Source of the DNA: Myxococcota bacterium
Lineage (GTDB): Bacteria > Myxococcota_A > UBA9160 > SMWR01
Assembly (NCBI GenBank): GCA_039030075.1
Contig: JBCCEW010000007.1
Span: forward strand, 1-64,000
Direction of reading: 5' to 3'
Length of the DNA: 64,000 nt
Part shown: positions 1-64,000 of the stretch, one piece after another
Layout of the letters: each line of letters opens with the position of its first letter
Numbering within the stretch: position 1 is the first letter of the stretch
The notes under the pieces: model-generated
The model's input: only the letters and a program-made list of their open reading frames with translations
What the model was told of the DNA's origin: nothing
Databases searched by the model: none
Made by a program: the position numbers and the translations under genes

Positions 1-151
1 CGAACGCATCCGGCCAGAAGATGACCTCGGCCGTCTCTTCGAGGACTAGCACCCCGTCAGGCGATCCGAAGCGGGCGACAGCGGCGAAGAAGCCATCGTG
101 GCTGGGCGGCGCACTCAGCGTCCAGCTCGGCGAATCCATCCGCCTGGTCAT
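1..151 (-). CDS. Integron cassette 4 ORF, hypothetical (3' end outside window)
   Basis: Open reading frame on the minus strand that starts with ATG at 151 and runs off the left edge of the window; 50 codons are visible with no stop. It begins 20 bases after the recombination point of the neighbouring attC site, as cassette genes normally do. The visible protein starts MTRRMDSPSW and shows no motif I recognise. A purine-rich CAGGAG abuts this ATG, so an in-frame ATG four codons later may be the real start. Function unknown; the claim rests on position inside the cassette array. Confidence 0.5.
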   Translation of the reverse strand, partial: MTRRMDSPSWTLSAPPSHDGFFAAVARFGSPDGVLVLEETAEVIFWPDAF

Positions 152-170
152 CTCCTGGGTTGCGTTCGCC

Positions 171-294
171 GTCTAACGGATATGGCGTTCAGCTGCTGGG
201 GCACCTTGCCGCCGTGGGCTGAGCGCGCCGGCCCAGTATGCCAGAGCCGGGTTGAACGCGGCGGGCCCCGGTCAGCTGCAACGCCTTGTTAGGC
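171..294 (-). repeat. attC: attC recombination site A (124 bp)
   Basis: Read on the minus strand it starts with GCCTAAC (294-288), which fits the R'' consensus RYYYAAC, and ends with GTTAGAC (177-171), which fits the R' consensus GTTRRRY. Inside are the pairing arms GGCGTTGCAGCTG and CAGCTGAACGCC, which can fold into the stem used by integron integrases. It follows the 86-aa cassette gene. Its 124 bp is in the size range of the long attC sites of sedentary chromosomal integrons. Confidence 0.9.
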
Positions 295-317
295 AGCGAT
301 GCCCGAGACCAGTATGG

Positions 318-578
318 CTACCGCCGTTTGGCTGACCACCAACTCCCGACGCGCAAGGCTCCTAGGAGGAGTAGCACCAGGGTCACGGCAGCAACGACGA
401 AGGGCAGGACGACGCCAAGTACCAGCTGACCCAGTACAGTGAGCAGCTGGGCGACGCCCGAAGCGCCTCCGAAGAGCGCGCTAAGCCCGAGCGAAATGGC
501 CAGAAGGATGACCAAGCCCTTTCCCACGATTCGGGCTAGCGAATCCCCGAGCTCCCCACTCTCTTCCCATTCCCCCAC
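318..578 (-). CDS. Integron cassette 3: small membrane protein, hypothetical
   Basis: 86-aa protein whose ATG at 578 lies 8 bases inside the cassette boundary (attC B R' at 586-592). It starts with an acidic hydrophilic segment (MGEWEESGELGD). Two hydrophobic stretches follow, roughly residues 20-42 and 44-73, and the C-terminus is short and basic (WWSAKRR), so it is probably an inner-membrane protein with two TM segments. No family recognised. The gene is in cassette orientation, divergent from the integrase, and is bounded by attC A and attC B. Confidence 0.7.
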   Translation of the reverse strand: MGEWEESGELGDSLARIVGKGLVILLAISLGLSALFGGASGVAQLLTVLGQLVLGVVLPFVVAAVTLVLLLLGALRVGSWWSAKRR

Positions 579-585
579 GGTCGCT

Positions 586-714
586 GCCTAACGGCTCAGG
601 TGTTCAGCTGCACCCAGCCGCCGCCGGGGTCGCTGAACCGCCATTGTTTGAAGCCACAGTCTACTCGGGATTGGGGCCTCGCTGCAGGGTGTCAGCTGCA
701 ACGCCTTGTTGGGC
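586..714 (-). repeat. attC: attC recombination site B (129 bp)
   Basis: On the minus strand it begins GCCCAAC (714-708) and ends GTTAGGC (592-586), matching RYYYAAC and GTTRRRY. The outer arms share the CAGCTG-containing sequence with sites A and C. The central about 80 bp differs from the other two sites, so it is a separate lineage of the same attC family. It follows the 192-aa cassette gene. Confidence 0.9.
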
Positions 715-724
715 TGCGTGCGCG

Positions 725-1303
725 CTAGAGGCAACGGACATCGAAAGCCGCCTCGTTGGGGGCATCGGTAGCTGTGAGCCTCACGCGCTCCTGCCCGCTG
801 AGCCTGAGCTGAATCTCGGTCGTGCTGCCTGGAATCGCATGCCGCACCGGCAGGGCTTCGTAGTGCGCCAGCACGGCGTTTGCTCTAGCCGATCCATCGA
901 AAGAGAAGGTGGCGACGAAGTCACAATGATCACCGTTGCCTGTGAGGACTCCTACATCGGACCGCAGCAACAGTACGGATGTGCCGGGCGGTGGAGAGGC
1001 CAGGAACTGCCCAGCGAAGGTCGAGAGGCGCCAGGTGTTGATCGCGAAAGAGCTCAGGCCCGCAGCGACCCAGAGGAAGGGAAGGAACGACACCGTCAGA
1101 CCCAGCGCCGCAGCGATGAGAGTCGCCGGGCTCTGCAGCCGGGAAGCGAGTGGCGCCGCCAGCCATCCCGCAACGAGGAACAGGGCACCTGTCGTGAGTG
1201 AGATTGCCGGGACGGAAAGGCGCAGGCGAACCGCGGCGAATGCCAGGAGGAAAACAAGCCCAGCTAGGCCAAGCGCTACGAATACGCGACGCCAAGCGGT
1301 CAT
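725..1303 (-). CDS. Integron cassette 2: membrane protein with C-terminal soluble domain, hypothetical
   Basis: 192-aa protein starting 8 bases inside the cassette boundary at 1311. The N-terminal half is hydrophobic, with about three to four predicted TM segments (residues about 7-24, 32-50, 60-85). The C-terminal about 100 residues look like a small soluble beta-rich domain with Cys in SDHCDF-like and DVRCL contexts. No family recognised. It is the only long minus-strand frame between attC B and attC C, as expected for a one-gene cassette. Confidence 0.7.
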   Translation of the reverse strand: MTAWRRVFVALGLAGLVFLLAFAAVRLRLSVPAISLTTGALFLVAGWLAAPLASRLQSPATLIAAALGLTVSFLPFLWVAAGLSSFAINTWRLSTFAGQFLASPPPGTSVLLLRSDVGVLTGNGDHCDFVATFSFDGSARANAVLAHYEALPVRHAIPGSTTEIQLRLSGQERVRLTATDAPNEAAFDVRCL

Positions 1304-1310
1304 TCACGCA

Positions 1311-1436
1311 GCCCAACGGATCAGGCGTTCAGCTGGCGGGGCACCTTGCCGCCGCGGGCTGAGCGCACCCGCTGAGTATGCCAGAAGCCGAGATTGGCGC
1401 GCGCGGACCCCGGTCAGCTGCAACGCCTTGTTAGAC
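1311..1436 (-). repeat. attC: attC recombination site C (126 bp)
   Basis: On the minus strand it begins GTCTAAC (1436-1430) and ends GTTGGGC (1317-1311). It is very similar to attC A along its whole length, including the central GGCACCTTGCCGCC segment, with only scattered differences. It ends the first cassette after attI. High similarity among the sites of one array is typical of chromosomal integrons. Confidence 0.92.
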
Positions 1437-1445
1437 GGCGACAGG

Positions 1446-2003
1446 CTACCAGAACCGCCACCAAGGCTTGCGTAGGTCGTGGAACGCTCTAGGACAGAAT
1501 GATTCGGGTGGCTCCTCGTCGTGCTTGAATGCAGTGACGGCCTTGGCCATCTCTAGCGGTACTTCGAAGATGAAGTCCACCTCGGCCGCATGTGATTGTT
1601 CGTGATCCTGTTCTCGAATGTGCGATCGCTCGATTTCCTGATAGAAGGCGGGGAGCTCCCCAAGCGCTTCGAGGTGGTAGAGATCTAGTTCGCTCTGGTG
1701 CTTGACGGACCAGGTCAACTTTCCTTCGTTCCAGTAGTAAGCCTCGGTCGCCATGACGTGCTCTTCGATCGAACAAGCTACCACCGGATACGAGGCCGAC
1801 AGCGACCGGAGGATCTGCGGCTCAACGAGGCGGCTGCACGAGCGGCCGGCGATGACCAGATACCAACCGTCTCGCCAGATGCCGCCGCAGAGCGGGCTCT
1901 CCCAACGCGGGTCAGCGACCTCTGTGGGCTCCATGGGGACGGCCGCGCACAGCTCGTCTAGGTCCAGGGTCTTGGCGGCAAACCACGACAAGGAGTAGCC
2001 CAC
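1446..2003 (-). CDS. Integron cassette 1 (attI-proximal) protein, hypothetical
   Basis: 185-aa soluble protein starting MGYSLSWFAAK, ATG at 2003, 34 bases inside the attI junction. That N-terminus resembles a family of short cassette-encoded proteins often starting M-x-Y-x-L-S-W that I associate with integron arrays; this is from memory and not confirmed. No signal peptide or TM segment. The middle is rich in Glu and His and the C-terminus is aromatic (PWWRFW). As the first cassette after attI it should be the best expressed if a Pc promoter is present. Confidence 0.75.
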   Translation of the reverse strand: MGYSLSWFAAKTLDLDELCAAVPMEPTEVADPRWESPLCGGIWRDGWYLVIAGRSCSRLVEPQILRSLSASYPVVACSIEEHVMATEAYYWNEGKLTWSVKHQSELDLYHLEALGELPAFYQEIERSHIREQDHEQSHAAEVDFIFEVPLEMAKAVTAFKHDEEPPESFCPRAFHDLRKPWWRFW

Positions 2004-2036
2004 GATCGTCGCGCAACTCCCGAACGGTCTGGCGCC

Positions 2037-2199
2037 GTCTAACAGGTAATCAACGCAGTCGCGGCGTCGGTCAGGCCATCACCCGGAACTCAGGCGAAGC
2101 GTCTGCAAGCCACCGCGGCTGCTACCGAAACCTACCATCACGCCGTCATATTGCGATACGGGGGCTTCGGCGTGTCCTGGATATGGGTGATATGGCAGC
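2037..2199. promoter_or_regulatory. attI: attI region with Pc/Pint promoters (core at 2037-2043)
   Basis: GTCTAAC at 2037-2043 (GTTAGAC on the minus strand) is the junction where cassettes are inserted. The 156 bp between it and the integrase start is the only space between the divergent integrase and the cassette array, so it must hold attI, the integrase promoter and any cassette promoter. I see no clear -35/-10 pair and no SOS-box palindrome (CTGT-N8-ACAG) here, so regulation is unknown. Confidence 0.7.
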
Positions 2200-3210
2200 G
2201 TGGGTTACGCTGAGGTCCTCCCGGTCCCGGGGAGTCTCGCCTTGGCGAATCCGCCTCCTCGGCTTCTCGACCAGGTGCGTCGCGAGCTTCGGGTCAGACA
2301 CTACTCGCCGCGGACCGAGTCCGCCTACGTCCATTGGATCGTTCGGTACATCCGCTTCCACGGTGTTCGGCATCCGAACGAGATGGGCGTGGCCGAGGTG
2401 TCCGCGTTCCTGAGCCACCTGGCCGTGGAGGCGAACGTGGCGCCGTCGACGCAGAACCAGGCGCTGAACGGGCTCGTCTTCCTGTACGGGCCCGTCCTCG
2501 GCCGACCGCTCGGGGAGCTCGCCGGTGTGGTCCGCGCACGCAAGGCCCGAAAGCTCCCCGTGGTGCTCAGTCGCGAGGAGGTGGAACGCCTGCTGATGCG
2601 TTTGGAGGGAAGCCCGCGCCTGGTGGCTTCCCTTCTCTATGGATCCGGTCTGCGACTCCGCGAGGCGCTTCAACTGCGCGTGAAGGATCTCGACTTTGCA
2701 CGCGGCGAGCTGACGATTCGCGAAGCCAAGGGCGGCCGCGACCGCGTGAGCGTCCTCCCGGAGACGCTACACGAGCCGCTGAAGGCACAGATTCGCAGGG
2801 TGCGCGAACAGCATGCGCTGGACCTGTCGGCCAACCGGGGCTGGGTCCCGATGCCGGGTGCCCTGGTGCGGAAGTACCCGAACGCGCCTCTCCAACTGCG
2901 ATGGCAGTTCTTGTTCCCCTCCGCCCGCACCGCCCTCGATCGGCGCACGGGCCGCATCGGCCGCTGGCATTTGGCGGAGAGTTCGGTGCAGAGGCGGGTG
3001 AAGACGGGGGGGGAGGAGGCCGGGATCGCCAAGCGGGCGACCTGTCACTCGCTGCGCCACAGCTTTGCGACGCACTTGCTCGAGCGGGGTCAGGACATCC
3101 GAACCGTCCAGGAGCTTTTGGGCCACCGCAGCGTGACCACGACGATGATCTATACGCACGTACTCAATCGCGGTGGCCTCGGCGTGCGTAGCCCACTCGA
3201 CGCGCAATAG
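2200..3210 (+). CDS. intI: Integron integrase IntI (tyrosine recombinase)
   Basis: 336-aa tyrosine recombinase that inserts and excises gene cassettes at attI and attC sites. An N-terminal SAM-like DNA-binding domain ([20 protein letters not shown]) is followed by the catalytic domain. Catalytic residues visible are Arg152 ([10 protein letters not shown]), His283 and Arg286 (HSLRH), His309 (LLGHRS) and nucleophile Tyr318 (MIYTHV). Residues about 205-245 carry the extra segment found in IntI but not in XerC/D ([17 protein letters not shown]), and the C-terminus GVRSPLD is typical of IntI. The start is GTG at 2200; a TTG at 2239 is an alternative. The frame is intact, so the enzyme is probably active. 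Confidence 0.95.
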
Positions 3211-3288
3211 CGCACGTCGCGAGGGGCTCACTTCGAGCACGGGAGGCGCAGCCGACCGCGCGACCTACGGAGCACTCCCGGTGGTCGA

Positions 3289-3307
3289 GCCCACGCGGAG
3301 CGTGGGC
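3289..3307 (+). terminator. Hairpin after intI
   Basis: Perfect 8-bp inverted repeat GCCCACGC-GGA-GCGTGGGC, 79 bases after the intI stop and just before the tRNA-derived repeat. No T-run follows, so it may be a weak terminator or a protein-binding site. Confidence 0.4.
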
Positions 3308-3309
3308 GA

Positions 3310-3354
3310 TGGCACGCCGGGAGGGATTCGAACCCCCGACCCTCAGGTTCGAAG
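3310..3354. repeat. att repeat 1: 45-bp copy of the tRNA-Arg(TCG) 3' end
   Basis: Identical over 45 bp to 15203-15247, the 3' half of the intact tRNA-Arg(TCG) gene including CCA, and in the same orientation. It stops inside the anticodon arm, so it is not a working tRNA. Such copies are made when an element integrates into a tRNA 3' end. This one marks the outer boundary of the distal island. It shares a further 6 bases (AATCAC) with repeat 2 but not with the tRNA. Confidence 0.9.
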
Positions 3355-3376
3355 AATCACCGGAGGATGAGGAAGA

Positions 3377-4918
3377 TCAATGAGTTACGCCGTCGGGCCG
3401 GCACAGAGCGGCACACGGCGGCACGGAGCGGCAGGAATCGCGGCCCCACGGCCCTATGCGGCCCCTTTTTCCCCGAGACGTCTGATGAACCGGCTCCCTT
3501 CGCACAGGCGTTCCATCGACGATCACTTCGACGATGTCCTGAAGCCGCCGGATATCGTCAGTGGGGTCGCCTCGAACGAGCAGCAGGTCGGCTTGGAGAC
3601 CGACCCGGACGGCACCGAAATCGATTGGCGCCCCGTCGGCGATCCACCGCGCGCTGTCGAGGGTGGCCGATCGAATCGCTTCGGCTGGGGTCATCCCGGC
3701 GTCGACGAAATGCGCCAGCTCACGATGGAGCGCCGCGCCCGGAAACACGCCGGCACCTTGAGGGTCGGTGCCGGCGAGGATGGTCACCCCGGCCCGATGA
3801 AGCTTCATCATGTTGCGCTGGCCGATTCCGAGCACGTCGAGATCCCCTTCCCGGGGACCGCCGATCGATCGGAACTCCCGGAGGGCATCGACGAACTCTG
3901 CCGGCGGCGGATAGAACGACTCGATGACGGCGCGCGGAACCGTTTCGATCTCCATCGGGATCGGATCGATCGGTCGGCTCACCACGCTGACGACCCTATG
4001 CATCACTTCGATCGTGACGACCATCGGGATTTCGAACGCGGCCAGGCGCTGGACGTCAGCGTCCGATAGCGGCTCCCGGGAAACGCCATGAACCCAGAGG
4101 TCGGTCCCGGCCTCGCCAGCATCGAGCGCGTCCTGCAGGCTGCCGATATGGGACACCCAACGAAGGCCGAGCTCGTTCGTCCGCTCGTCGATCGCCGCCA
4201 TCGTCTCGAGCGAGATTCGGGGCGCGCGCGGCGGAATTCGATCGACGGCGACCTTGATCGCGTCGACGCCAGCGGAATGGAGATCATCGATCGCGGATCT
4301 CGCTTCGGACCGCGTCTGGACCTCGTGCGCGATGCCTGAAGTCAGCAGCCACGAGATCCACCAGGGTGCGAACAGCTCGCGGACCGCGACCGGATGGCCA
4401 CCGGGGCAGGTCACCATCTGTCCGGTCGTCAAGATGGCGGGGCCGACGAGTTCGCCGCGCCGGACGGCCTCGCGGCGTGCGACCGCCGCCTTGGTGTCGA
4501 CGTCGGCGGGATCGAACACGGTCGTGACGCCCGCGTAGAGATAGCTCTGCATGTTGGCGAGCGGATCCGCGCCCTCGAGTTCCCAGAACGGCGACCGCGA
4601 GAGACTCACGTGGCCGTGCATGTCGATGAGGCCGGGTAGAAGGGTCGCCCCGCTTCCGTCGATCACGAGGAGACCGTCCGAAGGTATCGTGCCCCCCTTC
4701 TCGATGGCCGCGATTCGGCCCCGCCGGACGACCACGTCGAGCGAGGTTTCGACAACGCCGCGCTCGACCTCGAGGACATCGACGTCTCGAATCAGGAGCT
4801 CGTTCACGGGCCGCGCGGGGTAGCTCACGGACGCTGTCTCCACGTTCGTGGCGCAGGAGAGCAGCGAAGCGGCCAGGGCGAGAATCTGGAACGCAAGGAC
4901 CGGTGAAATCGGTCGCAT
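3377..4918 (-). CDS. Amidohydrolase family lipoprotein
   Basis: 513-aa metal-dependent hydrolase of the imidazolonepropionase/prolidase-like amidohydrolase group. The N-terminus is a lipoprotein signal (LALAASLLSC, Cys about 22), so it is probably anchored in the envelope. The beta-barrel entry GLIDMHGHV gives the HxH metal site; further ligands are likely in WVSHIG, WVHGVS and GTDPQGAG (Asp). Substrate unknown. The last about 40 residues (after VRREPVHQT) are encoded by the island-end repeat, so the native C-terminus was probably replaced at integration. Upstream and divergent is a TetR gene that may control it. Confidence 0.85.
   Translation of the reverse strand: MRPISPVLAFQILALAASLLSCATNVETASVSYPARPVNELLIRDVDVLEVERGVVETSLDVVVRRGRIAAIEKGGTIPSDGLLVIDGSGATLLPGLIDMHGHVSLSRSPFWELEGADPLANMQSYLYAGVTTVFDPADVDTKAAVARREAVRRGELVGPAILTTGQMVTCPGGHPVAVRELFAPWWISWLLTSGIAHEVQTRSEARSAIDDLHSAGVDAIKVAVDRIPPRAPRISLETMAAIDERTNELGLRWVSHIGSLQDALDAGEAGTDLWVHGVSREPLSDADVQRLAAFEIPMVVTIEVMHRVVSVVSRPIDPIPMEIETVPRAVIESFYPPPAEFVDALREFRSIGGPREGDLDVLGIGQRNMMKLHRAGVTILAGTDPQGAGVFPGAALHRELAHFVDAGMTPAEAIRSATLDSARWIADGAPIDFGAVRVGLQADLLLVRGDPTDDIRRLQDIVEVIVDGTPVRREPVHQTSRGKRGRIGPWGRDSCRSVPPCAALCRPDGVTH
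3394..3466. repeat. Island-end repeat, copy 1 (GGCAC-rich)
   Basis: About 73 bp that matches 7024-7096 with only a few differences. It contains several GGCAC or CGGCAC units at short spacing and ends in GGCCCC repeats. Both copies lie about 40 bp from an att repeat, at the same end of each island, so they are probably recombinase arm-binding sites or conserved island termini. Function is inferred from position only. Confidence 0.7.
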
Positions 4919-5260
4919 GTTCTGGTCCTCGGTCGATGGAGAGGGATTTTTGATTGACAGATCGTCATTTTAATATTGTTTTACATTTCGTCAATAAAAA
5001 TTGCAGTGCGACCCGCCGATTCGTCGCTGACCGCCCGAGAACCCCTCTGGATGGAACCGCTCGGGCGCGATGGATCCGCCCGCCCCTTCGCCTCCCTGGT
5101 GGGATCACGCGCCACCGCATATGCCCTTCGCGATCCCGGGCGAACGCCGTTCGTCGACAAGCGTGAGGTTTCGAGACAGCCCCCGCGCAGCCGACTACGC
5201 TGCTGTCGATAGTGACCTCGACGGCCACGGCCTCGAGCGGATCAACGGAGATTGCGCGGC
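4919..5260. promoter_or_regulatory. Divergent promoter region, AT-rich, with inverted repeat
   Basis: The 342 bp between the amidohydrolase and the TetR gene holds a sharply AT-rich stretch at 4948-5005. On the minus strand TTGACG (4994-4989) and TAAAAT, 16 bases apart, make a plausible sigma-70 promoter for the amidohydrolase. Outer arms ATTGAC (4953-4958) and GTCAAT (4990-4995) form an inverted repeat that could be a regulator site. Nothing recognised in the rest. Confidence 0.45.
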
Positions 5261-5830
5261 ATGGGACGCCCGAGCCTCGCCGAACAGCGGCAAGCGGAAA
5301 TACTCGAGGGATTCGAACGGTGCGTACTTCGCGACGGAATCGCGCACACGACGATGACCGCCATCGCGAAGGAGATCGGCTGCCAGCGGACGCTCATCAA
5401 CCACTACTTCGGTGGCACGGACGAGCTGGTTCGTGCCCTCGTCGAGAAACTCACGGAGGACCAGCGGAGGGAGTTTCGTGAGTTCTCGTCCGCTTCGAAG
5501 AAGACCGGCGCTGCGCTGATGGTCGACTACCTGTTCCGACGACTGCCGAAGGGAGGCAACGCGCTCGTTCGTGCGCTGCGTGCGGACGGAGGAAGTTCGG
5601 CGAACGAGAGCCTCGCGAAGATGTACCAGGATTCTGCGAGGCTGCTCGGCACGTTCCTGCAGAGAGAGATCCCAGGAGCGACTCCGGCGCGATGCCGAGC
5701 GACCGCGACGTCGATCGTCTGTCTGGCGATGAGTCGATTCCAGCTCTCGGCCCTCGGCGTACGCGACCGCGAGCTCGCGGGCCTCCGAGCGTCGGCAGAG
5801 ACGCTGATCGACGCGCTCGAAAGCGGGTGA
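5261..5830 (+). CDS. TetR/AcrR family transcriptional regulator
   Basis: 189-aa regulator with an N-terminal TetR helix-turn-helix (residues about 10-55, MTAIAKEIGCQRTLINHYFG then a DELVRAL helix) and an all-helical ligand domain. ATG at 5261 is preferred over an in-frame TTG nine bases upstream because of the GGAG at 5247-5250. It is divergent from the amidohydrolase across an AT-rich spacer, the usual layout for a local repressor. Ligand unknown. It lies inside the distal island between the first and second tRNA-derived repeats. Confidence 0.85.
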   Translation: MGRPSLAEQRQAEILEGFERCVLRDGIAHTTMTAIAKEIGCQRTLINHYFGGTDELVRALVEKLTEDQRREFREFSSASKKTGAALMVDYLFRRLPKGGNALVRALRADGGSSANESLAKMYQDSARLLGTFLQREIPGATPARCRATATSIVCLAMSRFQLSALGVRDRELAGLRASAETLIDALESG

Positions 5831-5906
5831 GCCAGGTTCCTCGCCGCGCGAGCGGTGCCCCGAGCCAGGCCCGGGCAAGACCGAATGTGACCAGATTCAA
5901 TAAGGT

Positions 5907-6485
5907 GTGCTTCAGCGAGGTCGGCTCGCAAATACTTCGAACTGGCATTTCGCGCTCACCGCCGGGTTGATGCCCGTCCTCGCGCCCAGTGCGCGCGTCG
6001 TGGCGTTGAGCTCCGCGGCGCACCTGCGCGGCTCGGTCGACCTCGACGACCTCAACTGGAAGACGCGCGACTACGATCCCAACCTCGCCTACGCACAGTC
6101 GAAGACCGCAAATATTTGGTTCGCATCTGAGCTGCAGCGCCGACACCCGAAGCGCCTGCTATCGCTGTCGGTGCATCCCGGCGTGATCCAGACCGACCTC
6201 GCGCGGCATCTACCCGCCGCCATCGCCGAAGGGATGCGCGAGGGATTCGAGAGCGCGGGCGTGCAGATCAAGAATGTCCCTCAGGGCGCCGCCACCTCCG
6301 TCTGGGCGGCCACGGCCGCCGAGTTCGCCGATCACGGCGGCGCCTATCCACTCGACTGTCAGATCGCGACCCCCACCAGCGAAGAGAACCCGAGGGTCGG
6401 CTACGCGCCCTGGGCGTACGATCGCGAAGGCGCGGAGCGTCTCTGGGCCGAATCCGAGGCGCTCACCGGCGTGCGCTTCGACTAG
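5907..6485 (+). pseudogene. 5'-truncated short-chain dehydrogenase
   Basis: The frame encodes the C-terminal two thirds of an SDR of the retinol-dehydrogenase/WW-oxidoreductase-like type. Visible are the conserved strand ARVVALSSAAH (active-site Ser region), the catalytic YAQSK (Tyr-x-x-x-Lys), VHPGVIQTDL, and a C-terminal cap ending GVRFD. The whole nucleotide-binding half (TGxxxGIG) is missing, and homology starts abruptly at about 5940 in WHFALTAGL, where intact proteins continue upstream with NHLGHF-like sequence. It cannot bind NAD(P) and is best read as a remnant cut by an island rearrangement. Confidence 0.75.
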
Positions 6486-6940
6486 CGCGATTGGCGGTGC
6501 CGCGTCCCTGGGGGAGCAGGACGCCGCGGTAGAGCGGGTTGGCGAGCTCGCGCTCGCGGCGGGACGACGCTGTTCACCGAGGCGGGCGAGCTCATCGCCC
6601 TCGCGAGTCTCTGAGCAGTTCGACCGCGCAACTCCCGAACAGCCTAGCAGGCCTCGAGCCACGATCCGGTCAACGCGGAACCAGCGTCAAGTGGCCGAGG
6701 TGGTCGACTTCAAACAGTGGGGCCGCTCTACGTCGGCGCCCGGCCGTCGCGATCGATCGCGGCCGTGCGGGGCCGTCGATACACGGCCCCGACGACACCG
6801 CAAGCTGTCGTCTTTCTTCAGACGTTGAGCCCGCCAACTCGCTGCATCGGTTAGCGAATCGCGATGGAGAGAGCTTTACGAGCCGGAGGCGAGCCTCAGG
6901 TTCCCACTTTCAGGCTCAGCTCCGGGAATCGCGCAAGTAC
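6486..6940. other. Gene-free stretch at the distal island end
   Basis: 455 bp between the SDR remnant and att repeat 2. Open frames on both strands lack recognisable motifs and look like chance frames of GC-rich DNA. I see no promoter, repeat or RNA gene. Confidence 0.5.
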
Positions 6941-6985
6941 TGGCACGCCGGGAGGGATTCGAACCCCCGACCCTCAGGTTCGAAG
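6941..6985. repeat. att repeat 2: 45-bp copy of the tRNA-Arg(TCG) 3' end
   Basis: Identical over 45 bp to 3310-3354 and 15203-15247 and in the same orientation; the identity with repeat 1 extends 6 more bases. It separates the outer island (amidohydrolase, TetR, SDR remnant) from the inner island (Z1 cluster and integrase chimera), as expected after two successive integrations at one tRNA. Confidence 0.9.
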
Positions 6986-7023
6986 AATCACGCGACCTCA
7001 AGAAGAAACGGTGACTTGCGCTC

Positions 7024-7096
7024 TCGGGCCGGCACAGCGCGGCACACGGCGGCACCGAGCGGCAGGAATCACGGCCCCACGGCCCTGGGCGGCCCC
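7024..7096. repeat. Island-end repeat, copy 2 (GGCAC-rich)
   Basis: Second copy of the 73-bp sequence at 3394-3466, again just inside an att repeat. The shared order is GGGCCGGCACAG, GCGGCACACGGCGGCAC, GAGCGGCAGGAATC, then CGGCCCCACGGCCCT. Confidence 0.7.
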
Positions 7097-7175
7097 TGCC
7101 CAGGACCCGTGTTGGCCCGGTGGTAGCTTGGGGCCTGCGGACGATCTCCACCAGCGCCGGCACCTCAGCCGCCGG

Positions 7176-8189
7176 CTAGAGGCAACCGAAGAGCCCGCCT
7201 CGCTCACGGACTTCTTGCAGAGAGAGGGGCTTCGCCAGCGAGAAGTCCGAGGAAAACTTGACGCTTGTCACGCCTTTGGGCGGCACACCCGTGATGCGCG
7301 GTACCGAAGACGCATCGAAGAATTCCAGTGACTGGCGAGCGAACTCGATACTGAAGGCAGTCGACTGCAACGAGCGATAGTCGCGCCCGAGCGATGCAAG
7401 GAACACCGAATCGAGGCGCGTAGTCAGTTCCGGATCTCCAGAGGCGTGGGCCGCAAGCGACCCCCACAAATCGCGAAGACTGAGCCCTCCGACAGCTCGC
7501 CTCAGCCGAATCGAAGCGAAAACTACGCTCTCGCCCTGTACAGGGCTCGTCTGCTCGTGGCTTACAACGTGACGTCGGCCCGAGCCTTGGGTGCTCTTCA
7601 CCTCAATGCACGACCACCCTCGCGAGAAGTCGTACCTCTCATCAGTGTCAGAGTGCCACGCGCGAAGCAACTCGCGTGGATCCGCCGACTCGGCGATGAG
7701 GAACATCTCAGCCCAAAGCCCAGAAGCGGACCGGCTTCCACCCGCTGTCGCAGTGCGAAACAGTTCGACCAACCGCGAGAAGCTCTCGGCAAGTTCGCCT
7801 CCAGTGGGCCGGGCAGGGAGCGGCGAGAGCGTCGACGCAATCACCCGGAAGAAGACGTCGACGACGGGAGAGCTTGGCTCCAAGCAGGTAACGAGAGAAA
7901 ACCGTCCAGTCCTCGACGACTCGCTCGAGGAATTGATCGAGCACCGCCTTGAGTGAACGATCGATAGATTCGGAAGAGAGACCGATAGCTGCGGATGAGA
8001 CGAACTCGAGGATGGGACCAGGAGAACAGCGTTCCCGCAAGCGTCTCTAGCGACGTGCCAGTCTTCGCGGTCAGCCAGCTCGTTGCCAACCATGTCGCCG
8101 TCGCCCGCATCTGGCGGGAGAGCAGTGAAACAGTCGACCAGCGAACCCGGTTGACCAAGCGACGGGTTACTGGTCTTGGACGAGGACAT
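7176..8189 (-). CDS. DUF4420 / PD-(D/E)XK motif protein of a Z1-type defence cluster
   Basis: 337-aa protein with the hallmark core of the PD-(D/E)XK motif family DUF4420: SGLWAEMFLI, then WHSDTDERYDF (acidic residue), then CIEVKSTQGSGRRHVVS, in which E-V-K is the predicted nuclease signature. Its ATG lies inside the end of the Z1 gene (23-bp overlap), so translation is probably coupled. Known relatives sit with Z1, GHKL ATPase and methyltransferase genes in restriction-like defence loci. It is the last gene of the minus-strand operon; att repeat 2 lies about 190 bp downstream. Nuclease activity is inferred from the motif. Confidence 0.85.
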   Translation of the reverse strand: MSSSKTSNPSLGQPGSLVDCFTALPPDAGDGDMVGNELADREDWHVARDACGNAVLLVPSSSSSHPQLSVSLPNLSIVHSRRCSINSSSESSRTGRFSLVTCLEPSSPVVDVFFRVIASTLSPLPARPTGGELAESFSRLVELFRTATAGGSRSASGLWAEMFLIAESADPRELLRAWHSDTDERYDFSRGWSCIEVKSTQGSGRRHVVSHEQTSPVQGESVVFASIRLRRAVGGLSLRDLWGSLAAHASGDPELTTRLDSVFLASLGRDYRSLQSTAFSIEFARQSLEFFDASSVPRITGVPPKGVTSVKFSSDFSLAKPLSLQEVRERGGLFGCL

Positions 8190-10359
8190 CCGCGACCACT
8201 TCGTCCGAAAGCCAGAAAACGGGAGCCAGCACGTCCTCGCAAACTATGGTGGATGCATCATCTCTCACCGGTCCATCTGTCAGAGTCAAGAGATGAAGCT
8301 GCAACGTAACGTTCGTGTCCCGCATGCTCCGGTCGCCACCGTAGACTGCGCTATCCCTATGGGCGCCCTGGAGTAGGCGAACGATCTTGTCATTCCGAAC
8401 CTGCCGTCGAGCCCGAAAATTCGGCCTCATCCGATAGATTGCGCACATCTCTCCTTCATGCTCGCTGAGCCATCGGTCCAGCATGACCAACGCGGCTGTG
8501 TACTTCCTGCTGTCTTCCGCATCGGACACACGAATGTCAACGAGAAGATCGCTATAGACCTCGGCAAGTCGCATATAGGCGACGTCGTGAAGGTGATCAT
8601 CCCTACGACCCGGGTGCCCTTCGACCTGCTCGAACCTATCGGCGTTCGACAGCATGAAGCTACGAGCCGATTCTCTATTCGCGTCGACCTCTCCCCGATG
8701 CGGGCTATTCAAAATGCACCACCCGTCTCGGAACAAGGGCCGCGCATAGTCAACGTCGATAACGTTCGCGCGGGTCGGCTGTAGCCGCCTGTCCAGCAGA
8801 AACGCTCGGCGCAAATCCCTTAGCGACTGACCACTTTCGACATGCGCCGCAAGCCGGCCACGCACGTCGTCCTCGTGCACGACATACCGCTGGTACGCCC
8901 GAATGACATCAGTGTCCAGGAATACGCGACAGAATCCCAAGTACGGGCGCTTGTAGCCGAAGAACCGTGCTCTCTGTTGGATCGTATCAGCGTTCCAGAC
9001 TCCGGGCCCGCGCGGCATGTAGGTGACGGTAAGACCCTCGATCGTAAAACCCCGGTCGAGCACTTGGCCCCCGACCAGAATCCACGAGTACTCACGATTC
9101 CATTTGATCTCGCGATTGGCCTGGCGGAGGGAGTTGACCAGTCTGAGTTCAGTGTTCGAAATCGCAGAAAGCAAGTGAACTTGAAGCTCTTCGAACGTCT
9201 CGAGGTCTTCGACGGTCCGCGACAACTCTGCGTGCGCCCGGCGAAACTCCTCCTCGAGTTCCGCACGAGCCGAGTCACCAGGTGGCAGATCGAGGATATC
9301 GGCCCAGAGACGCGTGATCGCCTGCACCCATCCATAGAACTGCGTGTGGTCGCCAGTGTCCTTGGACGGGTGGATCATCATGGAGCGGTTCTTCGGCTTT
9401 TCGTCTCGGCGGAGCCGGCCGGAAGCGACCCCCAGAAAAAACACCTGCATGGCTCGTTCAAGCGAATCCGGCGGGTCGACAAGGGGGTTGGCTGCGCTGG
9501 GGATGTCGGCGGGGGGGATTCCTGCGACTAGTGGAGAACCGTCCGCAAAGAACTCTGGACCGCCCACGTAATCTGAGCCGGGTTCCAACAGGTGCGCGAA
9601 TTCCGGAGAAAGCACGTCAATCAGGTTGATCAGAAGCACCGCTTGTGGCGTCGCCGTGTATTGAAGGAACGTGTGTCGAGGAAGGAGGGCTCGAACTAGG
9701 TTGATGTTCAGATACGTTGTGCTGAGTTCGCCGCGTCTCACCAGTGTGTTAAGGCTAGCTTGGTCGGCCTCGTCGTCGATGATCAACGACGGCACTTGAC
9801 CGATCGCGGCTTCAAGCCGCTCAAGTACCAAGAAGAGATTCTCGAGCCGCCTGTGGTTCTTGAGTACCGTGACCAAAACGGTCCGGCGGTCCTGCTTTGG
9901 CACCGATTCCATTTTCCACTGAGCGAGAACATCCCGTATCCGGGTTGCATCTTCCGGCTCGGGATTGTGTATGTGGTACCAGCTCGGAAAAGTCGATTCC
10001 TCGATTCCGAGATCTTGCGTGAGACGCTCCTGCGATTGGTCCGCGAGCTTCGTCGTCGTTCCTGCAATGACGATGACCAGCTGAAAGTCATTGTCGGCGG
10101 CCATCGCGGCGACGGTCGTGAACGACAGCGTTTTCCCGCTTTGGACGTAACCCACGACCAGGCCAGTAGCACCCTCGGAGTCCGCACTTGGGGAGTTGCA
10201 CTGGCTGAGAATCTCTTGCGCTGCGACCAGGGTGGCGTTCTGGGCGCCGGGATCATCTCCGAGCTTTCGCCTGACGACGCCGTGGGACAGCGGTCCAGCG
10301 CTTGGCTCCCATGAACGCTCACCGGCCGCAACAACGCGAATGACCTCGTCTTGAGACAT
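8167..10359 (-). CDS. Z1 domain-containing SF2-like helicase/ATPase
   Basis: 730-aa Z1 protein. Visible are the Walker A VVGYVQSGKT (Lys76), Walker B LIIDDEADQAS, a motif III-like FLQYTATPQ, and the Z1 signature VGGQVLDRGFTIEGLT followed by the arginine-finger segment QQRARFFGYK. The order matches superfamily 2 ATPases. Z1 proteins are found almost only in defence clusters with a GHKL ATPase and a PD-(D/E)XK protein, as here. It starts 9 bases after the stop of the GHKL gene and overlaps the DUF4420 gene, so the three form one operon. Probably a DNA translocase or helicase. Confidence 0.92.
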   Translation of the reverse strand: MSQDEVIRVVAAGERSWEPSAGPLSHGVVRRKLGDDPGAQNATLVAAQEILSQCNSPSADSEGATGLVVGYVQSGKTLSFTTVAAMAADNDFQLVIVIAGTTTKLADQSQERLTQDLGIEESTFPSWYHIHNPEPEDATRIRDVLAQWKMESVPKQDRRTVLVTVLKNHRRLENLFLVLERLEAAIGQVPSLIIDDEADQASLNTLVRRGELSTTYLNINLVRALLPRHTFLQYTATPQAVLLINLIDVLSPEFAHLLEPGSDYVGGPEFFADGSPLVAGIPPADIPSAANPLVDPPDSLERAMQVFFLGVASGRLRRDEKPKNRSMMIHPSKDTGDHTQFYGWVQAITRLWADILDLPPGDSARAELEEEFRRAHAELSRTVEDLETFEELQVHLLSAISNTELRLVNSLRQANREIKWNREYSWILVGGQVLDRGFTIEGLTVTYMPRGPGVWNADTIQQRARFFGYKRPYLGFCRVFLDTDVIRAYQRYVVHEDDVRGRLAAHVESGQSLRDLRRAFLLDRRLQPTRANVIDVDYARPLFRDGWCILNSPHRGEVDANRESARSFMLSNADRFEQVEGHPGRRDDHLHDVAYMRLAEVYSDLLVDIRVSDAEDSRKYTAALVMLDRWLSEHEGEMCAIYRMRPNFRARRQVRNDKIVRLLQGAHRDSAVYGGDRSMRDTNVTLQLHLLTLTDGPVRDDASTIVCEDVLAPVFWLSDEVVADVLVQDQ

Positions 10360-10368
10360 CCTGCCCCC

Positions 10369-11919
10369 TCAGCTCTTGGATAGTGCGAGTTCGAGAATCC
10401 GACTTAGCTTGATGCGTACAGCCGGGGCGCGTTTCGCTCCACCGTCCCGAGCAACCTTTTCTGCAAGTCCCAACCCTGCGGCGATCCTCACGAGGGGCTC
10501 GAGCTTTACGGCATCGGAGGCTCCGAAGCGCTCTGTAAATGGGTGCGTCAATGCCATTCGCAGGTGCAACGCCTCGCGCCCGTCTGATGATTCTGCATCG
10601 CTCACTTCGAGCCAGCTTCCAACAGCGGGATCATCAACGAGTTCGAGCGTCACCTTCCATCGGCGCTCTTCGAAGTCGATATCGAAATCCCTTGATGTCG
10701 AGAACTCGGCCGGCTGCAAAGCCTCAGGAGGTGACGCCTCGTCGGGTGCTTCCTCCGATGCAGCAAGCAGAGCTTCTTCTCCGTGCTGCTTGAGCGCCTC
10801 CTCGGTCTTCGAGACTGACGTGGCGGCCGCTCTCTGACGGTCTTTGCGGGTGGGGCGGACTCGATAGTTTCGTGCCTGGGAGAGTAGGTCAAGCGCGTCG
10901 GTCGAGATTGCCTCGCGCAGAAGCTCAAGAAACGGCTCTTCGTTGTCGTCCCATTGAAAGCCATCCTTCGTGTGAGAGACGTCAAACCCTTCTAGGTGCA
11001 GCTCGCCGAAGATTCGCTGGTACTCAAAGTCGTTGGCGTTCCCGAAGATCTGCTTCGGTCGATACTTTTCGTCCCCGCTCCCGACAATCAATCTATTCCG
11101 GCGAAACAGTGAGAACCCGGCGTATCTCGTGCTTCCTGTCTTTCGGAGGGCTACGAAACCTCGGGCGCTAAGACCATCGCCGAAATCAAACTCCTCAAGG
11201 TTGTAGCGCCATTCCAGCGCTTCTCCGGATGCTTCATGCGCTGGCGAGAACTTTGGTGCCACCAAGACTTCCGGCTCCTCGTACTGGATGTCTTCGCCTC
11301 GAACGACCAGCTTAAGAGTTCCTGCTCTGAGAAAAACACGGTAGATGTCCGCTAGGTGCTCCTTGATTTTCGAAACTGTCTTGCCGACCGGTGTGTAATT
11401 GAGGTCGAGGAGCTCGATCTCAGTGAAGTGGGAATCCGGATCGCATGGTGTGGCTTCGACTTCGAGCTCTTCCAGCCGGTCATTCACGATCTTGTCGATC
11501 TCGAACTCGACGCGACGAGCGAACGGCTCACCGAGCGCGCTGGTTCGCACCGACCATCGCGCCGCGAACCAGCACGCGGCGCTCTTCATTCCCATCCCGA
11601 ACTCAGACAAACCCTCTCTATCGAGAGGAACCTCTGCCGGGCGAAACGCCCTCGGGAAATCTGCCAGTGGTATTCCCGCTGCGTTGTCACGAATCACGAT
11701 ACGTCCTGGCTCGCTCGCCTCTATGTCGATCTCAACTCGGGTCTTGTACAACGGACCCTCGAGGGCCTGGAGCTTCTTGTCGGAGGCGATTGCGCTCTGG
11801 AGGGAGTTGTCGACGAACTCGGCCAGCGCGAACCAAGGCTTGTAGTTGAGGTGCTGGAGCACCGAGAGCACCGCGACTCCCGGTCGAATGTTCACGCTGC
11901 TTGATTCAGAGACGTCCAT
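10369..11919 (-). CDS. GHKL (MORC/MutL/Hsp90-like) ATPase
   Basis: 516-aa ATP-binding protein. The Bergerat fold is clear near the N-terminus: ALAEFVDNSLQSA (motif N), VIRDNAAGIP (DxGxG-like) and SEFGMGMKSAACW (GxGxK lid). The remainder is an S5-like transducer plus an uncharacterised C-terminal domain with an acidic, Ala/Glu-rich linker near residues 375-415. The start is taken as ATG 11919 (MDVSESSSV), because longer frames would enter the divergent methyltransferase promoter. It is the first gene of the minus-strand operon. Base composition here is visibly lower in GC than the flanks. Confidence 0.88.
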   Translation of the reverse strand: MDVSESSSVNIRPGVAVLSVLQHLNYKPWFALAEFVDNSLQSAIASDKKLQALEGPLYKTRVEIDIEASEPGRIVIRDNAAGIPLADFPRAFRPAEVPLDREGLSEFGMGMKSAACWFAARWSVRTSALGEPFARRVEFEIDKIVNDRLEELEVEATPCDPDSHFTEIELLDLNYTPVGKTVSKIKEHLADIYRVFLRAGTLKLVVRGEDIQYEEPEVLVAPKFSPAHEASGEALEWRYNLEEFDFGDGLSARGFVALRKTGSTRYAGFSLFRRNRLIVGSGDEKYRPKQIFGNANDFEYQRIFGELHLEGFDVSHTKDGFQWDDNEEPFLELLREAISTDALDLLSQARNYRVRPTRKDRQRAAATSVSKTEEALKQHGEEALLAASEEAPDEASPPEALQPAEFSTSRDFDIDFEERRWKVTLELVDDPAVGSWLEVSDAESSDGREALHLRMALTHPFTERFGASDAVKLEPLVRIAAGLGLAEKVARDGGAKRAPAVRIKLSRILELALSKS

Positions 11920-12073
11920 GATCGCTTTCGAGGTCCTAGCGGACCGCTGTAGAACAATTTTCACCTTGGCGTATCTGCGTCGCTCACCGATCCCAGTCAA
12001 CGGGCCAGGGATCGGTTCTGCTACCCTGCTCCTGGGTGAGCTAGTTACGATCATAATTCATGGTGGCGCAGAA

Positions 12074-13285
12074 TTGGGTAAGCGGTCGACACCGCGGGTC
12101 GAACCCCAGCTAGGTGTCTTGTCGGTCTTTTCTGGGATAGGCGGCCTGGACCTCGGATTGGAAAAAGCCGGGTTCAGAACGCTCGCGTGTATCGAGAACG
12201 GGGAGTTCGCGCGGCGGTCGATTCTCCAAAGCCCGCTAAAGCTCCCGTTGCTCGACCAGGGCGACGTCACGAAGGTGGTGGAATCCATTTCTCCACATCA
12301 TTTTGGGCTTCGGGAAAGGGAACTCGCTGTGTTGGCTGGCGGCCCGCCTTGCCAGCCCTTCTCCAAGGCCGCTCAGTGGACGTCGACGGGTCGACAAGGC
12401 GCGGATGACCAGCGCGCCGCTTGCTTCGAGAGCTTTCTTGACCTGGCAGAGACATTCTTGCCACGCGCGGTTCTCATCGAGAACGTGCAAGGATTCGTTC
12501 AGGGCCGAGAGTCCGCGCTTCCCCAGCTTGCATCTCGTTTGAGACGCATCAACGAGGCGCACGGAACGCGCTATGAGCCTCACTGCCGAATTGTCAATGC
12601 GGCCGACTTCGGTGTTCCTCAACGAAGGTATCGAGCAATCGTCGTGGCATTCAGAGATGGAGAGGCCTGGAAGTGGCCGAAGCCCACCCACGCGACCAAT
12701 CCTGTTCGTGCGTGGGATGCGATTGGGCACCTGCGGCTGAAGGACGACGAGTACCTTCCACTACGGGGCAAGTACAAAACCTTGCTGCCATCAATTCCAG
12801 AGGGTGCCAACTACTTGCACTTCACCGAACGGGGACGGGGCAGGTACAACCTATTTGGCTACCGAACCAGGTACTGGTCCTTCTTGCTAAAGCTTGCGAA
12901 GAACCAACCAGCCTGGACCATTGCCGCAAGCCCGGGCCCCGCAACGGGCCCCTTCCACTGGGACAATCGACCCCTATCGTTGCCGGAGCTGCTGAGGCTG
13001 CAGAGCTTTCCGGCGGAGTGGCCTGTTGAGGGGCCGAGGCGTGAGAGGATCAGGCAGATCGGAAACGCGACGCCGCCTTTGCTTGCTGAAGTTCTTGGAC
13101 GTTCCATTGCGCAACAAGCCTTTGGGTTGAGCTGCGCACGGGGTCCGGCGCTGCGAATCTCGCGCAGGAGAAACATTCCCGCTGCACGCCGAGCTCGGCC
13201 ACTTCCGACCGAGTGGGTGGCTCGACACGGGAAATACAAGGCGCATGCGGGCGAAGGGGCTGGGCCGATGCCGCGGACCAGCTAG
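12074..13285 (+). CDS. DNA (cytosine-5-)-methyltransferase
   Basis: About 403-aa C5-methyltransferase transferring a methyl group from SAM to cytosine in a target site. Motif I is FSGIGGLDLGLEKAGF, motif IV GGPPCQPFS with nucleophile Cys93, motif VI LIENVQGF, motif VIII PQRRYRAIV and motif X QIGNATPP. The start is uncertain: TTG 12074 keeps the usual short lead before motif I; longer frames would overlap the divergent ATPase promoter. It probably protects the host from the Z1/DUF4420/GHKL cluster divergently encoded next to it. The last about 50 residues are basic and not conserved. Confidence 0.9.
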   Translation: MGKRSTPRVEPQLGVLSVFSGIGGLDLGLEKAGFRTLACIENGEFARRSILQSPLKLPLLDQGDVTKVVESISPHHFGLRERELAVLAGGPPCQPFSKAAQWTSTGRQGADDQRAACFESFLDLAETFLPRAVLIENVQGFVQGRESALPQLASRLRRINEAHGTRYEPHCRIVNAADFGVPQRRYRAIVVAFRDGEAWKWPKPTHATNPVRAWDAIGHLRLKDDEYLPLRGKYKTLLPSIPEGANYLHFTERGRGRYNLFGYRTRYWSFLLKLAKNQPAWTIAASPGPATGPFHWDNRPLSLPELLRLQSFPAEWPVEGPRRERIRQIGNATPPLLAEVLGRSIAQQAFGLSCARGPALRISRRRNIPAARRARPLPTEWVARHGKYKAHAGEGAGPMPRTS

Positions 13286-14382
13286 TTCACACCGGATGCA
13301 CCTTACGGTGCAAGGCGTAACCCCGCTCCACTGATAGGAAACGTGCGTAGTGCGGGCAAGTTACGTTCGAGCCTCCCAACACGCCAAGTGATCGATATCT
13401 CTCCGCTATCGGCGTCTTACATGGAGACGGCGAGACACATATCGGCGTATGAGTTGTCGCGGAACAGCTTGACGCCACACTTTTCGTCGATACGTTGATG
13501 ACATGCGCAAGAGCAACCAGCTCCGAGAAGACGGCATCCGGGGCCCACCGGAGTTCGCCCGTCCCAACCCCCTCGACTCGCGGGAATCGAGTCGATCGAG
13601 ACGCCAGAGCTGCGAGAGGCGTCTTGGGGGGAGGGGCGAATCTCACGGACAACAGAATTGGGGCCGGACCGGCACCCCGGTCGAGTTTCAAGAACGAAGC
13701 TCGTTTTCCTAACTCTAGCCATGGGCGTCCTGAACCCCAGACGACCTCTCGCTCCTAAAAATCCGATTCGCGATATCGCGAGACGACAGACATCAACCTT
13801 TCGCCCGGAGGAGTGCCGGCGAGAAGTGGAACCAGAAGGTCGACCACTCCCCGCTCGGCACTCCCGGATAGCGAACTCGCCGACGCAGCGACTGCAGACC
13901 GCGTCTTGTCGGAGCGAACGCCCCGAACAACTCGCCGCACCCGCGAATCGCCGGCCCCCTCGGACTCGGTTGGCTTGGCATGCCAACTCTGCGCACAAGG
14001 CCCCTTGCCTCGACAGCGTGAACTAGTCGTCGCTGCCGAAGTAAGAACGACACCGCCCGTGTTGGGCTGCGCCAAGGTGCTCTTCGCGCGCAGTCCCGAA
14101 TGGGCGGTGGAGTTCGCGACCCTACGACTTGTCAGCGCGTTGACCTACGTCAACGCGCTGCAAAACCCTCGCTGTCGTCTCTCTTCTCGACTACCACGAA
14201 GATTCATACCGATCAACGGATTCCCCGCCGGACGCTAGGCGCTCCGCCACTTGCGTCTTATTGGCAAGGTGCGCAACTGTACAGGCGCCGGTCCGCGAGA
14301 TTCTACGTCTGTGGGAGCCTCGAGCGCTTCACGTCGTGAACACAAGATTCCCGCTCGACTACCCGCTCAGACCCCACCCCAG
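13286..14382. other. Long stretch without a convincing gene, island interior
   Basis: About 1.1 kb between the methyltransferase and the relaxase-integrase chimera. Frames of up to 193 codons exist on both strands but overlap each other, have no motif and no good ribosome site. A perfect hairpin TGCACC-TTAC-GGTGCA at 13297-13312 lies just after the methyltransferase and may end its transcript. A second, stronger inverted repeat lies at 14133-14160. The stretch is probably the scar of a deletion that removed most of an integrative conjugative element. Confidence 0.5.
14133..14160. repeat. Perfect 12-bp inverted repeat with 4-base loop
   Basis: CAGCGCGTTGAC, CTAC, GTCAACGCGCTG. It ends 222 bases before the relaxase-like start codon. 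No T-run follows. Inverted repeats of this size occur next to nic in the oriT of MobF systems, so it may be an oriT remnant; a terminator or operator is equally possible. Confidence 0.6.
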
Positions 14383-15252
14383 ATGATTGCGTTGCTCTCA
14401 CTCTCGGCGGGTATCGCGGCGGGAGGCGACCGCTACTACGCCGACCTTGCTCGCGAGGACTACTACTTCGAAGGCGGCGAGCCACTTGGCGAGTGGCACG
14501 GGAAGGGCGCTCAGAAACTCGGCCTCTTCGGAACCGTCCAGAAGGGCGAACTCCGCGACGCTTTCCTCGGCTTCGCCTACGGCACCCCCCTGAATCAGAA
14601 GGCCGGCCGAAACGAACCAGACTCTCGCGGGTACAAGCCGATCCGCGCCTGGGACGGGACGTTCAATGCGCCGAAATCGGTATCTATCGTTCGCTTCGTA
14701 GCGGACGAGGATATCGGGACAAAGGTCCAGCAGGCTCACAAGGAAGCTGTTCGAGCCACGCCGATGACCGAAGGCCTCACCGAAGAGCTCTTCGATCTTT
14801 TGGCCGAGCGCCGCAAGGAAGGGCTCGCCCGAGGCTGGTCTGAGACTCCCGAGTGGGTCTTCTGCACGGAGACGGGAACCCAACCTCAGCCGAGAAACGT
14901 CGAGCGCGTCTGGTACCGCTTGAGGCGGCGCGCCCAGAAGCTCGGCGTTCGGCCTCTGAAGCTCCACTCCACGCGCCACACGTGGGCGTCCATGGCGCTC
15001 CAGGCGGGCAAGAGCATCCGGTGGGTTGCCGAAGTTCTCGGTCACTCCGACCCGGCTCTCACGCTCCGCGTCTACGCCCATGCGATGCGCGACGAAGAGC
15101 GCGACCTCTCGTTCGCTGACTTCTCGCGAGACCCCGAACGGCCCTATACGGCCCCGGCGCGTTTCGCTGATGACGAGCAACTCGCTAAGTCTGCGGAAAG
15201 ACTGGCACGCCGGGAGGGATTCGAACCCCCGACCCTCAGGTTCGAAGCCTGA
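14383..15252 (+). pseudogene. Chimeric MobF relaxase N-terminus / tyrosine integrase C-terminus
   Basis: One open frame of 289 codons. Residues about 1-122 match the start of TrwC/TraI (MobF) relaxases: YYADLAREDYYFEGGEPLG with a tyrosine cluster, then WDGTFNAPKSVSIVRF, the conserved APKSVS element; the metal-binding HxH motif that should follow is absent. From about residue 125 it becomes the catalytic domain of a phage-type integrase: HSTRHTWAS (His-x-x-Arg), WVAEVLGHSD and nucleophile Tyr in LRVYAHAM. The last residues, ARREGFEPPTLRFEA, are encoded by the tRNA-Arg 3' end itself. Most likely a deletion fused two genes of an integrative conjugative element; the product lacks the relaxase core and the integrase N-terminus. 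Confidence 0.8.
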
Positions 15253-15279
15253 TGCTCTATCCAGCTGAGCTACCGGCGC
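15203..15279 (-). tRNA. tRNA-Arg(TCG)
   Basis: 77-base tRNA on the minus strand with CCA encoded. The acceptor stem GCGCCGG pairs with CCGGCGT (one G-U pair). The anticodon loop is CTTCGAA, giving anticodon TCG for CGA codons. D- and T-arms (GGTTCGAATCC) are standard. Its 3' 45 bp (15203-15247) is the attachment site copied at 3310 and 6941. The chimeric integrase reads into it, which leaves the tRNA intact. Confidence 0.97.
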
Positions 15280-15396
15280 GCACTAGTCCCCAAGGGCGCC
15301 GGGAGATTATCGCCTCGGCCATCCGGATGCTCGTGCGAGCCCCCCTGCCCTGCGTGCGGATTCACGGAGGGCCGGTGATCGCTGTCCGACGGCCCC

Positions 15397-17112
15397 CTAC
15401 CGCACTGCCCGGAAACCCCGGCGATCGGGGTCGTCGTCGGATCGGCCCGACTTCATCGCTTCGAGCTTGCGGGCCAGGGCCTGGGTGTCGAAGGGCTTCG
15501 GAAGGAAGCCGGCGAGCTCGTCGCCCGCAAAGGAGCCGGTGGCTTCGTCCTCGTCGTACCCACTCATCAGCACGACACGCGCCCGGCCGCCGATCGCCCG
15601 GATCTCGCGGAATACCTCACGCCCACTCATCCCGGGCATCGTCATGTCGAGGAGTACCAGGTCGAGGTCAGCGCTCCGCGCGCGGTACACCTCGAGCCCG
15701 CGCGGCCCGTCTTCCGCCACGGTCACCACGCAACCCAGGTGCTTCAGCATGCGTGCGGTGGCGTCGCGTACGGTGACGTCGTCGTCGATCACCAGCACGC
15801 GCAGGCCCTGGCTATCGCGCGGCGGTGCGGGCTTCGGCAGGTCGGCCACCTCACCGCGCCGTCCGGCGGGCAACTGAAACCGGAAGGTCGTGCCGCGGCC
15901 GGGTTCGCTCTCCATCGTGAGCACCCCTTCGTGGCCGCTGACGATGCCCTGCACCGCCGCCAGGCCCAGCCCGCGCCCGTGCGGCTTGTCGGTGTAGAAG
16001 GGGTCGAAGATCCTCTGCTGCACTTCCGGCCGGATTCCGCGGCCCGAGTCGGAGACGTCGAGGCTCACGTACTCCCCGGCCGGCCGCTCGCGCCCGACCA
16101 TGGCACCGTCGATCGTGTCGCGATCGAGACGGGCCACCCCGGTCGATACGGTGATCGTCCCGCCCGGCTTGTCGATCGCCTCGGCCGCGTTGAGCACCAG
16201 GTTCATCAACAGCTGACGGATCTGGGTGACGTCCACCCGCACCAGCGGCAGGTTCAACGCGAGGTCGAAGCGCACCCGCGCGGTGCGCGCGATCGACACG
16301 TCCAGCAGCTGCATCATCTCTTCGACGACCGCATTCAGATCGACCTCGGTCACCAGGAAATGCCCCTTCCCGGAGTACGCGAGCATCTGCTTCGCGAGCT
16401 CGGCCGCGCGCGCGGCCGTCGTGTCGATCTCCTCGAGGTAGCGACGCACCGGCGAGCCCAGCGGCGCTTCGAGGAGCGCGAGGCTCGCGTTGCCCGTGAT
16501 CCCCACGAGCAGGTTGTTGAAGTCGTGGGCGATGCCTCCCGCCAGGAGTCCGAGGCTCTCGAGCCGGTGCCCTTCGAGCATGCGCCGCTCTGCGGCCACC
16601 CGCTGGTTCTCGGCGTCGCGCGCCTTCATCTCCGCGCCCACCAGCGCCGCAAACAGGCGAAACAGCGAGCGACGCTCGATGCCTTCTTCGATCGGGCGAT
16701 CGTGGACGACGCCGAGGTGCCCGATCGTCGCTCCCGCTGCGTTCGCAAAGCAGATTCCGAGGTACGACTCGGCACCCACCTCGACCAACCAAGGGTCTTT
16801 CGGATAGGCCGCCTGCACGCCGGACCGCACGATGCAGATCTCGTTCTGGTAGACGTGCTCGCAAGGCGTGCCAGCGAGTTCGTAGGTGAAGTTCGACTGG
16901 AACGCGCCGGCCTGCCAGAAGACCAACGTGCGTGCGCGTCCCGGGTCGTCCGGTTCGATTTCGGCGGCGAAAGCGCAGCTCATCCCCAGGGTTTCGGTGA
17001 GCCCCTGGATGGCCGCCTGCAAGCTCGGGAGGCCGGGCGGTGCGTCGCTGACATCGAGCAGCCGCTCGAGCACCGTGGGGTGGAGTTCTCGCTCGTTCCG
17101 GGAGTGCGGCAT
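15397..17112 (-). CDS. Hybrid sensor histidine kinase / response regulator
   Basis: 571-aa cytoplasmic hybrid kinase without TM segments. Residues about 25-170 form a GAF-like sensor; a HisKA segment follows with GGIAHDFNNLL (phospho-acceptor His about 200). The HATPase domain shows LLMNLVLNAAEA (N box), DSGRGI (G1) and GRGLGLAAVQGI (G2). A C-terminal receiver domain (about 435-555) has IDDDVTV and the phospho-acceptor Asp in LLLDMTMPGM, with Lys in FLPKPF. The HDFNNLL type autophosphorylates and passes phosphate to its own receiver. No output gene is adjacent. It lies just outside the tRNA island, in what looks like core chromosome. Confidence 0.93.
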   Translation of the reverse strand: MPHSRNERELHPTVLERLLDVSDAPPGLPSLQAAIQGLTETLGMSCAFAAEIEPDDPGRARTLVFWQAGAFQSNFTYELAGTPCEHVYQNEICIVRSGVQAAYPKDPWLVEVGAESYLGICFANAAGATIGHLGVVHDRPIEEGIERRSLFRLFAALVGAEMKARDAENQRVAAERRMLEGHRLESLGLLAGGIAHDFNNLLVGITGNASLALLEAPLGSPVRRYLEEIDTTAARAAELAKQMLAYSGKGHFLVTEVDLNAVVEEMMQLLDVSIARTARVRFDLALNLPLVRVDVTQIRQLLMNLVLNAAEAIDKPGGTITVSTGVARLDRDTIDGAMVGRERPAGEYVSLDVSDSGRGIRPEVQQRIFDPFYTDKPHGRGLGLAAVQGIVSGHEGVLTMESEPGRGTTFRFQLPAGRRGEVADLPKPAPPRDSQGLRVLVIDDDVTVRDATARMLKHLGCVVTVAEDGPRGLEVYRARSADLDLVLLDMTMPGMSGREVFREIRAIGGRARVVLMSGYDEDEATGSFAGDELAGFLPKPFDTQALARKLEAMKSGRSDDDPDRRGFRAVR

Positions 17113-17266
17113 GGGTGCGTTCCGCGAAGAAGGAAGTGCGAGTCGGCAGGGGACACTCGAAGACTAACCCGACCACGCGGTCGAACCAGCGCCCCTTTTG
17201 GAGGGGAGCAAGTGGGCTTGCCCGTCGGTGTGACGCCGCGTCAGTTCCTGTGACCGGAACGCGCGA

Positions 17267-17839
17267 TCAATCCGTGCGGCGTCGTGCGAGCTCGCGCGTG
17301 AGCCGCTCCTCGTCGGCGGAGAGCGCAGGCCCGCGCTCGGACGCGTCGAGCTTTCCCGCCGCGTCCCGCGCCATCTTCACACCGTCGTAGGTGATCCACT
17401 TCTCGGGCACCACCTCGAGCACGACGCGCAGCGGTGAATCGAGACGCTCCTCGAAAGCGCTCGCGCGGCGCTCGTTGTCCTCGAGGTGGCGCGAGAACCG
17501 CGGGTAGAACCACGCTTTCGTCTCCGCGTCCTCGTGGAGGATGCAGCGACCCTTGACCGTGATGCTCTTGCCGGGGCCGAGGGAGGTGCCGGTGCTCGTC
17601 ACGGTGATGCACACGCGCGGGTCGCGCCGCACGGCCGAGATGCGGTGGCGGTGCCCTCCCGCCGTCAACCAGAAGCGCTCTTCGTGCCAGACGTAGGACA
17701 TGATCACCGCGACGGGCCAGCCGTCACGCGTGGTCCAGGCGAAGGAGCACTCCTTGTGCTCGGTGAGCAGTGCCTCGCGCGTCGTCGGGTCCAACGGATA
17801 GATGGATACGCGCTCGTAGTTGTCGATCGCTTCCGCCAT
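17267..17839 (-). CDS. Pyridoxamine 5'-phosphate oxidase-like flavin-binding protein
   Basis: 190-aa split-barrel protein of the PNPOx-like superfamily (FMN or F420 binding). Typical segments are the N-terminal LLTEHKECSFAWTTRDGWP, VIMSYVWHEERFWLTA, and RRDPRVCITVTS followed by ITVKGRCILHED. ATG 17839 (MAEAIDNYER) is chosen over an upstream in-frame ATG that would overlap the divergent promoter. The C-terminal about 40 residues are charged and not part of the barrel. Substrate unknown. Divergent from the DUF3080 lipoprotein. Confidence 0.85.
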   Translation of the reverse strand: MAEAIDNYERVSIYPLDPTTREALLTEHKECSFAWTTRDGWPVAVIMSYVWHEERFWLTAGGHRHRISAVRRDPRVCITVTSTGTSLGPGKSITVKGRCILHEDAETKAWFYPRFSRHLEDNERRASAFEERLDSPLRVVLEVVPEKWITYDGVKMARDAAGKLDASERGPALSADEERLTRELARRRTD

Positions 17840-17933
17840 GCGCAGGCCTCCCGCGGAAAGCGAAGCGAACCCACCCGATGGGGGCAAGGTGCACACCGAC
17901 GGCCCCTGCCCGGCCCGCGGCTATGCTCGGCGC

Positions 17934-18986
17934 TTGTCGCCCCGCCCTACCCTTCTAGGCCCTGGCCTCGCACGCCCGGCCCGGCTCGCCCTGGTGGCGC
18001 TCGGCGTCGGGCTCGCGGCCGCGTGTAGCCCCGGCCTCGACGAACACCTGCGCAGCTACCACGCCGAGGTCTGCCGTTGGACCGACGGTCCGTGCGATCC
18101 CGGCGACCCGGTCCTCACGACAGCGCTGCCCGGGCGCCGAAATCGTGTGGTCGAGGTGCCCGCGTCCGAGGTGCGCTTCTTCGACTTTCTGTCGCTCCAG
18201 GGTTGCCGGCTGGGCGAACTGGCGGGCTACCGCAACAGCCCGCTGGGACGCGTGATGCCGGCGACGCGCCGCTACCGCTACGAAGCAGAGGTGCACGCTG
18301 CGGGTCGCACGTGCCTCGACTCCCTGGAAGACGGCACCCGCGACCGGCTGGCGTCCCTGATCGCGGACAAGGAAGCCGCCCTGCCCCTGCACCGCTGGAA
18401 CGCAGTGTGGACCAGCGAGGAGTTCGAAGCCTACTGGTCGCTCGCGTCGCCGGTCGGAAGAAGGGCCCCCGCCGACCGCGCCGCGCCACTCCTCGCGCGC
18501 GTGACCGTGTTGGCGACCCAACCGCACCACCCGCCCGAGGCGGCCGTGGAGCTCGAAGACCTTGTGGCGCAGCTCGCCCGCACGGCCCCGGTCGGCCCGC
18601 GACTGCGGGCGCTCGACGAGGCGCGACACCACTTGTCGCGCGTGGCCCAGCGGCTGGAGGGCTTCCCCGGCGAGGGCTGCCCGGTGCCGGCCGTGCGCCT
18701 CGTGCGCACGTTCCAGGGTGCGTACCTCCAGGGCGTGCAGCCCGCGCTCTCGCGCGTCGATCGCGAGGTCGCCGGGTTGGCCGAGCCGCTCGCCGCCCTC
18801 GCCGTGGCCCTACCGCCCCCGACTTCGCTTCCCGATGCCATGACGGACTACCTTCGCGAGACGCTGGGTCCGGGCGAGAGCAGTCTGTGGCATCGCTACC
18901 GCGAAGCGCTTCGTGTACATGCACGAGCCTGGCAACCCCTGCTGCAGGAATGCGGCGTGCTGCCGGACGCGACGGATCGAGGCTGA
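17934..18986 (+). CDS. DUF3080 family lipoprotein
   Basis: 350-aa putative lipoprotein. With TTG 17934 as start, the signal is basic (RPARLA), hydrophobic (LVALGVGLAAA), then Cys with a poor lipobox. The mature part carries features I associate with DUF3080: LSLQGCRLGELAGYRNSPLG, YRYEAEVHAAGRTCLDSL, and PLHRWNAVWTSEEF. Cys residues probably form disulfides. Function unknown. The next gene starts 2 bases after its stop, so both are co-transcribed. Confidence 0.75.
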   Translation: MSPRPTLLGPGLARPARLALVALGVGLAAACSPGLDEHLRSYHAEVCRWTDGPCDPGDPVLTTALPGRRNRVVEVPASEVRFFDFLSLQGCRLGELAGYRNSPLGRVMPATRRYRYEAEVHAAGRTCLDSLEDGTRDRLASLIADKEAALPLHRWNAVWTSEEFEAYWSLASPVGRRAPADRAAPLLARVTVLATQPHHPPEAAVELEDLVAQLARTAPVGPRLRALDEARHHLSRVAQRLEGFPGEGCPVPAVRLVRTFQGAYLQGVQPALSRVDREVAGLAEPLAALAVALPPPTSLPDAMTDYLRETLGPGESSLWHRYREALRVHARAWQPLLQECGVLPDATDRG

Positions 18987-18988
18987 AC

Positions 18989-19573
18989 ATGGACGACTAC
19001 TACGCACCGCACCCGCGCCTGCTGCTGGGAGAACCGCTCGTGCTGGCGGGCCACGTCGGGGCGGGCACGGCCGCCACCGCGCGGGCGATGGCGGCGCGCA
19101 CCGGCTTGCCCTTCTGTGAGGTCGATCGCATGGCGGAGAACGCCGCCGGGCGCTCGCTCGGCCAGGTGCTTTCCGGCGAAGGGCTGGCCGCACTCGCGCG
19201 CTATGGATCGCAGGCACTCGACCGCGCGCTCGATCGGCGACCGTGTGCGGTGATCGCGCTCGGGCATACGGCCCTCTCCGACGAAGGACGGGTGCGGCTG
19301 CGCGACGAAGCACGGCTCGTCTACCTGCGGCGCCCGACCTCCGTGCTGCTCACGCGCATCCAGGAGCGACTGCGAGTGTCTCCGGGCAGCCTCTTCCAGT
19401 TCAGTCTCGGAACGCCCACGTCGGTCGAAGAGCTGGTGCCCTTCTTCGAACCGCGTGAGGAGGTGTTGCGCGAGGCGGACACCGTGGTCGAAGCGGGCGA
19501 TCGCCATCCCCACGAGATCGCGAGCCAGCTTCTCGACGCCCTCGATCGGATCAGCGCCGTCGACCGGCTCTGA
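18989..19573 (+). CDS. Shikimate kinase-like protein with degenerate P-loop
   Basis: 194-aa NMP-kinase-fold protein resembling shikimate kinase: the P-loop position (LVLAGHVGAGTAATARAMA), substrate-site DxxxE-like segment (VDRMAENAAGRS), SGEGLAALARYGSQAL, and a lid region (RIQERLRVSPGSL). The Walker A lysine and following Ser/Thr of GxxGxGK[ST] are replaced by Thr-Ala, so normal ATP binding is doubtful. It begins 2 bases after the DUF3080 gene. Probably a non-catalytic paralogue or an enzyme of another specificity; not the organism's main AroK. Confidence 0.7.
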   Translation: MDDYYAPHPRLLLGEPLVLAGHVGAGTAATARAMAARTGLPFCEVDRMAENAAGRSLGQVLSGEGLAALARYGSQALDRALDRRPCAVIALGHTALSDEGRVRLRDEARLVYLRRPTSVLLTRIQERLRVSPGSLFQFSLGTPTSVEELVPFFEPREEVLREADTVVEAGDRHPHEIASQLLDALDRISAVDRL

Positions 19574-20270
19574 GCGAATCGCGCTCCTGGCAGGGGCAAG
19601 GGCGGGCCGCACCGATGCGGAGGTGCGACCCGCGGAGACGACACGTCAGTGGCGTGGGCCAGCGACGCGCCGGGATCCGGGCCAGGACCGACGGAACGAA
19701 GGTCCGTACCCCTGCCGTGCCGCCCCCGAACGCCCCTTCATGAGAAGGGACGCTCCACATCGAGCGGCACGTCCGTGGCCGCCAGGCCACGAAGCCGAAT
19801 CCTCGAACGAACCGAAGGTCGCGCGGAAGCAAGGACACCAGCCAGGTGCGGCAAAGCCTTCCCCCGGGTCGGCTCGGGAGCTTCCTGCACGATGGGATGA
19901 CAGAGCATCGGTGCGTCCACCCTGCGCACGGCGCGTCTCGCCTTCATCGACTTCGAGGGCGGCGATTCTGCGCCTTCTTCCCGACTTGAAGTCGCGGGGG
20001 CGCGGGATCTCGAGAGCGGGAACGCGGAATGCGGGCCCGAAGGTCTCGGGAGTCCCGCACCCCCGCGGCCGCAGCCGCGAGATCTACACAGGAAGTAGTC
20101 ACACCGGACGGTGGGTGTCAGAGAAATGCAGGGTGCAATCCAACTTGCCCCCTGGATCCCGGGGGCTTCCCGAATTTCTTGCGCGATTTCTGCAGGTGAC
20201 TTGCCACTCCCCTGCCAGTCCCCTGCCAGGCGACCCCGCCCCGGCTCGACTTCGACAAAGGAGAAGTCCC
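19574..20270. other. Gene-free stretch upstream of a PEP-CTERM gene
   Basis: About 700 bp. One plus-strand frame stays open through the whole stretch, but its translation is Arg/Pro-rich and has no motif, which is common in this base composition. A ribosome site AAAGGAG (20257-20263) at the end serves the next gene. I found no convincing sigma-54 or sigma-70 promoter by eye. Confidence 0.4.
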
Positions 20271-21062
20271 GTGAATCGTATGCTCGTCTCTGTCCTCACT
20301 GTTGCCGCCGTTCTTTGCGCGATCCCGCTCCATGCTGCCTCTCTGGTCGTCTCGACCACGAGGAGCTTTTCCAGCTCGGCCCCCGCGACGCCCGACCTCT
20401 ACAACCTCGGAACCGATGGGGATTTCCAGAGCCGGTTCTTCTCTCCGTTCGCCGTAGGCGACCTCGCCTGGAGCGACGGCAACCTGCTGATCGGCCACTC
20501 GTCGAGCGGAACCATCGCCAAGGTGGACGAACGCGGCGGCCTCGTAGACATCATTCTCACACCGGCGCGTGGAATCGCCGGGCTCGCCGCCGCGAGCAAC
20601 GGTGATCTGTTCGTCGCCGACACGAGTGGAAACCAGCTCTACCGGCTTTCGAGCACGGGCAGCCTGCTCGACCTGGTCTTCCTGAACCAGAGCGTCTCGG
20701 CCCTCGGAATCGACGATCAAGACCGACTCCTCTTCGCCGAGGCCCCGTCGTTCTCGACGCGGCGGATCGTCACCTACGACTTCGATCTCGGCGAGATCTC
20801 GTCCTTCGACGCCAACCTCCGGTCACTCTTCGGCCTCGCCTTCATCGACGGCGAGATCTTCGCGACCGGATCGACGGGCTCGAGCTCTTCCTCGAACTCG
20901 ATGATCAACCGCTTCGACCCGGTCAGCGGCACGCTGCTGGGCTCGGTCGTCGGCCCTTCGGGTGTCACCTCGATCACGGCCCACACGCCCGAACCCGGTA
21001 CGGCGCTGCTCGTGATCGGTGGTCTCATCGCTCTGGCGCGACGCGGACGGACCCACGCCTAG
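20271..21062 (+). CDS. PEP-CTERM sorting domain protein, beta-propeller-like
   Basis: 263-aa exported protein. GTG 20271 follows a good AAAGGAG site and gives a clear signal peptide (MLVSVLTVAAVLCAIPLHAA). The mature region has repeated blade-like segments (DLAWSDGNLLIGHSS, GIAGLAAASNGDLFVADTSG, GLAFIDGEIFATGS), suggesting a beta-propeller. The C-terminus is a PEP-CTERM signal: TPEPGTALLVIGGLIALARRGR, cleaved by exosortase in relatives; no exosortase gene lies in this window. Probably surface or matrix associated; molecular role unknown. Confidence 0.85.
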   Translation: MNRMLVSVLTVAAVLCAIPLHAASLVVSTTRSFSSSAPATPDLYNLGTDGDFQSRFFSPFAVGDLAWSDGNLLIGHSSSGTIAKVDERGGLVDIILTPARGIAGLAAASNGDLFVADTSGNQLYRLSSTGSLLDLVFLNQSVSALGIDDQDRLLFAEAPSFSTRRIVTYDFDLGEISSFDANLRSLFGLAFIDGEIFATGSTGSSSSSNSMINRFDPVSGTLLGSVVGPSGVTSITAHTPEPGTALLVIGGLIALARRGRTHA

Positions 21063-21090
21063 CCCGAGTTCGAGCGAACCACAGCCGACC

Positions 21091-21126
21091 CGCCGTCGGG
21101 GATGGCGTTCTCCTTCCCCGACGGCG
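21091..21126 (+). terminator. Terminator-like hairpin after the PEP-CTERM gene
   Basis: Perfect 11-bp arms CGCCGTCGGGG and CCCCGACGGCG with a 14-base loop, 28 bases after the stop codon. No T-run, as is common in high-GC genomes. Confidence 0.65.
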
Positions 21127-21150
21127 TCGGCAGGGTGATACCCTGGCGCG

Positions 21151-22464
21151 ATGTGCGACTCGGTGGTGGCGCTGGGGGTCGAGACGCGTCGGGGGCACAC
21201 CCTGTTCGCGAAGAACAGTGATCGGGAGGGCGAGGAGTGTCAGCCCTTCGTCCAGCATCCGGCGGCCCACCACGCCCCGGGATCGACGCTGCTGTGCACC
21301 CACATCGAGATCCCCCAGGTGGCCGAGACCTACGCCGTCATGGGTCACTCGCCGTGGTGGGTGTGGGGCCTCGAACACGGCGTCAATGAACATGGCGTCG
21401 CGATCGGAAACCACACGGTCTTCTCACGAGAGCCGGTCGAGGAAACGTCCGGTCTGATCGGGATGGACCTCGTCCGCCTTGGTCTAGAGCGCGGTCGCAC
21501 CGCGCGTGAAGCCCTCGAGGTGATCGCGACGCTGCTCGAGACCCACGGACAGGGGGGCGCGGCACGCGGTCCCGACGGCACCGGCTACCACAACAGCTTC
21601 CTGCTCGCCGACCCGGGAAACGCCTGGCAGCTCGAAACCTCGAACCGCCGCTGGGTCGCCCGGCAGCTGCGGCTCGGCGCCGTTTCCAATCACTACGGAC
21701 TGGGCAACGGGTGGGACATCGCCTCGCGCGACTTCGAGGCCTGGGTGCGCCAGGAAGGCTATTGGCGCGAGCCGTCCCGGGTCGATGTCGCGAACGCACT
21801 GCGCAACCCGCACGTCCCTGGGCGTCTTTCCTCCGGTCGCCATCGCCGCTCGCTCGAACAGCTCGAGACCGGACGCGGCAGCCACGATGTCGCCTCGTTC
21901 TCTCGCCTGCTGCGCGACCACGACGAGGGCGGACCGGTGTGGAGGGGCCGCGACGCCAACCCGGAGGAAGAGCGCTTCTTCACGCTCTGCGCGCACAGTG
22001 ATCCGGTCTTTCACACCACGGCCAGTCTCGTGGCCGAGCTGCCTACGCAGCGCCCCTTCGCCTGGCCTGTGTGGATCGGGTTCGGCAGCCCCTGCACGAG
22101 TGTGCTGGTGCCGGTCTACCTCGATGCAACGCTGCCCGGCTGTTTCGCGCGCAGCATCGACATGCCCGATGCCCCTGCCCTCTGGCCCCGTTTCAAACGG
22201 CTCGAGCTGCTGGCAGCGCGCGATCCAGAACGATCCACGCCGCTGGCACGGGCGGCTTGGCAGCGCTTCGAAGCGTCGGTCGACGAGCCGCGTGAAGACA
22301 TGGAGCGCGAAGCCCGAGCCGCCCATCTGGCGGGTCAGACCGATCGGGGGCGGGCCATCCTCGACGACTTCGTGGACCGCATGACCGCGGATCTACTCGG
22401 CGAGCTCGTGTCCGTGACCGACGCGCTCGGAACCGAGGCCCCGGAGATGGTGGCCTCGCCCTAG
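21151..22464 (+). CDS. C69 family peptidase (secernin-like dipeptidase)
   Basis: 437-aa Ntn-hydrolase of peptidase family C69, secernin branch. The protein starts MCDSVVALG; Cys2 becomes the N-terminal nucleophile after Met removal, as in this family. Other family segments are LFAKNSDRE, EHGVNEHGVAIGN, and the substrate-pocket region YHNSFLLADPGNAWQLETS. No signal peptide, so cytoplasmic. Likely cleaves dipeptides or similar amides. It follows the hairpin of the previous gene and is convergent with the small HTH gene. Confidence 0.88.
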   Translation: MCDSVVALGVETRRGHTLFAKNSDREGEECQPFVQHPAAHHAPGSTLLCTHIEIPQVAETYAVMGHSPWWVWGLEHGVNEHGVAIGNHTVFSREPVEETSGLIGMDLVRLGLERGRTAREALEVIATLLETHGQGGAARGPDGTGYHNSFLLADPGNAWQLETSNRRWVARQLRLGAVSNHYGLGNGWDIASRDFEAWVRQEGYWREPSRVDVANALRNPHVPGRLSSGRHRRSLEQLETGRGSHDVASFSRLLRDHDEGGPVWRGRDANPEEERFFTLCAHSDPVFHTTASLVAELPTQRPFAWPVWIGFGSPCTSVLVPVYLDATLPGCFARSIDMPDAPALWPRFKRLELLAARDPERSTPLARAAWQRFEASVDEPREDMEREARAAHLAGQTDRGRAILDDFVDRMTADLLGELVSVTDALGTEAPEMVASP

Positions 22465-22471
22465 GCGGGAG

Positions 22472-22711
22472 TCAGGCCGTCCGCGCTTCTTCGAGCGCGA
22501 CCGGGCGACGAACTTTGCGCGCCATCGGGAAATACTCTTCGCGCTGTTCCCACGGAACGCCCAGGGTGCGGAGGATCTTCCGCTTCGTCGCCTGCCGACA
22601 GGCGCGCCCCTTTTCGATCGCGTGAATCGTGCGCGCGGAAACCCCGGCCTTCTCGGCGAGGTCGTTCTGGGTCCAGCCCATGGCTTGGCGTGCGGCGCGA
22701 ATACGATTCAT
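22472..22711 (-). CDS. Small XRE-type helix-turn-helix regulator
   Basis: 79-aa protein beginning MNRIRAARQAMGWTQNDLAE, a canonical Cro/C1 HTH (residues 3-55: NDLAEKAGVSARTIHAIEKG). It is the type with a single HTH and a short C-terminal tail (GVPWEQREEYFPMA). ATG 22711 is chosen because homology begins there. Target unknown; it stands alone, convergent with the C69 peptidase. Confidence 0.85.
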   Translation of the reverse strand: MNRIRAARQAMGWTQNDLAEKAGVSARTIHAIEKGRACRQATKRKILRTLGVPWEQREEYFPMARKVRRPVALEEARTA

Positions 22712-23008
22712 CAGGGGTTCTCGGAGGGCCCTCGGCCCGACGGGGGGAGAGTAGCGCTGGTCGACCCAAGAGACCCGCCTCGGGGTGAATTCAACGCACC
22801 CGTGTCGCACTGACGAGAGAAGAATCTTGATGTTTTTCAAATAGTTGAAGGACAGCTGCGCGCCGAATCCCCAAAGGGAGTGACCGAACCTCTTCCCCGC
22901 CGGAGAGAATCCCCGAGGCACATAAACCGCGTTCTACACGGTGCTCTACACCGGGTCTGGCCGTTCCTTCGCGACGCGAACCCGGCGCGATTGCCGAGGC
23001 GAAGCGGT

Positions 23009-25939
23009 CTAGAGCGGCACCTCGAGCTGCAGCAATCCGCTGTGGACCTGGCGCCCGTTGGCCAGGTAACCGCGGTAACGCAGCCCCACCAGCACACCGG
23101 ATCGATAGGGCTGAAAGGTCGTCCCCAGCTGAACGAGGACACCCTGGTCCCCGTCTTCGGCCTCGACTTCGAAGGGAGCCGCGCCAGGCGCGGCGGCGAG
23201 CTGCGCCTCGATGTCGCGATCCGCGTCCTGCCACGTCGAGTGCCAGCGGGCGTCGAGCTCCGCCCGCCAGACGCCGACACTCCACTCGAGGTAACGCCCC
23301 AGGTACGCGAAGCGCGTCAGCTGGGTACTCAGCCGGACGCCTGCCGTGGTTGCGAGCACGCCGTGGCTACGCGCGTCGACGCGCAGGGCGGCCGCACCGC
23401 CCCCACTCTCGGTCACCCGATCTTCGCGCAGCCAGGTGTACTCCACGGACCCGATCGGCTCGATGTCGAGACCGGCCATGAGCGGGAACGCGGCGCCCCC
23501 CTCGAGGCGCGCCAACACCCGGTCACTGTCGAAGTCGCCGCTCGCCGTGCTCACCAGGTTGCCGACGCGGATGTCGCGGTCCTGATCGTGGAATCCGTGG
23601 CCGTAGCCGACGACGCCCCGGACGTGGCCGTTCGCGATGGCCAGTCGCGCCGCCACGCCCAGCTCGAGGCTCGAGAACTCGCCGTCGCCGACGTCGTCCA
23701 CTTCGAGCGTGCCGAAGGTCCCGCCGAGGTATCCCGAGACCACCCAGGGCCCGAGGCGCCGGTCGACGCCCAGCGCGATCCCTCCGCCTGCGTGGTCGTA
23801 GTCGATGTGACCGCGGTCGCCGTCGCGGTTGCCGAGGCTGCCGACGGCGGCGACCCAAGGCTCCCAAGCCGATTCGGCGCAGGGAGACGACGCGATCTCA
23901 GGAGGCGACGCCTGCAGCGTGACGGGTTCACAGCGGGGTTCGCGTCCGGACACCACGTCGGCGACGGCGCGCGCCATCCACAAGTTGGCGCTCGTGTGCG
24001 CGTCGTAGGCTTCGGGGCTGAAGCTCGCGAGCGCATCGCCGAAGGCTGCGATGCCCAGCATGTCCAGCTGGGCGAGGAGATTACCGAGCGAGCCCGTGGG
24101 CGCCGAAGCGAGCGCGGCATCGAGGGCCTGGGCGACGGCGCTCGCATTCGGCGTGGTGGCCGCGCTGGCGTAAGGGTTGCGGGTGACCTGAAGTGACAGC
24201 TCGTTCGGCATCAGCGAGACGAGGTCGAAGTCGAGCACCGCGGTGTTGGCGGGCAGGCCGTCGACGCCGAAGCTGCCGATCAGGGTCCCCGCACGCACCA
24301 GGGGGAACACCGAGCCCGACGCGAGCGGGTTGGCCGGACTGAGGCGGAGCCGCGCGCCGCTGCCGATGTTGAGCGTGCCCGAGGTGTCGAAGACACCGCT
24401 CGTTCCGAGCGGATCCAGCGCGATGTCGAGGGTCGACCCGTCGTCGAGGGTGACGTCGCCGTTGACGGTCACCGGGCCACGCACCGCAACCACCGATCCC
24501 GTCTCGAAGGTGCTTCCGCCCGAGAAGGTGCCCGTGTTCGAGAGCGCCCAGGTTCCGGAAGAGACGGTGAGCGTTTCGAAGCCCGTCGCAGTCGACAGGT
24601 CGAAGCTGCCTTCGCCGATGCCCGCACCGAGTTCGAGGGCATCGGTTCCTGCGCCCCCATCGATCATGCCGGTGGTGGTGGCGCCGGTCTGGAGCATGAA
24701 CTGGTCGTTCCCACCGAGGAGCAACACGTTGCCCGTGATGGTGCCGCCGTGGGTGACGGTCTCGATGCCGGCGCTTCCCAGCACGGCCGGGCCCGAGACT
24801 CCTTCGATCGTTCCGGCGGCGTTGTTCGTGAGTACGTTGTCGGTCGCCCCGGCGTCCGCGCCAGAGAACGCGACCCCGACTGCGTCGCCGCGGATCGTGC
24901 CCGAGTTGATGATCGTGTTGCCGGTCCCCCCGGCACTCCCCGCGATCACGCCGACGCCTCCGGTGCCCGTCGCCTCGAGGGGCCCCGAATTGGTGAAGGT
25001 GTTGGAATCGAGCATGCGGACGCCGATGCCGCCGTTCCCCGAGACGAAGATGCCATCGGGGGGCGTGCTGGGAGCGGGGCTGTTCACGAACGTGTTGCCG
25101 TCTCCGGCATCGATGCCGACCCCGGTGCCGCCGGTGATGGAGATCTCACCGAAGTTGCCGCCGTTGACGTTGTCGTCGCCCATACGGACGCCCACGCCGC
25201 CCGGCGCCGAGATGGTGATGGTGCCGGAGCGGTCGTTGCCCACCGCAGCGTTTGCGTTGCCGGCGAGCACGCCGATGCTGTTGGCACCGTCGAGGGTGAG
25301 GTCGCCGTTGTTCACCACGAGCGCGTTGTCGTTGCCCCCCACGATGCCGCGACTGTCGTCGCCCGACAGCTGGATGCTCCCCGAGCCGGTCGCGTCGGTA
25401 TCGTTCGCGACCACGTTGTCGGTATCGCCCACGCGCAGCCCGATCGCTCCTGCTTGGGTCGAGGTGATCATCCCGAGATTGCGGAGGGTGCTCTCCTGCA
25501 TCATCGCGGCGTCGCCGTTGCCCGCGTCGACGCCCACCGTGTTCGCGGCGTTCAGGTTCAGCGTGGCGCCGTTCTCGATCCTGACCGTGTTGTCGTTCGC
25601 GCCGTCGCCCACGACGATCGCGCGACCGCCCGCGGCGTCGATCGTGACCTCACCACCGCTCTGCACGGTCACCGTGCTGCCGTTGTTCAGCACGATCGTG
25701 TCCGGGTTGGCGCCGTTCGTGACCGTCGCGCCGTTCAGCACGTTGAGCGTGAGATCGTCGGTCGCGCCGGCGTTGTAGCCGTCGGGATCGGCGCCGTCGC
25801 AGTCGATGGTGGTGGCCATCATCATGTTGGGCGCACACTGGGCCTCTACCGGCTCGCTCGAAGCCAGGAGGGAAACCACTGTCAGCGCCAGGAGCCAGGC
25901 AAACCGGTCGATCGAGGGGCGCAGCGTGTCTCTCCCCAC
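23009..25939 (-). CDS. Autotransporter (type V secretion) with repeat passenger
   Basis: 976-aa outer-membrane autotransporter starting at GTG 25939, with a signal peptide (WLLALTVVSLLASSEPVEA). The passenger (about 40-640) is Gly/Asn/Thr-rich and built of at least nine degenerate repeats with a G-[VI]-x-x-G-[DN]-x-N core (GVDAGNGDA, GLRVGDTDN, GVLAGNANA, GVRMGDDN, GIDAGDGNTF), probably a beta-helix. An autochaperone-like region (GSGARLRLSPANPLASG) precedes the C-terminal beta-barrel (about 710-976: WEPWVAAVGSLGNRDGD onward). It ends in Leu rather than Phe. Role unknown, perhaps adhesion. Confidence 0.88.
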   Translation of the reverse strand: MGRDTLRPSIDRFAWLLALTVVSLLASSEPVEAQCAPNMMMATTIDCDGADPDGYNAGATDDLTLNVLNGATVTNGANPDTIVLNNGSTVTVQSGGEVTIDAAGGRAIVVGDGANDNTVRIENGATLNLNAANTVGVDAGNGDAAMMQESTLRNLGMITSTQAGAIGLRVGDTDNVVANDTDATGSGSIQLSGDDSRGIVGGNDNALVVNNGDLTLDGANSIGVLAGNANAAVGNDRSGTITISAPGGVGVRMGDDNVNGGNFGEISITGGTGVGIDAGDGNTFVNSPAPSTPPDGIFVSGNGGIGVRMLDSNTFTNSGPLEATGTGGVGVIAGSAGGTGNTIINSGTIRGDAVGVAFSGADAGATDNVLTNNAAGTIEGVSGPAVLGSAGIETVTHGGTITGNVLLLGGNDQFMLQTGATTTGMIDGGAGTDALELGAGIGEGSFDLSTATGFETLTVSSGTWALSNTGTFSGGSTFETGSVVAVRGPVTVNGDVTLDDGSTLDIALDPLGTSGVFDTSGTLNIGSGARLRLSPANPLASGSVFPLVRAGTLIGSFGVDGLPANTAVLDFDLVSLMPNELSLQVTRNPYASAATTPNASAVAQALDAALASAPTGSLGNLLAQLDMLGIAAFGDALASFSPEAYDAHTSANLWMARAVADVVSGREPRCEPVTLQASPPEIASSPCAESAWEPWVAAVGSLGNRDGDRGHIDYDHAGGGIALGVDRRLGPWVVSGYLGGTFGTLEVDDVGDGEFSSLELGVAARLAIANGHVRGVVGYGHGFHDQDRDIRVGNLVSTASGDFDSDRVLARLEGGAAFPLMAGLDIEPIGSVEYTWLREDRVTESGGGAAALRVDARSHGVLATTAGVRLSTQLTRFAYLGRYLEWSVGVWRAELDARWHSTWQDADRDIEAQLAAAPGAAPFEVEAEDGDQGVLVQLGTTFQPYRSGVLVGLRYRGYLANGRQVHSGLLQLEVPL

Positions 25940-26098
25940 CCCCCGGTGGCTCGCGACGGGGTGCGGCGTGGCCGCACCCGACCCTGGCGAGAGCCAAGGC
26001 CGAACACCGTTCTAACATGCCGGCGGCATTGGAGGAAGTCCCTGATTTCGCAGGGCTCCTGGGCTCTGGGGAGGGCGCCGAAGGCGCTGCTGGGAGCG

Positions 26099-26353
26099 TC
26101 AGGAGACGCGCGTCGCCGTTTCGGGAGCCGCTTCGTCGGCCCTTGGCTCGAGCTCGAAATCGCGGATTCGGCGCCAGACGACCCACACGATGCCGCCCAC
26201 GAGCGCCACCGGCAGGACGCTCAGGAACAGCGTCGTCACGATGAAGGCCGTCCTGCTCTCTTCGCCGCCGCCGTAGCAGACGGCGCATGCCGAGGCGGCG
26301 TCGGGCGCGAGCGCCCAGATGGCGAGCAGGAAGAGCGCGAGGAGCGAGCGCAT
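26099..26353 (-). CDS. Small membrane protein of the cytochrome oxidase operon
   Basis: 84-aa protein with a signal-like N-terminus (RSLLALFLLAIWALAPDAASA), then the cysteine pair CAVCYGGGEESR, one TM segment (FIVTTLFLSVLPVALVGGIVWVVW) and a charged C-terminus. ATG shares a base with the stop of the upstream subunit-III-like gene, so translation is coupled. The C-x-x-C may bind metal or heme or act in redox chemistry; function not known. I recall similar small proteins next to oxidase genes in related bacteria but cannot verify this. Confidence 0.8.
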   Translation of the reverse strand: MRSLLALFLLAIWALAPDAASACAVCYGGGEESRTAFIVTTLFLSVLPVALVGGIVWVVWRRIRDFELEPRADEAAPETATRVS

Positions 26354-26943
26354 CAGGTGTAGACCAACACGTAGAGGACGGGCCAGAGCCCCACCACGAA
26401 GAGCCAGAAGATCTGCGCCGCCGAGAAGCGGCTGGCCGACAGGAAGCCGCTCTGGAGGCGCCAGAAGGCATGGCCCAGAAGCGCCAGACCGATCACGGCG
26501 TGCAGCGCGTGCATGCCCACGATCAGGTAGAAGAAGCTGCCGTGATTGCTGGAGGTGATCGTGAGGCCCTGGGTCAGCATCAGCGCCCACTCGTAGCCCT
26601 GGAAGAGCACGAAGAAGGTGCCGAGGCCCATGGCGATCGCCAGGGGTCGCAGCGCGCTCGCGGGCGTCTCTTCGAAGGCGCGCTTCGCGCGCCACAGGAA
26701 CACGCCGCTCACGAGCAGCGCGACCGTGTTGAAGGCGGTCTCTTCGACGGGCAGCCGCGGCTGGCCCGGCGGCGGCCAGGCGCCGGTCGAGCTCGCCTTC
26801 ACGATCAGGAAGGCGCTGATCAGGCCCGCGAACATCATCGCCTCGGTGACGACGAAGATGCTCATTCCGAGCACGGCGCTGGGCAGCGCCGGCGGCGGGC
26901 GGGGATCACTGATGACGCGGAGGTCGGCGGAGGAACGGGCCAT
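26353..26943 (-). CDS. Heme-copper oxidase subunit III-like protein (second copy)
   Basis: 196-aa membrane protein of the COX3/CyoC family with about five TM segments. Typical features are IFVVTEAMMFAGLISAFLIVK at the first helix and FQGYEWALM and GMHALHAVIGLALL in the later helices. It is the second subunit-III-like gene in the operon (the first is at 27372) and clearly diverged from it. It may serve an accessory oxidase assembly role or a different oxidase form. 75 bp separate it from the subunit IV gene. Confidence 0.85.
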   Translation of the reverse strand: MARSSADLRVISDPRPPPALPSAVLGMSIFVVTEAMMFAGLISAFLIVKASSTGAWPPPGQPRLPVEETAFNTVALLVSGVFLWRAKRAFEETPASALRPLAIAMGLGTFFVLFQGYEWALMLTQGLTITSSNHGSFFYLIVGMHALHAVIGLALLGHAFWRLQSGFLSASRFSAAQIFWLFVVGLWPVLYVLVYT

Positions 26944-27018
26944 GGGGAATGGCTTCCAGAATCCGCTGGCTCTCCGGGAGACCCGGAGCGGACCGAAGGC
27001 TTGGCGCCGAGGCGCCGC

Positions 27019-27354
27019 CTAGTGGGGTTGGACGCTGCTCTCCTGGGCGACGAAGGGCTTCACCCAGTTGTCACCCTCCCACTTCATCACGTCGGGAGCC
27101 ACCGCCGTGAAGAAGAGGAACATGAAGACGAGCATAGTGGCCAGCAGGTAGATCACCCATCGCGCCTCGATGTTGAGGTGCATGAAGTGCTTGCAGACCA
27201 GGAAGGCCTTCACGATCGCCACGCCGAAGGCGGTGATCAGGGTGAGCCACCAGATCTCGGCGAACGGGCCCACGACGCTGACGACCAGCAGAACCAGCAG
27301 CGTGTAGTAGATCTTCCAGTAGTGAGAGTCGTCGTGATGTGCGGCTTCGGACAT
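27019..27354 (-). CDS. Cytochrome c oxidase subunit IV family protein
   Basis: 111-aa membrane protein with three TM segments: IYYTLLVLLVVSVVGPFAEI, TLITAFGVAIVKAFLVCKHF and WVIYLLATMLVFMFLFFTAV. KAFLVCKHFMHL is the hallmark of the small bacterial subunit IV (COX4_pro/CyoD-like). ATG 27354 gives the normal length and lies 17 bases after the subunit III stop. It stabilises the oxidase complex in the cytoplasmic membrane. Confidence 0.88.
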   Translation of the reverse strand: MSEAAHHDDSHYWKIYYTLLVLLVVSVVGPFAEIWWLTLITAFGVAIVKAFLVCKHFMHLNIEARWVIYLLATMLVFMFLFFTAVAPDVMKWEGDNWVKPFVAQESSVQPH

Positions 27355-27371
27355 GGCTTGCCTCGTCTCAG

Positions 27372-27941
27372 CTACTTGGCGATGTAGAGAAGGGGAAAGA
27401 GGAAGATCCAGACGACGTCGACGAAGTGCCAGTAGATCCCGATCAGCTCCACCCGGTGGAGCTCGAGGTTCTTCGCCGCGTCCTTGGCCACGATGAGCAT
27501 GATGATCGCGCCCGCGATGACGTGCAGGGCGTGGATGCCGGCTGCCGTGTAGTAGAACGACCAGAAGGTGTTCGACTGCAGCGTGTAGCCGTGGCTGATC
27601 TCCGTGTACCACTCGAAGGCCTTCACGCAGATGAACATCACCGCACCGAGGCAGGTCACGTAGAGCAGCTTCGCTGCCCGCTTCCCATCGCCCCGCTCGG
27701 CTGCCTGGTGGGCGAGCACGGCCGAGAGGCTCGAGGAGAGCAGCACCAGCGTGTTGAAACCGCCGATGCGCCAGTCGGTCACGGCCGCCTGGTCCGCCCA
27801 CTCGGGGTGCGCGAATCGCTGCATGATGTAGGAGGCCAAGAGGCCTCCGAAGATCACGATTTCCGAGGCCACCACCCACCAGACGGCGAGCCGTCCAGTG
27901 GGGATCCCGGTAGCACTGCGGGTGTTGGCAATGGGTCGCAT
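27372..27941 (-). CDS. coxC: Cytochrome c oxidase subunit III
   Basis: 189-aa subunit III of the short (five-helix) type. Motifs are VASEIVIFGGLLASYIM, FEWYTEISHGYT, YYTAAGIHALHVIAGAIIMLIV and the C-terminal YWHFVDVVWIFLFPLLYI, the standard end of this family. It follows subunit I with a 15-base gap. It is the main subunit III of the operon. Confidence 0.93.
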   Translation of the reverse strand: MRPIANTRSATGIPTGRLAVWWVVASEIVIFGGLLASYIMQRFAHPEWADQAAVTDWRIGGFNTLVLLSSSLSAVLAHQAAERGDGKRAAKLLYVTCLGAVMFICVKAFEWYTEISHGYTLQSNTFWSFYYTAAGIHALHVIAGAIIMLIVAKDAAKNLELHRVELIGIYWHFVDVVWIFLFPLLYIAK

Positions 27942-27956
27942 GATCGTATGGGCTTC

Positions 27957-29666
27957 CTAGTTGGGTTCGTTCTGCGGCCAGAAGTCCTTGTCGCGGCCGG
28001 GCACCTGATACTCGTAGGGGCCGCGATAGACCGTCGGCAGCTCCTTCCAGTTGCCGTGACCCGGGGGCGACTCGGTCGTCCACTCGAGCGTCGTCGAGTT
28101 CCACGGGTTCGGCCCCGCGTCCTTCCCCTTCCGCAGGCTCATGAAGAAGTTGTAGATGAACACGAACTGGAAGAGCAGCATGATCACCAGCGACACGGTC
28201 GCGAACACGCGGACGTCCTGGTACTGCGCCAACTCGGGGTACTGGGTGAAGTCATGGATGCGGCGGTGCTGGCCGGCCGCGCCCAGTACGAAGAGTGGGA
28301 TGAAGATGCAATTGAAGGGGATGATCGTTCCCCAGAAGTGAATCTTCCCCAGCGTGTCGTTCATCATCTTCCCGAACATCTTCGGGTACCAGAACGTCAC
28401 GCCCGCGTAGACCCCGATGATCGCGATCGGGAAGAACGTGTAGTGGAAGTGGGCCAGCACGAAGTAGGTGTCGTGGAAGTAGATGTCCGCGCCACTCGCG
28501 CCCAGGAAGATGCCCGTGACACCGCCGATCAGGAACTCGGCGATGAACGCCAGGGCCCAGAGCATGGGTGTCTTCAGGCGGATGTCACCGCCGTAGAGTG
28601 TCGCGATGTAGACGAACATCATCTCGGCGATGGGAATCGAGATGAGCAGCGTCGTGATCGTGAAGACGTGGGCCATGCGGGGATCGATGCCCGCGATGAA
28701 CTGGTGGTGCGCCCACACCGTGAAGCTGAGGACGCCGGTGCCGAAGGTGGTGTAGAGCACCGTGCGGTAGGCGAAGAGCTTCTTGCGCGCGAACACGCAC
28801 ATCACCTCGGCGGTGATGCCCGTGGCCGGCAGCAGCACGACGTAGACCTCGGGGTGCCCGAAGAACCAGAAGAGGTGCTGCCAGAGGATCGGATCGCCAC
28901 CCGCGTTCGGATCGAAGAAGTGGGTGCCGAGGTTCTGGTCCATGAAGAGCATGATCGCGCCGGCGATCAGGGGCCCGACCGAAGCCATGAACAGGATGCT
29001 CGCGACCACGATCATCCAGACCACCATCGGAATGTCGTACAGCTTCATCCCCGGGGCCCGCGAGTTCATCGCGGTGGTGACGAAGTTGATGCCGCCGATC
29101 AGGAACGCCACGAACTCGAGTGCGACGGCTGTGATCCATAACGACGACCCGAGTGGTGTCAGGCTGTATTCGTGTTTCGCCGAGAGCGGCGGGTAGGACG
29201 TCCAGGCGCCTCCGAAGCCCCCGTTCTCTACGACGAAGGACGCCAGCAAGACGACCGCCGAAAGCAGGAAGATCTGATAGCTGAGCCGATTCAGCTTCGG
29301 GAAGACCATGTCGTCGCAGCCGATCATCAGCGGGATCAGGAAGTTCCCGAAGGCCGCGATCAACACGGGCATGGCCACCCAGAAGATCATGATCGCGCCG
29401 TGGTTGGTGATCAGCGCGTTGTATTCCGCCGGCGTGACGATTCCCCAGAAGGGCACGTCCATGCCGGGGAAGGCCAGCTGCATGCGGAAGGCGTAGGCGA
29501 AGAAACCGCCGATGAGCGCCATGAACATGCCCGTGAACATGTATTGCATGCCGATCATCTTGTGGTCGGTGGAGAAGACGTACTTGCTCCAGAACGTCTC
29601 TTCGTGGTGGTGGTCGTGGCCGTGGTCGTCGCCCGCGTGGGTCCCGACGTCGATGGTCTCCGCCAT
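27957..29666 (-). CDS. coxA: Cytochrome c oxidase subunit I
   Basis: 569-aa catalytic subunit that reduces O2 to water and pumps protons. It has the subunit I core of twelve TM segments. The active-site segment WFFGHPEVYVVLLPATG contains the A-family Glu, the Cu-B His and the cross-linked Tyr; AHHQFIAG gives the Cu-B His pair; VLAHFHYT holds heme ligands. A His-rich N-terminus (GDDHGHDHHHEE) is notable and could bind copper. Not fused to subunit III. Confidence 0.97.
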   Translation of the reverse strand: MAETIDVGTHAGDDHGHDHHHEETFWSKYVFSTDHKMIGMQYMFTGMFMALIGGFFAYAFRMQLAFPGMDVPFWGIVTPAEYNALITNHGAIMIFWVAMPVLIAAFGNFLIPLMIGCDDMVFPKLNRLSYQIFLLSAVVLLASFVVENGGFGGAWTSYPPLSAKHEYSLTPLGSSLWITAVALEFVAFLIGGINFVTTAMNSRAPGMKLYDIPMVVWMIVVASILFMASVGPLIAGAIMLFMDQNLGTHFFDPNAGGDPILWQHLFWFFGHPEVYVVLLPATGITAEVMCVFARKKLFAYRTVLYTTFGTGVLSFTVWAHHQFIAGIDPRMAHVFTITTLLISIPIAEMMFVYIATLYGGDIRLKTPMLWALAFIAEFLIGGVTGIFLGASGADIYFHDTYFVLAHFHYTFFPIAIIGVYAGVTFWYPKMFGKMMNDTLGKIHFWGTIIPFNCIFIPLFVLGAAGQHRRIHDFTQYPELAQYQDVRVFATVSLVIMLLFQFVFIYNFFMSLRKGKDAGPNPWNSTTLEWTTESPPGHGNWKELPTVYRGPYEYQVPGRDKDFWPQNEPN

Positions 29667-29694
29667 AGCTTCCCTCTCCGGTCCTTCGCTCGCG

Positions 29695-30384
29695 CTAGTT
29701 GGCCGACGCGATCGACGCGACCGGTGAATTCTCGTGCATCCAGGAGGCGTGCTCGGCCGCCGACTGGACCTTGATCCGGGCCCTCATCACTCCGTGGCCG
29801 ATTCCACAGATCTCGGCGCACTGGATGTCCCACTCGCCCGTCTTCGTCGCCTTCCACCAGCCGCTGATGATGCGGCCGGGGATGGCGTCCTGCTTCAGGC
29901 GGAACACCGGCACGGAGAAGTCGTGCAGCACGTCGCGCGACTCGAGCTGGAAGTGATAGACCTTCCCGACCTCGGTATTCAGCGACTCGACGGTCTTGAT
30001 GTCGTCGGCGGTGTCGAGCTCCCCGTCCGGGCCGGGGTGAACGAAGCTCCAGGCCCACTGCTGACCGATGATGCGCACGGTGGCGTCGGCCGGCGGCAGC
30101 GTCTGCTTCACGTCCACCCACACCCGGACGGCGCCGATGATGATGAATATGTCGCAGACCAGGACGAGGAAGTGCGGGATCGTGATGAAGCGCTTCTGAT
30201 GCTTCTCCTCGCCCGTGATGTACTCGCCCTTGTGACCTTCGCGGTGGCGGAACTTGAAGATCAGGTAGAAGAAGACGAACTCCGCTACGAGGAACCAGAC
30301 ACCCACGAACCAGGCGATCAGATTGATCAGCCCGTCGATGTCGCCCGCGTAGGTGGAGACCTGCTCGAGATAGCGCTCGATCAC
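29695..30384 (-). CDS. coxB: Cytochrome c oxidase subunit II
   Basis: 229-aa subunit II with two N-terminal TM segments and a periplasmic cupredoxin domain. The Cu-A site is complete: His in VLHDFSVPVF, then CAEICGIGH (Cys-x-Glu-x-Cys-x3-His) and a Met in HGVMRA. The aromatic electron-entry patch is GQQWAWSF. There is no fused cytochrome c domain, so electrons must come from a separate cytochrome, most likely the diheme protein encoded upstream. Confidence 0.95.
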   Translation of the reverse strand: MIERYLEQVSTYAGDIDGLINLIAWFVGVWFLVAEFVFFYLIFKFRHREGHKGEYITGEEKHQKRFITIPHFLVLVCDIFIIIGAVRVWVDVKQTLPPADATVRIIGQQWAWSFVHPGPDGELDTADDIKTVESLNTEVGKVYHFQLESRDVLHDFSVPVFRLKQDAIPGRIISGWWKATKTGEWDIQCAEICGIGHGVMRARIKVQSAAEHASWMHENSPVASIASAN

Positions 30385-30393
30385 CGCGTGCTC

Positions 30394-30498
30394 CTACAGA
30401 ATGAAGATGAACACCACGGCGCAGAACGCCGCGATGCCAGCAATGCTGACGACGAAGGTGCGTGTGGCGAGCTCGTCGGGCTCGTAGGCCTTGCCCAT
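30394..30498 (-). CDS. 34-residue single-TM peptide of the oxidase operon
   Basis: Very short gene between the diheme cytochrome c and subunit II genes; its stop is 9 bases before the subunit II start. The peptide has a charged head (MGKAYEPDELATRT) and one TM helix (FVVSIAGIAAFCAVVFIFIL). Position, clean start and composition suggest a real oxidase accessory subunit comparable in kind to CcoQ/CydX-type peptides, although not their homologue by eye. Confidence 0.7.
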   Translation of the reverse strand: MGKAYEPDELATRTFVVSIAGIAAFCAVVFIFIL

Positions 30499-30545
30499 GC
30501 TTCGGGCTCCTTGGGGGTCGGGAATTCGTTTGGGTGGAAGGGGCG

Positions 30546-31256
30546 CTACTCGCCGGAGAGCGTCCCGATGTAGGCGATCACGTCGAGCATCTGCTGCTCG
30601 TCGGCCAGGGTCATCGACATCGGCCGCATCAGCGCGCCAGTCGTGTCGAGCGGGTTGGTGCCGCGGATGCCGGCCTTGAAGGCCTTCAACGCCCACAGCT
30701 GGTACCAGTCGCTCATGCCCGCGAGCGGCGGGGCGTTGAGGGCCTGGTTCCCCTGGCCGTTCTGGCCGTGGCAGGCGGTGCAGGGCAGGTACTTCGCCTT
30801 GCCAGCCTCGGGGTCTCCCCCTTCGAGGATGGCTACGGGCTCCGCCTTTTCCATGTTGGCCACGAACTCAGCGACGGCGACGACGTCGCTGTCCTGCTTC
30901 AGCCACAACGACATCGGGCGCATGCGCATGCCCGGAATGTCGTCGAAATGGGTGCCGCGGGCGCCGTTCTTGAACTTCTTGAGCTGACCCTCGACGAACC
31001 ACTGGGGCAGACCGGCGATCGACGGTGCCAGGGCCATCGGATTGCCGGCGCCGTTCTCGCCGTGGCACTGGGCGCAGAGCGCGTAGAGCTTCTCACCGCG
31101 CTCGGGGTCGACGGCCACCGCCGCGGCGGTCTCGTCCTGGGCATTCGCGTCGACGGGGGCACTCAGCTGGGTGGCCGCCAGGGCCAGGCCGAGGAGAGCC
31201 GCGACTCCGAGAGCACGGGAGGCGTGGCGCACCAAGGTCGCGTTCGTTCGGTTCAT
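30546..31256 (-). CDS. Diheme cytochrome c
   Basis: 236-aa exported cytochrome with two class-I domains. The signal peptide ends near DANAQ (residues about 15-40). Heme sites are CAQCH (domain 1) and CTACH (domain 2), and the probable axial Met ligands lie in GMRMRPMS and LMRPMSMT. The two halves resemble each other, as in cytochrome c4 types. As first gene of the oxidase cluster it is the likely electron donor to Cu-A. Confidence 0.93.
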   Translation of the reverse strand: MNRTNATLVRHASRALGVAALLGLALAATQLSAPVDANAQDETAAAVAVDPERGEKLYALCAQCHGENGAGNPMALAPSIAGLPQWFVEGQLKKFKNGARGTHFDDIPGMRMRPMSLWLKQDSDVVAVAEFVANMEKAEPVAILEGGDPEAGKAKYLPCTACHGQNGQGNQALNAPPLAGMSDWYQLWALKAFKAGIRGTNPLDTTGALMRPMSMTLADEQQMLDVIAYIGTLSGE

Positions 31257-31637
31257 CCGCTCCAACCGATCTAGCGCCACGCTCGGACCGAGCGCCGCGC
31301 CCCTCTCCCGTTTCGGGTGGGGCCGCACTCGAGCGTCGAGACCGTGACGTGTTGGCGTGACGTATTGGGTTCGATGGCCCGGGCGGGCTCGCCCGGAGCT
31401 ATCGGCAAGGGCCGTCCGACGCACGAGGTCTGCGGTCGGGGGCGTTTGCGCAGGGACGGGTAGCCCACCGGCCGGACGCGTTCAAGGCCGTTTCAGCACT
31501 GATCCGGTGCGGTTTTCCCTAGACAAACCCAGGGTTTGCGCCGGAATCGAGGGACCGTCGCGGGCGCCTGGGCCGGCCTGCGGAGCGGGTCCGAAAAGTG
31601 ACTCGGGTTCGCGTGTCCCAGGCCCCGGAAAGCGCGC
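31257..31637. other. Intergenic region upstream of the oxidase operon
   Basis: 381 bp between the DUF420 gene and the cytochrome c gene; it should contain the oxidase promoter. No clear promoter boxes, hairpins or small genes were identified by eye. Confidence 0.4.
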
Positions 31638-32069
31638 TCAGGGGCCCGGATTGAAGGGGTAGAGCAGCAGATAGATCGCCACGCCGGTGACCGAGACGTA
31701 CATCCAGATCGGCCAGGCGATCCGGGCCAGGCGGCGGTGACGGTCGATCTCGCCGCGCAGGCCGTAGCGGATCAGCATCAAGGCAAATACGGGGACGGTC
31801 ATCGCGAGGAGGACGTGGCTCGCCAGGAAAACCAGGTAGGCGGCCTTGGCGAGCCCCTCGGCGTGGAAGGTCGTGTTCTCGAAGTTCCGCCCGATCTTGT
31901 GGGCCAGGTAGCAGGCCAGGAACACGGCCGAGACGCCGAATGCGCTGATCATCGTGCGCTTGTGGGCTTCGATCTGACCAGCCCGGATGAGCGCGCGCCC
32001 GCGCAGCAGCAGCACGGTGGCCACCGCGTTCAGACACGCGTTCAGCGTGGGCAGGAAGGGGACGTCCAT
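31638..32069 (-). CDS. DUF420 family membrane protein
   Basis: 143-aa protein with four TM segments and the family signatures LPTLNACLNAVATVLLL, HKRTMISAFGVSAVF and FLASHVLLAM. His residues in these helices are conserved in the family. DUF420 genes are commonly next to heme-copper oxidase genes and are thought to help oxidase assembly or electron flow; the exact role is unknown. It precedes the oxidase operon on the same strand. Confidence 0.87.
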   Translation of the reverse strand: MDVPFLPTLNACLNAVATVLLLRGRALIRAGQIEAHKRTMISAFGVSAVFLACYLAHKIGRNFENTTFHAEGLAKAAYLVFLASHVLLAMTVPVFALMLIRYGLRGEIDRHRRLARIAWPIWMYVSVTGVAIYLLLYPFNPGP

Positions 32070-32087
32070 CTCGCTCGGTGCCCGCGT

Positions 32088-32519
32088 CTACCCGGATCCG
32101 GCGAGCGCAGCCGCCTGCTCGGGCGATACGCACTGGATCACGACCGTATCCGCGAGGCCAGCTTCGCGGTGGACGTGGAGATCGCGGTAGGCCTCGCTCG
32201 AGACCATCCCGATGAAGGCGTCGATGCTCGGGTATTCGATGATCGCGGCGACTTCCCAGCGGAGTTCGCCGTCTCCGGCGGCCAGCGTGTTGCACCTTCC
32301 ATAATAGATAGGGCGCCCGCCGAGCCCGAGGATCAGCTTCGTGACGCCGGCGCCGTAGAGCCCGTAGGCCTCCTCGCCCGCGAGGTCGCTCTCGCGCCCG
32401 TCGGCGTAGGCCGCTTTCTCGTGGAAGCGCAGCAGGTTGAGCATCACGACGGGTCCTTCCTTCGGACTCCGGCCGCGCAGCGACGCGAGATCGGTCTCGC
32501 TGGGGGCGTCGGGGGGCAT
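32088..32519 (-). CDS. DUF1330 family protein
   Basis: 143-aa dimeric alpha/beta-barrel-type protein. The DUF1330 features are VVMLNLLRFHEKA near the N-terminus, an internal VAAIIEYPSIDAFIGMVSSEAY and the His-containing RDLHVHREAGL. No signal peptide. Function of the family is unknown. Its stop is 18 bases before the DUF420 start, so the two may be co-transcribed. Confidence 0.85.
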   Translation of the reverse strand: MPPDAPSETDLASLRGRSPKEGPVVMLNLLRFHEKAAYADGRESDLAGEEAYGLYGAGVTKLILGLGGRPIYYGRCNTLAAGDGELRWEVAAIIEYPSIDAFIGMVSSEAYRDLHVHREAGLADTVVIQCVSPEQAAALAGSG

Positions 32520-32609
32520 CGGTGGACCTCGGCAGAGGGCGCGGGGGCGCTGCGGCGCCCGGGGGAGCCGCGAGTCGCCCGGGGCGCGCGTCGGGCGCGG
32601 GGCGAAATC

Positions 32610-32686
32610 TGGGGTGGACGAGGGGATTCGAACCCCCGGCCTCCGGAACCACAATCCGGCGCTCTAACCAACTGAGCTACGCCCAC
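32610..32686 (-). tRNA. tRNA-His(GTG)
   Basis: Minus-strand tRNA with CCA encoded. Acceptor GTGGGCG pairs with CGTCCAC, and the anticodon loop GATTGTGGTT gives GTG. The base before position 1 is G (32687) and the discriminator is C, the G-1:C73 identity pair of tRNA-His. T-arm GGTTCGAATCC is standard. Confidence 0.96.
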
Positions 32687-32723
32687 CGCAGGAGGGGCAA
32701 ATTATCACCCTGCTTGTGGCTCC

Positions 32724-32890
32724 GCATCCGCTCCGCGGATGCTGCGCGCCGAGTGGGCGCCGGCGGTGACACGGGGAAACCCGAGGTCTGCAGGGATGGG
32801 AGCGGCTTGCTCGGTTTGGTGCCGTGCTCGATGCGGGCACTCCCAGCTCGCGGGCGTTGGGGTGGCGCCGCCGAGGACGGCGCCGCGTTC
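32724..32890. repeat. Dispersed repeat, copy A
   Basis: About 165 bp between two tRNA genes that resembles 58087-58250, roughly three quarters identical over the best 110 bp (32771-32880). It begins with a perfect hairpin GCATCCGC-TCC-GCGGATGC (32724-32742); the other copy has a different-sequence hairpin at the same place. Conserved blocks include CCGAGGTC, CTCCCAGCTC, CGGGCGTT and GGCGCCG. No gene recognised in it. Confidence 0.6.
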
Positions 32891-32937
32891 GCTACGCAAA
32901 CGGGGGGTGGGGGCGGACTGCTACCCTGGGCTTGCGC

Positions 32938-33014
32938 GCCCCGGTAGCTCAGTTGGATAGAGCAGCTGCCTTCTAAGCAGCGGGTCGGGGGTTCGATTCC
33001 TCCCCGGGGCGCCA
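32938..33014 (+). tRNA. tRNA-Arg(TCT)
   Basis: 77-base tRNA with CCA encoded. Acceptor GCCCCGG pairs with CCGGGGC, anticodon stem GCTGC/GCAGC, loop CTTCTAA, anticodon TCT. T-arm GGTTCGATTCC is standard. No copy of its 3' end was seen elsewhere in the window. Confidence 0.97.
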
Positions 33015-33286
33015 GCAAGACCAACCGCTTACCGCACCCAGCCTTGCGCGAACGAGCAAACTGACGGCCTAGTGACCGCCTAGGCCCCTTCGCCGAGATG
33101 GTCGAGTGCCTGCATCGCCGGTGCCGCGGCCGACATGGCCGCACCGACCGCGAGCCCTGTTTCGGCTCGCCCCCTCCCCCCCCCGTTTCATCGAAGAAAG
33201 CCGGAGGGCGCTCTCCCCCTCGCACCTCGGATCGAGGGATCAAGTGCCTGCGTCTTCGGCGCGAGGTGGAGGCTCACGAGCCAGGT

Positions 33287-35341
33287 CTACTTGGCGTCGT
33301 GCCATATCGGCGAGGTCCACGCCATCTCCTGGATGGTCTGAGGATACGAGCCATCGCTGCATACCTCGGGGCGCTCTTCTGCGGGAACTCGAGCGCAGTC
33401 GTAGGCGCTCCAACGAGCCGATGGATTCTCCACAACGCGGAGGTAGTAGTACGCTGACTGTAAGGGGTTGAAGCCCTCATCGCGGTAGACCGCACACAGA
33501 CTGTCGTGCCCCACGCCTTTCCGAGCCTGCGTCGCGGGGTCGACCGTCGCCCCGTTCGAGCCACCGGCGATCACGGTCACGCTGGTTCGGCGCCCGCCTG
33601 CTTCATCGATCCAACCCTTGACAAGCTGCAACTGCTGGAGCGGGACGCCCATGGCGGAAGGGTCCCTATTGGCGACCGCGACAAAGACCGGCTTTCGATC
33701 AGCCGCGGACTCCGTCGGGAGGTCGCCACCCATTGGCACACCTCGTTCATACCCCACCTCAACGAGATCACCGCGTTCGCACAGATCTGCCGGGTAGTCC
33801 CATCCACCAAAGAAGCGTGGCGTGATGCGTGGGCCAGACGTACCAAAGGTCTCCCGACGCAGCATCGCTTCGAAGATCGCGTCCCTCGAGTTCTCAACGG
33901 CCCAGACGCCAGCAAGACCACCAGGATTGCCATCGATGCCGCTGGTGAGGAGGCCAGGCTGCAGGCGTTCTTCCGGCGTTGACTCAACGGACACGTGCCC
34001 GCGCCAGTCTGACTCAGACACCGCCCCAGGTGTCGCAACATGCGTATCGGTCGACGCGACGACACCGAGTTTGACCGAGTTGAGACCGATCTCCCTGGCC
34101 TGCTCCAACCCGACGAGAAGCCCCGAGCGCAAGTAGTCCGTGGGGCCAACGCATCCCGCACCGACCATTCCGTTGGCACCGACCTCGCCAAGGCAATCTC
34201 TGGTCACCTCACGTGTTTCCGTAACCAACACGGTCCCATCTTCTCCTACCTCTGTGATCCCGTAGGTCTCTTCGCGCCCCAGAAAGCGAACGGCTTCGAC
34301 ATCGCAAAGCTCATCGGGCTCCCCGAAAACGCTTGGCAGGCCGTTGATGCACTCTGAAGATCCCTTGTGCTGAAAGATCTCCATCAGAGGCTCTCGGCGA
34401 AGGCGCGTTTCAGCGTAGGCTTGGCGATTCTCGATCGTGGGCCGCAGCCGCAGGTAGGGTGCCATTCGCCCATTGGCGAGGTTGGAGTTGTGGGGGATCG
34501 TGAGGTATTCGCAGCCGTCCTCGACCCGACAAGCCTCATCGAGTTTCTCCCAAAGCGCGCTGTCGTAGGGCGCCTCGATGTAGGAGACCGGGAGCAACGG
34601 CACGCGACCACTCCGAAAGATCACGTTGCGGTGGTAGTTCGATAGACTCGGCGTGCCTGTGTACTCGTAGGCCTTGAACGTGGTGAATTCGCACGCGGGA
34701 GTCCGATCGTACGCGGCCTCGGCCGCTGCCCCTATCCGGTGCCATGGATCTCGAGCCCAGTCACGGCACAGCTGCCCGCTGTCGCCACAGACCTGAGGAA
34801 CGCGAACGGGCTCCTCGCTGGCCACCACGGTCCCGAAGAGCGTCATGCTCGTGCGCTCGCTCTCTCGTGTCTTTTTGCAGAACGGAGTGTCGTAGCGCGG
34901 CGAACCCGGCTCACGACATAGGCGCCGCTCTCCGAGGAACTCTGCGTGATCGGTCACCGCCAGGAAGTCGAGTGGACGATCGATTGCATAGGAACCGGCG
35001 GGCTTCCCATCTACGATCGGCCAGAAATCAATCGGGACGCCGCGTGCAAACCCATAGGCATCCTCGGGCGTCGCTGAAATCGTGTTGGCAGCCGCATCGA
35101 ATGAGAACATCGTGTGGACGTGGAGATCGCCAAAGAGCGGAATCCGATTTCGCGTCCTATGCGCACACGGTTCGCGTTCCTCCGTGTACCGCACGAGCTC
35201 GTCGGCACTGCGCAAAGATCCCGAGTCCTCCTGATTCGGTGGGTCATCTGCGAGTGAGAAACACGAGATCCAGGCCAGGCAAAGCACGCCGCAACCGGAT
35301 CGCCTCGCGAGGTGAGCGAGATCGCGGGAAGGGAATCGCAT
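33287..35341 (-). CDS. DUF3604 domain-containing exported protein
   Basis: 684-aa protein of the PHP-like DUF3604 family. A signal peptide (GCGVLCLAWISCFSLA) is followed by the PHP-type metal site FGDLHVHTMFSFDA, then LDFLAVTDHAEFLGE, YLTIPHNSNLANG, VVASTDTHVATPG and a long C-terminal part. The HxH and D-H motifs suggest a periplasmic metallohydrolase, perhaps a phosphoesterase; substrate unknown. Relatives are common in marine and deltaproteobacterial genomes. It stands alone after tRNA-Arg(TCT). Confidence 0.88.
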   Translation of the reverse strand: MRFPSRDLAHLARRSGCGVLCLAWISCFSLADDPPNQEDSGSLRSADELVRYTEEREPCAHRTRNRIPLFGDLHVHTMFSFDAAANTISATPEDAYGFARGVPIDFWPIVDGKPAGSYAIDRPLDFLAVTDHAEFLGERRLCREPGSPRYDTPFCKKTRESERTSMTLFGTVVASEEPVRVPQVCGDSGQLCRDWARDPWHRIGAAAEAAYDRTPACEFTTFKAYEYTGTPSLSNYHRNVIFRSGRVPLLPVSYIEAPYDSALWEKLDEACRVEDGCEYLTIPHNSNLANGRMAPYLRLRPTIENRQAYAETRLRREPLMEIFQHKGSSECINGLPSVFGEPDELCDVEAVRFLGREETYGITEVGEDGTVLVTETREVTRDCLGEVGANGMVGAGCVGPTDYLRSGLLVGLEQAREIGLNSVKLGVVASTDTHVATPGAVSESDWRGHVSVESTPEERLQPGLLTSGIDGNPGGLAGVWAVENSRDAIFEAMLRRETFGTSGPRITPRFFGGWDYPADLCERGDLVEVGYERGVPMGGDLPTESAADRKPVFVAVANRDPSAMGVPLQQLQLVKGWIDEAGGRRTSVTVIAGGSNGATVDPATQARKGVGHDSLCAVYRDEGFNPLQSAYYYLRVVENPSARWSAYDCARVPAEERPEVCSDGSYPQTIQEMAWTSPIWHDAK

Positions 35342-35710
35342 GGGTTCAGCAAGCCTCTCGAGGCGTCAGTCGTCGACTCATCCAACACGGTGGAGCGACG
35401 AGCCTTGTTGATGGAAACTCGTGAGTCTCGGTCCCAGATCCGCGTGCCGCGCAACAGCTCGTGCCACGAACAACGGCATTTTTCCGAATCCGAGGTCGAC
35501 CGCTCGCTCATTACGCCTTTCGAGGGCCACAGTTCCCCGCTCCAATAGCCCAGAGGTCCGCCTGCGCAGCCTCAGTGGCCAAACTGCCCGCTTGAGCGCT
35601 CGAAACGGCCACATGCCGGCGAGAAATGGCCCCGCGTAGCGCAAGGAAACGTCGCACTCGGCGCTGGGCCTCAGGCGACGAGATGTGACCTGATTCGATT
35701 GCTGGGATCG
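35342..35710. other. Gene-free stretch between DUF3604 and PEP-CTERM genes
   Basis: About 370 bp. Open frames on both strands are short, overlapping and motif-free. Nothing recognised apart from the terminator hairpin that follows it. Confidence 0.4.
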
Positions 35711-35745
35711 GAAAGGCCTGGGCAGCATCGCCACCCAGGCCTTTC
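35711..35745 (-). terminator. Terminator-like hairpin of the PEP-CTERM gene
   Basis: Perfect 12-bp arms GAAAGGCCTGGG and CCCAGGCCTTTC around an 11-base loop, 39 bases beyond the stop of the minus-strand PEP-CTERM gene. Confidence 0.75.
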
Positions 35746-35783
35746 GATCGATCTTCGCGATAGAAAGCGTCGGTGCTCTTTGA

Positions 35784-36935
35784 CTAGCCGCGACGTCGCG
35801 CCGCCACGTGGAGCGCGAGCACGCCGAGTACGCCCATCGCGAACAGGGCCGTGCGCCCCGGCTCGGGCAGGAAGTCGAAGCGCACCGTCCCCGTCCCACC
35901 GAAGTAGAGGTTGGCTGCGCCGCCCAGGAACGGGATCAGGTTCGCCGTCCAAGGCGAAACCAACAGCAGCGTTCCCATGCTCGAGGACGCGCCCGTGCGG
36001 TTGTCGCCGCCCGTCTGCGAGCGGATGGTGATGAACTGACCGCCGTTGTCCTCGGCCTTTACCATGCCCGTCGTGAATCGGGCGTTCCAGATGCGGAGGG
36101 TGACCGGCGCCACGCCCATCGTCGCGAGGTTCGTGAATAGGCCCGACTGGGTCACGAGCTGGGTGTTCACCGCTTCATTGTGTCCGATCTTTCGGGGTCC
36201 CGAGAGCCAGTAACCGGAGATCACGACGCCGGGCGCGGCGTTCACGGCCAGGTTGACACGGCCGCCACCCGAAGCGCGCCAGCCGCCACCGAAAGTGTTC
36301 AGACCGGCGGTGCCCATGATCGTCTGCATCGGCGAGAACACCGTGGGGACCATGAACGTGAAGTTGCCAGGTCCACCGCCCGCGCGGAGATGATGCGACT
36401 CGAGACCCATGGTCGTGACCATGAAATTCATCTTGCCCATCGCCGTGGTGGTGGTGGTGATCGCGTTGTCGGCCGGGCCCGTCAGGCGGGCGAAACCCGT
36501 GCGGCCCGCGAGGATCGCAGGTAGGAACGCCGTCGGAAACGCGAGGATGCAGGTGCTCGACGCGTACTGGGGGAAGCCGTTGTCCCCCGCCATCCCGGGG
36601 CGCGCCATGATCGTCGTGTTCCCCGTTGTGGGACCCGGATCCCCGTACTTGAACGGACGAACCGCCATCAGCGACCGCGGTGCCACGGTACCGATCTCCG
36701 CAAAGCCATTCGCGGGTAGCGAAGCGTTCAGGTGGGGCTGCAATCCCATGTTGCAACCGGGAATTCCATTCGGCGAGACATCGACTGTCGCCGGATTCCC
36801 GCCATCTCCGAGTCCAGCGGTGGCGGTGGCATCGAACTCTACGACTGCCGCAGTCGCAGGGGAGCCAATTCCTGCGGCGGCCAGGCTCAAGACAACAAGT
36901 GCCGCGGTCCTCGTCAGTAACCTCTGGGTCCTCAT
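35784..36935 (-). CDS. PEP-CTERM protein, Gly/Met-rich (family 1)
   Basis: 383-aa exported protein. ATG 36935 follows a good AAGGAG site and gives a signal peptide (AALVVLSLAAAGIGSPATA). The mature protein is Gly-, Asn-, Thr- and Met-rich with patterns such as TTTTAMGKMNF and GTAGLNTFGGGWRASGGG. The C-terminus is PEP-CTERM-like: LPEPGRTALFAMGVLGVLALHVAARRR. It resembles the protein at 46680-47927 in composition and in short motifs (TAG-N-FGG, trailing PEP signal). Function unknown; likely a surface or matrix protein. Confidence 0.82.
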   Translation of the reverse strand: MRTQRLLTRTAALVVLSLAAAGIGSPATAAVVEFDATATAGLGDGGNPATVDVSPNGIPGCNMGLQPHLNASLPANGFAEIGTVAPRSLMAVRPFKYGDPGPTTGNTTIMARPGMAGDNGFPQYASSTCILAFPTAFLPAILAGRTGFARLTGPADNAITTTTTAMGKMNFMVTTMGLESHHLRAGGGPGNFTFMVPTVFSPMQTIMGTAGLNTFGGGWRASGGGRVNLAVNAAPGVVISGYWLSGPRKIGHNEAVNTQLVTQSGLFTNLATMGVAPVTLRIWNARFTTGMVKAEDNGGQFITIRSQTGGDNRTGASSSMGTLLLVSPWTANLIPFLGGAANLYFGGTGTVRFDFLPEPGRTALFAMGVLGVLALHVAARRRG

Positions 36936-36958
36936 TCGCGTTCTCCTTCTCGGAAATA

Positions 36959-37013
36959 CGAAATGAACTGTCGACCTTGGACCGAACTTCGGCCCGCTGG
37001 TCGGTTCATTTCG
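36959..37013. promoter_or_regulatory. Long inverted repeat upstream of the PEP-CTERM gene
   Basis: Perfect 10-bp arms CGAAATGAAC (36959-36968) and GTTCATTTCG (37004-37013), with a small palindrome CCGAA-C-TTCGG (36982-36992) between them. It starts 24 bases upstream of the start codon, so it could be an operator or a 5'-UTR stem. Confidence 0.55.
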
Positions 37014-37868
37014 AGAACTCGTTGAACCGTCTCCCGTTCCTAGGGACCCAGGGACGGCCTGATTGCGGATCCGGGAGGCGCGCGAAACCGGCCGGCTACG
37101 CGCGATGACCGGCTCCCCCCGGTTCCATCGGCTGATGTGGCGGGCAGACGCGCATTGGAGCGGCGCGCCCATCTCCATCCCTCCCTCCCTGGAAGTAGTT
37201 GCGATTCAGCGGAAGCAGGCCGCAGCGATCGCCGTTCGCCGATCGGATCGTCGTAGTGAAATCCAATCGTTGGAGCGTTCGCCGGAACCGACTCGAGCGA
37301 CGAGACCGCCGCATCGTCTTCGAAAGCGCGGATCCTCGTCTTTCGGATTCGCAAGATTCCGAGATCATGCGGCTGGGCTCGCCTCTTCCTACTGGAGGCA
37401 TTTCAGGTACGGAGTTCGGGAGTTTGCGTCCGCAGTTGCCAATGATCCGTCCGTCCGGCGTAGACCCGAGGCTGCCCGATCGGTTGCAGGTGGGCTCTCC
37501 AATTCCGAAATCGCGCCGATCAGGAGGCCGCTCCAGGTCGCTTCGATCTGCAGACCGTCCGTCACGGTTCTCTCCGCGGGTCTCGTGACTTCTGACAACG
37601 CGCGGTGGACCCTTTTCGGATGAGGGGGTCTTGCGGATGCGATCGGTGAGCGGCGCAATCAGCTCTCCTCACCTAACGCGCCTTGTCGTGCTTCGGCGCA
37701 GCCCTTGGGGCTCTCCATCGAGGAGTCGCGGAGCCGAGGCGATCCAGTAACGTGAGCCTAGCGGCGCCGGGCCTTGCCGGATCACGAGGCAAGGCTTGGC
37801 CCGGCAGACGTAGACTATCGATTCGAGGTCATGCCGTGGAAGCAGGTAGCCAGGTTGAGGCATTACAC
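37014..37868. other. Gene-free stretch between PEP-CTERM and AraC genes
   Basis: About 850 bp. Several overlapping frames exist on both strands, none with a motif or a credible start. It should contain the promoters of the two divergent genes. Nothing else recognised. Confidence 0.4.
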
Positions 37869-38711
37869 GTGAGAGAGACGGTCGAGGGATGCGGCCGGCT
37901 GCTGCCTCGGAAGTCGTTCGACAAGGTTACGCTCCAGCTGCTTTCGCCGGGTCCGTACGAATCCGAATTCTCGCTCGAACGCGACTGTGTGATGATCACG
38001 CTGGGAGTGTCCACCTGCGTGATGTCCATCAACGGAAATCGGTCACGCAAGAGCCGCGTCTCCACTGGGACGATCGATTTCTATCCCGCGGGAACCACCA
38101 TCTGGGCACGATCCATCCAGCACGTTGGAGACACGATCTGCTTGCATGTACACCCCACGATGCGAGACGAGTTCGAGCAAGCGGGCTCGATCCGCGCGCT
38201 GGAAGAACCGCACCGAATGTCTAGTGCCGACGCCGCCACGTTGGCTCACATCGCGCGCCGCATCTCCTATTCTGATGACTCTCTCGACCACCTCGCTACT
38301 GAATCCGTGGCGATACTCGCGCTGAGCACGATTCTTCGTGGGGGCCGATTCGAAGCTCCCTTCTCATGCGACACGACGCACAAGAGGGGCATCTCGGAAG
38401 TGCTCGACTACATCGCCGCTCACTTCAGCGAGCCTCTGAGCCTCGACGATCTCGCGCAGGTTGCTGAGTTGAGCCGCTTCCAGTTCTCGCGCACGTTTCA
38501 CGAAGAGATCGGCATGTCACCCTATCAATACGTGCTCGAACGCCGTCTCTCGAATGCACGTGAACTCTTGGCCAACGGCGATGATCCGTTGGCCGATGTA
38601 GCCCTTGCGTCAGGATTCTCTTCGCAGTCCCACATGACGGACCATTTCTCTAGGAAGTTGGGGGTAACTCCGGCTCGCTTTCGCCGTGCGACGCGCTCTT
38701 CGGAGCACTAG
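37869..38711 (+). CDS. AraC family transcriptional regulator
   Basis: 280-aa regulator with the double HTH at the C-terminus: LSLDDLAQVAELSRFQFSRTFHEEIG and ADVALASGFSSQSHMTDHFSRKLGVTPARFR, a full AraC/XylS domain. The N-terminal about 170 residues form an effector domain without clear motif. GTG 37869 is a plausible start; an in-frame GTG at 37833 is also possible. It is divergent from the PEP-CTERM gene, which may be a target. Ligand unknown. Confidence 0.88.
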   Translation: MRETVEGCGRLLPRKSFDKVTLQLLSPGPYESEFSLERDCVMITLGVSTCVMSINGNRSRKSRVSTGTIDFYPAGTTIWARSIQHVGDTICLHVHPTMRDEFEQAGSIRALEEPHRMSSADAATLAHIARRISYSDDSLDHLATESVAILALSTILRGGRFEAPFSCDTTHKRGISEVLDYIAAHFSEPLSLDDLAQVAELSRFQFSRTFHEEIGMSPYQYVLERRLSNARELLANGDDPLADVALASGFSSQSHMTDHFSRKLGVTPARFRRATRSSEH

Positions 38712-39082
38712 GTCCCGGAGTCGCCAATCGAGTTCGCGAACCCGCTGCTCTCCGTTGGAGGAAAGTGGTCAAGAGGGGTTCAGGAGGATCTTGCGCTGGC
38801 CCTGAGTGATCTGTAGCGGGCGCTCTCCCGTTGATTGCCTGGTCCAGCCGCCGGTCGCGCCCCTGGACAGAGCGCGAGTTCGTCCTCGAGGCTGAGTCGA
38901 ATCCCGAATATTGCTCGGCGCCTGCGGCCTCGGGTAGGCGAGACTCAGAGAGAAATCGGCGGTTGATAGGCGATAGGCGCAGGAGCGACAATGCCCGAGC
39001 ACTCACCGGCCGCCGCCCGTGGCCGCGTCCCGTGAGGATATCGATCGAGTTGTCACTCATGCATAGGTAAGCGGGAGGAACG
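38712..39082. other. Intergenic stretch before the metalloprotease
   Basis: 371 bp with no recognised gene. A ribosome site GGGAGGAACG lies immediately upstream of the protease ATG. Confidence 0.4.
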
Positions 39083-40993
39083 ATGAAGATCCTGTCTCGG
39101 TTCTGGATGGTCACGCTCGCGTTCTTGGTGTCCGCGCCCGGCTGGACGCCCGCTCACGCCAACGGCCCGCTCGTCTTGAGTGAGACGGAACCCAATGGCT
39201 CCCAGGCCACGGCGAATGCGGTGGTGGGCTTCGGAAGCGCAGCCAACCCCGAGGCCGATGTCGCGGGCTCGATCGGCGGCGGAGACGAGGACTATTTCAC
39301 CGTCGATCTCGCCGTGAGCGACGTGTTCGTCGCCCGGGTCTCAGGCGACGCCAGTGAAGTGACTCTGTTTGATGTCGCAGGCGCGGAGGTGATGGGTTCG
39401 CGCTTCGACAGGACCCCTCTGCTGCCTCCGGGCTCCCCGTTGGACGAGGACGGAAACGCGTCGGTCTTCTTCGTCGTGCGCCACCCGGGCACCTACGCGG
39501 TTCGCGTGAGCGACGGCGCCGGCGGGGCCTACGAACTCGGGTTGCGCGCGTTCCGCGCTCCGCTCGAGTCCGCCGCCCCCGCCTCGGTCCAGACGATATG
39601 GGTCGACTTCAACGGAGCCACCGTAGATCCCGACGCCTTCCTCGTGGGGGACGAGGGCATCGTCGAGCCATTGGTCAATCTCTTGCCTCGCTGGGGTCTC
39701 ACGAGCGCAGACGAGGATGCCGTCATCGACGCGATCCTCGCGAAGATCACCGAGCTGCTGCGTCACGACATCAACCTCTTGGGGGGCAACCCGAACTCGG
39801 ACATCCGCATCTTGAACAGCCGCGACCACGACGACCCGTTTCCCGGCCCGCACGTGAGCCGGATCGTCATCGGCGGGAACGACGATATGAGACGCGCCGG
39901 CGCCAACGGCGCCGCCCTGTACTACGACGTGGGCAATTTCCTGACCGCCGAGACTGCGGTCGTCGCCGTAGATTTGCTGAGCGAGCCAGCGGGCCTATCC
40001 ACCACCCTGAACAGCATCCCGTTGGATCCCAGCAAGACCATGATCGATCTCATCGGCCACGCGGTCGGCATCATCGCGAGCCACGAGGCCGGTCACATGT
40101 TGGGCAACTTTCACACCAAGCCCGGCAACGGAACTGGCAACGTGATGGACGGAAACGGCAGTCTCAACAACACGCTCGGACTCGGGGCCGACGGCAAGTT
40201 CGGCACCCCGGACGACGTGGTCATCGACTTTGGTGTAGACACCTACCAGGAACTGTACACCGGCGACGTCGACACAGGCGCCACCATCGCGGGCGGCCTG
40301 CATTGCCCCGACGGCAGCGGCGGCGATGCCTGCGCCCCGCCCGTCAACCTGCTCGCCAATCTCCAGCCCCTCGACTCTCCACTGCTCGCGATCGCGGGGT
40401 CGACGGTCTTGCTCGGATTCAACGCGCCGGATCCCGACGGCCTCGGCTTCCCGATCTTCGAGTCCATGGGCTTCCCGGCTCCCATCACGGTCGTCTGGAA
40501 CTTCGGCGGCGGGACGACCGCGAACCCCCTCGACATCTTCAACCCCGCGCCGTCCGTGACCTTCGATCTCGCCGCACCGGGTGGCCCCAGCGAGACCTTG
40601 GACCTCTCGGCCCAGGTCTACGACGGTTCGGCGAACTCGACGATCGCGCCGTTCCAGGTGGTCGTCACCGAAGCGCCCGACGCCAGTGTCTGGGCGGACG
40701 GCCATCCAGTGACCGGCCCGCTCACGATCTGGAGCGGCGAGTCGATCTCATTCCAGGTGATCGCCTCGGACGAGGATGACCTCGGCTACCCGATCTTCGC
40801 CCCCGCAAACCCGAGCCCGGTCTCGTGGCAATGGGACTTCGACGGCGGGACGGGCTCGGTCCCGCTCTCGATCTTCGCTCCGAACCCGGTCGTGACCTTC
40901 ACCGGCTTGGGCACCTACAACGTCCAGGTCACGGTATGGGACACGTTGGGAGCCAGCACAACGGTACCGGTCACGGTGAACGTCGTGGACTGA
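39083..40993 (+). CDS. Secreted metzincin-type metalloprotease with PKD-like domains
   Basis: 636-aa exported protein. A signal peptide (LAFLVSAPGWTPAHA) is followed by a bacterial pre-peptidase C-terminal-type domain (about 30-150, EPNGSQATANAV and GGDEDYFTVDL), then a protease domain with HEAGHMLGNFH (His334, Glu335, His338, His344), the HExxHxxGxxH zinc site of metzincins. The C-terminal 200 residues contain two PKD-like modules (TVVWNFGGG, VSWQWDFDGG, ending TYNVQVTVWD). No PEP-CTERM anchor, so it is probably released. Likely degrades extracellular protein. Confidence 0.88.
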   Translation: MKILSRFWMVTLAFLVSAPGWTPAHANGPLVLSETEPNGSQATANAVVGFGSAANPEADVAGSIGGGDEDYFTVDLAVSDVFVARVSGDASEVTLFDVAGAEVMGSRFDRTPLLPPGSPLDEDGNASVFFVVRHPGTYAVRVSDGAGGAYELGLRAFRAPLESAAPASVQTIWVDFNGATVDPDAFLVGDEGIVEPLVNLLPRWGLTSADEDAVIDAILAKITELLRHDINLLGGNPNSDIRILNSRDHDDPFPGPHVSRIVIGGNDDMRRAGANGAALYYDVGNFLTAETAVVAVDLLSEPAGLSTTLNSIPLDPSKTMIDLIGHAVGIIASHEAGHMLGNFHTKPGNGTGNVMDGNGSLNNTLGLGADGKFGTPDDVVIDFGVDTYQELYTGDVDTGATIAGGLHCPDGSGGDACAPPVNLLANLQPLDSPLLAIAGSTVLLGFNAPDPDGLGFPIFESMGFPAPITVVWNFGGGTTANPLDIFNPAPSVTFDLAAPGGPSETLDLSAQVYDGSANSTIAPFQVVVTEAPDASVWADGHPVTGPLTIWSGESISFQVIASDEDDLGYPIFAPANPSPVSWQWDFDGGTGSVPLSIFAPNPVVTFTGLGTYNVQVTVWDTLGASTTVPVTVNVVD

Positions 40994-41121
40994 TTTCCGC
41001 AGCGTCTGGGTCGGTCTCCTCAGGACCCCATCGATCCTCGAAGCGGCGCTGGGAAGCGGTTCGCTCGGTGAGATGCTCGTAGCCAGCGAGGTCAGCCCTC
41101 GAGCGCGGAGTCCGGCTCGAC

Positions 41122-41144
41122 CATTGAGTTTCAATGTTTCATTG
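41122..41144. promoter_or_regulatory. Overlapping palindromes, putative TetR operator
   Basis: CATTGA-GTT-TCAATG (41122-41136) overlaps CAATG-TTT-CATTG (41132-41144). They end 22 bases before the TetR start in an AT-rich stretch, a classic place for autoregulation. Confidence 0.6.
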
Positions 41145-41166
41145 CGCTGCTATTTTCTAGGTCGAG

Positions 41167-41796
41167 ATGGCCGCCAAGAAACCGAAGAAGACCTCTCCGA
41201 CTTCGGCAGAGCGCGGGGAGACCCCGCGACGCGCGAAGACCCGGGAACTCATCCTGGAAACGGCGCTCGAGTGCCTCCGAGAGGACGGGTTGGCCGGCAC
41301 CAGTGCGACGAAGATCGCGAGTCGATGCGAACTCTCCTGGGGAGTGATCCAGTATCACTTCGGGGATCGAGCGGGACTGCTGCTCGCACTGCTCGGGCGC
41401 ACCTTCGAATGGCTCCACGATTCGGTTTCCGAGGCCGCTCCCGTTCCGTCGGAGCCCTCGGACCGGCTGCGACTCCTAGTCGAGGCGATGTGGACCCCCA
41501 TGTCGCACCCGGACTACCACATCCTCCTCGACATCCAGTCGGAGTTGGGACGCGACCGATCGCATCGATCCGAGGTGCGAAAGCTCGCGCGAGAGATTCG
41601 TGGACGCATCCGCGAGATGTGGCGCAAGGCGTTCTCGGGAATCCCCACGGCCGAAGTCGATCGGGCCGAGCGGCTCGCCACGCTGGGACTTCAGGGGATC
41701 GCGTTGGAGCGAAGGATCGTGGGGCCTCGCGCGGAGCATCGCGAGGACGTCGAGAGCCTGATCTCTGCCGTCGCCTCGGCACTGCGCATCGACTAG
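41167..41796 (+). CDS. TetR/AcrR family transcriptional regulator
   Basis: 209-aa regulator. The HTH is TSATKIASRCELSWGVIQYHFG (residues about 45-66) after a Lys-rich N-terminus; the rest is the helical ligand domain. It precedes a sulfatase gene on the same strand by 67 bases and may control it together with the following crotonase and SDR genes. The overlapping palindromes just upstream are its likely operator. Ligand unknown. Confidence 0.87.
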   Translation: MAAKKPKKTSPTSAERGETPRRAKTRELILETALECLREDGLAGTSATKIASRCELSWGVIQYHFGDRAGLLLALLGRTFEWLHDSVSEAAPVPSEPSDRLRLLVEAMWTPMSHPDYHILLDIQSELGRDRSHRSEVRKLAREIRGRIREMWRKAFSGIPTAEVDRAERLATLGLQGIALERRIVGPRAEHREDVESLISAVASALRID

Positions 41797-41863
41797 CGCT
41801 CCGGGGCTTGCCTCGGTTCCCCTTGGCGTGCACGAACCAGAGCCCCATGGAGGTCGCCCAGTC

Positions 41864-44077
41864 ATGCTTCGGTTCACCGCGAACCTGCTGGTCACGGCTG
41901 CCCTTTCGATCCTCGGCGCTCCTGCGCTTGCCGGGGAACGCCCGCCGAACATCGTCATCGTCCTGATGGACGATGTGGGTTTCGCGGACCTCGGCGCCTA
42001 TGGGTCCGAAATCGAAACCCCCCACATCGACCAGCTCGCAGCGCACGGCCTTCGCTACACGAACTTCACCGTCACCGCTGTTTGCTCCCCGAGCCGCGCG
42101 GCCCTGCTCACCGGCCTGAATCACCACTCTGCGGGGGTCGGGCACGTCCCCGACATCCCGCGAGACTTTCCCGGCTACCGCGGCGTGATCCACCGGAACG
42201 TGGCCACGCTCCCCGAGATCCTTCGCGATCAGGGCTACGCGACCCGCATGGTCGGCAAGTGGCATCTCGTACACGCCGGGGATCAGCGCGCGGAGGGTCC
42301 CTTCGATCAATGGCCCACCGGCCGCGGATTCGAGCACTTCTTCGGGATTCTCTCGTCCCACACGAACCAGTGGGTGCCCCACGAACTGTGGCAGGACACG
42401 ACACGGATCCACGTCCCTCCGGATGGAAGTTTCTACCTTCCGGACGCTCTGACCGATCGCGCGATCGAGATGCTCGAAACGCTACGCGACGCGAACACGG
42501 AGCGGCCCTTCTTCCTCTTCTATGCCACGGCGGCGGCGGCGCACGCACCGCATCACACCCGTCCTGAGGACCGCGCGAAATACAGCGGCCGCTACGACCG
42601 CGGATACGACGTCGTTCGCGCCGAGCGGCTGCGGCGCCAGGAACGAGCAGGCCTGGTTCCTTCGGGTACACCGCTCGCGCCCTACTACCCCGGCGTCGTT
42701 CCATTCGACGAACTGTCCGATGCGGATCAGCTCGTTTCGACGCGCCTCCAGGAGAACTACGCGGCGTTCATCGACAACATCGACCAGAATGTTGGGCGCC
42801 TGGTCGATTGGCTGGAACAAAGTGGCGAGCTCGAAAATACGATCCTGCTCGTCCTCTCCGACAACGGCGCGAGCCGCGAAGCCTTCCCGAACGGGACCAC
42901 CAACCAAGGGCGATTCTTCAGCCGGATCGGCGAGACGGACGAGCAGCGGATGCGCGAGCTACCGGGCGTCGGCGGCCCTACGTCGTACCCGAACTACCCG
43001 CTCGGCTGGATGCAAGCCAGCAACACCCCTTTCAAGCTGAGCAAGGCGAGCGTGCACGGCGGCGGCATCCGGTCGCCGCTCATCGTTCACTGGCCAGCAG
43101 GCATCGAGGATGGCGGCGCGCTCCGCGATCAGTTCCACCACATCAACGACATCACGCCGACGCTACTCGAGCTTCTCGGCATCGAGCATCCGGCGGAGGC
43201 CGAAGCCAGCACGCAGAAGCCGATGGAGGGAACCAGCTTCGCGTACACGCTGGCCGACGCATCTGCGCCCACGCGGAAGCTCGAACAGTACTACGAGATG
43301 GAGGGAAATCGCGGGTACGTCCGGCGCGGGTGGAAGCTCGTCTCCTGGCGCCCGGATGGGGAGCCCCAGGAGGACTACCCCTGGGAGCTCTACGATCTCA
43401 CTCGGGACCCGGCCGAGTCGAACGACCTCGCGGACCAGATGCCCGAGAAGGTCGAGGCGCTCGAAGCGGCGTTCGACGCGGCCGCGCGCCGCTACGATGT
43501 GTACCCCATCGACTCACGCGCCACGATGGATCGCGCGGACTTCACGAGCCGACCGGATCGGATCGAGTTCGAGGCGGGCGATGGCCCGCTCTCGATGCAG
43601 CTGGCTCCACGCATCGTCCTGCGTTCGTGGTCGATCAGCGCGCAACTCGAACACGCGGCAGACAATGACGGCGTGCTCGTCGCGATGGGCGACCCCCACT
43701 CGGGCTATTCGTTGTACGTGAAGGACGGCAGGCTTCACTTCGACGTGAACTGCTTTGGGGACCTCACTCTCCTGGAGTCGCCGTCGCCACTCCCCCAGGG
43801 CCCGGTCGAGGCCAGGGTCGATTTCGAACGCGATAGCGTACTCGGAGCGATCTTCCGCGGCGGGTTGTGGAACCGCTACCGATTCCTGGGCGGCAAGCTC
43901 ACACTTCGTGTCAACGGCGTCGCCGTCGCGCGAGATCGCCTGCCGACCGGGCCCCCACTCCTGCTCTGGGAAGGGCTCGACATCGGCCTCGATCGCGGAG
44001 CCGCGGCGTCGCAAAGCTACGCGCCGCCTTTCGCCTACCGGGGGGTCCTGGGCAAGGTCGTGTTCGAGCTCCACTGA
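41864..44077 (+). CDS. Arylsulfatase (family S1), exported
   Basis: 737-aa type I sulfatase hydrolysing a sulfate ester. ATG 41864 follows GGAGG and gives a signal peptide (NLLVTAALSILGAPALA). The formylglycine motif is CSPSRAALLTG; metal ligands are in LMDDVGFADLG and LSDNGASRE; other active-site residues are in GKWHL. A C-terminal about 180-residue beta-rich domain (from about 560) with GYSLYVKDGRLHFDVN looks lectin-like. Close relative of the sulfatase at 49697. Substrate unknown; the linked crotonase and SDRs suggest a sulfated alcohol or sterol-like compound (inference). Confidence 0.93.
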   Translation: MLRFTANLLVTAALSILGAPALAGERPPNIVIVLMDDVGFADLGAYGSEIETPHIDQLAAHGLRYTNFTVTAVCSPSRAALLTGLNHHSAGVGHVPDIPRDFPGYRGVIHRNVATLPEILRDQGYATRMVGKWHLVHAGDQRAEGPFDQWPTGRGFEHFFGILSSHTNQWVPHELWQDTTRIHVPPDGSFYLPDALTDRAIEMLETLRDANTERPFFLFYATAAAAHAPHHTRPEDRAKYSGRYDRGYDVVRAERLRRQERAGLVPSGTPLAPYYPGVVPFDELSDADQLVSTRLQENYAAFIDNIDQNVGRLVDWLEQSGELENTILLVLSDNGASREAFPNGTTNQGRFFSRIGETDEQRMRELPGVGGPTSYPNYPLGWMQASNTPFKLSKASVHGGGIRSPLIVHWPAGIEDGGALRDQFHHINDITPTLLELLGIEHPAEAEASTQKPMEGTSFAYTLADASAPTRKLEQYYEMEGNRGYVRRGWKLVSWRPDGEPQEDYPWELYDLTRDPAESNDLADQMPEKVEALEAAFDAAARRYDVYPIDSRATMDRADFTSRPDRIEFEAGDGPLSMQLAPRIVLRSWSISAQLEHAADNDGVLVAMGDPHSGYSLYVKDGRLHFDVNCFGDLTLLESPSPLPQGPVEARVDFERDSVLGAIFRGGLWNRYRFLGGKLTLRVNGVAVARDRLPTGPPLLLWEGLDIGLDRGAAASQSYAPPFAYRGVLGKVVFELH

Positions 44078-44180
44078 GCCGGCACGACGACTCGCTGGAG
44101 CCCAGCGCCTCCCTCCCCGGTCGCACCGGCTCTCGAATGACTTCGGCAGCGAGAGCCAGCCGGCTCCCGTGGCCTCGAGA

Positions 44181-44209
44181 TTGATGCCCTATGTTTTATA
44201 GTGTATCAA
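44181..44209 (+). promoter_or_regulatory. Putative sigma-70 promoter of the crotonase-SDR operon
   Basis: TTGATG (44181-44186) and TATCAA (44204-44209) with a 17-base spacer in a short AT-rich patch, about 40 bases before the crotonase start. The match is fair, not strong. Confidence 0.35.
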
Positions 44210-44246
44210 TAATTCGAGATCCAGTCCCCACTCCTCGAGGCACACG

Positions 44247-45020
44247 ATGACCCCCGGCTACTTCGACGCCTACCCCACGATCCAGTTCGAGCGAGACGAA
44301 TCGGGCGTGCTCGTGATGCGACTCCACTCCGACGGCGGTTCCGTCGTCTACTCACACCAGCACCACAGCGACTGGTCCCGCGCCTTCCGCGATGTGGCGA
44401 TGGACCAGGACAACCGGGTCGTCGTGTTCACCGGTAGCGGTGACGCGTTCTGCGAGCGGTTCGGAGCACAGCGCTCGATCAAGCGCCCCTCCGACTGGCA
44501 TCACATCTATTGCGAAGGCAAGCAGATGCTGCGGGACCTCCTCGAGATCCCGGTTCCGGTGATCGGCGCCGTGAACGGTCCCGCCACGATCCACGCCGAG
44601 CTACCCCTCCTGTCGGACATCACGCTCGCGAGCGAGACCGCCGTTTTTCAGGACGAGCCCCACATCGGCTACGCCACGGTCCCCGGCGACGGCGTTCACG
44701 TGTTCTGGCTGGACTGGCTCGGAACGAACCGCGGCCGCTACTTCCTCATGACCGGGCAACGAATCTCGGCAGCGGAAGCGCAGACGCTCGGCGTCGTGAA
44801 CGAAGTGCTGCCGCCCGAGCAGCTCATGCCGCGGGCGCTCGAGCTCGCCCAGGAGCTCGCCTGGCTTCCGGACCTGACGCTCCGGTACTCCCGCACCCTC
44901 CTCACCCAGCGCCTCAAGCGCCTGCTCGAAGAGGGCATCGGCCATGGTCTCGCGCTCGAAGGCCTCGGGGCTCTGGAGATGATCATCCCGCGGGCCCAGC
45001 CGGCGGCGGACGCAGAGTGA
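44247..45020 (+). CDS. Enoyl-CoA hydratase/isomerase (crotonase) family protein
   Basis: 257-aa crotonase-fold protein. Family landmarks are VVVFTGSGDAFCERFG, VIGAVNGPATIHAELPLLSDITLASE, FQDEPHIGYATVPGDG and RYFLMTGQRISAAEAQTLGVVNEV. The second oxyanion-hole segment has IHAELPL where active crotonases usually have a GGG-like turn, so activity or specificity may differ. First gene of a tight operon; the SDR start overlaps its stop (GTGA). Confidence 0.83.
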   Translation: MTPGYFDAYPTIQFERDESGVLVMRLHSDGGSVVYSHQHHSDWSRAFRDVAMDQDNRVVVFTGSGDAFCERFGAQRSIKRPSDWHHIYCEGKQMLRDLLEIPVPVIGAVNGPATIHAELPLLSDITLASETAVFQDEPHIGYATVPGDGVHVFWLDWLGTNRGRYFLMTGQRISAAEAQTLGVVNEVLPPEQLMPRALELAQELAWLPDLTLRYSRTLLTQRLKRLLEEGIGHGLALEGLGALEMIIPRAQPAADAE

Positions 45021-45769
45021 GCCGTTTCGACGGAAAGGCCGTCGTCGTAACCGGCGCCGCGTCTGGCCTCGGCCGCGCGACCGCGATGGCCTATGCCAGA
45101 GAAGGCGCCGCGCTGATGCTCGTCGACATCGACGCCGGGGGGCTCGAGTCAGCGGCTTCCGAAGCGCGGGCCCTCGGCGCCGAAACCAAGACGGCGCGCT
45201 GTGACATCTCGGACCCGCAGGCCTCCCGAGATGCCATTGCGACATGCACGTCCGCCCACGGCGGAGTCGATGTCCTGGCCAACGTCGCGGGCATCGTCGG
45301 TTTCTTCCATTCGCGCGACGTCACACCGGAAGAATGGAATCGGTTCCTCGGAATCAACCTGAATGGGCCTTTCTTCCTCTATCAGGCCGCGATCGGATCC
45401 CTGATCGAGCGCGGCGGCAACATCCTGAACGTCGCGTCGTCGGCTGCCTTCGTGGGGGAGGCCTATCTCGTTCCGTACGCGACGAGCAAGGCGGCGCTGG
45501 TCCACATGACGAAGTCGCTCGCCATGGAGCACATGCACGACGGCGTTCGCATCAACGCGATCGCCCCTGGCGGCATGGCGACGCCCATGGGCACGACCGT
45601 GTCGATCCCAGAAGGCGTCCGGGGCGATTTGATCGGGCGGTACACAGGGATTCGCCCGCCGTCGAGCCCGGAAGAAGTCGCCGACCTGATCTTGTTCGTG
45701 ACCTCGGACCGAGGCGCGTCGATTCACGGCGCCTGCCTCTCGATCGATGGCGGCATAACGGCCGGATGA
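45017..45769 (+). CDS. SDR family oxidoreductase
   Basis: 250-aa short-chain dehydrogenase. Cofactor motif TGAASGLG, acidic VDID after beta-2 (NAD preference likely), NVAG at strand 4, catalytic Ser in NVASSAAF, and YATSK (Tyr-x-x-x-Lys). The C-terminus HGACLSIDGGITAG is typical. It starts at GTG overlapping the crotonase stop by 4 bases, so translation is coupled. Probably oxidises a hydroxy intermediate of the same pathway. Confidence 0.92.
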   Translation: MSRFDGKAVVVTGAASGLGRATAMAYAREGAALMLVDIDAGGLESAASEARALGAETKTARCDISDPQASRDAIATCTSAHGGVDVLANVAGIVGFFHSRDVTPEEWNRFLGINLNGPFFLYQAAIGSLIERGGNILNVASSAAFVGEAYLVPYATSKAALVHMTKSLAMEHMHDGVRINAIAPGGMATPMGTTVSIPEGVRGDLIGRYTGIRPPSSPEEVADLILFVTSDRGASIHGACLSIDGGITAG

Positions 45770-45785
45770 CCGGAAGGAAGATGAA

Positions 45786-46541
45786 ATGACCGACTCCCTC
45801 GAAAGCAAGGTGGCCATCGTGACCGGATCCGGCCGCGGCATTGGCGAGGTCTACGCCAGCGCCCTCGCCGAAGCCGGCGCGTCGATCGTGGTGGCCGACA
45901 TCGATCACGACAATGCCAAGGCGGTAGCCGAGCGGCTCTCTTCCGAGGGCGGGAATGCGATCGGCGTGCGGGTCGACGTCGCCGATCCGAGCATGACCGA
46001 TGCGATGGTCTCCGAAGCGAGCGACCGGTTCGGCGGCGTCGACATCCTCGTCAACAATGCCGCCTACATGCCCGCGATCATGTCGGGCCTGCTCGACTAC
46101 CCGCGCGAGGAGTGGCAGCGGACGCTCGACATCAATCTGTCGGGAGGGTTGAACTGCATTCGCTCCGCGGTGCCCGCGATGCGCAGGCGGGGCGGCGGTG
46201 CCATCGTCAACATCTCGTCGATCGGCGCATTCGAGGGCGGTCACGCCTACGGCATCAGCAAGCTAGGCGTCCAGGGCATGACGACGTGGCTGAGCCAGGA
46301 ACTCGGACCGCAGGGCATCCGGATCAACTGCATCGCACCGGGTCCCATCAGCACCGCGCAAGGAGACGCCGCGCGGCCGCCCGGGTACCTCGAGGCGATG
46401 AATCCCGCGACGCCGCTGAAGGTGATGGGAGATCCGGAGGATCTCTGCGGCACGCTTCTCTATCTCGTATCGGACGCGTCAGCGTGGGTGACGGGCCAGA
46501 TCATTCGCGTCGACGGCGGCTACGTGAAGCGACCGCTGTAA
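45786..46541 (+). CDS. SDR family oxidoreductase
   Basis: 251-aa short-chain dehydrogenase, 16 bases after the previous SDR. TGSGRGIG cofactor motif, VADID, NNAA in place of NNAG, active-site ISSIGA and YGISK. Ends VTGQIIRVDGGYVKRPL, a standard SDR tail. About as long as its neighbour but not a recent copy. Third gene of the crotonase-SDR operon, which ends in the hairpin at 46599. Confidence 0.92.
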   Translation: MTDSLESKVAIVTGSGRGIGEVYASALAEAGASIVVADIDHDNAKAVAERLSSEGGNAIGVRVDVADPSMTDAMVSEASDRFGGVDILVNNAAYMPAIMSGLLDYPREEWQRTLDINLSGGLNCIRSAVPAMRRRGGGAIVNISSIGAFEGGHAYGISKLGVQGMTTWLSQELGPQGIRINCIAPGPISTAQGDAARPPGYLEAMNPATPLKVMGDPEDLCGTLLYLVSDASAWVTGQIIRVDGGYVKRPL

Positions 46542-46598
46542 GCGGCGGCGCCGAGGAACAGACCCGGGGGCGCTGGGGGCCTGGGCACCGAAAACGTA

Positions 46599-46639
46599 CC
46601 GGGCCGCCCCCCCGACCTGGAAGCAGGGGGACGGCCCGG
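46599..46639. terminator. Bidirectional terminator-like hairpin
   Basis: GC-rich arms CCGGGCCGCCCCC and GGGGGACGGCCCGG with one bulged A, between the convergent SDR gene and the minus-strand PEP-CTERM gene. Both flanks look able to use it. Confidence 0.7.
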
Positions 46640-46679
46640 CTAAGGACGTTTCACGCCGCCGAGGACGGCGTGCTCGCAC

Positions 46680-47927
46680 TCATCGGTTCGCGCGAGAACG
46701 CCACACTGCGATACCGGCCAGGATCAGCGCGCCGGCCAACAGACCGGGAGTCTGAGTGGGCTCGGGCAGCCGAATCGCCGAGAAGTTCGCGGTGGCGTTG
46801 TTGCCGGCGAACGTCGCCTTCGAGAGATGCCCCGCGACCAGCTGAATGTTGCGCGCGCCCATCCCGGTCACGGAGTCGGAGCCCACGGCGGTGTGAGTGA
46901 CCACGTTCGGGTTGCCCTGTGCCGTCCCCGTGTTCCGCACGACGACCGTACCCGTGGTCCAGGGGAAGCCGAAGTTTCGGTTCACGCCCGCGGGCAGCAT
47001 GTTCGGGATCGGCGTCGACACCATGCCTACCAGACCGAACGGGCCCGTCATGGTCAGGGTGTACATCAGGAAGATCGGCCCGGAGGGCAGAACGTCCGTG
47101 TCGTAGGCCGCGTAGCCGCGACCCGCAGCACGCGAACCCATCCCGACGATCAGGTTGAGCCCGACACCTCCCGGGATACCGGGGATGCCGAGGATCGCGA
47201 GCGACGAGGTGTTCGCTCCTGTCGTAAGGACCAGACCCATCGTGCCACCGAACGCGTTTGGACCCGCCGTGTTCTTGATGATGCCCGGCGAAGCGGCGCC
47301 CGCACCCGTGATGTTCGTGCAGAGCGGGTTCGGCGGCGCGCCCATGCACCAAGTGAAGTTCGCTCCGGCCCGACCCGTCTGGGCCGTCCATGCGCCCGCG
47401 CGCATCTGGCGCCAGACGGCGGTGTTGTTGCCGGTCGCCATCGTCTGGTTCTGGGCTTCGAACGGCACGCTCATGGGACCGTTGAAGCTGAAGCTGGTCG
47501 CGAGCTGCTGGATTGCCGGGTTGATCGGCGCCGGCACGACCTGCACCGCCCCAGCCGCCGGAGCGCTGATGACGCTCGTGGGCATCGTGAACTGGGCGCC
47601 GGCCATCGTGCCGGTGGCCATCACGGTCTGCGTCGCGGGGTTGCCGCGCATACAGCCGTTCGGGAAGGCGATCGCCATCGACGAGTTCGCGGGCGTCATG
47701 CCCGTGCCACCGATGGTCATGGTCTGCGGGACCATTGTGCCAATGCGGAAGCCTTGAGTGATCGACGGGCAGGGAGAGGCGCCGACCGCGGGCAGGTCGA
47801 CGAAGGCACCCGTCGCCGAACCCGCCTTGGCGGTGATGACATAGGTCTGCGCCGCTGCGGGCGCAGCAAGGAGGAAAGCGACGGCTAACAGCACCATCAC
47901 CTTCACGGTCTGTTGAAGTCGGGACAT
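46680..47927 (-). CDS. PEP-CTERM-like protein, Gly/Met-rich (family 2)
   Basis: 415-aa exported protein. ATG 47927 follows a GGAGGAG site; the signal peptide is VMVLLAVAFLLAAPAAA. The mature part is rich in Gly, Met, Asn and Thr (for example MAGAQFTMPTS) and contains NTAGPNAFGGTMG, similar to NTFGGG in the 35784 protein. The C-terminus LPEPTQTPGLLAGALILAGIAVWRSR is a PEP-CTERM-type signal. Four Cys may form disulfides. Surface or matrix role is inferred from the sorting signal. Divergent from a TetR gene. Confidence 0.78.
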   Translation of the reverse strand: MSRLQQTVKVMVLLAVAFLLAAPAAAQTYVITAKAGSATGAFVDLPAVGASPCPSITQGFRIGTMVPQTMTIGGTGMTPANSSMAIAFPNGCMRGNPATQTVMATGTMAGAQFTMPTSVISAPAAGAVQVVPAPINPAIQQLATSFSFNGPMSVPFEAQNQTMATGNNTAVWRQMRAGAWTAQTGRAGANFTWCMGAPPNPLCTNITGAGAASPGIIKNTAGPNAFGGTMGLVLTTGANTSSLAILGIPGIPGGVGLNLIVGMGSRAAGRGYAAYDTDVLPSGPIFLMYTLTMTGPFGLVGMVSTPIPNMLPAGVNRNFGFPWTTGTVVVRNTGTAQGNPNVVTHTAVGSDSVTGMGARNIQLVAGHLSKATFAGNNATANFSAIRLPEPTQTPGLLAGALILAGIAVWRSRANR

Positions 47928-48083
47928 GGATGCTCCTCCGGTGAGTGATCGAGGGCGCCATGGTGTCCGCTCGGGGGTCTCGGTGTCAATGGAATCTATT
48001 AACGACTCGATTAGGCCGACTCCCCCGGGGGAATAGCGGGATCCGTTCGTCTTCATTCTCGTTTTCGTTTAGGTTGACCCACC

Positions 48084-48713
48084 GTGGACGCCGCACGGCA
48101 AACGGATGCGACACGACAGAAGCTGATGGCCGCAGCCCTCGAGCTCTTCGCGGAGCATGGCCTGGACGGAGTTCGCATTGGCGCCATCACCCACGCCGCC
48201 GGTGCCGCGAACGCCTCGGCCATCCACTACCACTTCGGTGGGAAAGACGGCCTCGTATCGGCGATCCTCGACAAGTACGACGCCGAGACGAGTGCGAAGC
48301 ACCGGGCTTACGCCGCCGAACTCGCACAGGTCGACGGCGTCGAACTCCGCGACGAGGTCCGTGTCCTCGTGATGCCCTACGTCGATCTCCTGAATCGCAC
48401 CGATGGCGTCGCGTACCTGAGACTGATCGGGCAGCTGTTGGGGCACCCGAGGTTCGCGGTCCTCGAGAGACACCGGAAATTCGACGCCATCCCCGGCGGC
48501 CCTCTGGCGGTCATGAGTCGCGCGAACGAAGCGAACCCGCAGTATTGGCAATCAAGGCGGCTCTTGGTCGGCAGCTTGCTCTATCACGGCCTCGCCGACT
48601 ACGCGACGCTGCAGTTCGCTCAGAAGCGCGACCACCGACCCGCCGAGCGGGACGCCTTCGTCGACGAGCTGGTCAACGCCATCACTGCCGTGTTCCAGGG
48701 TCCGCGAGCCTGA
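48084..48713 (+). CDS. TetR/AcrR family transcriptional regulator
   Basis: 209-aa regulator starting at GTG 48084. The HTH is VRIGAITHAAGAANASAIHYHFGGKDGL. The C-terminal domain with DLLNRTDGVAYLRLIGQLLGHP resembles TetR C-terminal domains of proteobacterial AefR/RutR-like types, by eye only. It precedes a membrane protein and the second sulfatase, so it parallels the TetR-sulfatase pair at 41167. Target unknown. Confidence 0.87.
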   Translation: MDAARQTDATRQKLMAAALELFAEHGLDGVRIGAITHAAGAANASAIHYHFGGKDGLVSAILDKYDAETSAKHRAYAAELAQVDGVELRDEVRVLVMPYVDLLNRTDGVAYLRLIGQLLGHPRFAVLERHRKFDAIPGGPLAVMSRANEANPQYWQSRRLLVGSLLYHGLADYATLQFAQKRDHRPAERDAFVDELVNAITAVFQGPRA

Positions 48714-48970
48714 TCCCCGGCCGGGTTGCGAAAGCGCAGTCGCGCTCCGCACGTACACGGGGCCACGCGCCTACAAGCCGGTAGATCGCCTGCGAGAAAC
48801 CTCGTAGACCGGCTCTTTGCGAGTCCGATGCCGCGATCGGGGGCGCACGGAACTCGCACCCGCGGTTGCGCAGGCTTGTACCCAAGCGGTGCGCCGGTGT
48901 ACATCATGGCTCGCCACGAGTGCCGGCTCGAACCCGCGACGCGAGCGCGTGCGGGAGCAGAGGTCCATCC

Positions 48971-49630
48971 ATGCGCGTTCCGTACATCGCCCTCTATGTA
49001 GTCTGGGTTCTCGGTTGCACCGTCGGGTTCGGGGTTTGGCACGCAAACTCCCACGGCAACGTGAACGTCTGGCAGGTCGCGCTCGCGTTCTTTCTCGCCG
49101 TCAACATCGTCACGTGCGTCCAGGAGATCTGCCTCGGTCTCCGCATCGGCACGATCGAGCGCTGGTTCCACGATCCAGACGCGCGCGCTGAACGGCCCCG
49201 AGGATCGTTCTGGCTGACGCCTGTGCCCATCCGTCAGCTCTTCTCCGCGACGTTCTGGGCGCGTATGTGGTACGAGTACGCACGTTTCGATCCGTCGTAT
49301 GCGGATCGAAAGTCGTTCGGCTTCGCCGTCGATGTGGGAAACGGCTGGTCGACCTTGATCCCCAGCATCCTCTTCCTCTTCGGAATGACGCTCTGGGATT
49401 CTCCGTTGGTCCTCGGCCTTCTCGGGGCGCTGATCTTCTACCAAAAGCTCTACAACACGAGCCTCTACTTCTTCTCGTACCTGTTCAACCGGCGCTATGC
49501 GCTCCAACCGATCGCGCGGGTCATCCCCGTCGTCGGCGGCACGAATGGCGTCTGGATCCTCTTCCCTGCGGTCGGGCTCTTCGTCTGCGCGCAGATGGTC
49601 CTGCAGAACAGTCTCTCCATCATTCGCTAA
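48971..49630 (+). CDS. Multi-pass membrane protein, unknown
   Basis: 219-aa protein with about five to six TM segments (YIALYVVWVLGCTVGFGVW, VALAFFLAVNIVTCVQEICLGL, LIPSILFLFGMTLW, PLVLGLLGALIFYQKLY, NGVWILFPAVGLFVCAQMVL). The middle loop is polar (RMWYEYARFDPSYADRK). ATG 48971 is chosen because the upstream in-frame codons encode an Arg-rich, unlikely leader. Located between a TetR gene and a sulfatase gene on the same strand; perhaps a transporter or modifier of the sulfatase substrate. I do not recognise the family. Confidence 0.65.
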   Translation: MRVPYIALYVVWVLGCTVGFGVWHANSHGNVNVWQVALAFFLAVNIVTCVQEICLGLRIGTIERWFHDPDARAERPRGSFWLTPVPIRQLFSATFWARMWYEYARFDPSYADRKSFGFAVDVGNGWSTLIPSILFLFGMTLWDSPLVLGLLGALIFYQKLYNTSLYFFSYLFNRRYALQPIARVIPVVGGTNGVWILFPAVGLFVCAQMVLQNSLSIIR

Positions 49631-49696
49631 CCGACACCACGGATGGAACGCCAGCGACGCGATGCTCGTCGGCTTCACGATCTCGAGGAGGGAACC

Positions 49697-52057
49697 ATGA
49701 AGATCGATGCGACCCCGATCGATTCGCGCCGCGTGGGCGGCGCGAGAGGCCGCGGCCACCCACGACGATACGGGGCGGCAGCAGCGCTCCTCCTGCTCGT
49801 ATCGCTCACGGCAGCCTCTGGCAGCGAAGTCGCCCGCGACACCCGCGACGTGATGCCGAATTTCCTCGAACCCATCGCTGCTCCCGAAGGTGCGCCGAAC
49901 GTCGTCATCGTGCTCGTCGACGACCTGGGCTTCGGCGACCTTGGGCCGTATGGCTCGGAAATCTCGACGCCGAGCATCGACCGCCTCGCCCGGAACGGGC
50001 TGCGCTACACGAACTTCACGGTCACCGCTCTCTGCTCGCCAACCCGCGCCGCGCTCCTCACCGGCGTCAACCATCACCGGGCCGGCGTCGGTTTCCTCTC
50101 CAACTTCGACCTGGGCCACCCGGGCTACCGCGGAGAGATCGCTCCGGACGTCATGACGCTCGCCGAAATCCTCGGTGCCCGCGGCTACAGCACCCTGATG
50201 ACCGGCAAATGGCACCTGGTGAACATGAGCCACGAGACCCAGGTGGGGCCCTTCGACAACTGGCCAACCGGCCGCGGTTTCGAGCGTTTCTGGGGCTTCC
50301 TCGATGGCGAGGTGAACCAGTTCCACCCGAATTTCCTCGTCGCGGGCAATGAGTTCGTCGAGCGCGTTCCTGACGACTTCTACTTTCCAGATGCCATGAC
50401 CGATCGCGCAATCTCGATGCTCAAGACCCAGCACGCCATCGCGCCGGAGAAGCCGTTCTTCCTCTACTACGCGGCCGGCGCCGTGCACGCGCCTCACCAG
50501 GCGAAACCTGCGGACATCGCGAAGTACCGCGGACGCTACGACCGCGGATGGGATGCGGTCCGAGCGGAACGACTCGCCCGCCAGAAGCAGCTCGGCGTTG
50601 TGCCACGACAAACAAAACTCGCGGGGTACGACAAGCAGGTTCGGCCCTGGGACCAGCTCGACGATGCGGAGCGCTCGATGGCAGCGCGGTTTCAGGAGCT
50701 CTTTGCGGCGTTCTTGGACAATCTGGACCAGAACGTCGGTCGTCTGGTCGCCCATCTCGAGGAGACGGGACAGCTCGAGAACACCCTCTTCGTGATCCTC
50801 GCCGACAACGGCGGAAGTCGCGGCGGCGGGGAAGAAGGGCGCGCCAACTCGGTCCGACGCCAGGCCGGTGCGGAAGACGGGAACTTCGCATACAACCAGC
50901 GCGTTCTCGCGGAGCTCGGCTCGGTCACCACTCGACCGAACTATCCCATGGGGTGGATGCAGGTCAGCAACACGCCCCTTTCGCGTGGGAAGGCAACACA
51001 ACATGGGGGCGGCAACCGAAGCCCGCTCATCGTCCATTGGCCGAATGGCATCGAAGCTCGCGGTGAGACCCGAAGGCAGTTCCATCACGTGACCGATATC
51101 GTCCCGACGGTTCTCGAGGCCGCCGGCGTGGCCCCGCCGGCCACCTGGCGCGGCCTCGAGGTCCGGAACCTGGACGGCGTCAGCATGCGCTACTCGTTCG
51201 GCGCACCGGACGCGCCGAGCCGTCGCACCGAGCAGTACTACGAGATCGGCGGCCACCGTGCTTTCGCAACCGCCGACGGCTGGAAGATCGTTGCCTTCGC
51301 CGACAACAAGGACGCGTACACGACTCCATGGGACGAAGCACCCTGGAAGCTCTACCAGACCGATCGCGACATCGCCGAGACCGATGACCTGGCGGCCGAG
51401 TTTCCAGAACGCGTCGCCGAACTGGAAGCTCGTTTCTGGGAAGCCGCCGAGGCGAACCAGGTCCTTCCGATCGACGACCGCGTCTACCGCAACCGGGTCG
51501 ACCGGAGTCGTATGCTCGAGAAGAAGCGCATCGTCCTGCGGCGCGGTACGGAGACGATTCCGCTCTTCGGTGCACCCATGACGCTAGGCCGTGACTTCAC
51601 GATCACGGCCTCGATCCGGCGCGAGGCGAAGGACTCGGAAGGCGTCCTGGTCGCTCACGGCGACCTCGCCTCCGGCTACTCGCTCTTCGTGAAGGACAAT
51701 CGTCTCCACTACGAGCTGAACCGGGCGGGTGACTCCTTCCGCCTCGAGTCGCCCGAGCTTCCGCTCGGCGCAATCGAAGTCGCCTTCGTCTTCGAACAGA
51801 CGTCCCCACTCCTCAGTCTTGGAAGGAGCTTCTTGCAGTCGGGCCAGATCGACTGGATGGCCGCACTGGCCGGCACCGGACACCTCGAGGTCGACGGCCG
51901 TCGCGTCGCCAGCCAGGAGCTACCCGCGGGCGGCGCCCTACCGACCTGGGAGGGGCTCGATGTGGGCCGTGACCTGAGACTGCCCGTGACGACGCGGTAC
52001 GAGGCACCGTTCGAGTTCCAGGGAGAGCTCGACCAGGTGGTCTTCGATTTGCGTTGA
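49697..52057 (+). CDS. Arylsulfatase (family S1), exported
   Basis: 786-aa type I sulfatase, paralogous to the one at 41864. ATG 49697 follows GAGGAGGGA. An Arg-rich start is followed by a hydrophobic stretch (AAAALLLLVSLTAASG) that could be a signal peptide or anchor. Formylglycine motif CSPTRAALLTG; ligands in LVDDLGFGDLG, TGKWHL and LADNGGSRGG. A C-terminal about 180-residue domain (GYSLFVKDNRLHYELN) matches that of the paralogue. Substrate unknown. Part of the TetR - membrane protein - sulfatase module. Confidence 0.93.
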   Translation: MKIDATPIDSRRVGGARGRGHPRRYGAAAALLLLVSLTAASGSEVARDTRDVMPNFLEPIAAPEGAPNVVIVLVDDLGFGDLGPYGSEISTPSIDRLARNGLRYTNFTVTALCSPTRAALLTGVNHHRAGVGFLSNFDLGHPGYRGEIAPDVMTLAEILGARGYSTLMTGKWHLVNMSHETQVGPFDNWPTGRGFERFWGFLDGEVNQFHPNFLVAGNEFVERVPDDFYFPDAMTDRAISMLKTQHAIAPEKPFFLYYAAGAVHAPHQAKPADIAKYRGRYDRGWDAVRAERLARQKQLGVVPRQTKLAGYDKQVRPWDQLDDAERSMAARFQELFAAFLDNLDQNVGRLVAHLEETGQLENTLFVILADNGGSRGGGEEGRANSVRRQAGAEDGNFAYNQRVLAELGSVTTRPNYPMGWMQVSNTPLSRGKATQHGGGNRSPLIVHWPNGIEARGETRRQFHHVTDIVPTVLEAAGVAPPATWRGLEVRNLDGVSMRYSFGAPDAPSRRTEQYYEIGGHRAFATADGWKIVAFADNKDAYTTPWDEAPWKLYQTDRDIAETDDLAAEFPERVAELEARFWEAAEANQVLPIDDRVYRNRVDRSRMLEKKRIVLRRGTETIPLFGAPMTLGRDFTITASIRREAKDSEGVLVAHGDLASGYSLFVKDNRLHYELNRAGDSFRLESPELPLGAIEVAFVFEQTSPLLSLGRSFLQSGQIDWMAALAGTGHLEVDGRRVASQELPAGGALPTWEGLDVGRDLRLPVTTRYEAPFEFQGELDQVVFDLR

Positions 52058-52156
52058 GAACGCGGTGCGAGGAGAAGGCGTGCGTTCTCCGACCCGAGAG
52101 ATGGGAGTTGGGGATTGGCGCCGGCGAGCCCGCCCGCGGGCCAACCCGCGCGCTGC

Positions 52157-52636
52157 CTACGGGCGCGATTGGTTCTCGCCGATCAGCTCGGGAAAGAAGC
52201 GCTTGGCTGCGTCGATGTAGGAGCTTCGGTCTTCCAGCCACAACTCTTCGATGGACGAGGTGTTGTTGAAGTAGAGCCGGCCATCCTGAATCGTGAAGAC
52301 TTCGGGGTGCCCCTTGTACAGACGCCCACGACTGGCCGCGTACGAACAGTAGCCGCCAAACTGGGGTGCGTATCGCTCGGGATTCTCGACGAACATGGCC
52401 AGATGGTCGGCATTCGCGAAATACCAGGTGGTGTCGCGCCACTCGTATTGGAACTCGGCGCTACCACGAACCGCATGTCCAAGCGTGAAGTAGGCGACGG
52501 TGTCATAGCCGTCGATCGCGGGCCCACCGACTTGGGCGCGGTAGACCGGGTGTGCCGCGAAGGACACCTCGGCGAACATCACGGCCGCGGCCAAGGCAGC
52601 CATGGTGAGGTACCGGAGATCGTAGAGACGTGACAT
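52157..52636 (-). CDS. YHS domain-containing exported protein
   Basis: 159-aa protein with a signal peptide (LTMAALAAAVMFAEVSFA) and a YHS-type domain: AIDGYDTVAYFTLGHAVRG, ADHLAMFVENPERYAPQFGGYCSYAASRG. A single Cys in FGGYCSYA is the usual feature. YHS proteins often bind metal; periplasmic copies of this form are common in proteobacteria, with unknown function. Convergent with the sulfatase. Confidence 0.85.
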   Translation of the reverse strand: MSRLYDLRYLTMAALAAAVMFAEVSFAAHPVYRAQVGGPAIDGYDTVAYFTLGHAVRGSAEFQYEWRDTTWYFANADHLAMFVENPERYAPQFGGYCSYAASRGRLYKGHPEVFTIQDGRLYFNNTSSIEELWLEDRSSYIDAAKRFFPELIGENQSRP

Positions 52637-52924
52637 GGCGACACCGCCCTTCCTTCGATTGACGATCCTGCTTCTCGCAGTCACCGCCGAGGGCGTTTCA
52701 GTGGCTATTCGGCCAGGAAGATCGGGTGCTGAAGCGCCGATCTATGCTCTCGTCCGGCCTTGAACCGACCACTGGACCCCTCCAAGGCCAGGCTGCGGTG
52801 CCAACCCGGTCCCTCCGCCTCGGTGCCAGATTTCACACCCCCTGGGGCGACCGTGAGACCCCCTCTCAACTCGTCGAGGCCTTCTTGTCGAGCCTATCGG
52901 CCTCGAGGCTCTCGCCCGAAGGGG

Positions 52925-53341
52925 CTATTCCGCGGCCAAGATGGCTCGCAGGGCGGCCTCGGTGGTTTCAGGGGAGCCGTTCTCGACGAGATCGAGCGAG
53001 ATATTGAACCTGCCGACGACCTCGGCGCGGAAACGGATCTCGCGGCTCGCGAGGAACCATCCAGCGGTGGCGACCACTGCGGAGCCCTGGAGGAGTTTCG
53101 ACGCGACGAATAGGTTGGCCGCAGACAGGCCAACGGTGAGCGCCACCATCGCGACGAGGATGATCAAGAGGCGCTGCTGCGCGCGAAGGCGGGATTCGAC
53201 CAGGTCCGCCGCTAGAGCTCGGCAGGCTTCCTCGTCTAGGTTCGCTCCACCCATACGTGGGCGGAGGTCGAGGTGTCGCGCCAAGACGTCGCGGAGCGGG
53301 GAGGATACGCGGTCTTTCTTCTCAATCGTCGCGGAGCTCAT
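52925..53341 (-). CDS. Small two-TM protein of the CHAT-like operon
   Basis: 138-aa protein with a charged N-terminal 55 residues (basic and acidic), two hydrophobic helices (LLIILVAMVALTVGLSAANLFVA and GSAVVATAGWFLA) and a soluble tail with EVVGRFNISLDLVENG. ATG 53341 lies 20 bases inside the end of the CHAT-like gene, so translation is coupled. It is the last gene of the three-gene operon. Topology suggests a membrane anchor or channel-like partner. No family recognised. Confidence 0.7.
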   Translation of the reverse strand: MSSATIEKKDRVSSPLRDVLARHLDLRPRMGGANLDEEACRALAADLVESRLRAQQRLLIILVAMVALTVGLSAANLFVASKLLQGSAVVATAGWFLASREIRFRAEVVGRFNISLDLVENGSPETTEAALRAILAAE

Positions 53342-54260
53342 CGAGTACCTCACTGAGGAGCGCGGCGTAGTCGCCCCCGCGCGCCTTTTGCAGTCGGAGA
53401 ACGGTGGCGGAGAGAGCGAGACGCGGCCCCACCTCGATTGACTGTACGGTTTGAACGCAGCGAGCGTCTGGGGCACAGCTCTTGATCGCCATAGCGAGCA
53501 GCTCGGACTGGCAGACCGTGAGATCGACCGTGCCGCCCGGGTCGAGTGGAATCGCTCCCGCAATCGCTTCGGCTCGGTGCATGCCGTCGCGCAGCTCGAC
53601 ACGGTTGCCCGGCACGATCTTACGGTCCAGCACGCGGTCGAGCAGGTCTCGGTTGGCGGCCCTACAGACATTCGGAGCACGCCCGACCGCAGTTTCGCCC
53701 CATAGGTCCCCGTAGCCTGGGTTGTGGACCGCGTTGTTCAAGCTTCTCACAAGCGTGTCGATCGATGGGGCGCCTTGACCGCGCTGCTCACTCAAATCGC
53801 GGCGCAGGGTGTCCAGGAACGTTCTGGCGCGTTCCTCGTCTTCATCCTTCCCGCCGAAGATGGTCTCCAAGATCTCTTCGGCGGTGCTTCCAGCGTCGCT
53901 CACGTCTCGCGTCGAGACGCCGTGTGCCTTCCAGTGAGCGACGAGCACTACGGAGTCGTATGCGCCGACGGATCCAGTGAGCGATTCCAGGGTTCCGTCT
54001 CGAACGCAGTCCACTTTCACCCAATCGCCTGTGGAGGATCGCTCCATCTCGTCGAGCAGTGAGGCACTCCACTCAAGGTCCCTGCCGATTCCAGCTCGCC
54101 ACGCTCGGTCCAAGCGGAGCCCGCGTGCGCTCCAGCGGGCGAAGTCGTGCGTAGGAGACTCTGCGTGGTCCCGTTCGAAGGCCTGTCTCGAGATTGGGAG
54201 GCCATTGATGACAAGGCAGCGTCGAACTCGCTCCGTTGTGCTCCTAGCCTCTATGGTCAT
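53322..54260 (-). CDS. CHAT/caspase-like protein (putative protease), low certainty
   Basis: 312-aa protein. Near residues 104-113, SVVLVAHWKAH supplies a His after a hydrophobic strand, and near 247-252, DLTVCQS supplies a Cys after another strand. This His/Cys order and spacing resemble CHAT peptidases (caspase-like). Otherwise it has no recognised domain and no signal peptide. ATG 54260, with GAGAGG upstream, overlaps the end of the lipoprotein gene by 17 bases, and its own end overlaps the TM gene. If the call is right the neighbours may be its substrate or effector. The rest is inference. Confidence 0.45.
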   Translation of the reverse strand: MTIEARSTTERVRRCLVINGLPISRQAFERDHAESPTHDFARWSARGLRLDRAWRAGIGRDLEWSASLLDEMERSSTGDWVKVDCVRDGTLESLTGSVGAYDSVVLVAHWKAHGVSTRDVSDAGSTAEEILETIFGGKDEDEERARTFLDTLRRDLSEQRGQGAPSIDTLVRSLNNAVHNPGYGDLWGETAVGRAPNVCRAANRDLLDRVLDRKIVPGNRVELRDGMHRAEAIAGAIPLDPGGTVDLTVCQSELLAMAIKSCAPDARCVQTVQSIEVGPRLALSATVLRLQKARGGDYAALLSEVLDELRDD

Positions 54261-57200
54261 CCGCGACAGCCTCTCTCTCAACGATGACTATTCCGGCCAA
54301 CTCGCCGCTCTGGAGCTTAAGCTCGACATCGTCGACGCCGAGCCTGTCAATAAGGTCCCGCTTCAACTGCTCCGCCGCCTGCGGGACCGTGTGTCTCCGC
54401 TTCCCGGACTCCTCCAGGCTGCGACGCGTCAGTTCTTCGAACGCGGACCTCCCGGACTCCGTGAAGGGACGGGGCGACCTCGCGAGGATCTCCGCCTCGA
54501 TGGGCCCCTCGGCGATTGCGCGCGCAGGCACCTCGATCTCGATGATCGCCTCGCGGCCGCCCTGCCGAAGTGTGACGACGCTTCCATCGGCGCTTTGCTT
54601 GAGAGTTGCCTCCGACCAGTCCGGTCGTTTCTGTGAGAGCCGTGCGATCGTCCCGCCGTCGAGGTGTCCATCGTTGCCGCGTCGCACTTTCGCACCGCCC
54701 CCGGATCCAGTCGAGCGGTTCGTTCCGCTGTTGCCGCGGCTCTTGCCGCGCTTGAACCAGGAGAAGCCGAACCAGCCTGGCTCGCCGGATGATGCAAGAA
54801 CCGGCGGCCGGGGCGGGATCCGTCCGCCCCCTCCTCCCGCACCGCTGAGCGTTCGAAGCACCGACTCGGCAGAGCTGGGCGTGATTCCTTCGAAGCGGAC
54901 CTGCAACGGTGCATCGCTCTTGGGCGCCACTTCTCTCAGGCGCGAGATGAGCTGGGGGCCAGTCAAAACGGGTTCCGCGATCCCACGCGTTCGGTCCACG
55001 AGTACGAGATCGCCCTGAGGCGACCGTGTCACGAGGACGTCGAGTTTCTGCGCGGCAGCCCGTTCGACGAGCACCTTTCGCGTCACGCCATCGATCTCGC
55101 GCGCGGCCGCGGTCGTGAACACCTCCAGGTCGGCGCCGAACTGCGATTTACCGATGCCATGCGTACGAAAGCCCGCTTGCTGGACATCTAGTGCTTTGGA
55201 GGCGGCTCGCACCGGACGCTCGACCGCGAGTTCCCTTCGGACGAGCCCGGAGATCTCTGCGTCACCCTTCGACGCGTTCCGCTCGACAACCCGGCTGACG
55301 CGATGTGCGCTTCCGGTGCTCTTCGGGTTGACAGTAACGCGGATTTCATCGCCGACCCGGGCGATCCGCGTCTGACCAACCGGTACTGAGGTGTCGGACA
55401 GGATCCGGGTGACTTTGCTACCGAGGTTGTGACCGCCGACGCTAGTCGCATCACTGCGATTCCACGACAATACAAGCGACGCCGTCCTCACCGAGCCACG
55501 CGGCTCGTGCTTCGCATCCTTGGCGAACGCGTCTCGCACCTCCGAAACGCCGGGGAGCTTCGCGAAAACCGACGCAACGGGTCTACTGAACTGCAGCAAC
55601 GCGAGTTCCATCAAACGGTCGCGGGAGCTGGGCGGGCGCTTCTCGAGCGCCTCGAAGAGACTGGTGACCACCAGCTCGCGAGGATCGGCCCCGCCCACCA
55701 GCATCTCCACGGCCTTCTCTGCTGCCGAACGGGAAGCCGCTTCGGCTAGCGCCCGGAACTCTAGGAAGGTTGCCTTCTCCACGTCGAGCGACCGCGGGTC
55801 CGCGAGCACCTTCGCGAGCCGGTCGAGCCCTGTCGCGCCGAAGTGCCTTGAGACCAGCGACACGAATGATCGAGCCTCATCTAGCTCGAATCGCGCGATG
55901 AATCTCGCGATCTGGAGATCAGTGACGCTCGCGGAAGGGATATCGAGATCGCCAGCGACCACCTCGGCCATGATGACCCGCTGTTCACGCCATTCCGCGG
56001 CCGAGTCGGCTTGGCTCGGTAGGTTGGCGAGAACGAACTCACCGTACTCCGGTGCAACCTCTGCGCTCCCGTCGGCGATTCGCCCCAACGCGCTGCGCAC
56101 TTCCGACTGCAGGCCGGCGCGAGCCCGACGAGCCGCAGTGGAGTCGAACGCACCGGGATCGGCAGAGACTCCGAACTCGTGAAACATCTGGTACAGAGCG
56201 GTGTACTGAACAACGCGCGCGAGGTACGGATTGCCGAGGCCCACGAAATAGCCGTAGGCCTCGTCCTCGTACGCTTGCAGCTCGCCGATTTCCACGCGAC
56301 CGCTTCCAGCGTTTCCTGCGTCCGATCCGTAGGTAACGGGAAGCGCACCCGTACTCAGGACGGAGTAGACGCCGTAGTCTGGATACTCATACACCGCTCC
56401 CACACCTGCGGTGTTCCAATTGAAGAGCACCTCAACTGCGCCCGACTCCTCGAACAACTCGACACTAAGGGGGCGATCGAACGGGAAGTCGTTCGGCTTC
56501 GGATACGGGAAGTCGACGTACTCGATCTGGCCGGCCTGCGACCATGACTTCAGCATCTGGTCCGTGATGTTCAACAGGCTCCCGAACTCGGTGTCGAGCA
56601 GACTGTCGCTCAGCAGAATCGGGGCCCAATCCCGCCCTTCCTCGCCGAGGATCTTGCCCGCGAACGGAAGGTTGCGCTCATAGCTCTGAGCGAGCTCGTC
56701 CGAGGACGCCGCTTGGGCGAGCCGGAAGACGTCCTCGAACCGGAGCGGGGGCACGACGCTGAGCATGGACTGGCGGGAACGGCCGACGACGGCGAGAGAG
56801 CGATCTCCCCGGGTGACGCCGCCTACGATCGCGTCGGACTCGAGCGCGAACGCGCGGAAGTCGGCGCGAGCATCGGCGAGATCCGACTTGCGGTCGACGA
56901 GCCACGCGACGAGGAGGCCGTCCTCGCTACGCCACACGCCCGTCTCCACCGCTCCCATGACGTCGTCGAAGGCTCGCCTCTCGCCCAAGCTCGAAACGAA
57001 GATGGCCGGCTCGTCGAAGAGCCACTTCCGGAGCTCCGAGGCGCCAACGTCGAGTCTCGGGGCGCCTCGGTCCATCGGCCCGGGCAGATGCGTCGGCAGT
57101 GCGATCGCGTGCGCCTTGTACAGAGTGCCGAACATCGAGAGGTACAAGGTCTCGATTCCCGCCTGAAGTGCGAGCGAATCATCGGCAGCCAAGTCGGCGA

Positions 57201-57657
57201 CATCAAGCTCGACCACGACGTCCTCGACCCATCCGTCGAACCCGACCTTGTGTCGTTTGCGCGCGAGGCCTCGCACCCCGTCGAAGGCTCGACAGATCGC
57301 GGCATCCCACTCGCGACGCGACAGGTTCGGCGGCGGCTCGGAGACGATGAGGACGCGCGTTCCGTCGTCGCGCGCCTTGGTCAAGGCGAGCGTCTGAACG
57401 TGAAACGGGTAGGCCTGACGAAACGCGAGCCACTCCTGATCCGCGGCCTGCGACACGGCAGGCGCTCCGCAGGTCTCCGGCTCGCTAGCACCGGCGAGCT
57501 CGGCGCGGGCGAGGTCGACCGTGCTGTCGATGCTCGTCCGAGAGGACGACGCAGGAGGCCGGTGCGGAGGCTCTGCACCATCGAGTTCAGATGCGTCACA
57601 GGCGACAAGAACGAACAGCGCAGCGATCGCGCAGCCGATCGAGTGGTGGAAATTCAT
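54244..57657 (-). CDS. Large lipoprotein of unknown function
   Basis: 1137-aa protein. ATG 57657 follows GGAGG and gives a signal with lipobox LVAC (Cys20), so it is a lipoprotein. The N-terminal about 750 residues are mixed alpha/beta with no recognised domain. A later part is Lys/Arg-rich, and near residues 955-1010 there is a Gly/Pro-rich linker (SGAGGGGGRIPPRPP) and a WFGFSWFKRGKSRGN segment. A C-terminal about 120 residues form a charged domain. First gene of the operon, overlapping the CHAT-like gene. Function unknown. Confidence 0.7.
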   Translation of the reverse strand: MNFHHSIGCAIAALFVLVACDASELDGAEPPHRPPASSSRTSIDSTVDLARAELAGASEPETCGAPAVSQAADQEWLAFRQAYPFHVQTLALTKARDDGTRVLIVSEPPPNLSRREWDAAICRAFDGVRGLARKRHKVGFDGWVEDVVVELDVADLAADDSLALQAGIETLYLSMFGTLYKAHAIALPTHLPGPMDRGAPRLDVGASELRKWLFDEPAIFVSSLGERRAFDDVMGAVETGVWRSEDGLLVAWLVDRKSDLADARADFRAFALESDAIVGGVTRGDRSLAVVGRSRQSMLSVVPPLRFEDVFRLAQAASSDELAQSYERNLPFAGKILGEEGRDWAPILLSDSLLDTEFGSLLNITDQMLKSWSQAGQIEYVDFPYPKPNDFPFDRPLSVELFEESGAVEVLFNWNTAGVGAVYEYPDYGVYSVLSTGALPVTYGSDAGNAGSGRVEIGELQAYEDEAYGYFVGLGNPYLARVVQYTALYQMFHEFGVSADPGAFDSTAARRARAGLQSEVRSALGRIADGSAEVAPEYGEFVLANLPSQADSAAEWREQRVIMAEVVAGDLDIPSASVTDLQIARFIARFELDEARSFVSLVSRHFGATGLDRLAKVLADPRSLDVEKATFLEFRALAEAASRSAAEKAVEMLVGGADPRELVVTSLFEALEKRPPSSRDRLMELALLQFSRPVASVFAKLPGVSEVRDAFAKDAKHEPRGSVRTASLVLSWNRSDATSVGGHNLGSKVTRILSDTSVPVGQTRIARVGDEIRVTVNPKSTGSAHRVSRVVERNASKGDAEISGLVRRELAVERPVRAASKALDVQQAGFRTHGIGKSQFGADLEVFTTAAAREIDGVTRKVLVERAAAQKLDVLVTRSPQGDLVLVDRTRGIAEPVLTGPQLISRLREVAPKSDAPLQVRFEGITPSSAESVLRTLSGAGGGGGRIPPRPPVLASSGEPGWFGFSWFKRGKSRGNSGTNRSTGSGGGAKVRRGNDGHLDGGTIARLSQKRPDWSEATLKQSADGSVVTLRQGGREAIIEIEVPARAIAEGPIEAEILARSPRPFTESGRSAFEELTRRSLEESGKRRHTVPQAAEQLKRDLIDRLGVDDVELKLQSGELAGIVIVEREAVADDHRG

Positions 57658-58427
57658 GGGACCTCCGTGGCCGCTTGTCGTAGTCAACCGAGCACGAGGC
57701 TCGATGGCCTCAGCGGGCGTTTAGGTCGTTGCTATCGCTGCAGTCGCCCGACCGTGGTCACCGGGACCCTTGGTCGTGCCGTCGGAACGCTCCCCCGATC
57801 AGAGGCAGTCGCTGCTCTCGATAGGTGGACGGCAGGATAAATGGGATTCGCTAGCGGACGCTGTAGCTCCCTTTACACCTCTCGTGTTCCGGTCCCGATC
57901 CCGGCTGGAATCGCGCAACGACTCGCATTCCGCCGCCTACGTTCAGTCTTCGAGGTTGGGAGGGGGGGGCGTTCGAAACCCTCCAAGCGGGCTGGCGGAA
58001 CTTCTGAACAACGAGCGCGTCCGATCCGTCGTCGAGACGGACGGTCGGAGATCGATTTCTCCTCGGGATGCCACGGACCGCGGCTACGCACCCGCTCCGC
58101 TGCGGGCCGGGAGAGGAGAGGGGTGGGGGCAGCACGGGGAGTCCGAGGTCCACGGGGTTGGAAGCAGCATGCTCTGTTCGGCGGTTGCTCGTGACGGGCG
58201 CTCCCAGCTCTCGGGCGTTTGAGGGGGAGGCGCCGACGAGTACGGGGGCGCGTGCGCTTCCCGGACGCACGCGACGTGTAAATGGCTTTACGGATGGCTC
58301 CACGGCGTCTCCGTACCCTGTCGAGCGAACACGGTTGCTCGAGCGAGCCCTTCACAGCTCGAGCCATCTCTGCGATGCGAACGCCACGCGGGAGATCGGG
58401 CCCGCCCACCAAATAGGGAAGGACGAC
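57658..58427. other. Gene-free stretch with a dispersed repeat
   Basis: 770 bp between divergent genes (lipoprotein operon and nuclease). It contains the second copy of the dispersed repeat (58087-58250) and the promoters of both directions. Open frames across it are motif-free. Confidence 0.45.
58087..58250. repeat. Dispersed repeat, copy B
   Basis: Resembles 32724-32890 in the same orientation. The start forms CCCGC-TCCGCT-GCGGG, a stem in the same place as the copy A stem but of different sequence. The blocks CCGAGGTC, CTCCCAGCTC and CGGGCGTTTG are conserved. No gene recognised in it. Confidence 0.6.
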
Positions 58428-59246
58428 ATGCCGTTTACATTGATCCGTGGAACCTTCGACCCCAAGGCCGGCCGCCCGGATGGCGACTCGGTCCGTTTTC
58501 GCCCCGACGACCCCTCTCTGGTCTTCCGTCTGCGCCAGCGTGGCCGCCCTCCGAAGATCAATCAGAACAACGGAACAGTGCAGCTTCGCTTCGAGGGCAT
58601 CGACACCATGGAGAGTCGCGCGAATCCGCCGATCTCGGGCGCAGCGACGACATCGAACCTCGAATTGCTCGGTACGCCGAATGGCGACGAAGAAGCACCT
58701 GGCTATATCCTTTCGAACCAGCTCGGCCCGCACGGTCGCCCGATCGCCTTCGTGTTCACGGGAGATCCGCCCAGCGGCGAGAACGACGGTGACAGCATCT
58801 TCCTGGATGCGGACCGCGTGAAGCAGAGCGTGAACTTCCTACAGGTCGAGCGCGGTCACGCGTATCCCCTGTTCTACGACACCCTCTACTCCGATTTGCG
58901 TTCGACTTTCTACGACGGCGTGGTGGAAGCCCGCTCCCACGGGCTGGGCGTGTGGGCAGACGACGCGAGCCAGGTTGGGGCTGAATGGAACGGAGAAGCA
59001 TCGCTGGCGACAATGCCTCCGCTGTGGCCAAAGCTCTGGCGTCGCCTCGACACCTACGAGCGCGACCCCGACATCGTCGATCCGCAGCGGCTCGACGAGT
59101 TCGAAGACTACCTCCGCTTCCAACGGCCCGAACGCGTCTTCATCCTGTCGCAGGGGCGCTCGACGGATCTGGTGAACGTCGTCACGGTGAACGGAAACCG
59201 CGCCGGCCTCGACCGGCAGCCCGAGGACATTGTCGTTATGTCGTAG
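58428..59246 (+). CDS. SNase-like (thermonuclease family) nuclease
   Basis: 272-aa protein with a staphylococcal-nuclease-type domain: DGDSVRFRP (calcium site region), VQLRFEGIDTMESR (Arg, Asp, Thr, Glu of the catalytic set), SVNFLQVERGHAYPLFYD and a second active-site Arg probably in VEARSHGLGVW. No signal peptide, unlike many secreted SNases, so it may act inside the cell. ATG 58428 follows AGGGAAGGA. The C-terminal about 70 residues (RPERVFILSQGRSTDLVNVV) form an extra domain I do not recognise. Target is DNA or RNA phosphodiesters. Confidence 0.82.
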   Translation: MPFTLIRGTFDPKAGRPDGDSVRFRPDDPSLVFRLRQRGRPPKINQNNGTVQLRFEGIDTMESRANPPISGAATTSNLELLGTPNGDEEAPGYILSNQLGPHGRPIAFVFTGDPPSGENDGDSIFLDADRVKQSVNFLQVERGHAYPLFYDTLYSDLRSTFYDGVVEARSHGLGVWADDASQVGAEWNGEASLATMPPLWPKLWRRLDTYERDPDIVDPQRLDEFEDYLRFQRPERVFILSQGRSTDLVNVVTVNGNRAGLDRQPEDIVVMS

Positions 59247-59271
59247 CGGTGCCGGGCCGGGTGAAACCGAC

Positions 59272-59445
59272 CTAGCGGCCCTGGACCATGCCGAGCCGAC
59301 GGGTCAAGAGCCTCTGTCGCGGGCGGCGGTGGAGGCCGACGGAGAGGAGCCCGCCGGAGTACATCCCGCGACCGTAGTACGGTGCCTCGTACCACTCTTC
59401 CAGACTCGGCAGGACGATCCAGAGCCGTTTCACGAGTGTGAGCAC
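59272..59445 (-). CDS. 57-residue candidate small protein
   Basis: GTG 59445 has an excellent site GGGGAGG six bases upstream. The product (MLTLVKRLWIVLPSLEEWYE then APYYGRGMYSGGLLSVGL) has an Arg-rich end. It is downstream of the beta-helix PEP-CTERM gene on the same strand. Composition and site suggest it may be real; nothing is known of it. Confidence 0.4.
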   Translation of the reverse strand: MLTLVKRLWIVLPSLEEWYEAPYYGRGMYSGGLLSVGLHRRPRQRLLTRRLGMVQGR

Positions 59446-59524
59446 AGCAGGCCTCCCCTCGAGGGATCCGGCTCGGCCTGACAGGAGAGGGCCCGCGAGA
59501 AGCAAACCGGGGTCTCGATCCAGG

Positions 59525-60850
59525 TCACAGACCCCGCGCGCTTCGGAACGATGCGGCCCGCCGAGGCGACCGAAGCATCTGGCGACGCAGCGTTCCTGGG
59601 GAGGCCCACGCGCTACCCCAGCGCTTCTCGACGCGGCGGCGGGAGACAAGGGCCAGGGCGGCGAGGCCGGCGGCGAGTTGCAGGAGCTGGTCGGGCTCGG
59701 GCAGGTATTCGACGGCGCCCAGTTCGGAAGCCGCGCCCTGGGGACGCGGGGTGCCGCGAATGTCGGCCAGCGGAGCCACCGTGTCGTCGCCCGCGTCGAC
59801 CACGGGGCTCGAGGCGGCGGGAACGAAGTCCTCGACCTCGATCGTGAGTTCGGGGCCGGCGCCCTGCCGATAAAGCGAGGCGGGGCCGAAGCCATCGATC
59901 GCGGGGATGCCGTCGAACTCGGGATCGGGGTCCACGAAGTTGCCGTCCACGCCGATCACCGGCGGCGTCCCCTGCCCGGCCGTGACCGCGATCTGGTTGT
60001 AGCGATAGCGGTGCTCGGCGGGATCGTAGGGGATATTGCCGTGGGCGTAGTTGATCGAGTGCAGGACGTTGTTCGTCACGTCGAGCCCGGTGACGTTGTT
60101 GCCCAGCGTGAGCCCGCCGTAGATCCCTCGCCAGAAGACATTGTTGACGAACTCGACGTCGACGGCGTCGATCACGTACCCGACGAACCCGCTCTCGGGC
60201 GTCAGGAACACGTTGTTCGCGAAGCGAAGGTTGCGGCAGTACTGACTCGGCGACGTCGCCCAGTTGCCGAAGAAGAAGGCCGCCGTGCTCCGCACGTCGA
60301 AGATCAGGTTGTCCTCGAAGACGCTGTCGCTCACCGCGAAGAGTTCGATCCCGTCGCTGTGACCGTTGAAGCACGGGCCGGACGGATTCGTCGTGGTGCC
60401 GATCCCCAGCAGTTCGTAGATCGAGTTGCCGACGATCGAGAGCCCGCTCGCGCCGTGGATCTCCATGCCGTCGTCCGCGATGTCATGGATCTGGTTCCGA
60501 TGCAGATCGACGTTCGTGCTGCCGCCGAAGATCCGGACGCCCGTGCAGGCCTGGCCGAGGCCCCGAATGTCGCTGTCCTCGATCGTGACGTTGCTCGAGC
60601 CATCGATGACGACCACGGCACCCGTCGTCGTCGCGAAGCTGGCGTTGCGCACCGTGATCCCGGACGAGTTCCGGATCACCAGGTGCTCGTAGGAGCCCCC
60701 GTCCACGGTCTGGTTCGAGACGTTCTCGAAGACCAGGTCGGCGGCCGTCGCGCCCGACGCCACCAAGAGGGCGAACAGCATCAGGGCGAACACCAGGACG
60801 AGCGGGGCGCGGTGAAGATTTCCAGCGAAACGCGGAGTCGAAGAGGACAC
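59525..60850 (-). CDS. Right-handed beta-helix protein with PEP-CTERM and long tail
   Basis: 441-aa exported protein. Start GTG 60850 with a signal peptide (LVLVFALMLFALLVASGATAA). The central part is a right-handed parallel beta-helix of the pectate-lyase-like type, with coils such as NVTIEDSDIRGLG, NVDLHRNQIHDIADDGMEI, LSIVGNSIYELLG and VEFVNNVFWRGIYGG; it may bind or cleave polysaccharide. YLPEPDQLLQLAAGLAALALVSRRR is a PEP-CTERM signal, but 35 more basic residues follow, which is unusual because this signal normally ends the protein. Confidence 0.83.
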   Translation of the reverse strand: MSSSTPRFAGNLHRAPLVLVFALMLFALLVASGATAADLVFENVSNQTVDGGSYEHLVIRNSSGITVRNASFATTTGAVVVIDGSSNVTIEDSDIRGLGQACTGVRIFGGSTNVDLHRNQIHDIADDGMEIHGASGLSIVGNSIYELLGIGTTTNPSGPCFNGHSDGIELFAVSDSVFEDNLIFDVRSTAAFFFGNWATSPSQYCRNLRFANNVFLTPESGFVGYVIDAVDVEFVNNVFWRGIYGGLTLGNNVTGLDVTNNVLHSINYAHGNIPYDPAEHRYRYNQIAVTAGQGTPPVIGVDGNFVDPDPEFDGIPAIDGFGPASLYRQGAGPELTIEVEDFVPAASSPVVDAGDDTVAPLADIRGTPRPQGAASELGAVEYLPEPDQLLQLAAGLAALALVSRRRVEKRWGSAWASPGTLRRQMLRSPRRAASFRSARGL

Positions 60851-61451
60851 GGCTCTCTACTTCGGGGGCGAGTCGGCGCAGACCGTATCGGAGCCCTGCC
60901 CTCTGGCCCTGTGACCGCCGTCACCGGGCATGCCCACGCCGGCAAATGGCCCGCCCACGCCCGATCCAGGAGGAGCGCCGGGGTCTTCGTCCTACCCAAA
61001 GCAGAGCTCTTCGGAGGGCCTCCGGCGGCGCGAGCCTGGGAGTCGCTTGGCGGGTCGCTGAGTCGAAGGCAGGAAGGAGACCTGCCCCCCAAACCCATCG
61101 AGGTCGTGGAACTCGTGATCGGGCCTGGGAGACTCGAGTCCCGCTTCGCGTCGCATCCCTTCTTCTGGGCCTGTGCCGACTTCGGCGTGCGGGAGATGAG
61201 CTTGCGACGCACCTCCTGGAACTTCTTGCCCTCGAGAATCTTCTGGAGAGCCTCTTCCTTCATCACGTCGCACTGCTCCGCCACGCCGGAATCGTTCGCG
61301 GTTCGGCAGGGTTTGCGGTGCTCCAGGGGGAAGGGGCCACGTATGCCCTCGCGGGGGTTAGCCCGCGGGGATTGACGGCTAGCGGGCGTCCTTGGAAGAA
61401 TGCTTCGCGGGCGCCTTTTCCTGACCTGGCCGCCGTGAAGATGATGCCATC
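60851..61451. other. Gene-free stretch with one low-certainty frame
   Basis: About 600 bp. On the minus strand a frame starting GTG 61284 begins with a well-biased, charged 45-residue stretch (MKEEALQKILEGKKFQEVRR) and then becomes low-complexity, so a short gene is possible here but its end is unclear. A CGCGGG-GGTTAG-CCCGCG hairpin lies near 61347-61364. Otherwise nothing recognised. Confidence 0.35.
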
Positions 61452-62240
61452 GTGAAGAAGACCATCCAGCATCTCTCGGCCTGGAGCCCCGACGTAGCAG
61501 GGCTATTCGCGAGCTACGACAAGCTCGAGGAGCTGCCGCGGCTTCTCGCGCATGCGGTCACGACGCTGATCCCGACCAACATCGCGTATGTCGGCGTTCA
61601 CGAGGTGAAGCGCCTTCCGCGGGAACTCTACGCGTACCCGAAGAACTTCCAGCAGCCGCGCGACTACACCGCGGAGCTCTTCGTGCTCGATCCTTTCTAC
61701 CAGGCCTACAAGGAGGGACGCACGGGCAGCCTTGGCTTGTTCGAAGAAGCCCCCCCCGACTTCGAGCAAAGTCCGTACTTCAAGAAATTCTACGAGGAGG
61801 TAGGCATCGTCGACGAGATGCTGCACCTCTCTCTCGTACCCGGCGGTGGCGTGGTCGGGGTCGGCATCGCGCGTACGCGCAAAGACGGTGCGTTCAACAA
61901 GGAGGAGCGCGAGCTCCACGAGGCCATCTTCCCCGTAGTCGAGCAGGTCTCGGGGCGGCTCGTCCACTTGCTCCTCGAGGCCGGCCAACCGCTGGCCGGC
62001 AGCGACAACGACGTCGAGGACGCCCTCGAGCGCTTCGGAAAGGAGATGCTCACTCCCCGTGAGCAAGAGGTCGTCCACCTGGTTTTGCGAGGCCACAACA
62101 CGCAGTCAGTGGCGCAGTCGCTCGAGATCGCACCCGACACCGTCAAGCTCCATCGCAAGCACGCCTACGCGAAGCTGCGGGTGAGCTCCCAAGGGGAGCT
62201 CTTTCACAAGTTCCTTTCCACGCTGGGGCTTCGGACCTGA
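61452..62240 (+). CDS. LuxR family transcriptional regulator
   Basis: 262-aa regulator starting at GTG 61452. The C-terminal HTH is of LuxR/GerE type: LTPREQEVVHLVLRGHNTQSVAQSLEIAPDTVKLHRKHAYAKL. The N-terminal about 180 residues are a sensor domain with aromatic clusters (PKNFQQPRDY, DPFYQAYKEG), unlike acyl-HSL LuxR domains. It precedes the crotonase gene by 93 bases and may regulate it with the acyl-CoA dehydrogenase. Ligand unknown. Confidence 0.87.
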   Translation: MKKTIQHLSAWSPDVAGLFASYDKLEELPRLLAHAVTTLIPTNIAYVGVHEVKRLPRELYAYPKNFQQPRDYTAELFVLDPFYQAYKEGRTGSLGLFEEAPPDFEQSPYFKKFYEEVGIVDEMLHLSLVPGGGVVGVGIARTRKDGAFNKEERELHEAIFPVVEQVSGRLVHLLLEAGQPLAGSDNDVEDALERFGKEMLTPREQEVVHLVLRGHNTQSVAQSLEIAPDTVKLHRKHAYAKLRVSSQGELFHKFLSTLGLRT

Positions 62241-62333
62241 CTGGATCTCGCCGGCGCTCGCTGCCGGTCCACGACTGAAGAGGATCGCGGGCGCGACACT
62301 GAGCGCCGCGTCGGAAACGACAAGGAGAACTCC

Positions 62334-63116
62334 ATGGGCGAACCCATTTCAATCGAGCGCGAGGGCCGGATCGCGATCATCACCAACGAAGACGCGCCGC
62401 GGAATCGCATGACGATCGAGTTCATGGACGCGCTCGAGAAGGCGCAGCACGAGCTCGAGAAGGACACTTCGGTGGGCGCCGTCGTGATCCGAGGCGCCGG
62501 AGAAGAGCACTTCTCGGTCGGCATGAATCTGAAGCAGTTCGGTCAGGGCGTGAAGGAGAAGGGCAGTTTCGATGGGATCCTCGACCAGCGGCTGCGCGTG
62601 ATCCGCAAGATCGAACGGGGCTCGAAGCCCTGGATCGCCACCATGTACGGCTACTGCCTGGGCGGTGGCCTGGAGCTGCCCCTGGGTTGTCACTTCCGCC
62701 TCGCCGCGGAAGAAGGCGCCAAGATCGGTTTGCCCGAGATGGACCTCGGTGGGGTCCCCGCCTGGGGCGGAACGGCGCGGCTCACCCGCGTGGTTGGCCA
62801 GGCGGCGGCCCTCGACCTGATCCTGCGCGGCAAGATGATCTCCGGTCCCGAGGCCTACCGGATCGGACTCGTGCAAGAGGTGTGGCCCAATTCGGAGCTC
62901 CAGAAACGCGCGCGCGACCTGGCCCACGCGCTCGCGAAGCAACCCTCCACGGCCGTGGCTGGGGTCATCGACTGCGTCAACCGCGCGGGTGAGCTGTCCC
63001 TGGAAGAGGCACTGGCGGTCGAGCGCGAGTGGGTCGACAAGACCTCCGGCTCGAAGGATCAGCAGGAAGGCATGCGTGCCTTCCTCGAGAAACGAGAGCC
63101 GCGCTTCCACGACTAG
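62334..63116 (+). CDS. Enoyl-CoA hydratase/isomerase family protein
   Basis: 260-aa canonical crotonase. The oxyanion-hole segments are HFSVGMNLK and YGYCLGGGLELPLGCHFRLA; GLPEMDLGGVPAWGGTARL carries one acidic catalytic candidate, while the second position of hydratases (Glu in PGxGGT) is Ala, so it may be an isomerase or another reaction. ATG 62334 follows AAGGAG. Between the LuxR gene and the acyl-CoA dehydrogenase. Confidence 0.88.
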   Translation: MGEPISIEREGRIAIITNEDAPRNRMTIEFMDALEKAQHELEKDTSVGAVVIRGAGEEHFSVGMNLKQFGQGVKEKGSFDGILDQRLRVIRKIERGSKPWIATMYGYCLGGGLELPLGCHFRLAAEEGAKIGLPEMDLGGVPAWGGTARLTRVVGQAAALDLILRGKMISGPEAYRIGLVQEVWPNSELQKRARDLAHALAKQPSTAVAGVIDCVNRAGELSLEEALAVEREWVDKTSGSKDQQEGMRAFLEKREPRFHD

Positions 63117-63318
63117 CGGACCGGACCGAGGTCTCGACCACGCTCCGCCGCAGGCTGGCGCCGTCGGCAGACCCGCCAGGCTTCGAGGGGCGATCGCTCT
63201 CGCGAAGCTCGACGACGGGGCGAGACGCGTGAACTCTTGACGGCGGTGCCGGTCGAAGAGACCTTCCTCACGCTTCTCCCGAGCCCCGAGATCCCCCGGG
63301 AGGAAGCGGGAGGGCGCG

Positions 63319-64000
63319 ATGGGACCGGAACAGACGCTCGAGGCGTTCGAAGCCGAGCTGGTGGCGTGGCTCGACGCGAGCGACGCGCCGCCGGTGGAGG
63401 ATTCGGTGGCCTGGTCCGAGCGGCTCGGCCAGGCTGGCTTGCTAGCGCCCGACTGGGTGCCCGAGCACGGGGGCCTGGGCCTGCCACGCACCCACGTGCG
63501 TGCGCTCGAGTCGGCGCTGCGCGAGCGCGGTATCCGCCGCACCGTGAGCGGCGGCCTCGAGATGCTGGCCCCCGCGCTCCTCGAGTACGCCTCGCCCGAG
63601 CAGCTGCTCGAGTTCCTGCCGCCCATCGCACGCGCCGAAACCATGTGGGCCCAGGGCTATTCGGAGCCCCAGGCCGGCTCGGACCTCGCCAACGTGCAGA
63701 TGCGCTGCGAGGACCAGGGCGATCACTACCTCGTCAACGGCCAGAAGATCTGGACCTCGGGCGCCGACCAGTCCGATTGGATCTTCTGTCTCGTGCGCAC
63801 CGACCCGAGCGCCAAGAAGCACGACGGCATCAGCTTCCTGCTCGTCGACTTGCGGAGCGAGGGCATCTCGATCTCGCCGATCGTGCTGATCTCCGGACGC
63901 TCCCCCTTCTGTGAAGTCTTCTTCTCCGACGTGCGGGTGCCGAAGGGCAACCTGATCGGCGGGGAAGGCGGCGGCTGGCCGATCGCGAAGCGCCTGCTCC
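63319..64000 (+). CDS. Acyl-CoA dehydrogenase (3' end outside window)
   Basis: First 227 residues of a flavin acyl-CoA dehydrogenase. ATG 63319 follows GGGAGGAAGCGGGAGG. The N-terminal helical domain is followed by the FAD-binding landmarks MWAQGYSEPQAGSDLANV and YLVNGQKIWTSGA, both hallmarks of the family, and by the beta domain (DGISFLLVDL). The catalytic Glu lies beyond the window. It would oxidise an acyl-CoA to the enoyl form that the neighbouring crotonase could use. Confidence 0.9.
   Translation, partial: MGPEQTLEAFEAELVAWLDASDAPPVEDSVAWSERLGQAGLLAPDWVPEHGGLGLPRTHVRALESALRERGIRRTVSGGLEMLAPALLEYASPEQLLEFLPPIARAETMWAQGYSEPQAGSDLANVQMRCEDQGDHYLVNGQKIWTSGADQSDWIFCLVRTDPSAKKHDGISFLLVDLRSEGISISPIVLISGRSPFCEVFFSDVRVPKGNLIGGEGGGWPIAKRLL

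Follow-up and report, generated by a model that had tools for sequence, protein, structure and literature searches.

A probable chromosomal integron and two large integrase-less attC arrays with paired decay and GC gradients in a Myxococcota draft genome

IntI recombines the bottom strand of attC sites with attI, and cassettes are thereby inserted beside intI. The locus considered here raises the question of whether a recombinase gene and the adjoining repeats at the end of a contig constitute such an integron, and of how they relate to sites of the same kind elsewhere in the genome. The locus occupies bases 1-3210 of the window, the stretch of DNA analysed as a whole, which is the first 64 kb of a 264-kb contig (C7) in a 5.76-Mb draft genome of 55 contigs that is estimated to be 95% complete.

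The initial annotation described a full IntI with its specific insert and catalytic residues, and profile searches bear this description out. The 336-aa product of the gene at 2200-3210 on the plus strand matches the integron tyrosine recombinase model TIGR02249 over the full model length at 443.3 bits (cut-off 265), and its best PDB match is Vibrio IntI4 (2a3v, E=5e-92). All six catalytic residues are kept (R152, K177, H283-xx-R286, H309, and Y318), and the integron-specific insert was found in the sequence. A XerC/D-type or phage recombinase would have the tyrosine-recombinase fold in common with IntI, and the curated XerC and XerD models do match this protein, but at 134.5 and 129.4 bits these matches are weaker than that to TIGR02249 and fall below their own cut-offs of 335 and 330. 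An IntI tree had been proposed as a check, and in a tree of 110 sequences the window protein fell outside XerC/D, with a split at 99% SH-aLRT separating all IntI rows from the genome's two Xer-like (XerC/D-like) recombinases. The model scores, the insert, the tree, and the attC and attI sites adjoining the integrase gene refute a Xer or phage identity, to which we assign practically no chance.

The same tree places the window IntI loosely near planctomycete IntI (82%) and apart from the IntI of its own GTDB family. Among the closest named IntI is one with 60% identity from a MAG of that family. An IntI search of the 55-contig draft found no second IntI, and by this search the C7 integrase is the only predicted intact one of the genome.

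A divergent array of at least four cassettes, three complete attC sites, and an attI junction had also been claimed, and each of these was recovered. The attI/promoter region between intI and the first cassette (2044-2199, no strand assigned) contained no sigma-70-like promoter that we could find. It is bounded by the attI core site GTTAGAC, read on the minus strand at 2043-2037 and lying 157 bp before intI, which forms the junction with cassette 1 and whose extended end matches that cassette's own attC at 15 of 16 nucleotides. From here the cassettes run on the minus strand, opposite to intI, with genes for a 185-aa protein in cassette 1 (1446-2003), a 192-aa predicted membrane protein, classed by inspection, in cassette 2 (725-1303), and an 86-aa hydrophobic protein in cassette 3 (318-578). 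All three complete cassette genes lack an assigned function, and no Pfam or NCBIfam model matched any of them. The contig stops at window base 1, which cuts the array off inside an incomplete fourth cassette (1-151, minus strand), the sequence of which holds an open reading frame (MTRRMDSPSWTLSAPPSHDGFFAAVARFGSPDG...) that runs off the contig. An Rfam search of the first 20 kb of the window returned no integron-related RNA family.

The three attC sites, likewise on the minus strand and with their recombinogenic bottom strand on the plus strand, are attC1 (1311-1436) and attC3 (171-294), both of type A, and attC2 (586-714), of type B, whose inner stem is different but self-matching. Two such subtypes occur in the genome, with inner stems that differ in sequence yet match within each site. 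Two covariance models, R1 and R2, were used because a consensus fold failed, MAFFT having misaligned the two stem subtypes. A generic home-made attC finder was dropped as too strict, since it recovered few sites. R1 scores attC1 and attC3 at 133.5 and 130.9 bits and R2 scores attC2 at 147 bits, all three sites being in the training sets, while independent profiles trained on other contigs only give 106, 112, and 93 bits for attC1, attC2, and attC3. Each site carries the two 7-base core boxes, L boxes, and a palindromic CAGCTG stem, and on its bottom strand a C and a T stay unpaired. A half-site pattern found 19 matches in the genome versus 0 for the reversed control.

Folding of the attC sites, which had been suggested as a further check, held in part. 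Inner stem arms pair within sites, including attC2, at 96 of 126 positions (10,000 shuffles averaged 66.7 and never exceeded 94), while predicted fold energies for the attC1/attC2/attC3 set were only modestly below those of shuffled sequences (z -1.7, -0.5, and -2.4). The within-site match of the arms is thus the stronger structural evidence of the two. The start of each cassette also resembles its own end over the 6 nt past the core (74 of 96 positions matching, shuffle mean 52, maximum 70), and the same is true of cassettes in related genomes (133/168, shuffle mean 88, maximum 110). Self-pairing of cassette ends over 9-11 nt is already known for most cassettes (PMC2727003), and for this reason we count own-end matching toward integron identity rather than as a novelty.

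The cassettes show one gene each, one direction, and complementarity to their own ends. Taken with the integrase, the attI site, and the attC sites, these features make it very probable that 1-3210 is a genuine integron with an intact IntI, and the C7 locus looks like a working platform, as judged from its sequence. We call it chromosomal because the 264-kb contig carries tRNA genes, a large plasmid being formally possible.

In operation, IntI would bind a cassette's attC through its folded bottom strand and join this attC to attI (G|TTRRRY, 2037-2043), so that new single-gene cassettes would enter beside intI and be read on the strand opposite to it. This arrangement resembles the sedentary chromosomal integrons of the Vibrio and Xanthomonas type, in which intI likewise diverges from the array, attI is present, one attC family prevails per genome, and cassettes of uniform orientation each carry a single short gene of no assigned function. 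Unlike in those integrons, most attC sites here lie away from intI, and the array beside intI is seen for its first four cassettes only.

Outside C7 the genome has about 54 more sites of this attC family, mostly in two integrase-less arrays. The two-subtype covariance models count 43 sites on C18 (E up to about 0.001), 10 on C16, 3 on C7, and 1 on C10, the last a lone attC-like site of the same family at 142114-142238. The C18 array spans 41500-85990, beside the genome's only dnaA, with its 43 sites at 41.5-85.5 kb, and its dense part covers about 36 kb (49-86 kb). The faintest matches reach 11.7 kb and are scattered below about 50 kb, which blurs the distal edge. Profiles trained on other contigs gave attC-like matches on C18 in a single orientation, 60 versus 0. 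The C16 array spans 99946-106900, with its 10 sites at 100.5-106.9 kb. Both arrays have at least 2 clustered attC and no intI nearby, which is the IntegronFinder definition of a CALIN (PMC9024848), and, as in Xanthomonas (PMC12444791), the genome has an intact intI at another locus. C18 is unlike the average CALIN in its size, with 43 detectable attC versus a mean of almost 6 (PMC9024848).

Among the 59 cassette proteins, the majority have no Pfam match. Families found among the others include YhhN, rhodanese, NfeD, cupin, GNAT, glyoxalase, SUKH, YcxB, and ankyrin, and anti-phage models match few of the cassette proteins.

The proximal edges of both arrays meet chromosomal genes. On C18, a PEP-CTERM gene carries a half attC (AACGCCTGATCCGTT) across its stop-codon region, and the genome's only DnaA match lies upstream. 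The first C16 cassette begins at 99946, and its start matches its own end at 13 of 15 bases; the sequence just before it has no resemblance to attC or attI, and a methyltransferase gene lies upstream. A search of both array edges for an attI copy or an intI remnant found none. GC skew on C18 and C7 gave no clear replication direction.

These edges bear on the idea that C7, C16, and C18 are parts of one array that the assembly split or misjoined. The common attC family, the stop of C7 inside a cassette, and the inflation of CALIN counts in draft genomes (PMC9024848) would fit such a history, and an assembly still in 55 contigs could contain a misjoin at an array edge. Against it, both arrays sit inside contigs of 117-123 kb, their proximal edges run into the PEP-CTERM gene and dnaA on C18 and the methyltransferase gene on C16, and each has its own gradient running from its own edge. 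We consider a single split array distinctly unlikely.

These gradients involve two markers. With profiles from other contigs, attC score drops away from the proximal end on both C18 (rho 0.64, n=47, p=1.3e-6) and C16 (rho -0.976, n=10, p=1.5e-6). GC content on C18 is correlated with position in 1-kb bins over 41-85 kb (rho -0.63), as is the GC3 of cassette-strand genes over 40-86 kb (rho -0.54, p=3e-5). In quintiles of C18 from distal to proximal, attC scores are 40, 58, 56, 61, and 97, and GC values are 0.653, 0.628, 0.624, 0.621, and 0.613; toward the far end of the contig GC climbs to 0.69, the host level. On C16, GC rises from about 0.61 to 0.67 from proximal to distal. The two most proximal attC on C18 score below the sites that immediately follow.

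When attC score is compared directly with cassette GC within C18, the correlation is weak (rho -0.24, p=0.12), and therefore the two C18 gradients agree in position more than in fine detail. We regard this as the chief reservation about the gradients. It also favours a rival explanation, by which they reflect a drifting cassette source, or selection close to a promoter, instead of age; possible expression and selection of the proximal cassettes would fit this as well. This explanation has to contend with the fact that two arrays agree in the direction of attC decay and of GC drift to host values, and with the faint one-orientation attC matches on C18 that extend into sequence of near-host GC, and we regard it as unlikely.

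The simplest reading of both gradients, and in our judgement a likely one, is that each array grew from one end while the part left behind decayed. For C18 and C16 this growth would have gone on for a long time, with the youngest cassettes sitting at the proximal edge while the older ones lose attC function and drift to host composition, the order of age being inferred from the gradients. If the gradient does correspond to age, it offers a means of measuring array growth rate, cassette survival, and attC death.

How cassettes might have reached these arrays is a separate matter. The proximal edge of C18 looks like a deletion scar, and because of this we suggest that the array probably once had a platform of its own that has since been lost. 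The C7 integrase could also act on the C18 and C16 arrays in trans, so that either this enzyme or platforms of their own may have fed them. A fuller reading, in which both integrase-less arrays are time-ordered archives built by addition at one edge with rare shuffling and GC amelioration, and with the C7 IntI feeding them, now or formerly, in trans at non-attI sites, is more speculative, and we hold it to be doubtful as a whole. If it were true, the position of a cassette would date horizontal gene capture in a lineage.

The integron and the CALIN components are all of known kinds; what is uncommon is the gradient in two markers. A strong one-way attC decay together with a GC gradient sets C18 apart from the usual CALIN, and no prior account of attC decay paired with a GC trend turned up in a limited literature search. 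The paired gradient of decay and composition in large integrase-less arrays is the part that merits specialist follow-up.

With regard to the host, a Myxococcota or deltaproteobacterial origin had been suggested, and kinship points to Myxococcota: the MAG with the 60%-identical IntI, "Deltaproteobacteria bacterium AB_69_Bin_122," belongs to the window's own family and is placed by NCBI in Myxococcota. Genome sizes of up to 13 Mb within the phylum are in keeping with this. Of 17 genomes of the family, 7 have an IntI match above the cut-off and 14 have matches to the window-type attC model; across the phylum, such an IntI occurs in 85 of 379 genomes sampled. The attC model gave just seven matches, all weaker, in 24 named loci mostly from other phyla. 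The IntI of the family are scattered over the tree while the attC type is common to most of its genomes, which hints at integrase replacement.

The initial annotation called this a less studied setting, and the literature agrees. A 2021 list of integron-bearing phyla leaves out Myxococcota (PMC8618304), and later papers touch on integrons of this phylum just in passing (PMC9668308, PMC12772301). Those reports concern an integrase or attC in the same phylum, in the form of a resistance module in sul4 MAGs (PMC12772301) or isolated attC matches (PMC9668308), whereas the array described here is native. Integrons in Myxococcota are thus hardly described, yet not rare, and the present locus adds a well-defined integron and attC family to a phylum with IntI in about a fifth of sampled genomes.

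Some further observations concern the DNA next to the integron. Partial 3' copies of tRNA-Arg(TCG) lie at 3310-3466 and 6941-7097 of the window, and the intact gene is at 15203-15279. The copy at 3310-3466 is identical to the intact gene over 45 nt, and the two copies, which share about 110 nt of flank, have 87% identity between them. Elements that inserted at the tRNA gene may have left them as scars, and the integron sits just outside the outermost of them. Beside the intact gene, an ORF at 14251-15252 has an N-terminal TrwC relaxase match (residues 57-170) and a C-terminal phage integrase match (160-278), and could be either a relaxase-recombinase fusion or a decayed join. Between the tRNA-Arg copies, at 7176-13285, is a defence-like island with a DUF4420 PD-(D/E)XK protein, a Z1-domain helicase-like protein, a HATPase, and a C-5 cytosine methylase.

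Follow-up and report, generated by a model that had tools for sequence, protein, structure and literature searches.

The question raised by this locus is whether an open frame that begins as a conjugative relaxase and ends as a tyrosine integrase encodes a hybrid protein, or is what remains of two genes in a genomic island. It lies in the window analysed here, a stretch of 64,000 nucleotides from a Myxococcota bacterium (assembly GCA_039030075.1, contig JBCCEW010000007.1), where a single frame at 14383-15252 on the + strand runs for 289 codons from ATG to stop, or 337 codons counted from the preceding stop. The evidence makes it very probable that this frame is a chance in-frame scar in a decaying island.

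Both halves are recognisable. When the frame is opened at the upstream TTG at 14251, Pfam finds PF08751 (TrwC) at residues 57-170 (profile positions 2-112 of 286, E = 1.8e-21) and PF00589 (Phage_integrase) at residues 160-278 (profile positions 59-168 of 172, E = 3e-13); as sequence matches, both assignments are far beyond chance. Numbered from the ATG at 14383, the frame aligns with TrwC (PDB 1omh) over residues 17-126 and with the integrase of PDB 3nkh over residues 123-242. Relaxase similarity stops at about T126 and integrase similarity begins between R124 and P127, which places the joint at codons 124-127, bases 14752-14763. Strong integrase alignments in related genomes mostly start at fusion residues 123-126; a few start at residues 90-100, where the relative's own sequence up to TPKSGK is stretched across relaxase letters. 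The fusion is thus made up as follows:

14383-14760, + strand: MobF/TrwC-type relaxase N-terminus, about 126 codons (Pfam PF08751; alignment to TrwC 1omh)
14752-14763, + strand: stretch holding the joint (end of relaxase similarity, start of integrase similarity)
14761-15252, + strand: tyrosine integrase C-terminus, about 163 codons and the stop, with its 3' end within the tRNA gene (Pfam PF00589; relatives of 60-64% identity)

A preliminary description, made from the letters of the window, had read the frame as a relaxase start followed by an integrase end. The Pfam and PDB alignments bear this out, and the junction that it placed near 14755 falls inside the mapped interval. It was right about the relaxase start and too short in its extent, since relaxase sequence goes on beyond APKSVS, where it had been ended, to about residue 126. 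The integrase does run to a tRNA-encoded end, as proposed: the frame ends inside a tRNA-Arg (TCG) gene, of which its tail crosses the 3' part in antisense (15203-15279, - strand). GC3 is 0.74 in the relaxase half and 0.78 in the integrase half, as against 0.65-0.69 in neighbouring cargo genes and 0.88 in one host gene, values that do not separate the hypotheses. A consensus scan, which other types of promoter escape, found no sigma-70-like promoter in 13280-15400, and an AlphaFold model of the single fusion sequence was unusable (mean pLDDT 38.2).

Each half lacks essential parts of its parent enzyme. On the relaxase side, similarity ends at TrwC residue 117 in the alignment to 1omh and the histidine motif is missing; in a second relaxase of the same genome (L002) the corresponding DPHLHAH stretch falls after the position of the joint. 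The histidine triad of MobF relaxases binds metal. What is kept (query residues 17-126) includes a tyrosine aligned with TrwC Tyr18, the catalytic tyrosine of that enzyme. On the integrase side, relaxase sequence stands in place of the N-terminal core-binding domain. All nine reference integrases carry, before the position of the joint, both an arginine region (GxRRGE or GCRKGE) and a TPKSGK/TPKNGK beta-lysine motif, and the fusion has neither. It retains, in alignment with the same references, HSTRHT, LGHSDP and VYAH, the HxxR, H/W and Tyr nucleophile boxes, and 38 of the 39 columns that are invariant among them. The absence of the relaxase HxH site and of the N-terminal DNA-binding part of the integrase, noted earlier, is confirmed by these alignments; the loss extends further than had been claimed, to the first half of the catalytic domain with Arg I and the beta-lysine motif. 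With the integrase N-terminal domains, Arg I, the beta-lysine motif and the relaxase histidine motif all missing, neither relaxase nor recombinase activity should be expected of the hybrid, judging from what is generally known of the two families.

The surroundings of the fusion are those of an island. It forms one end of an 8.3-kb element inserted at the tRNA-Arg gene, with 47-bp direct repeats at both ends:

15203-15279, - strand: tRNA-Arg (TCG), the insertion site (ARAGORN; Rfam RF00005)
15201-15247, + strand: att copy at the tRNA (47-bp direct repeat)
6939-6985, + strand: att copy at the far end of the 8.3-kb element, 100% identical (47-bp direct repeat)
3310-3354, + strand: third att copy, 45 bp, 100% identical (direct repeat)
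3255-3353, + strand: tail of another integrase of the same family, the rest missing (tblastn with the integrase of L006, residues 385-417, 54.5% identity)
7176-8189, - strand: DUF4420, putative PD-(D/E)XK protein, cargo (Pfam PF14390)
8167-10359, - strand: Z1-domain protein, cargo (Pfam PF10593; PADLOC Helicase_II)
10369-12054, - strand: GHKL-type ATPase, cargo (Pfam PF13589)
11846-13285, + strand: C-5 cytosine DNA methylase, cargo; start uncertain, the domain beginning at residue 91 of the listed frame (Pfam PF00145; PADLOC MTase_II)

The presence of three att copies and of a second integrase tail indicates at least two successive insertions at this tRNA-Arg. The frame before 6939 also reads into the tRNA-encoded end, and the residues ahead of that end have no significant match. 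Between the cargo and the fusion lie six ORFs (13287-14238) without a Pfam match, one searched at a cut-off of E 0.001 and five at E 0.5. Among 11 ORFs of the element (the four cargo genes, the fusion and these six, shorter and shadow ORFs being left aside) no match to coupling-protein or type IV secretion families was found.

The cargo at 7176-13285, a cluster of DUF4420, Z1, GHKL ATPase and cytosine methylase genes, resembles a restriction-modification or defence system. Further left, a second att-bounded segment (3310-6985) codes for an amidohydrolase and a TetR-type regulator and contains an ORF whose dehydrogenase match is weak and partial; no integrase belonging to this segment could be recognised. 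The leftmost att copy at 3310 adjoins a chromosomal integron that occupies window positions 1-3210, the contig starting at base 1. An integron-type integrase with SAM_4 and Phage_integrase domains lies at 2200-3210 (+) and is taken, on its sequence features, to be IntI; a motif script found three attC-like sites (171-294, 586-714 and 1311-1436), with at least one ORF between sites.

The fusion is known from one copy. Among 97 genomes of relatives, its own included, only its own place in the window covers both halves. Plasmid searches matched 67 records, none at 80% query coverage. Of 135 phage records matched, one reached 80% coverage, at 23% identity; it is annotated xerD and was not counted as a fusion. 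The three loci found in the genome_contigs collection included none that matches the relaxase half, and the single locus in viral contigs covers residues 186-239 only. The search for recurrence in other genomes, which the preliminary description had proposed as a check, was therefore negative in relatives, plasmids, phages, genome_contigs and viral contigs, and likewise in the phylum when the relaxase half was used. A literature search by fusion phrases, in the partial texts that it returned, found no paper on a natural relaxase-integrase fusion. PMC6049929 deals with domains swapped by engineering between a relaxase and a viral integrase, which is a different matter from a natural tyrosine-integrase fusion.

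Truncated relatives of the integrase half, by contrast with this single fusion, are abundant. The family integrase was matched in 41 of 90 genomes of the class (E 1e-20 or better), and many of the matches are C-terminal only. When 27 partial loci were fetched again with more DNA, 16 proved truncated in spite of the presence of DNA for the missing part (among them L096, a middle fragment), nine were too near a contig edge and two keep N-terminal sequence. Ten frames of partial copies hold integrase domains as their only Pfam family, two of the ten being without any match. One of the two that keep it, L084, shows an internal deletion that stays in frame and is confined to a single integrase, so that in-frame scars do arise. 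It shares with L070 (G034:C37 and G022:C21, respectively) a large internal deletion ending at the same RRAQ(K/T)LGVRPLKL stretch, the frame being kept in L084. The 18 copies that are truncated or cut retain between 22 of 27 and 39 of 39 conserved columns. A further locus, L024 (Deltaproteobacteria bacterium isolate Meg19_02_Bin_151), has 389 bp over the tail and the tRNA in common with the window at 78% identity, and matches a second stretch of 362 bp at window positions 21205-21563. Given these two shared stretches, L024 probably represents the chromosomal site of the fusion, its integrase having been shortened in another way; L080 shows the same translation, and both were taken as one genome. 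No gene common to the neighbourhoods of family integrases could be established (L030-L034, L036 and L041): in L030 a DUF3987/Toprim protein lies upstream of the integrase and in L031 an AAA_25 protein does, no Pfam match came from the ORFs examined in L032, L033, L034 and L041, and L036 is surrounded by a transposase and housekeeping genes.

The relaxase half is rare. It was matched in two of 97 genomes of relatives, two of 90 of the class and two of 377 of the phylum, always its own genome and G022; these sets overlap and each includes its own genome. The match in G022 is 36% identical in the phylum search, and the second, separate relaxase of the genome itself, on contig C1, is 34% identical by tblastn (40% in another listing). 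The best plasmid matches reach about 42%. The parent genes of the fusion were not found in these searches. The ten family-integrase neighbourhoods that were compared with the relaxase of the fusion's own genome (L030-L036, L039-L041) are all devoid of a MobF relaxase. No family integrase was matched in the relaxase neighbourhoods L037 and L038, where, the relaxase excepted, no protein convincingly matches the element. Relatives accordingly lend no support to one parental element as the source of both genes. The earlier attribution of the two genes to an ICE is likewise unsupported, with no coupling or secretion match among the 11 ORFs of the element and no MobF relaxase in the ten integrase neighbourhoods. 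In L038 (9127-13761) and L037 (6939-11536) the MobF relaxase is paired with a divergent gene with a GxxGSGKT-like start. The pair is conserved in the two genomes, at 49% and 45% identity, and the partner has no Pfam match.

How might such a frame arise? The starting state would have been a tRNA-Arg-specific integrative element, or two elements brought together at that tRNA. The DNA from about codon 126 of a gene for a MobF relaxase to a point midway through the catalytic domain of the integrase would then have been lost, and the joint would have kept the frame by chance, with a prior of one in three by frame alone. The product, if made, would neither nick nor recombine DNA, and the island would thus stay where it is together with its restriction-like cargo. 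We infer the deletion that would have produced the joint, the inactivity of the product and the arrival of the relaxase on the same element as the integrase. The event had been described as a precise in-frame deletion; the in-frame joining of relaxase and integrase stands, whereas its precision does not, as the position of the joint is known only to within about 12 bases and one random joint in three would keep the frame.

The origin as a scar draws support from the incomplete state of both halves, from the att repeats and the motifs that are lacking, from how rare the fusion is and how common 5'-truncated relics of its integrase family are, and from the empty sigma-70 promoter scan. Against it count the 289 codons without a stop, the 38 of 39 columns kept and the lack of visible decay in the retained part, which fit a young scar and also selection; moreover, the parents were not found, the deletion itself was not seen and the ten integrase neighbourhoods held no MobF relaxase. 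The same open frame and retained columns, together with a plausible ATG opening the relaxase N-terminus, could be read as signs of a functional hybrid, a protein that is expressed and uses one of its halves to bind att or oriT-like DNA, where it might for instance inhibit excision or transfer. However, conserved columns are retained to a comparable degree in truncated copies of the family, so that this figure shows no more than that the scar is recent when measured against the family as a whole. Moreover, the catalytic parts of both enzymes and the N-terminal DNA-binding domains of the integrase are missing, the promoter scan was empty, and the fusion does not recur in plasmids, phages, viral contigs, genome contigs or the 377 genomes of the phylum. 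A working hybrid, which the preliminary description had allowed for, is therefore improbable, the recurrence search having turned out negative. Its domesticated form, in which the relaxase DNA-binding start and the integrase tail would act together on att or oriT, for example as an inhibitor that keeps a defence-type island unmobilised, seems more improbable still.

Misassembly of two separate genes deserves about as little credence as a working hybrid. The genome is a draft of 55 contigs, but no close second copy of either half exists in it, the other matches sharing 30-40% identity, and the contig extends over 264 kb; a repeat-driven misassembly is therefore unlikely. The least probable reading is that the frame belongs to a natural family of relaxase-integrase fusions so far undescribed. 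Both domains are indeed recognisable in one frame; nevertheless, no second member appeared in any collection searched, the literature search by fusion phrases led to no paper, and the joint lies inside the catalytic domains of both partners rather than between domains.

As a chance scar, the fusion matters little as a gene and represents an ordinary product of island decay. It illustrates clearly the decay of tRNA-targeting islands, in which the 5' part of the integrase is lost and the att-overlapping tail persists. Where a genome is GC-rich, a scar of this kind can appear as an open chimeric frame, and annotation can then list it as a fusion protein. Some mild interest attaches to the number of 5'-truncated integrases in the class, as they bear on the fixation of defence-type cargo. 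A hybrid that worked would constitute a new type of mobile-element regulator.

Three known types of sequence come closest to the frame. Like the MobF conjugative relaxases, it has an N-terminus of about 126 residues that aligns with TrwC and TraI and retains the tyrosine opposite Tyr18 of TrwC, but it stops before the histidine motif and has no helicase part. Its last 163 or so residues resemble tRNA-targeting tyrosine integrases, with HxxR, H and Y boxes, and its C-terminus overlaps the tRNA att site as does that of the complete integrase of L006; unlike these enzymes, it has no N-terminal domains, first catalytic arginine or beta-lysine motif. It is similar to the 5'-truncated integrase relics of islands in having kept the tail and lost the 5' part, with cargo and att repeats around it, and differs from them in that the sequence in frame ahead of the tail can, by chance, be recognised as the start of a relaxase.
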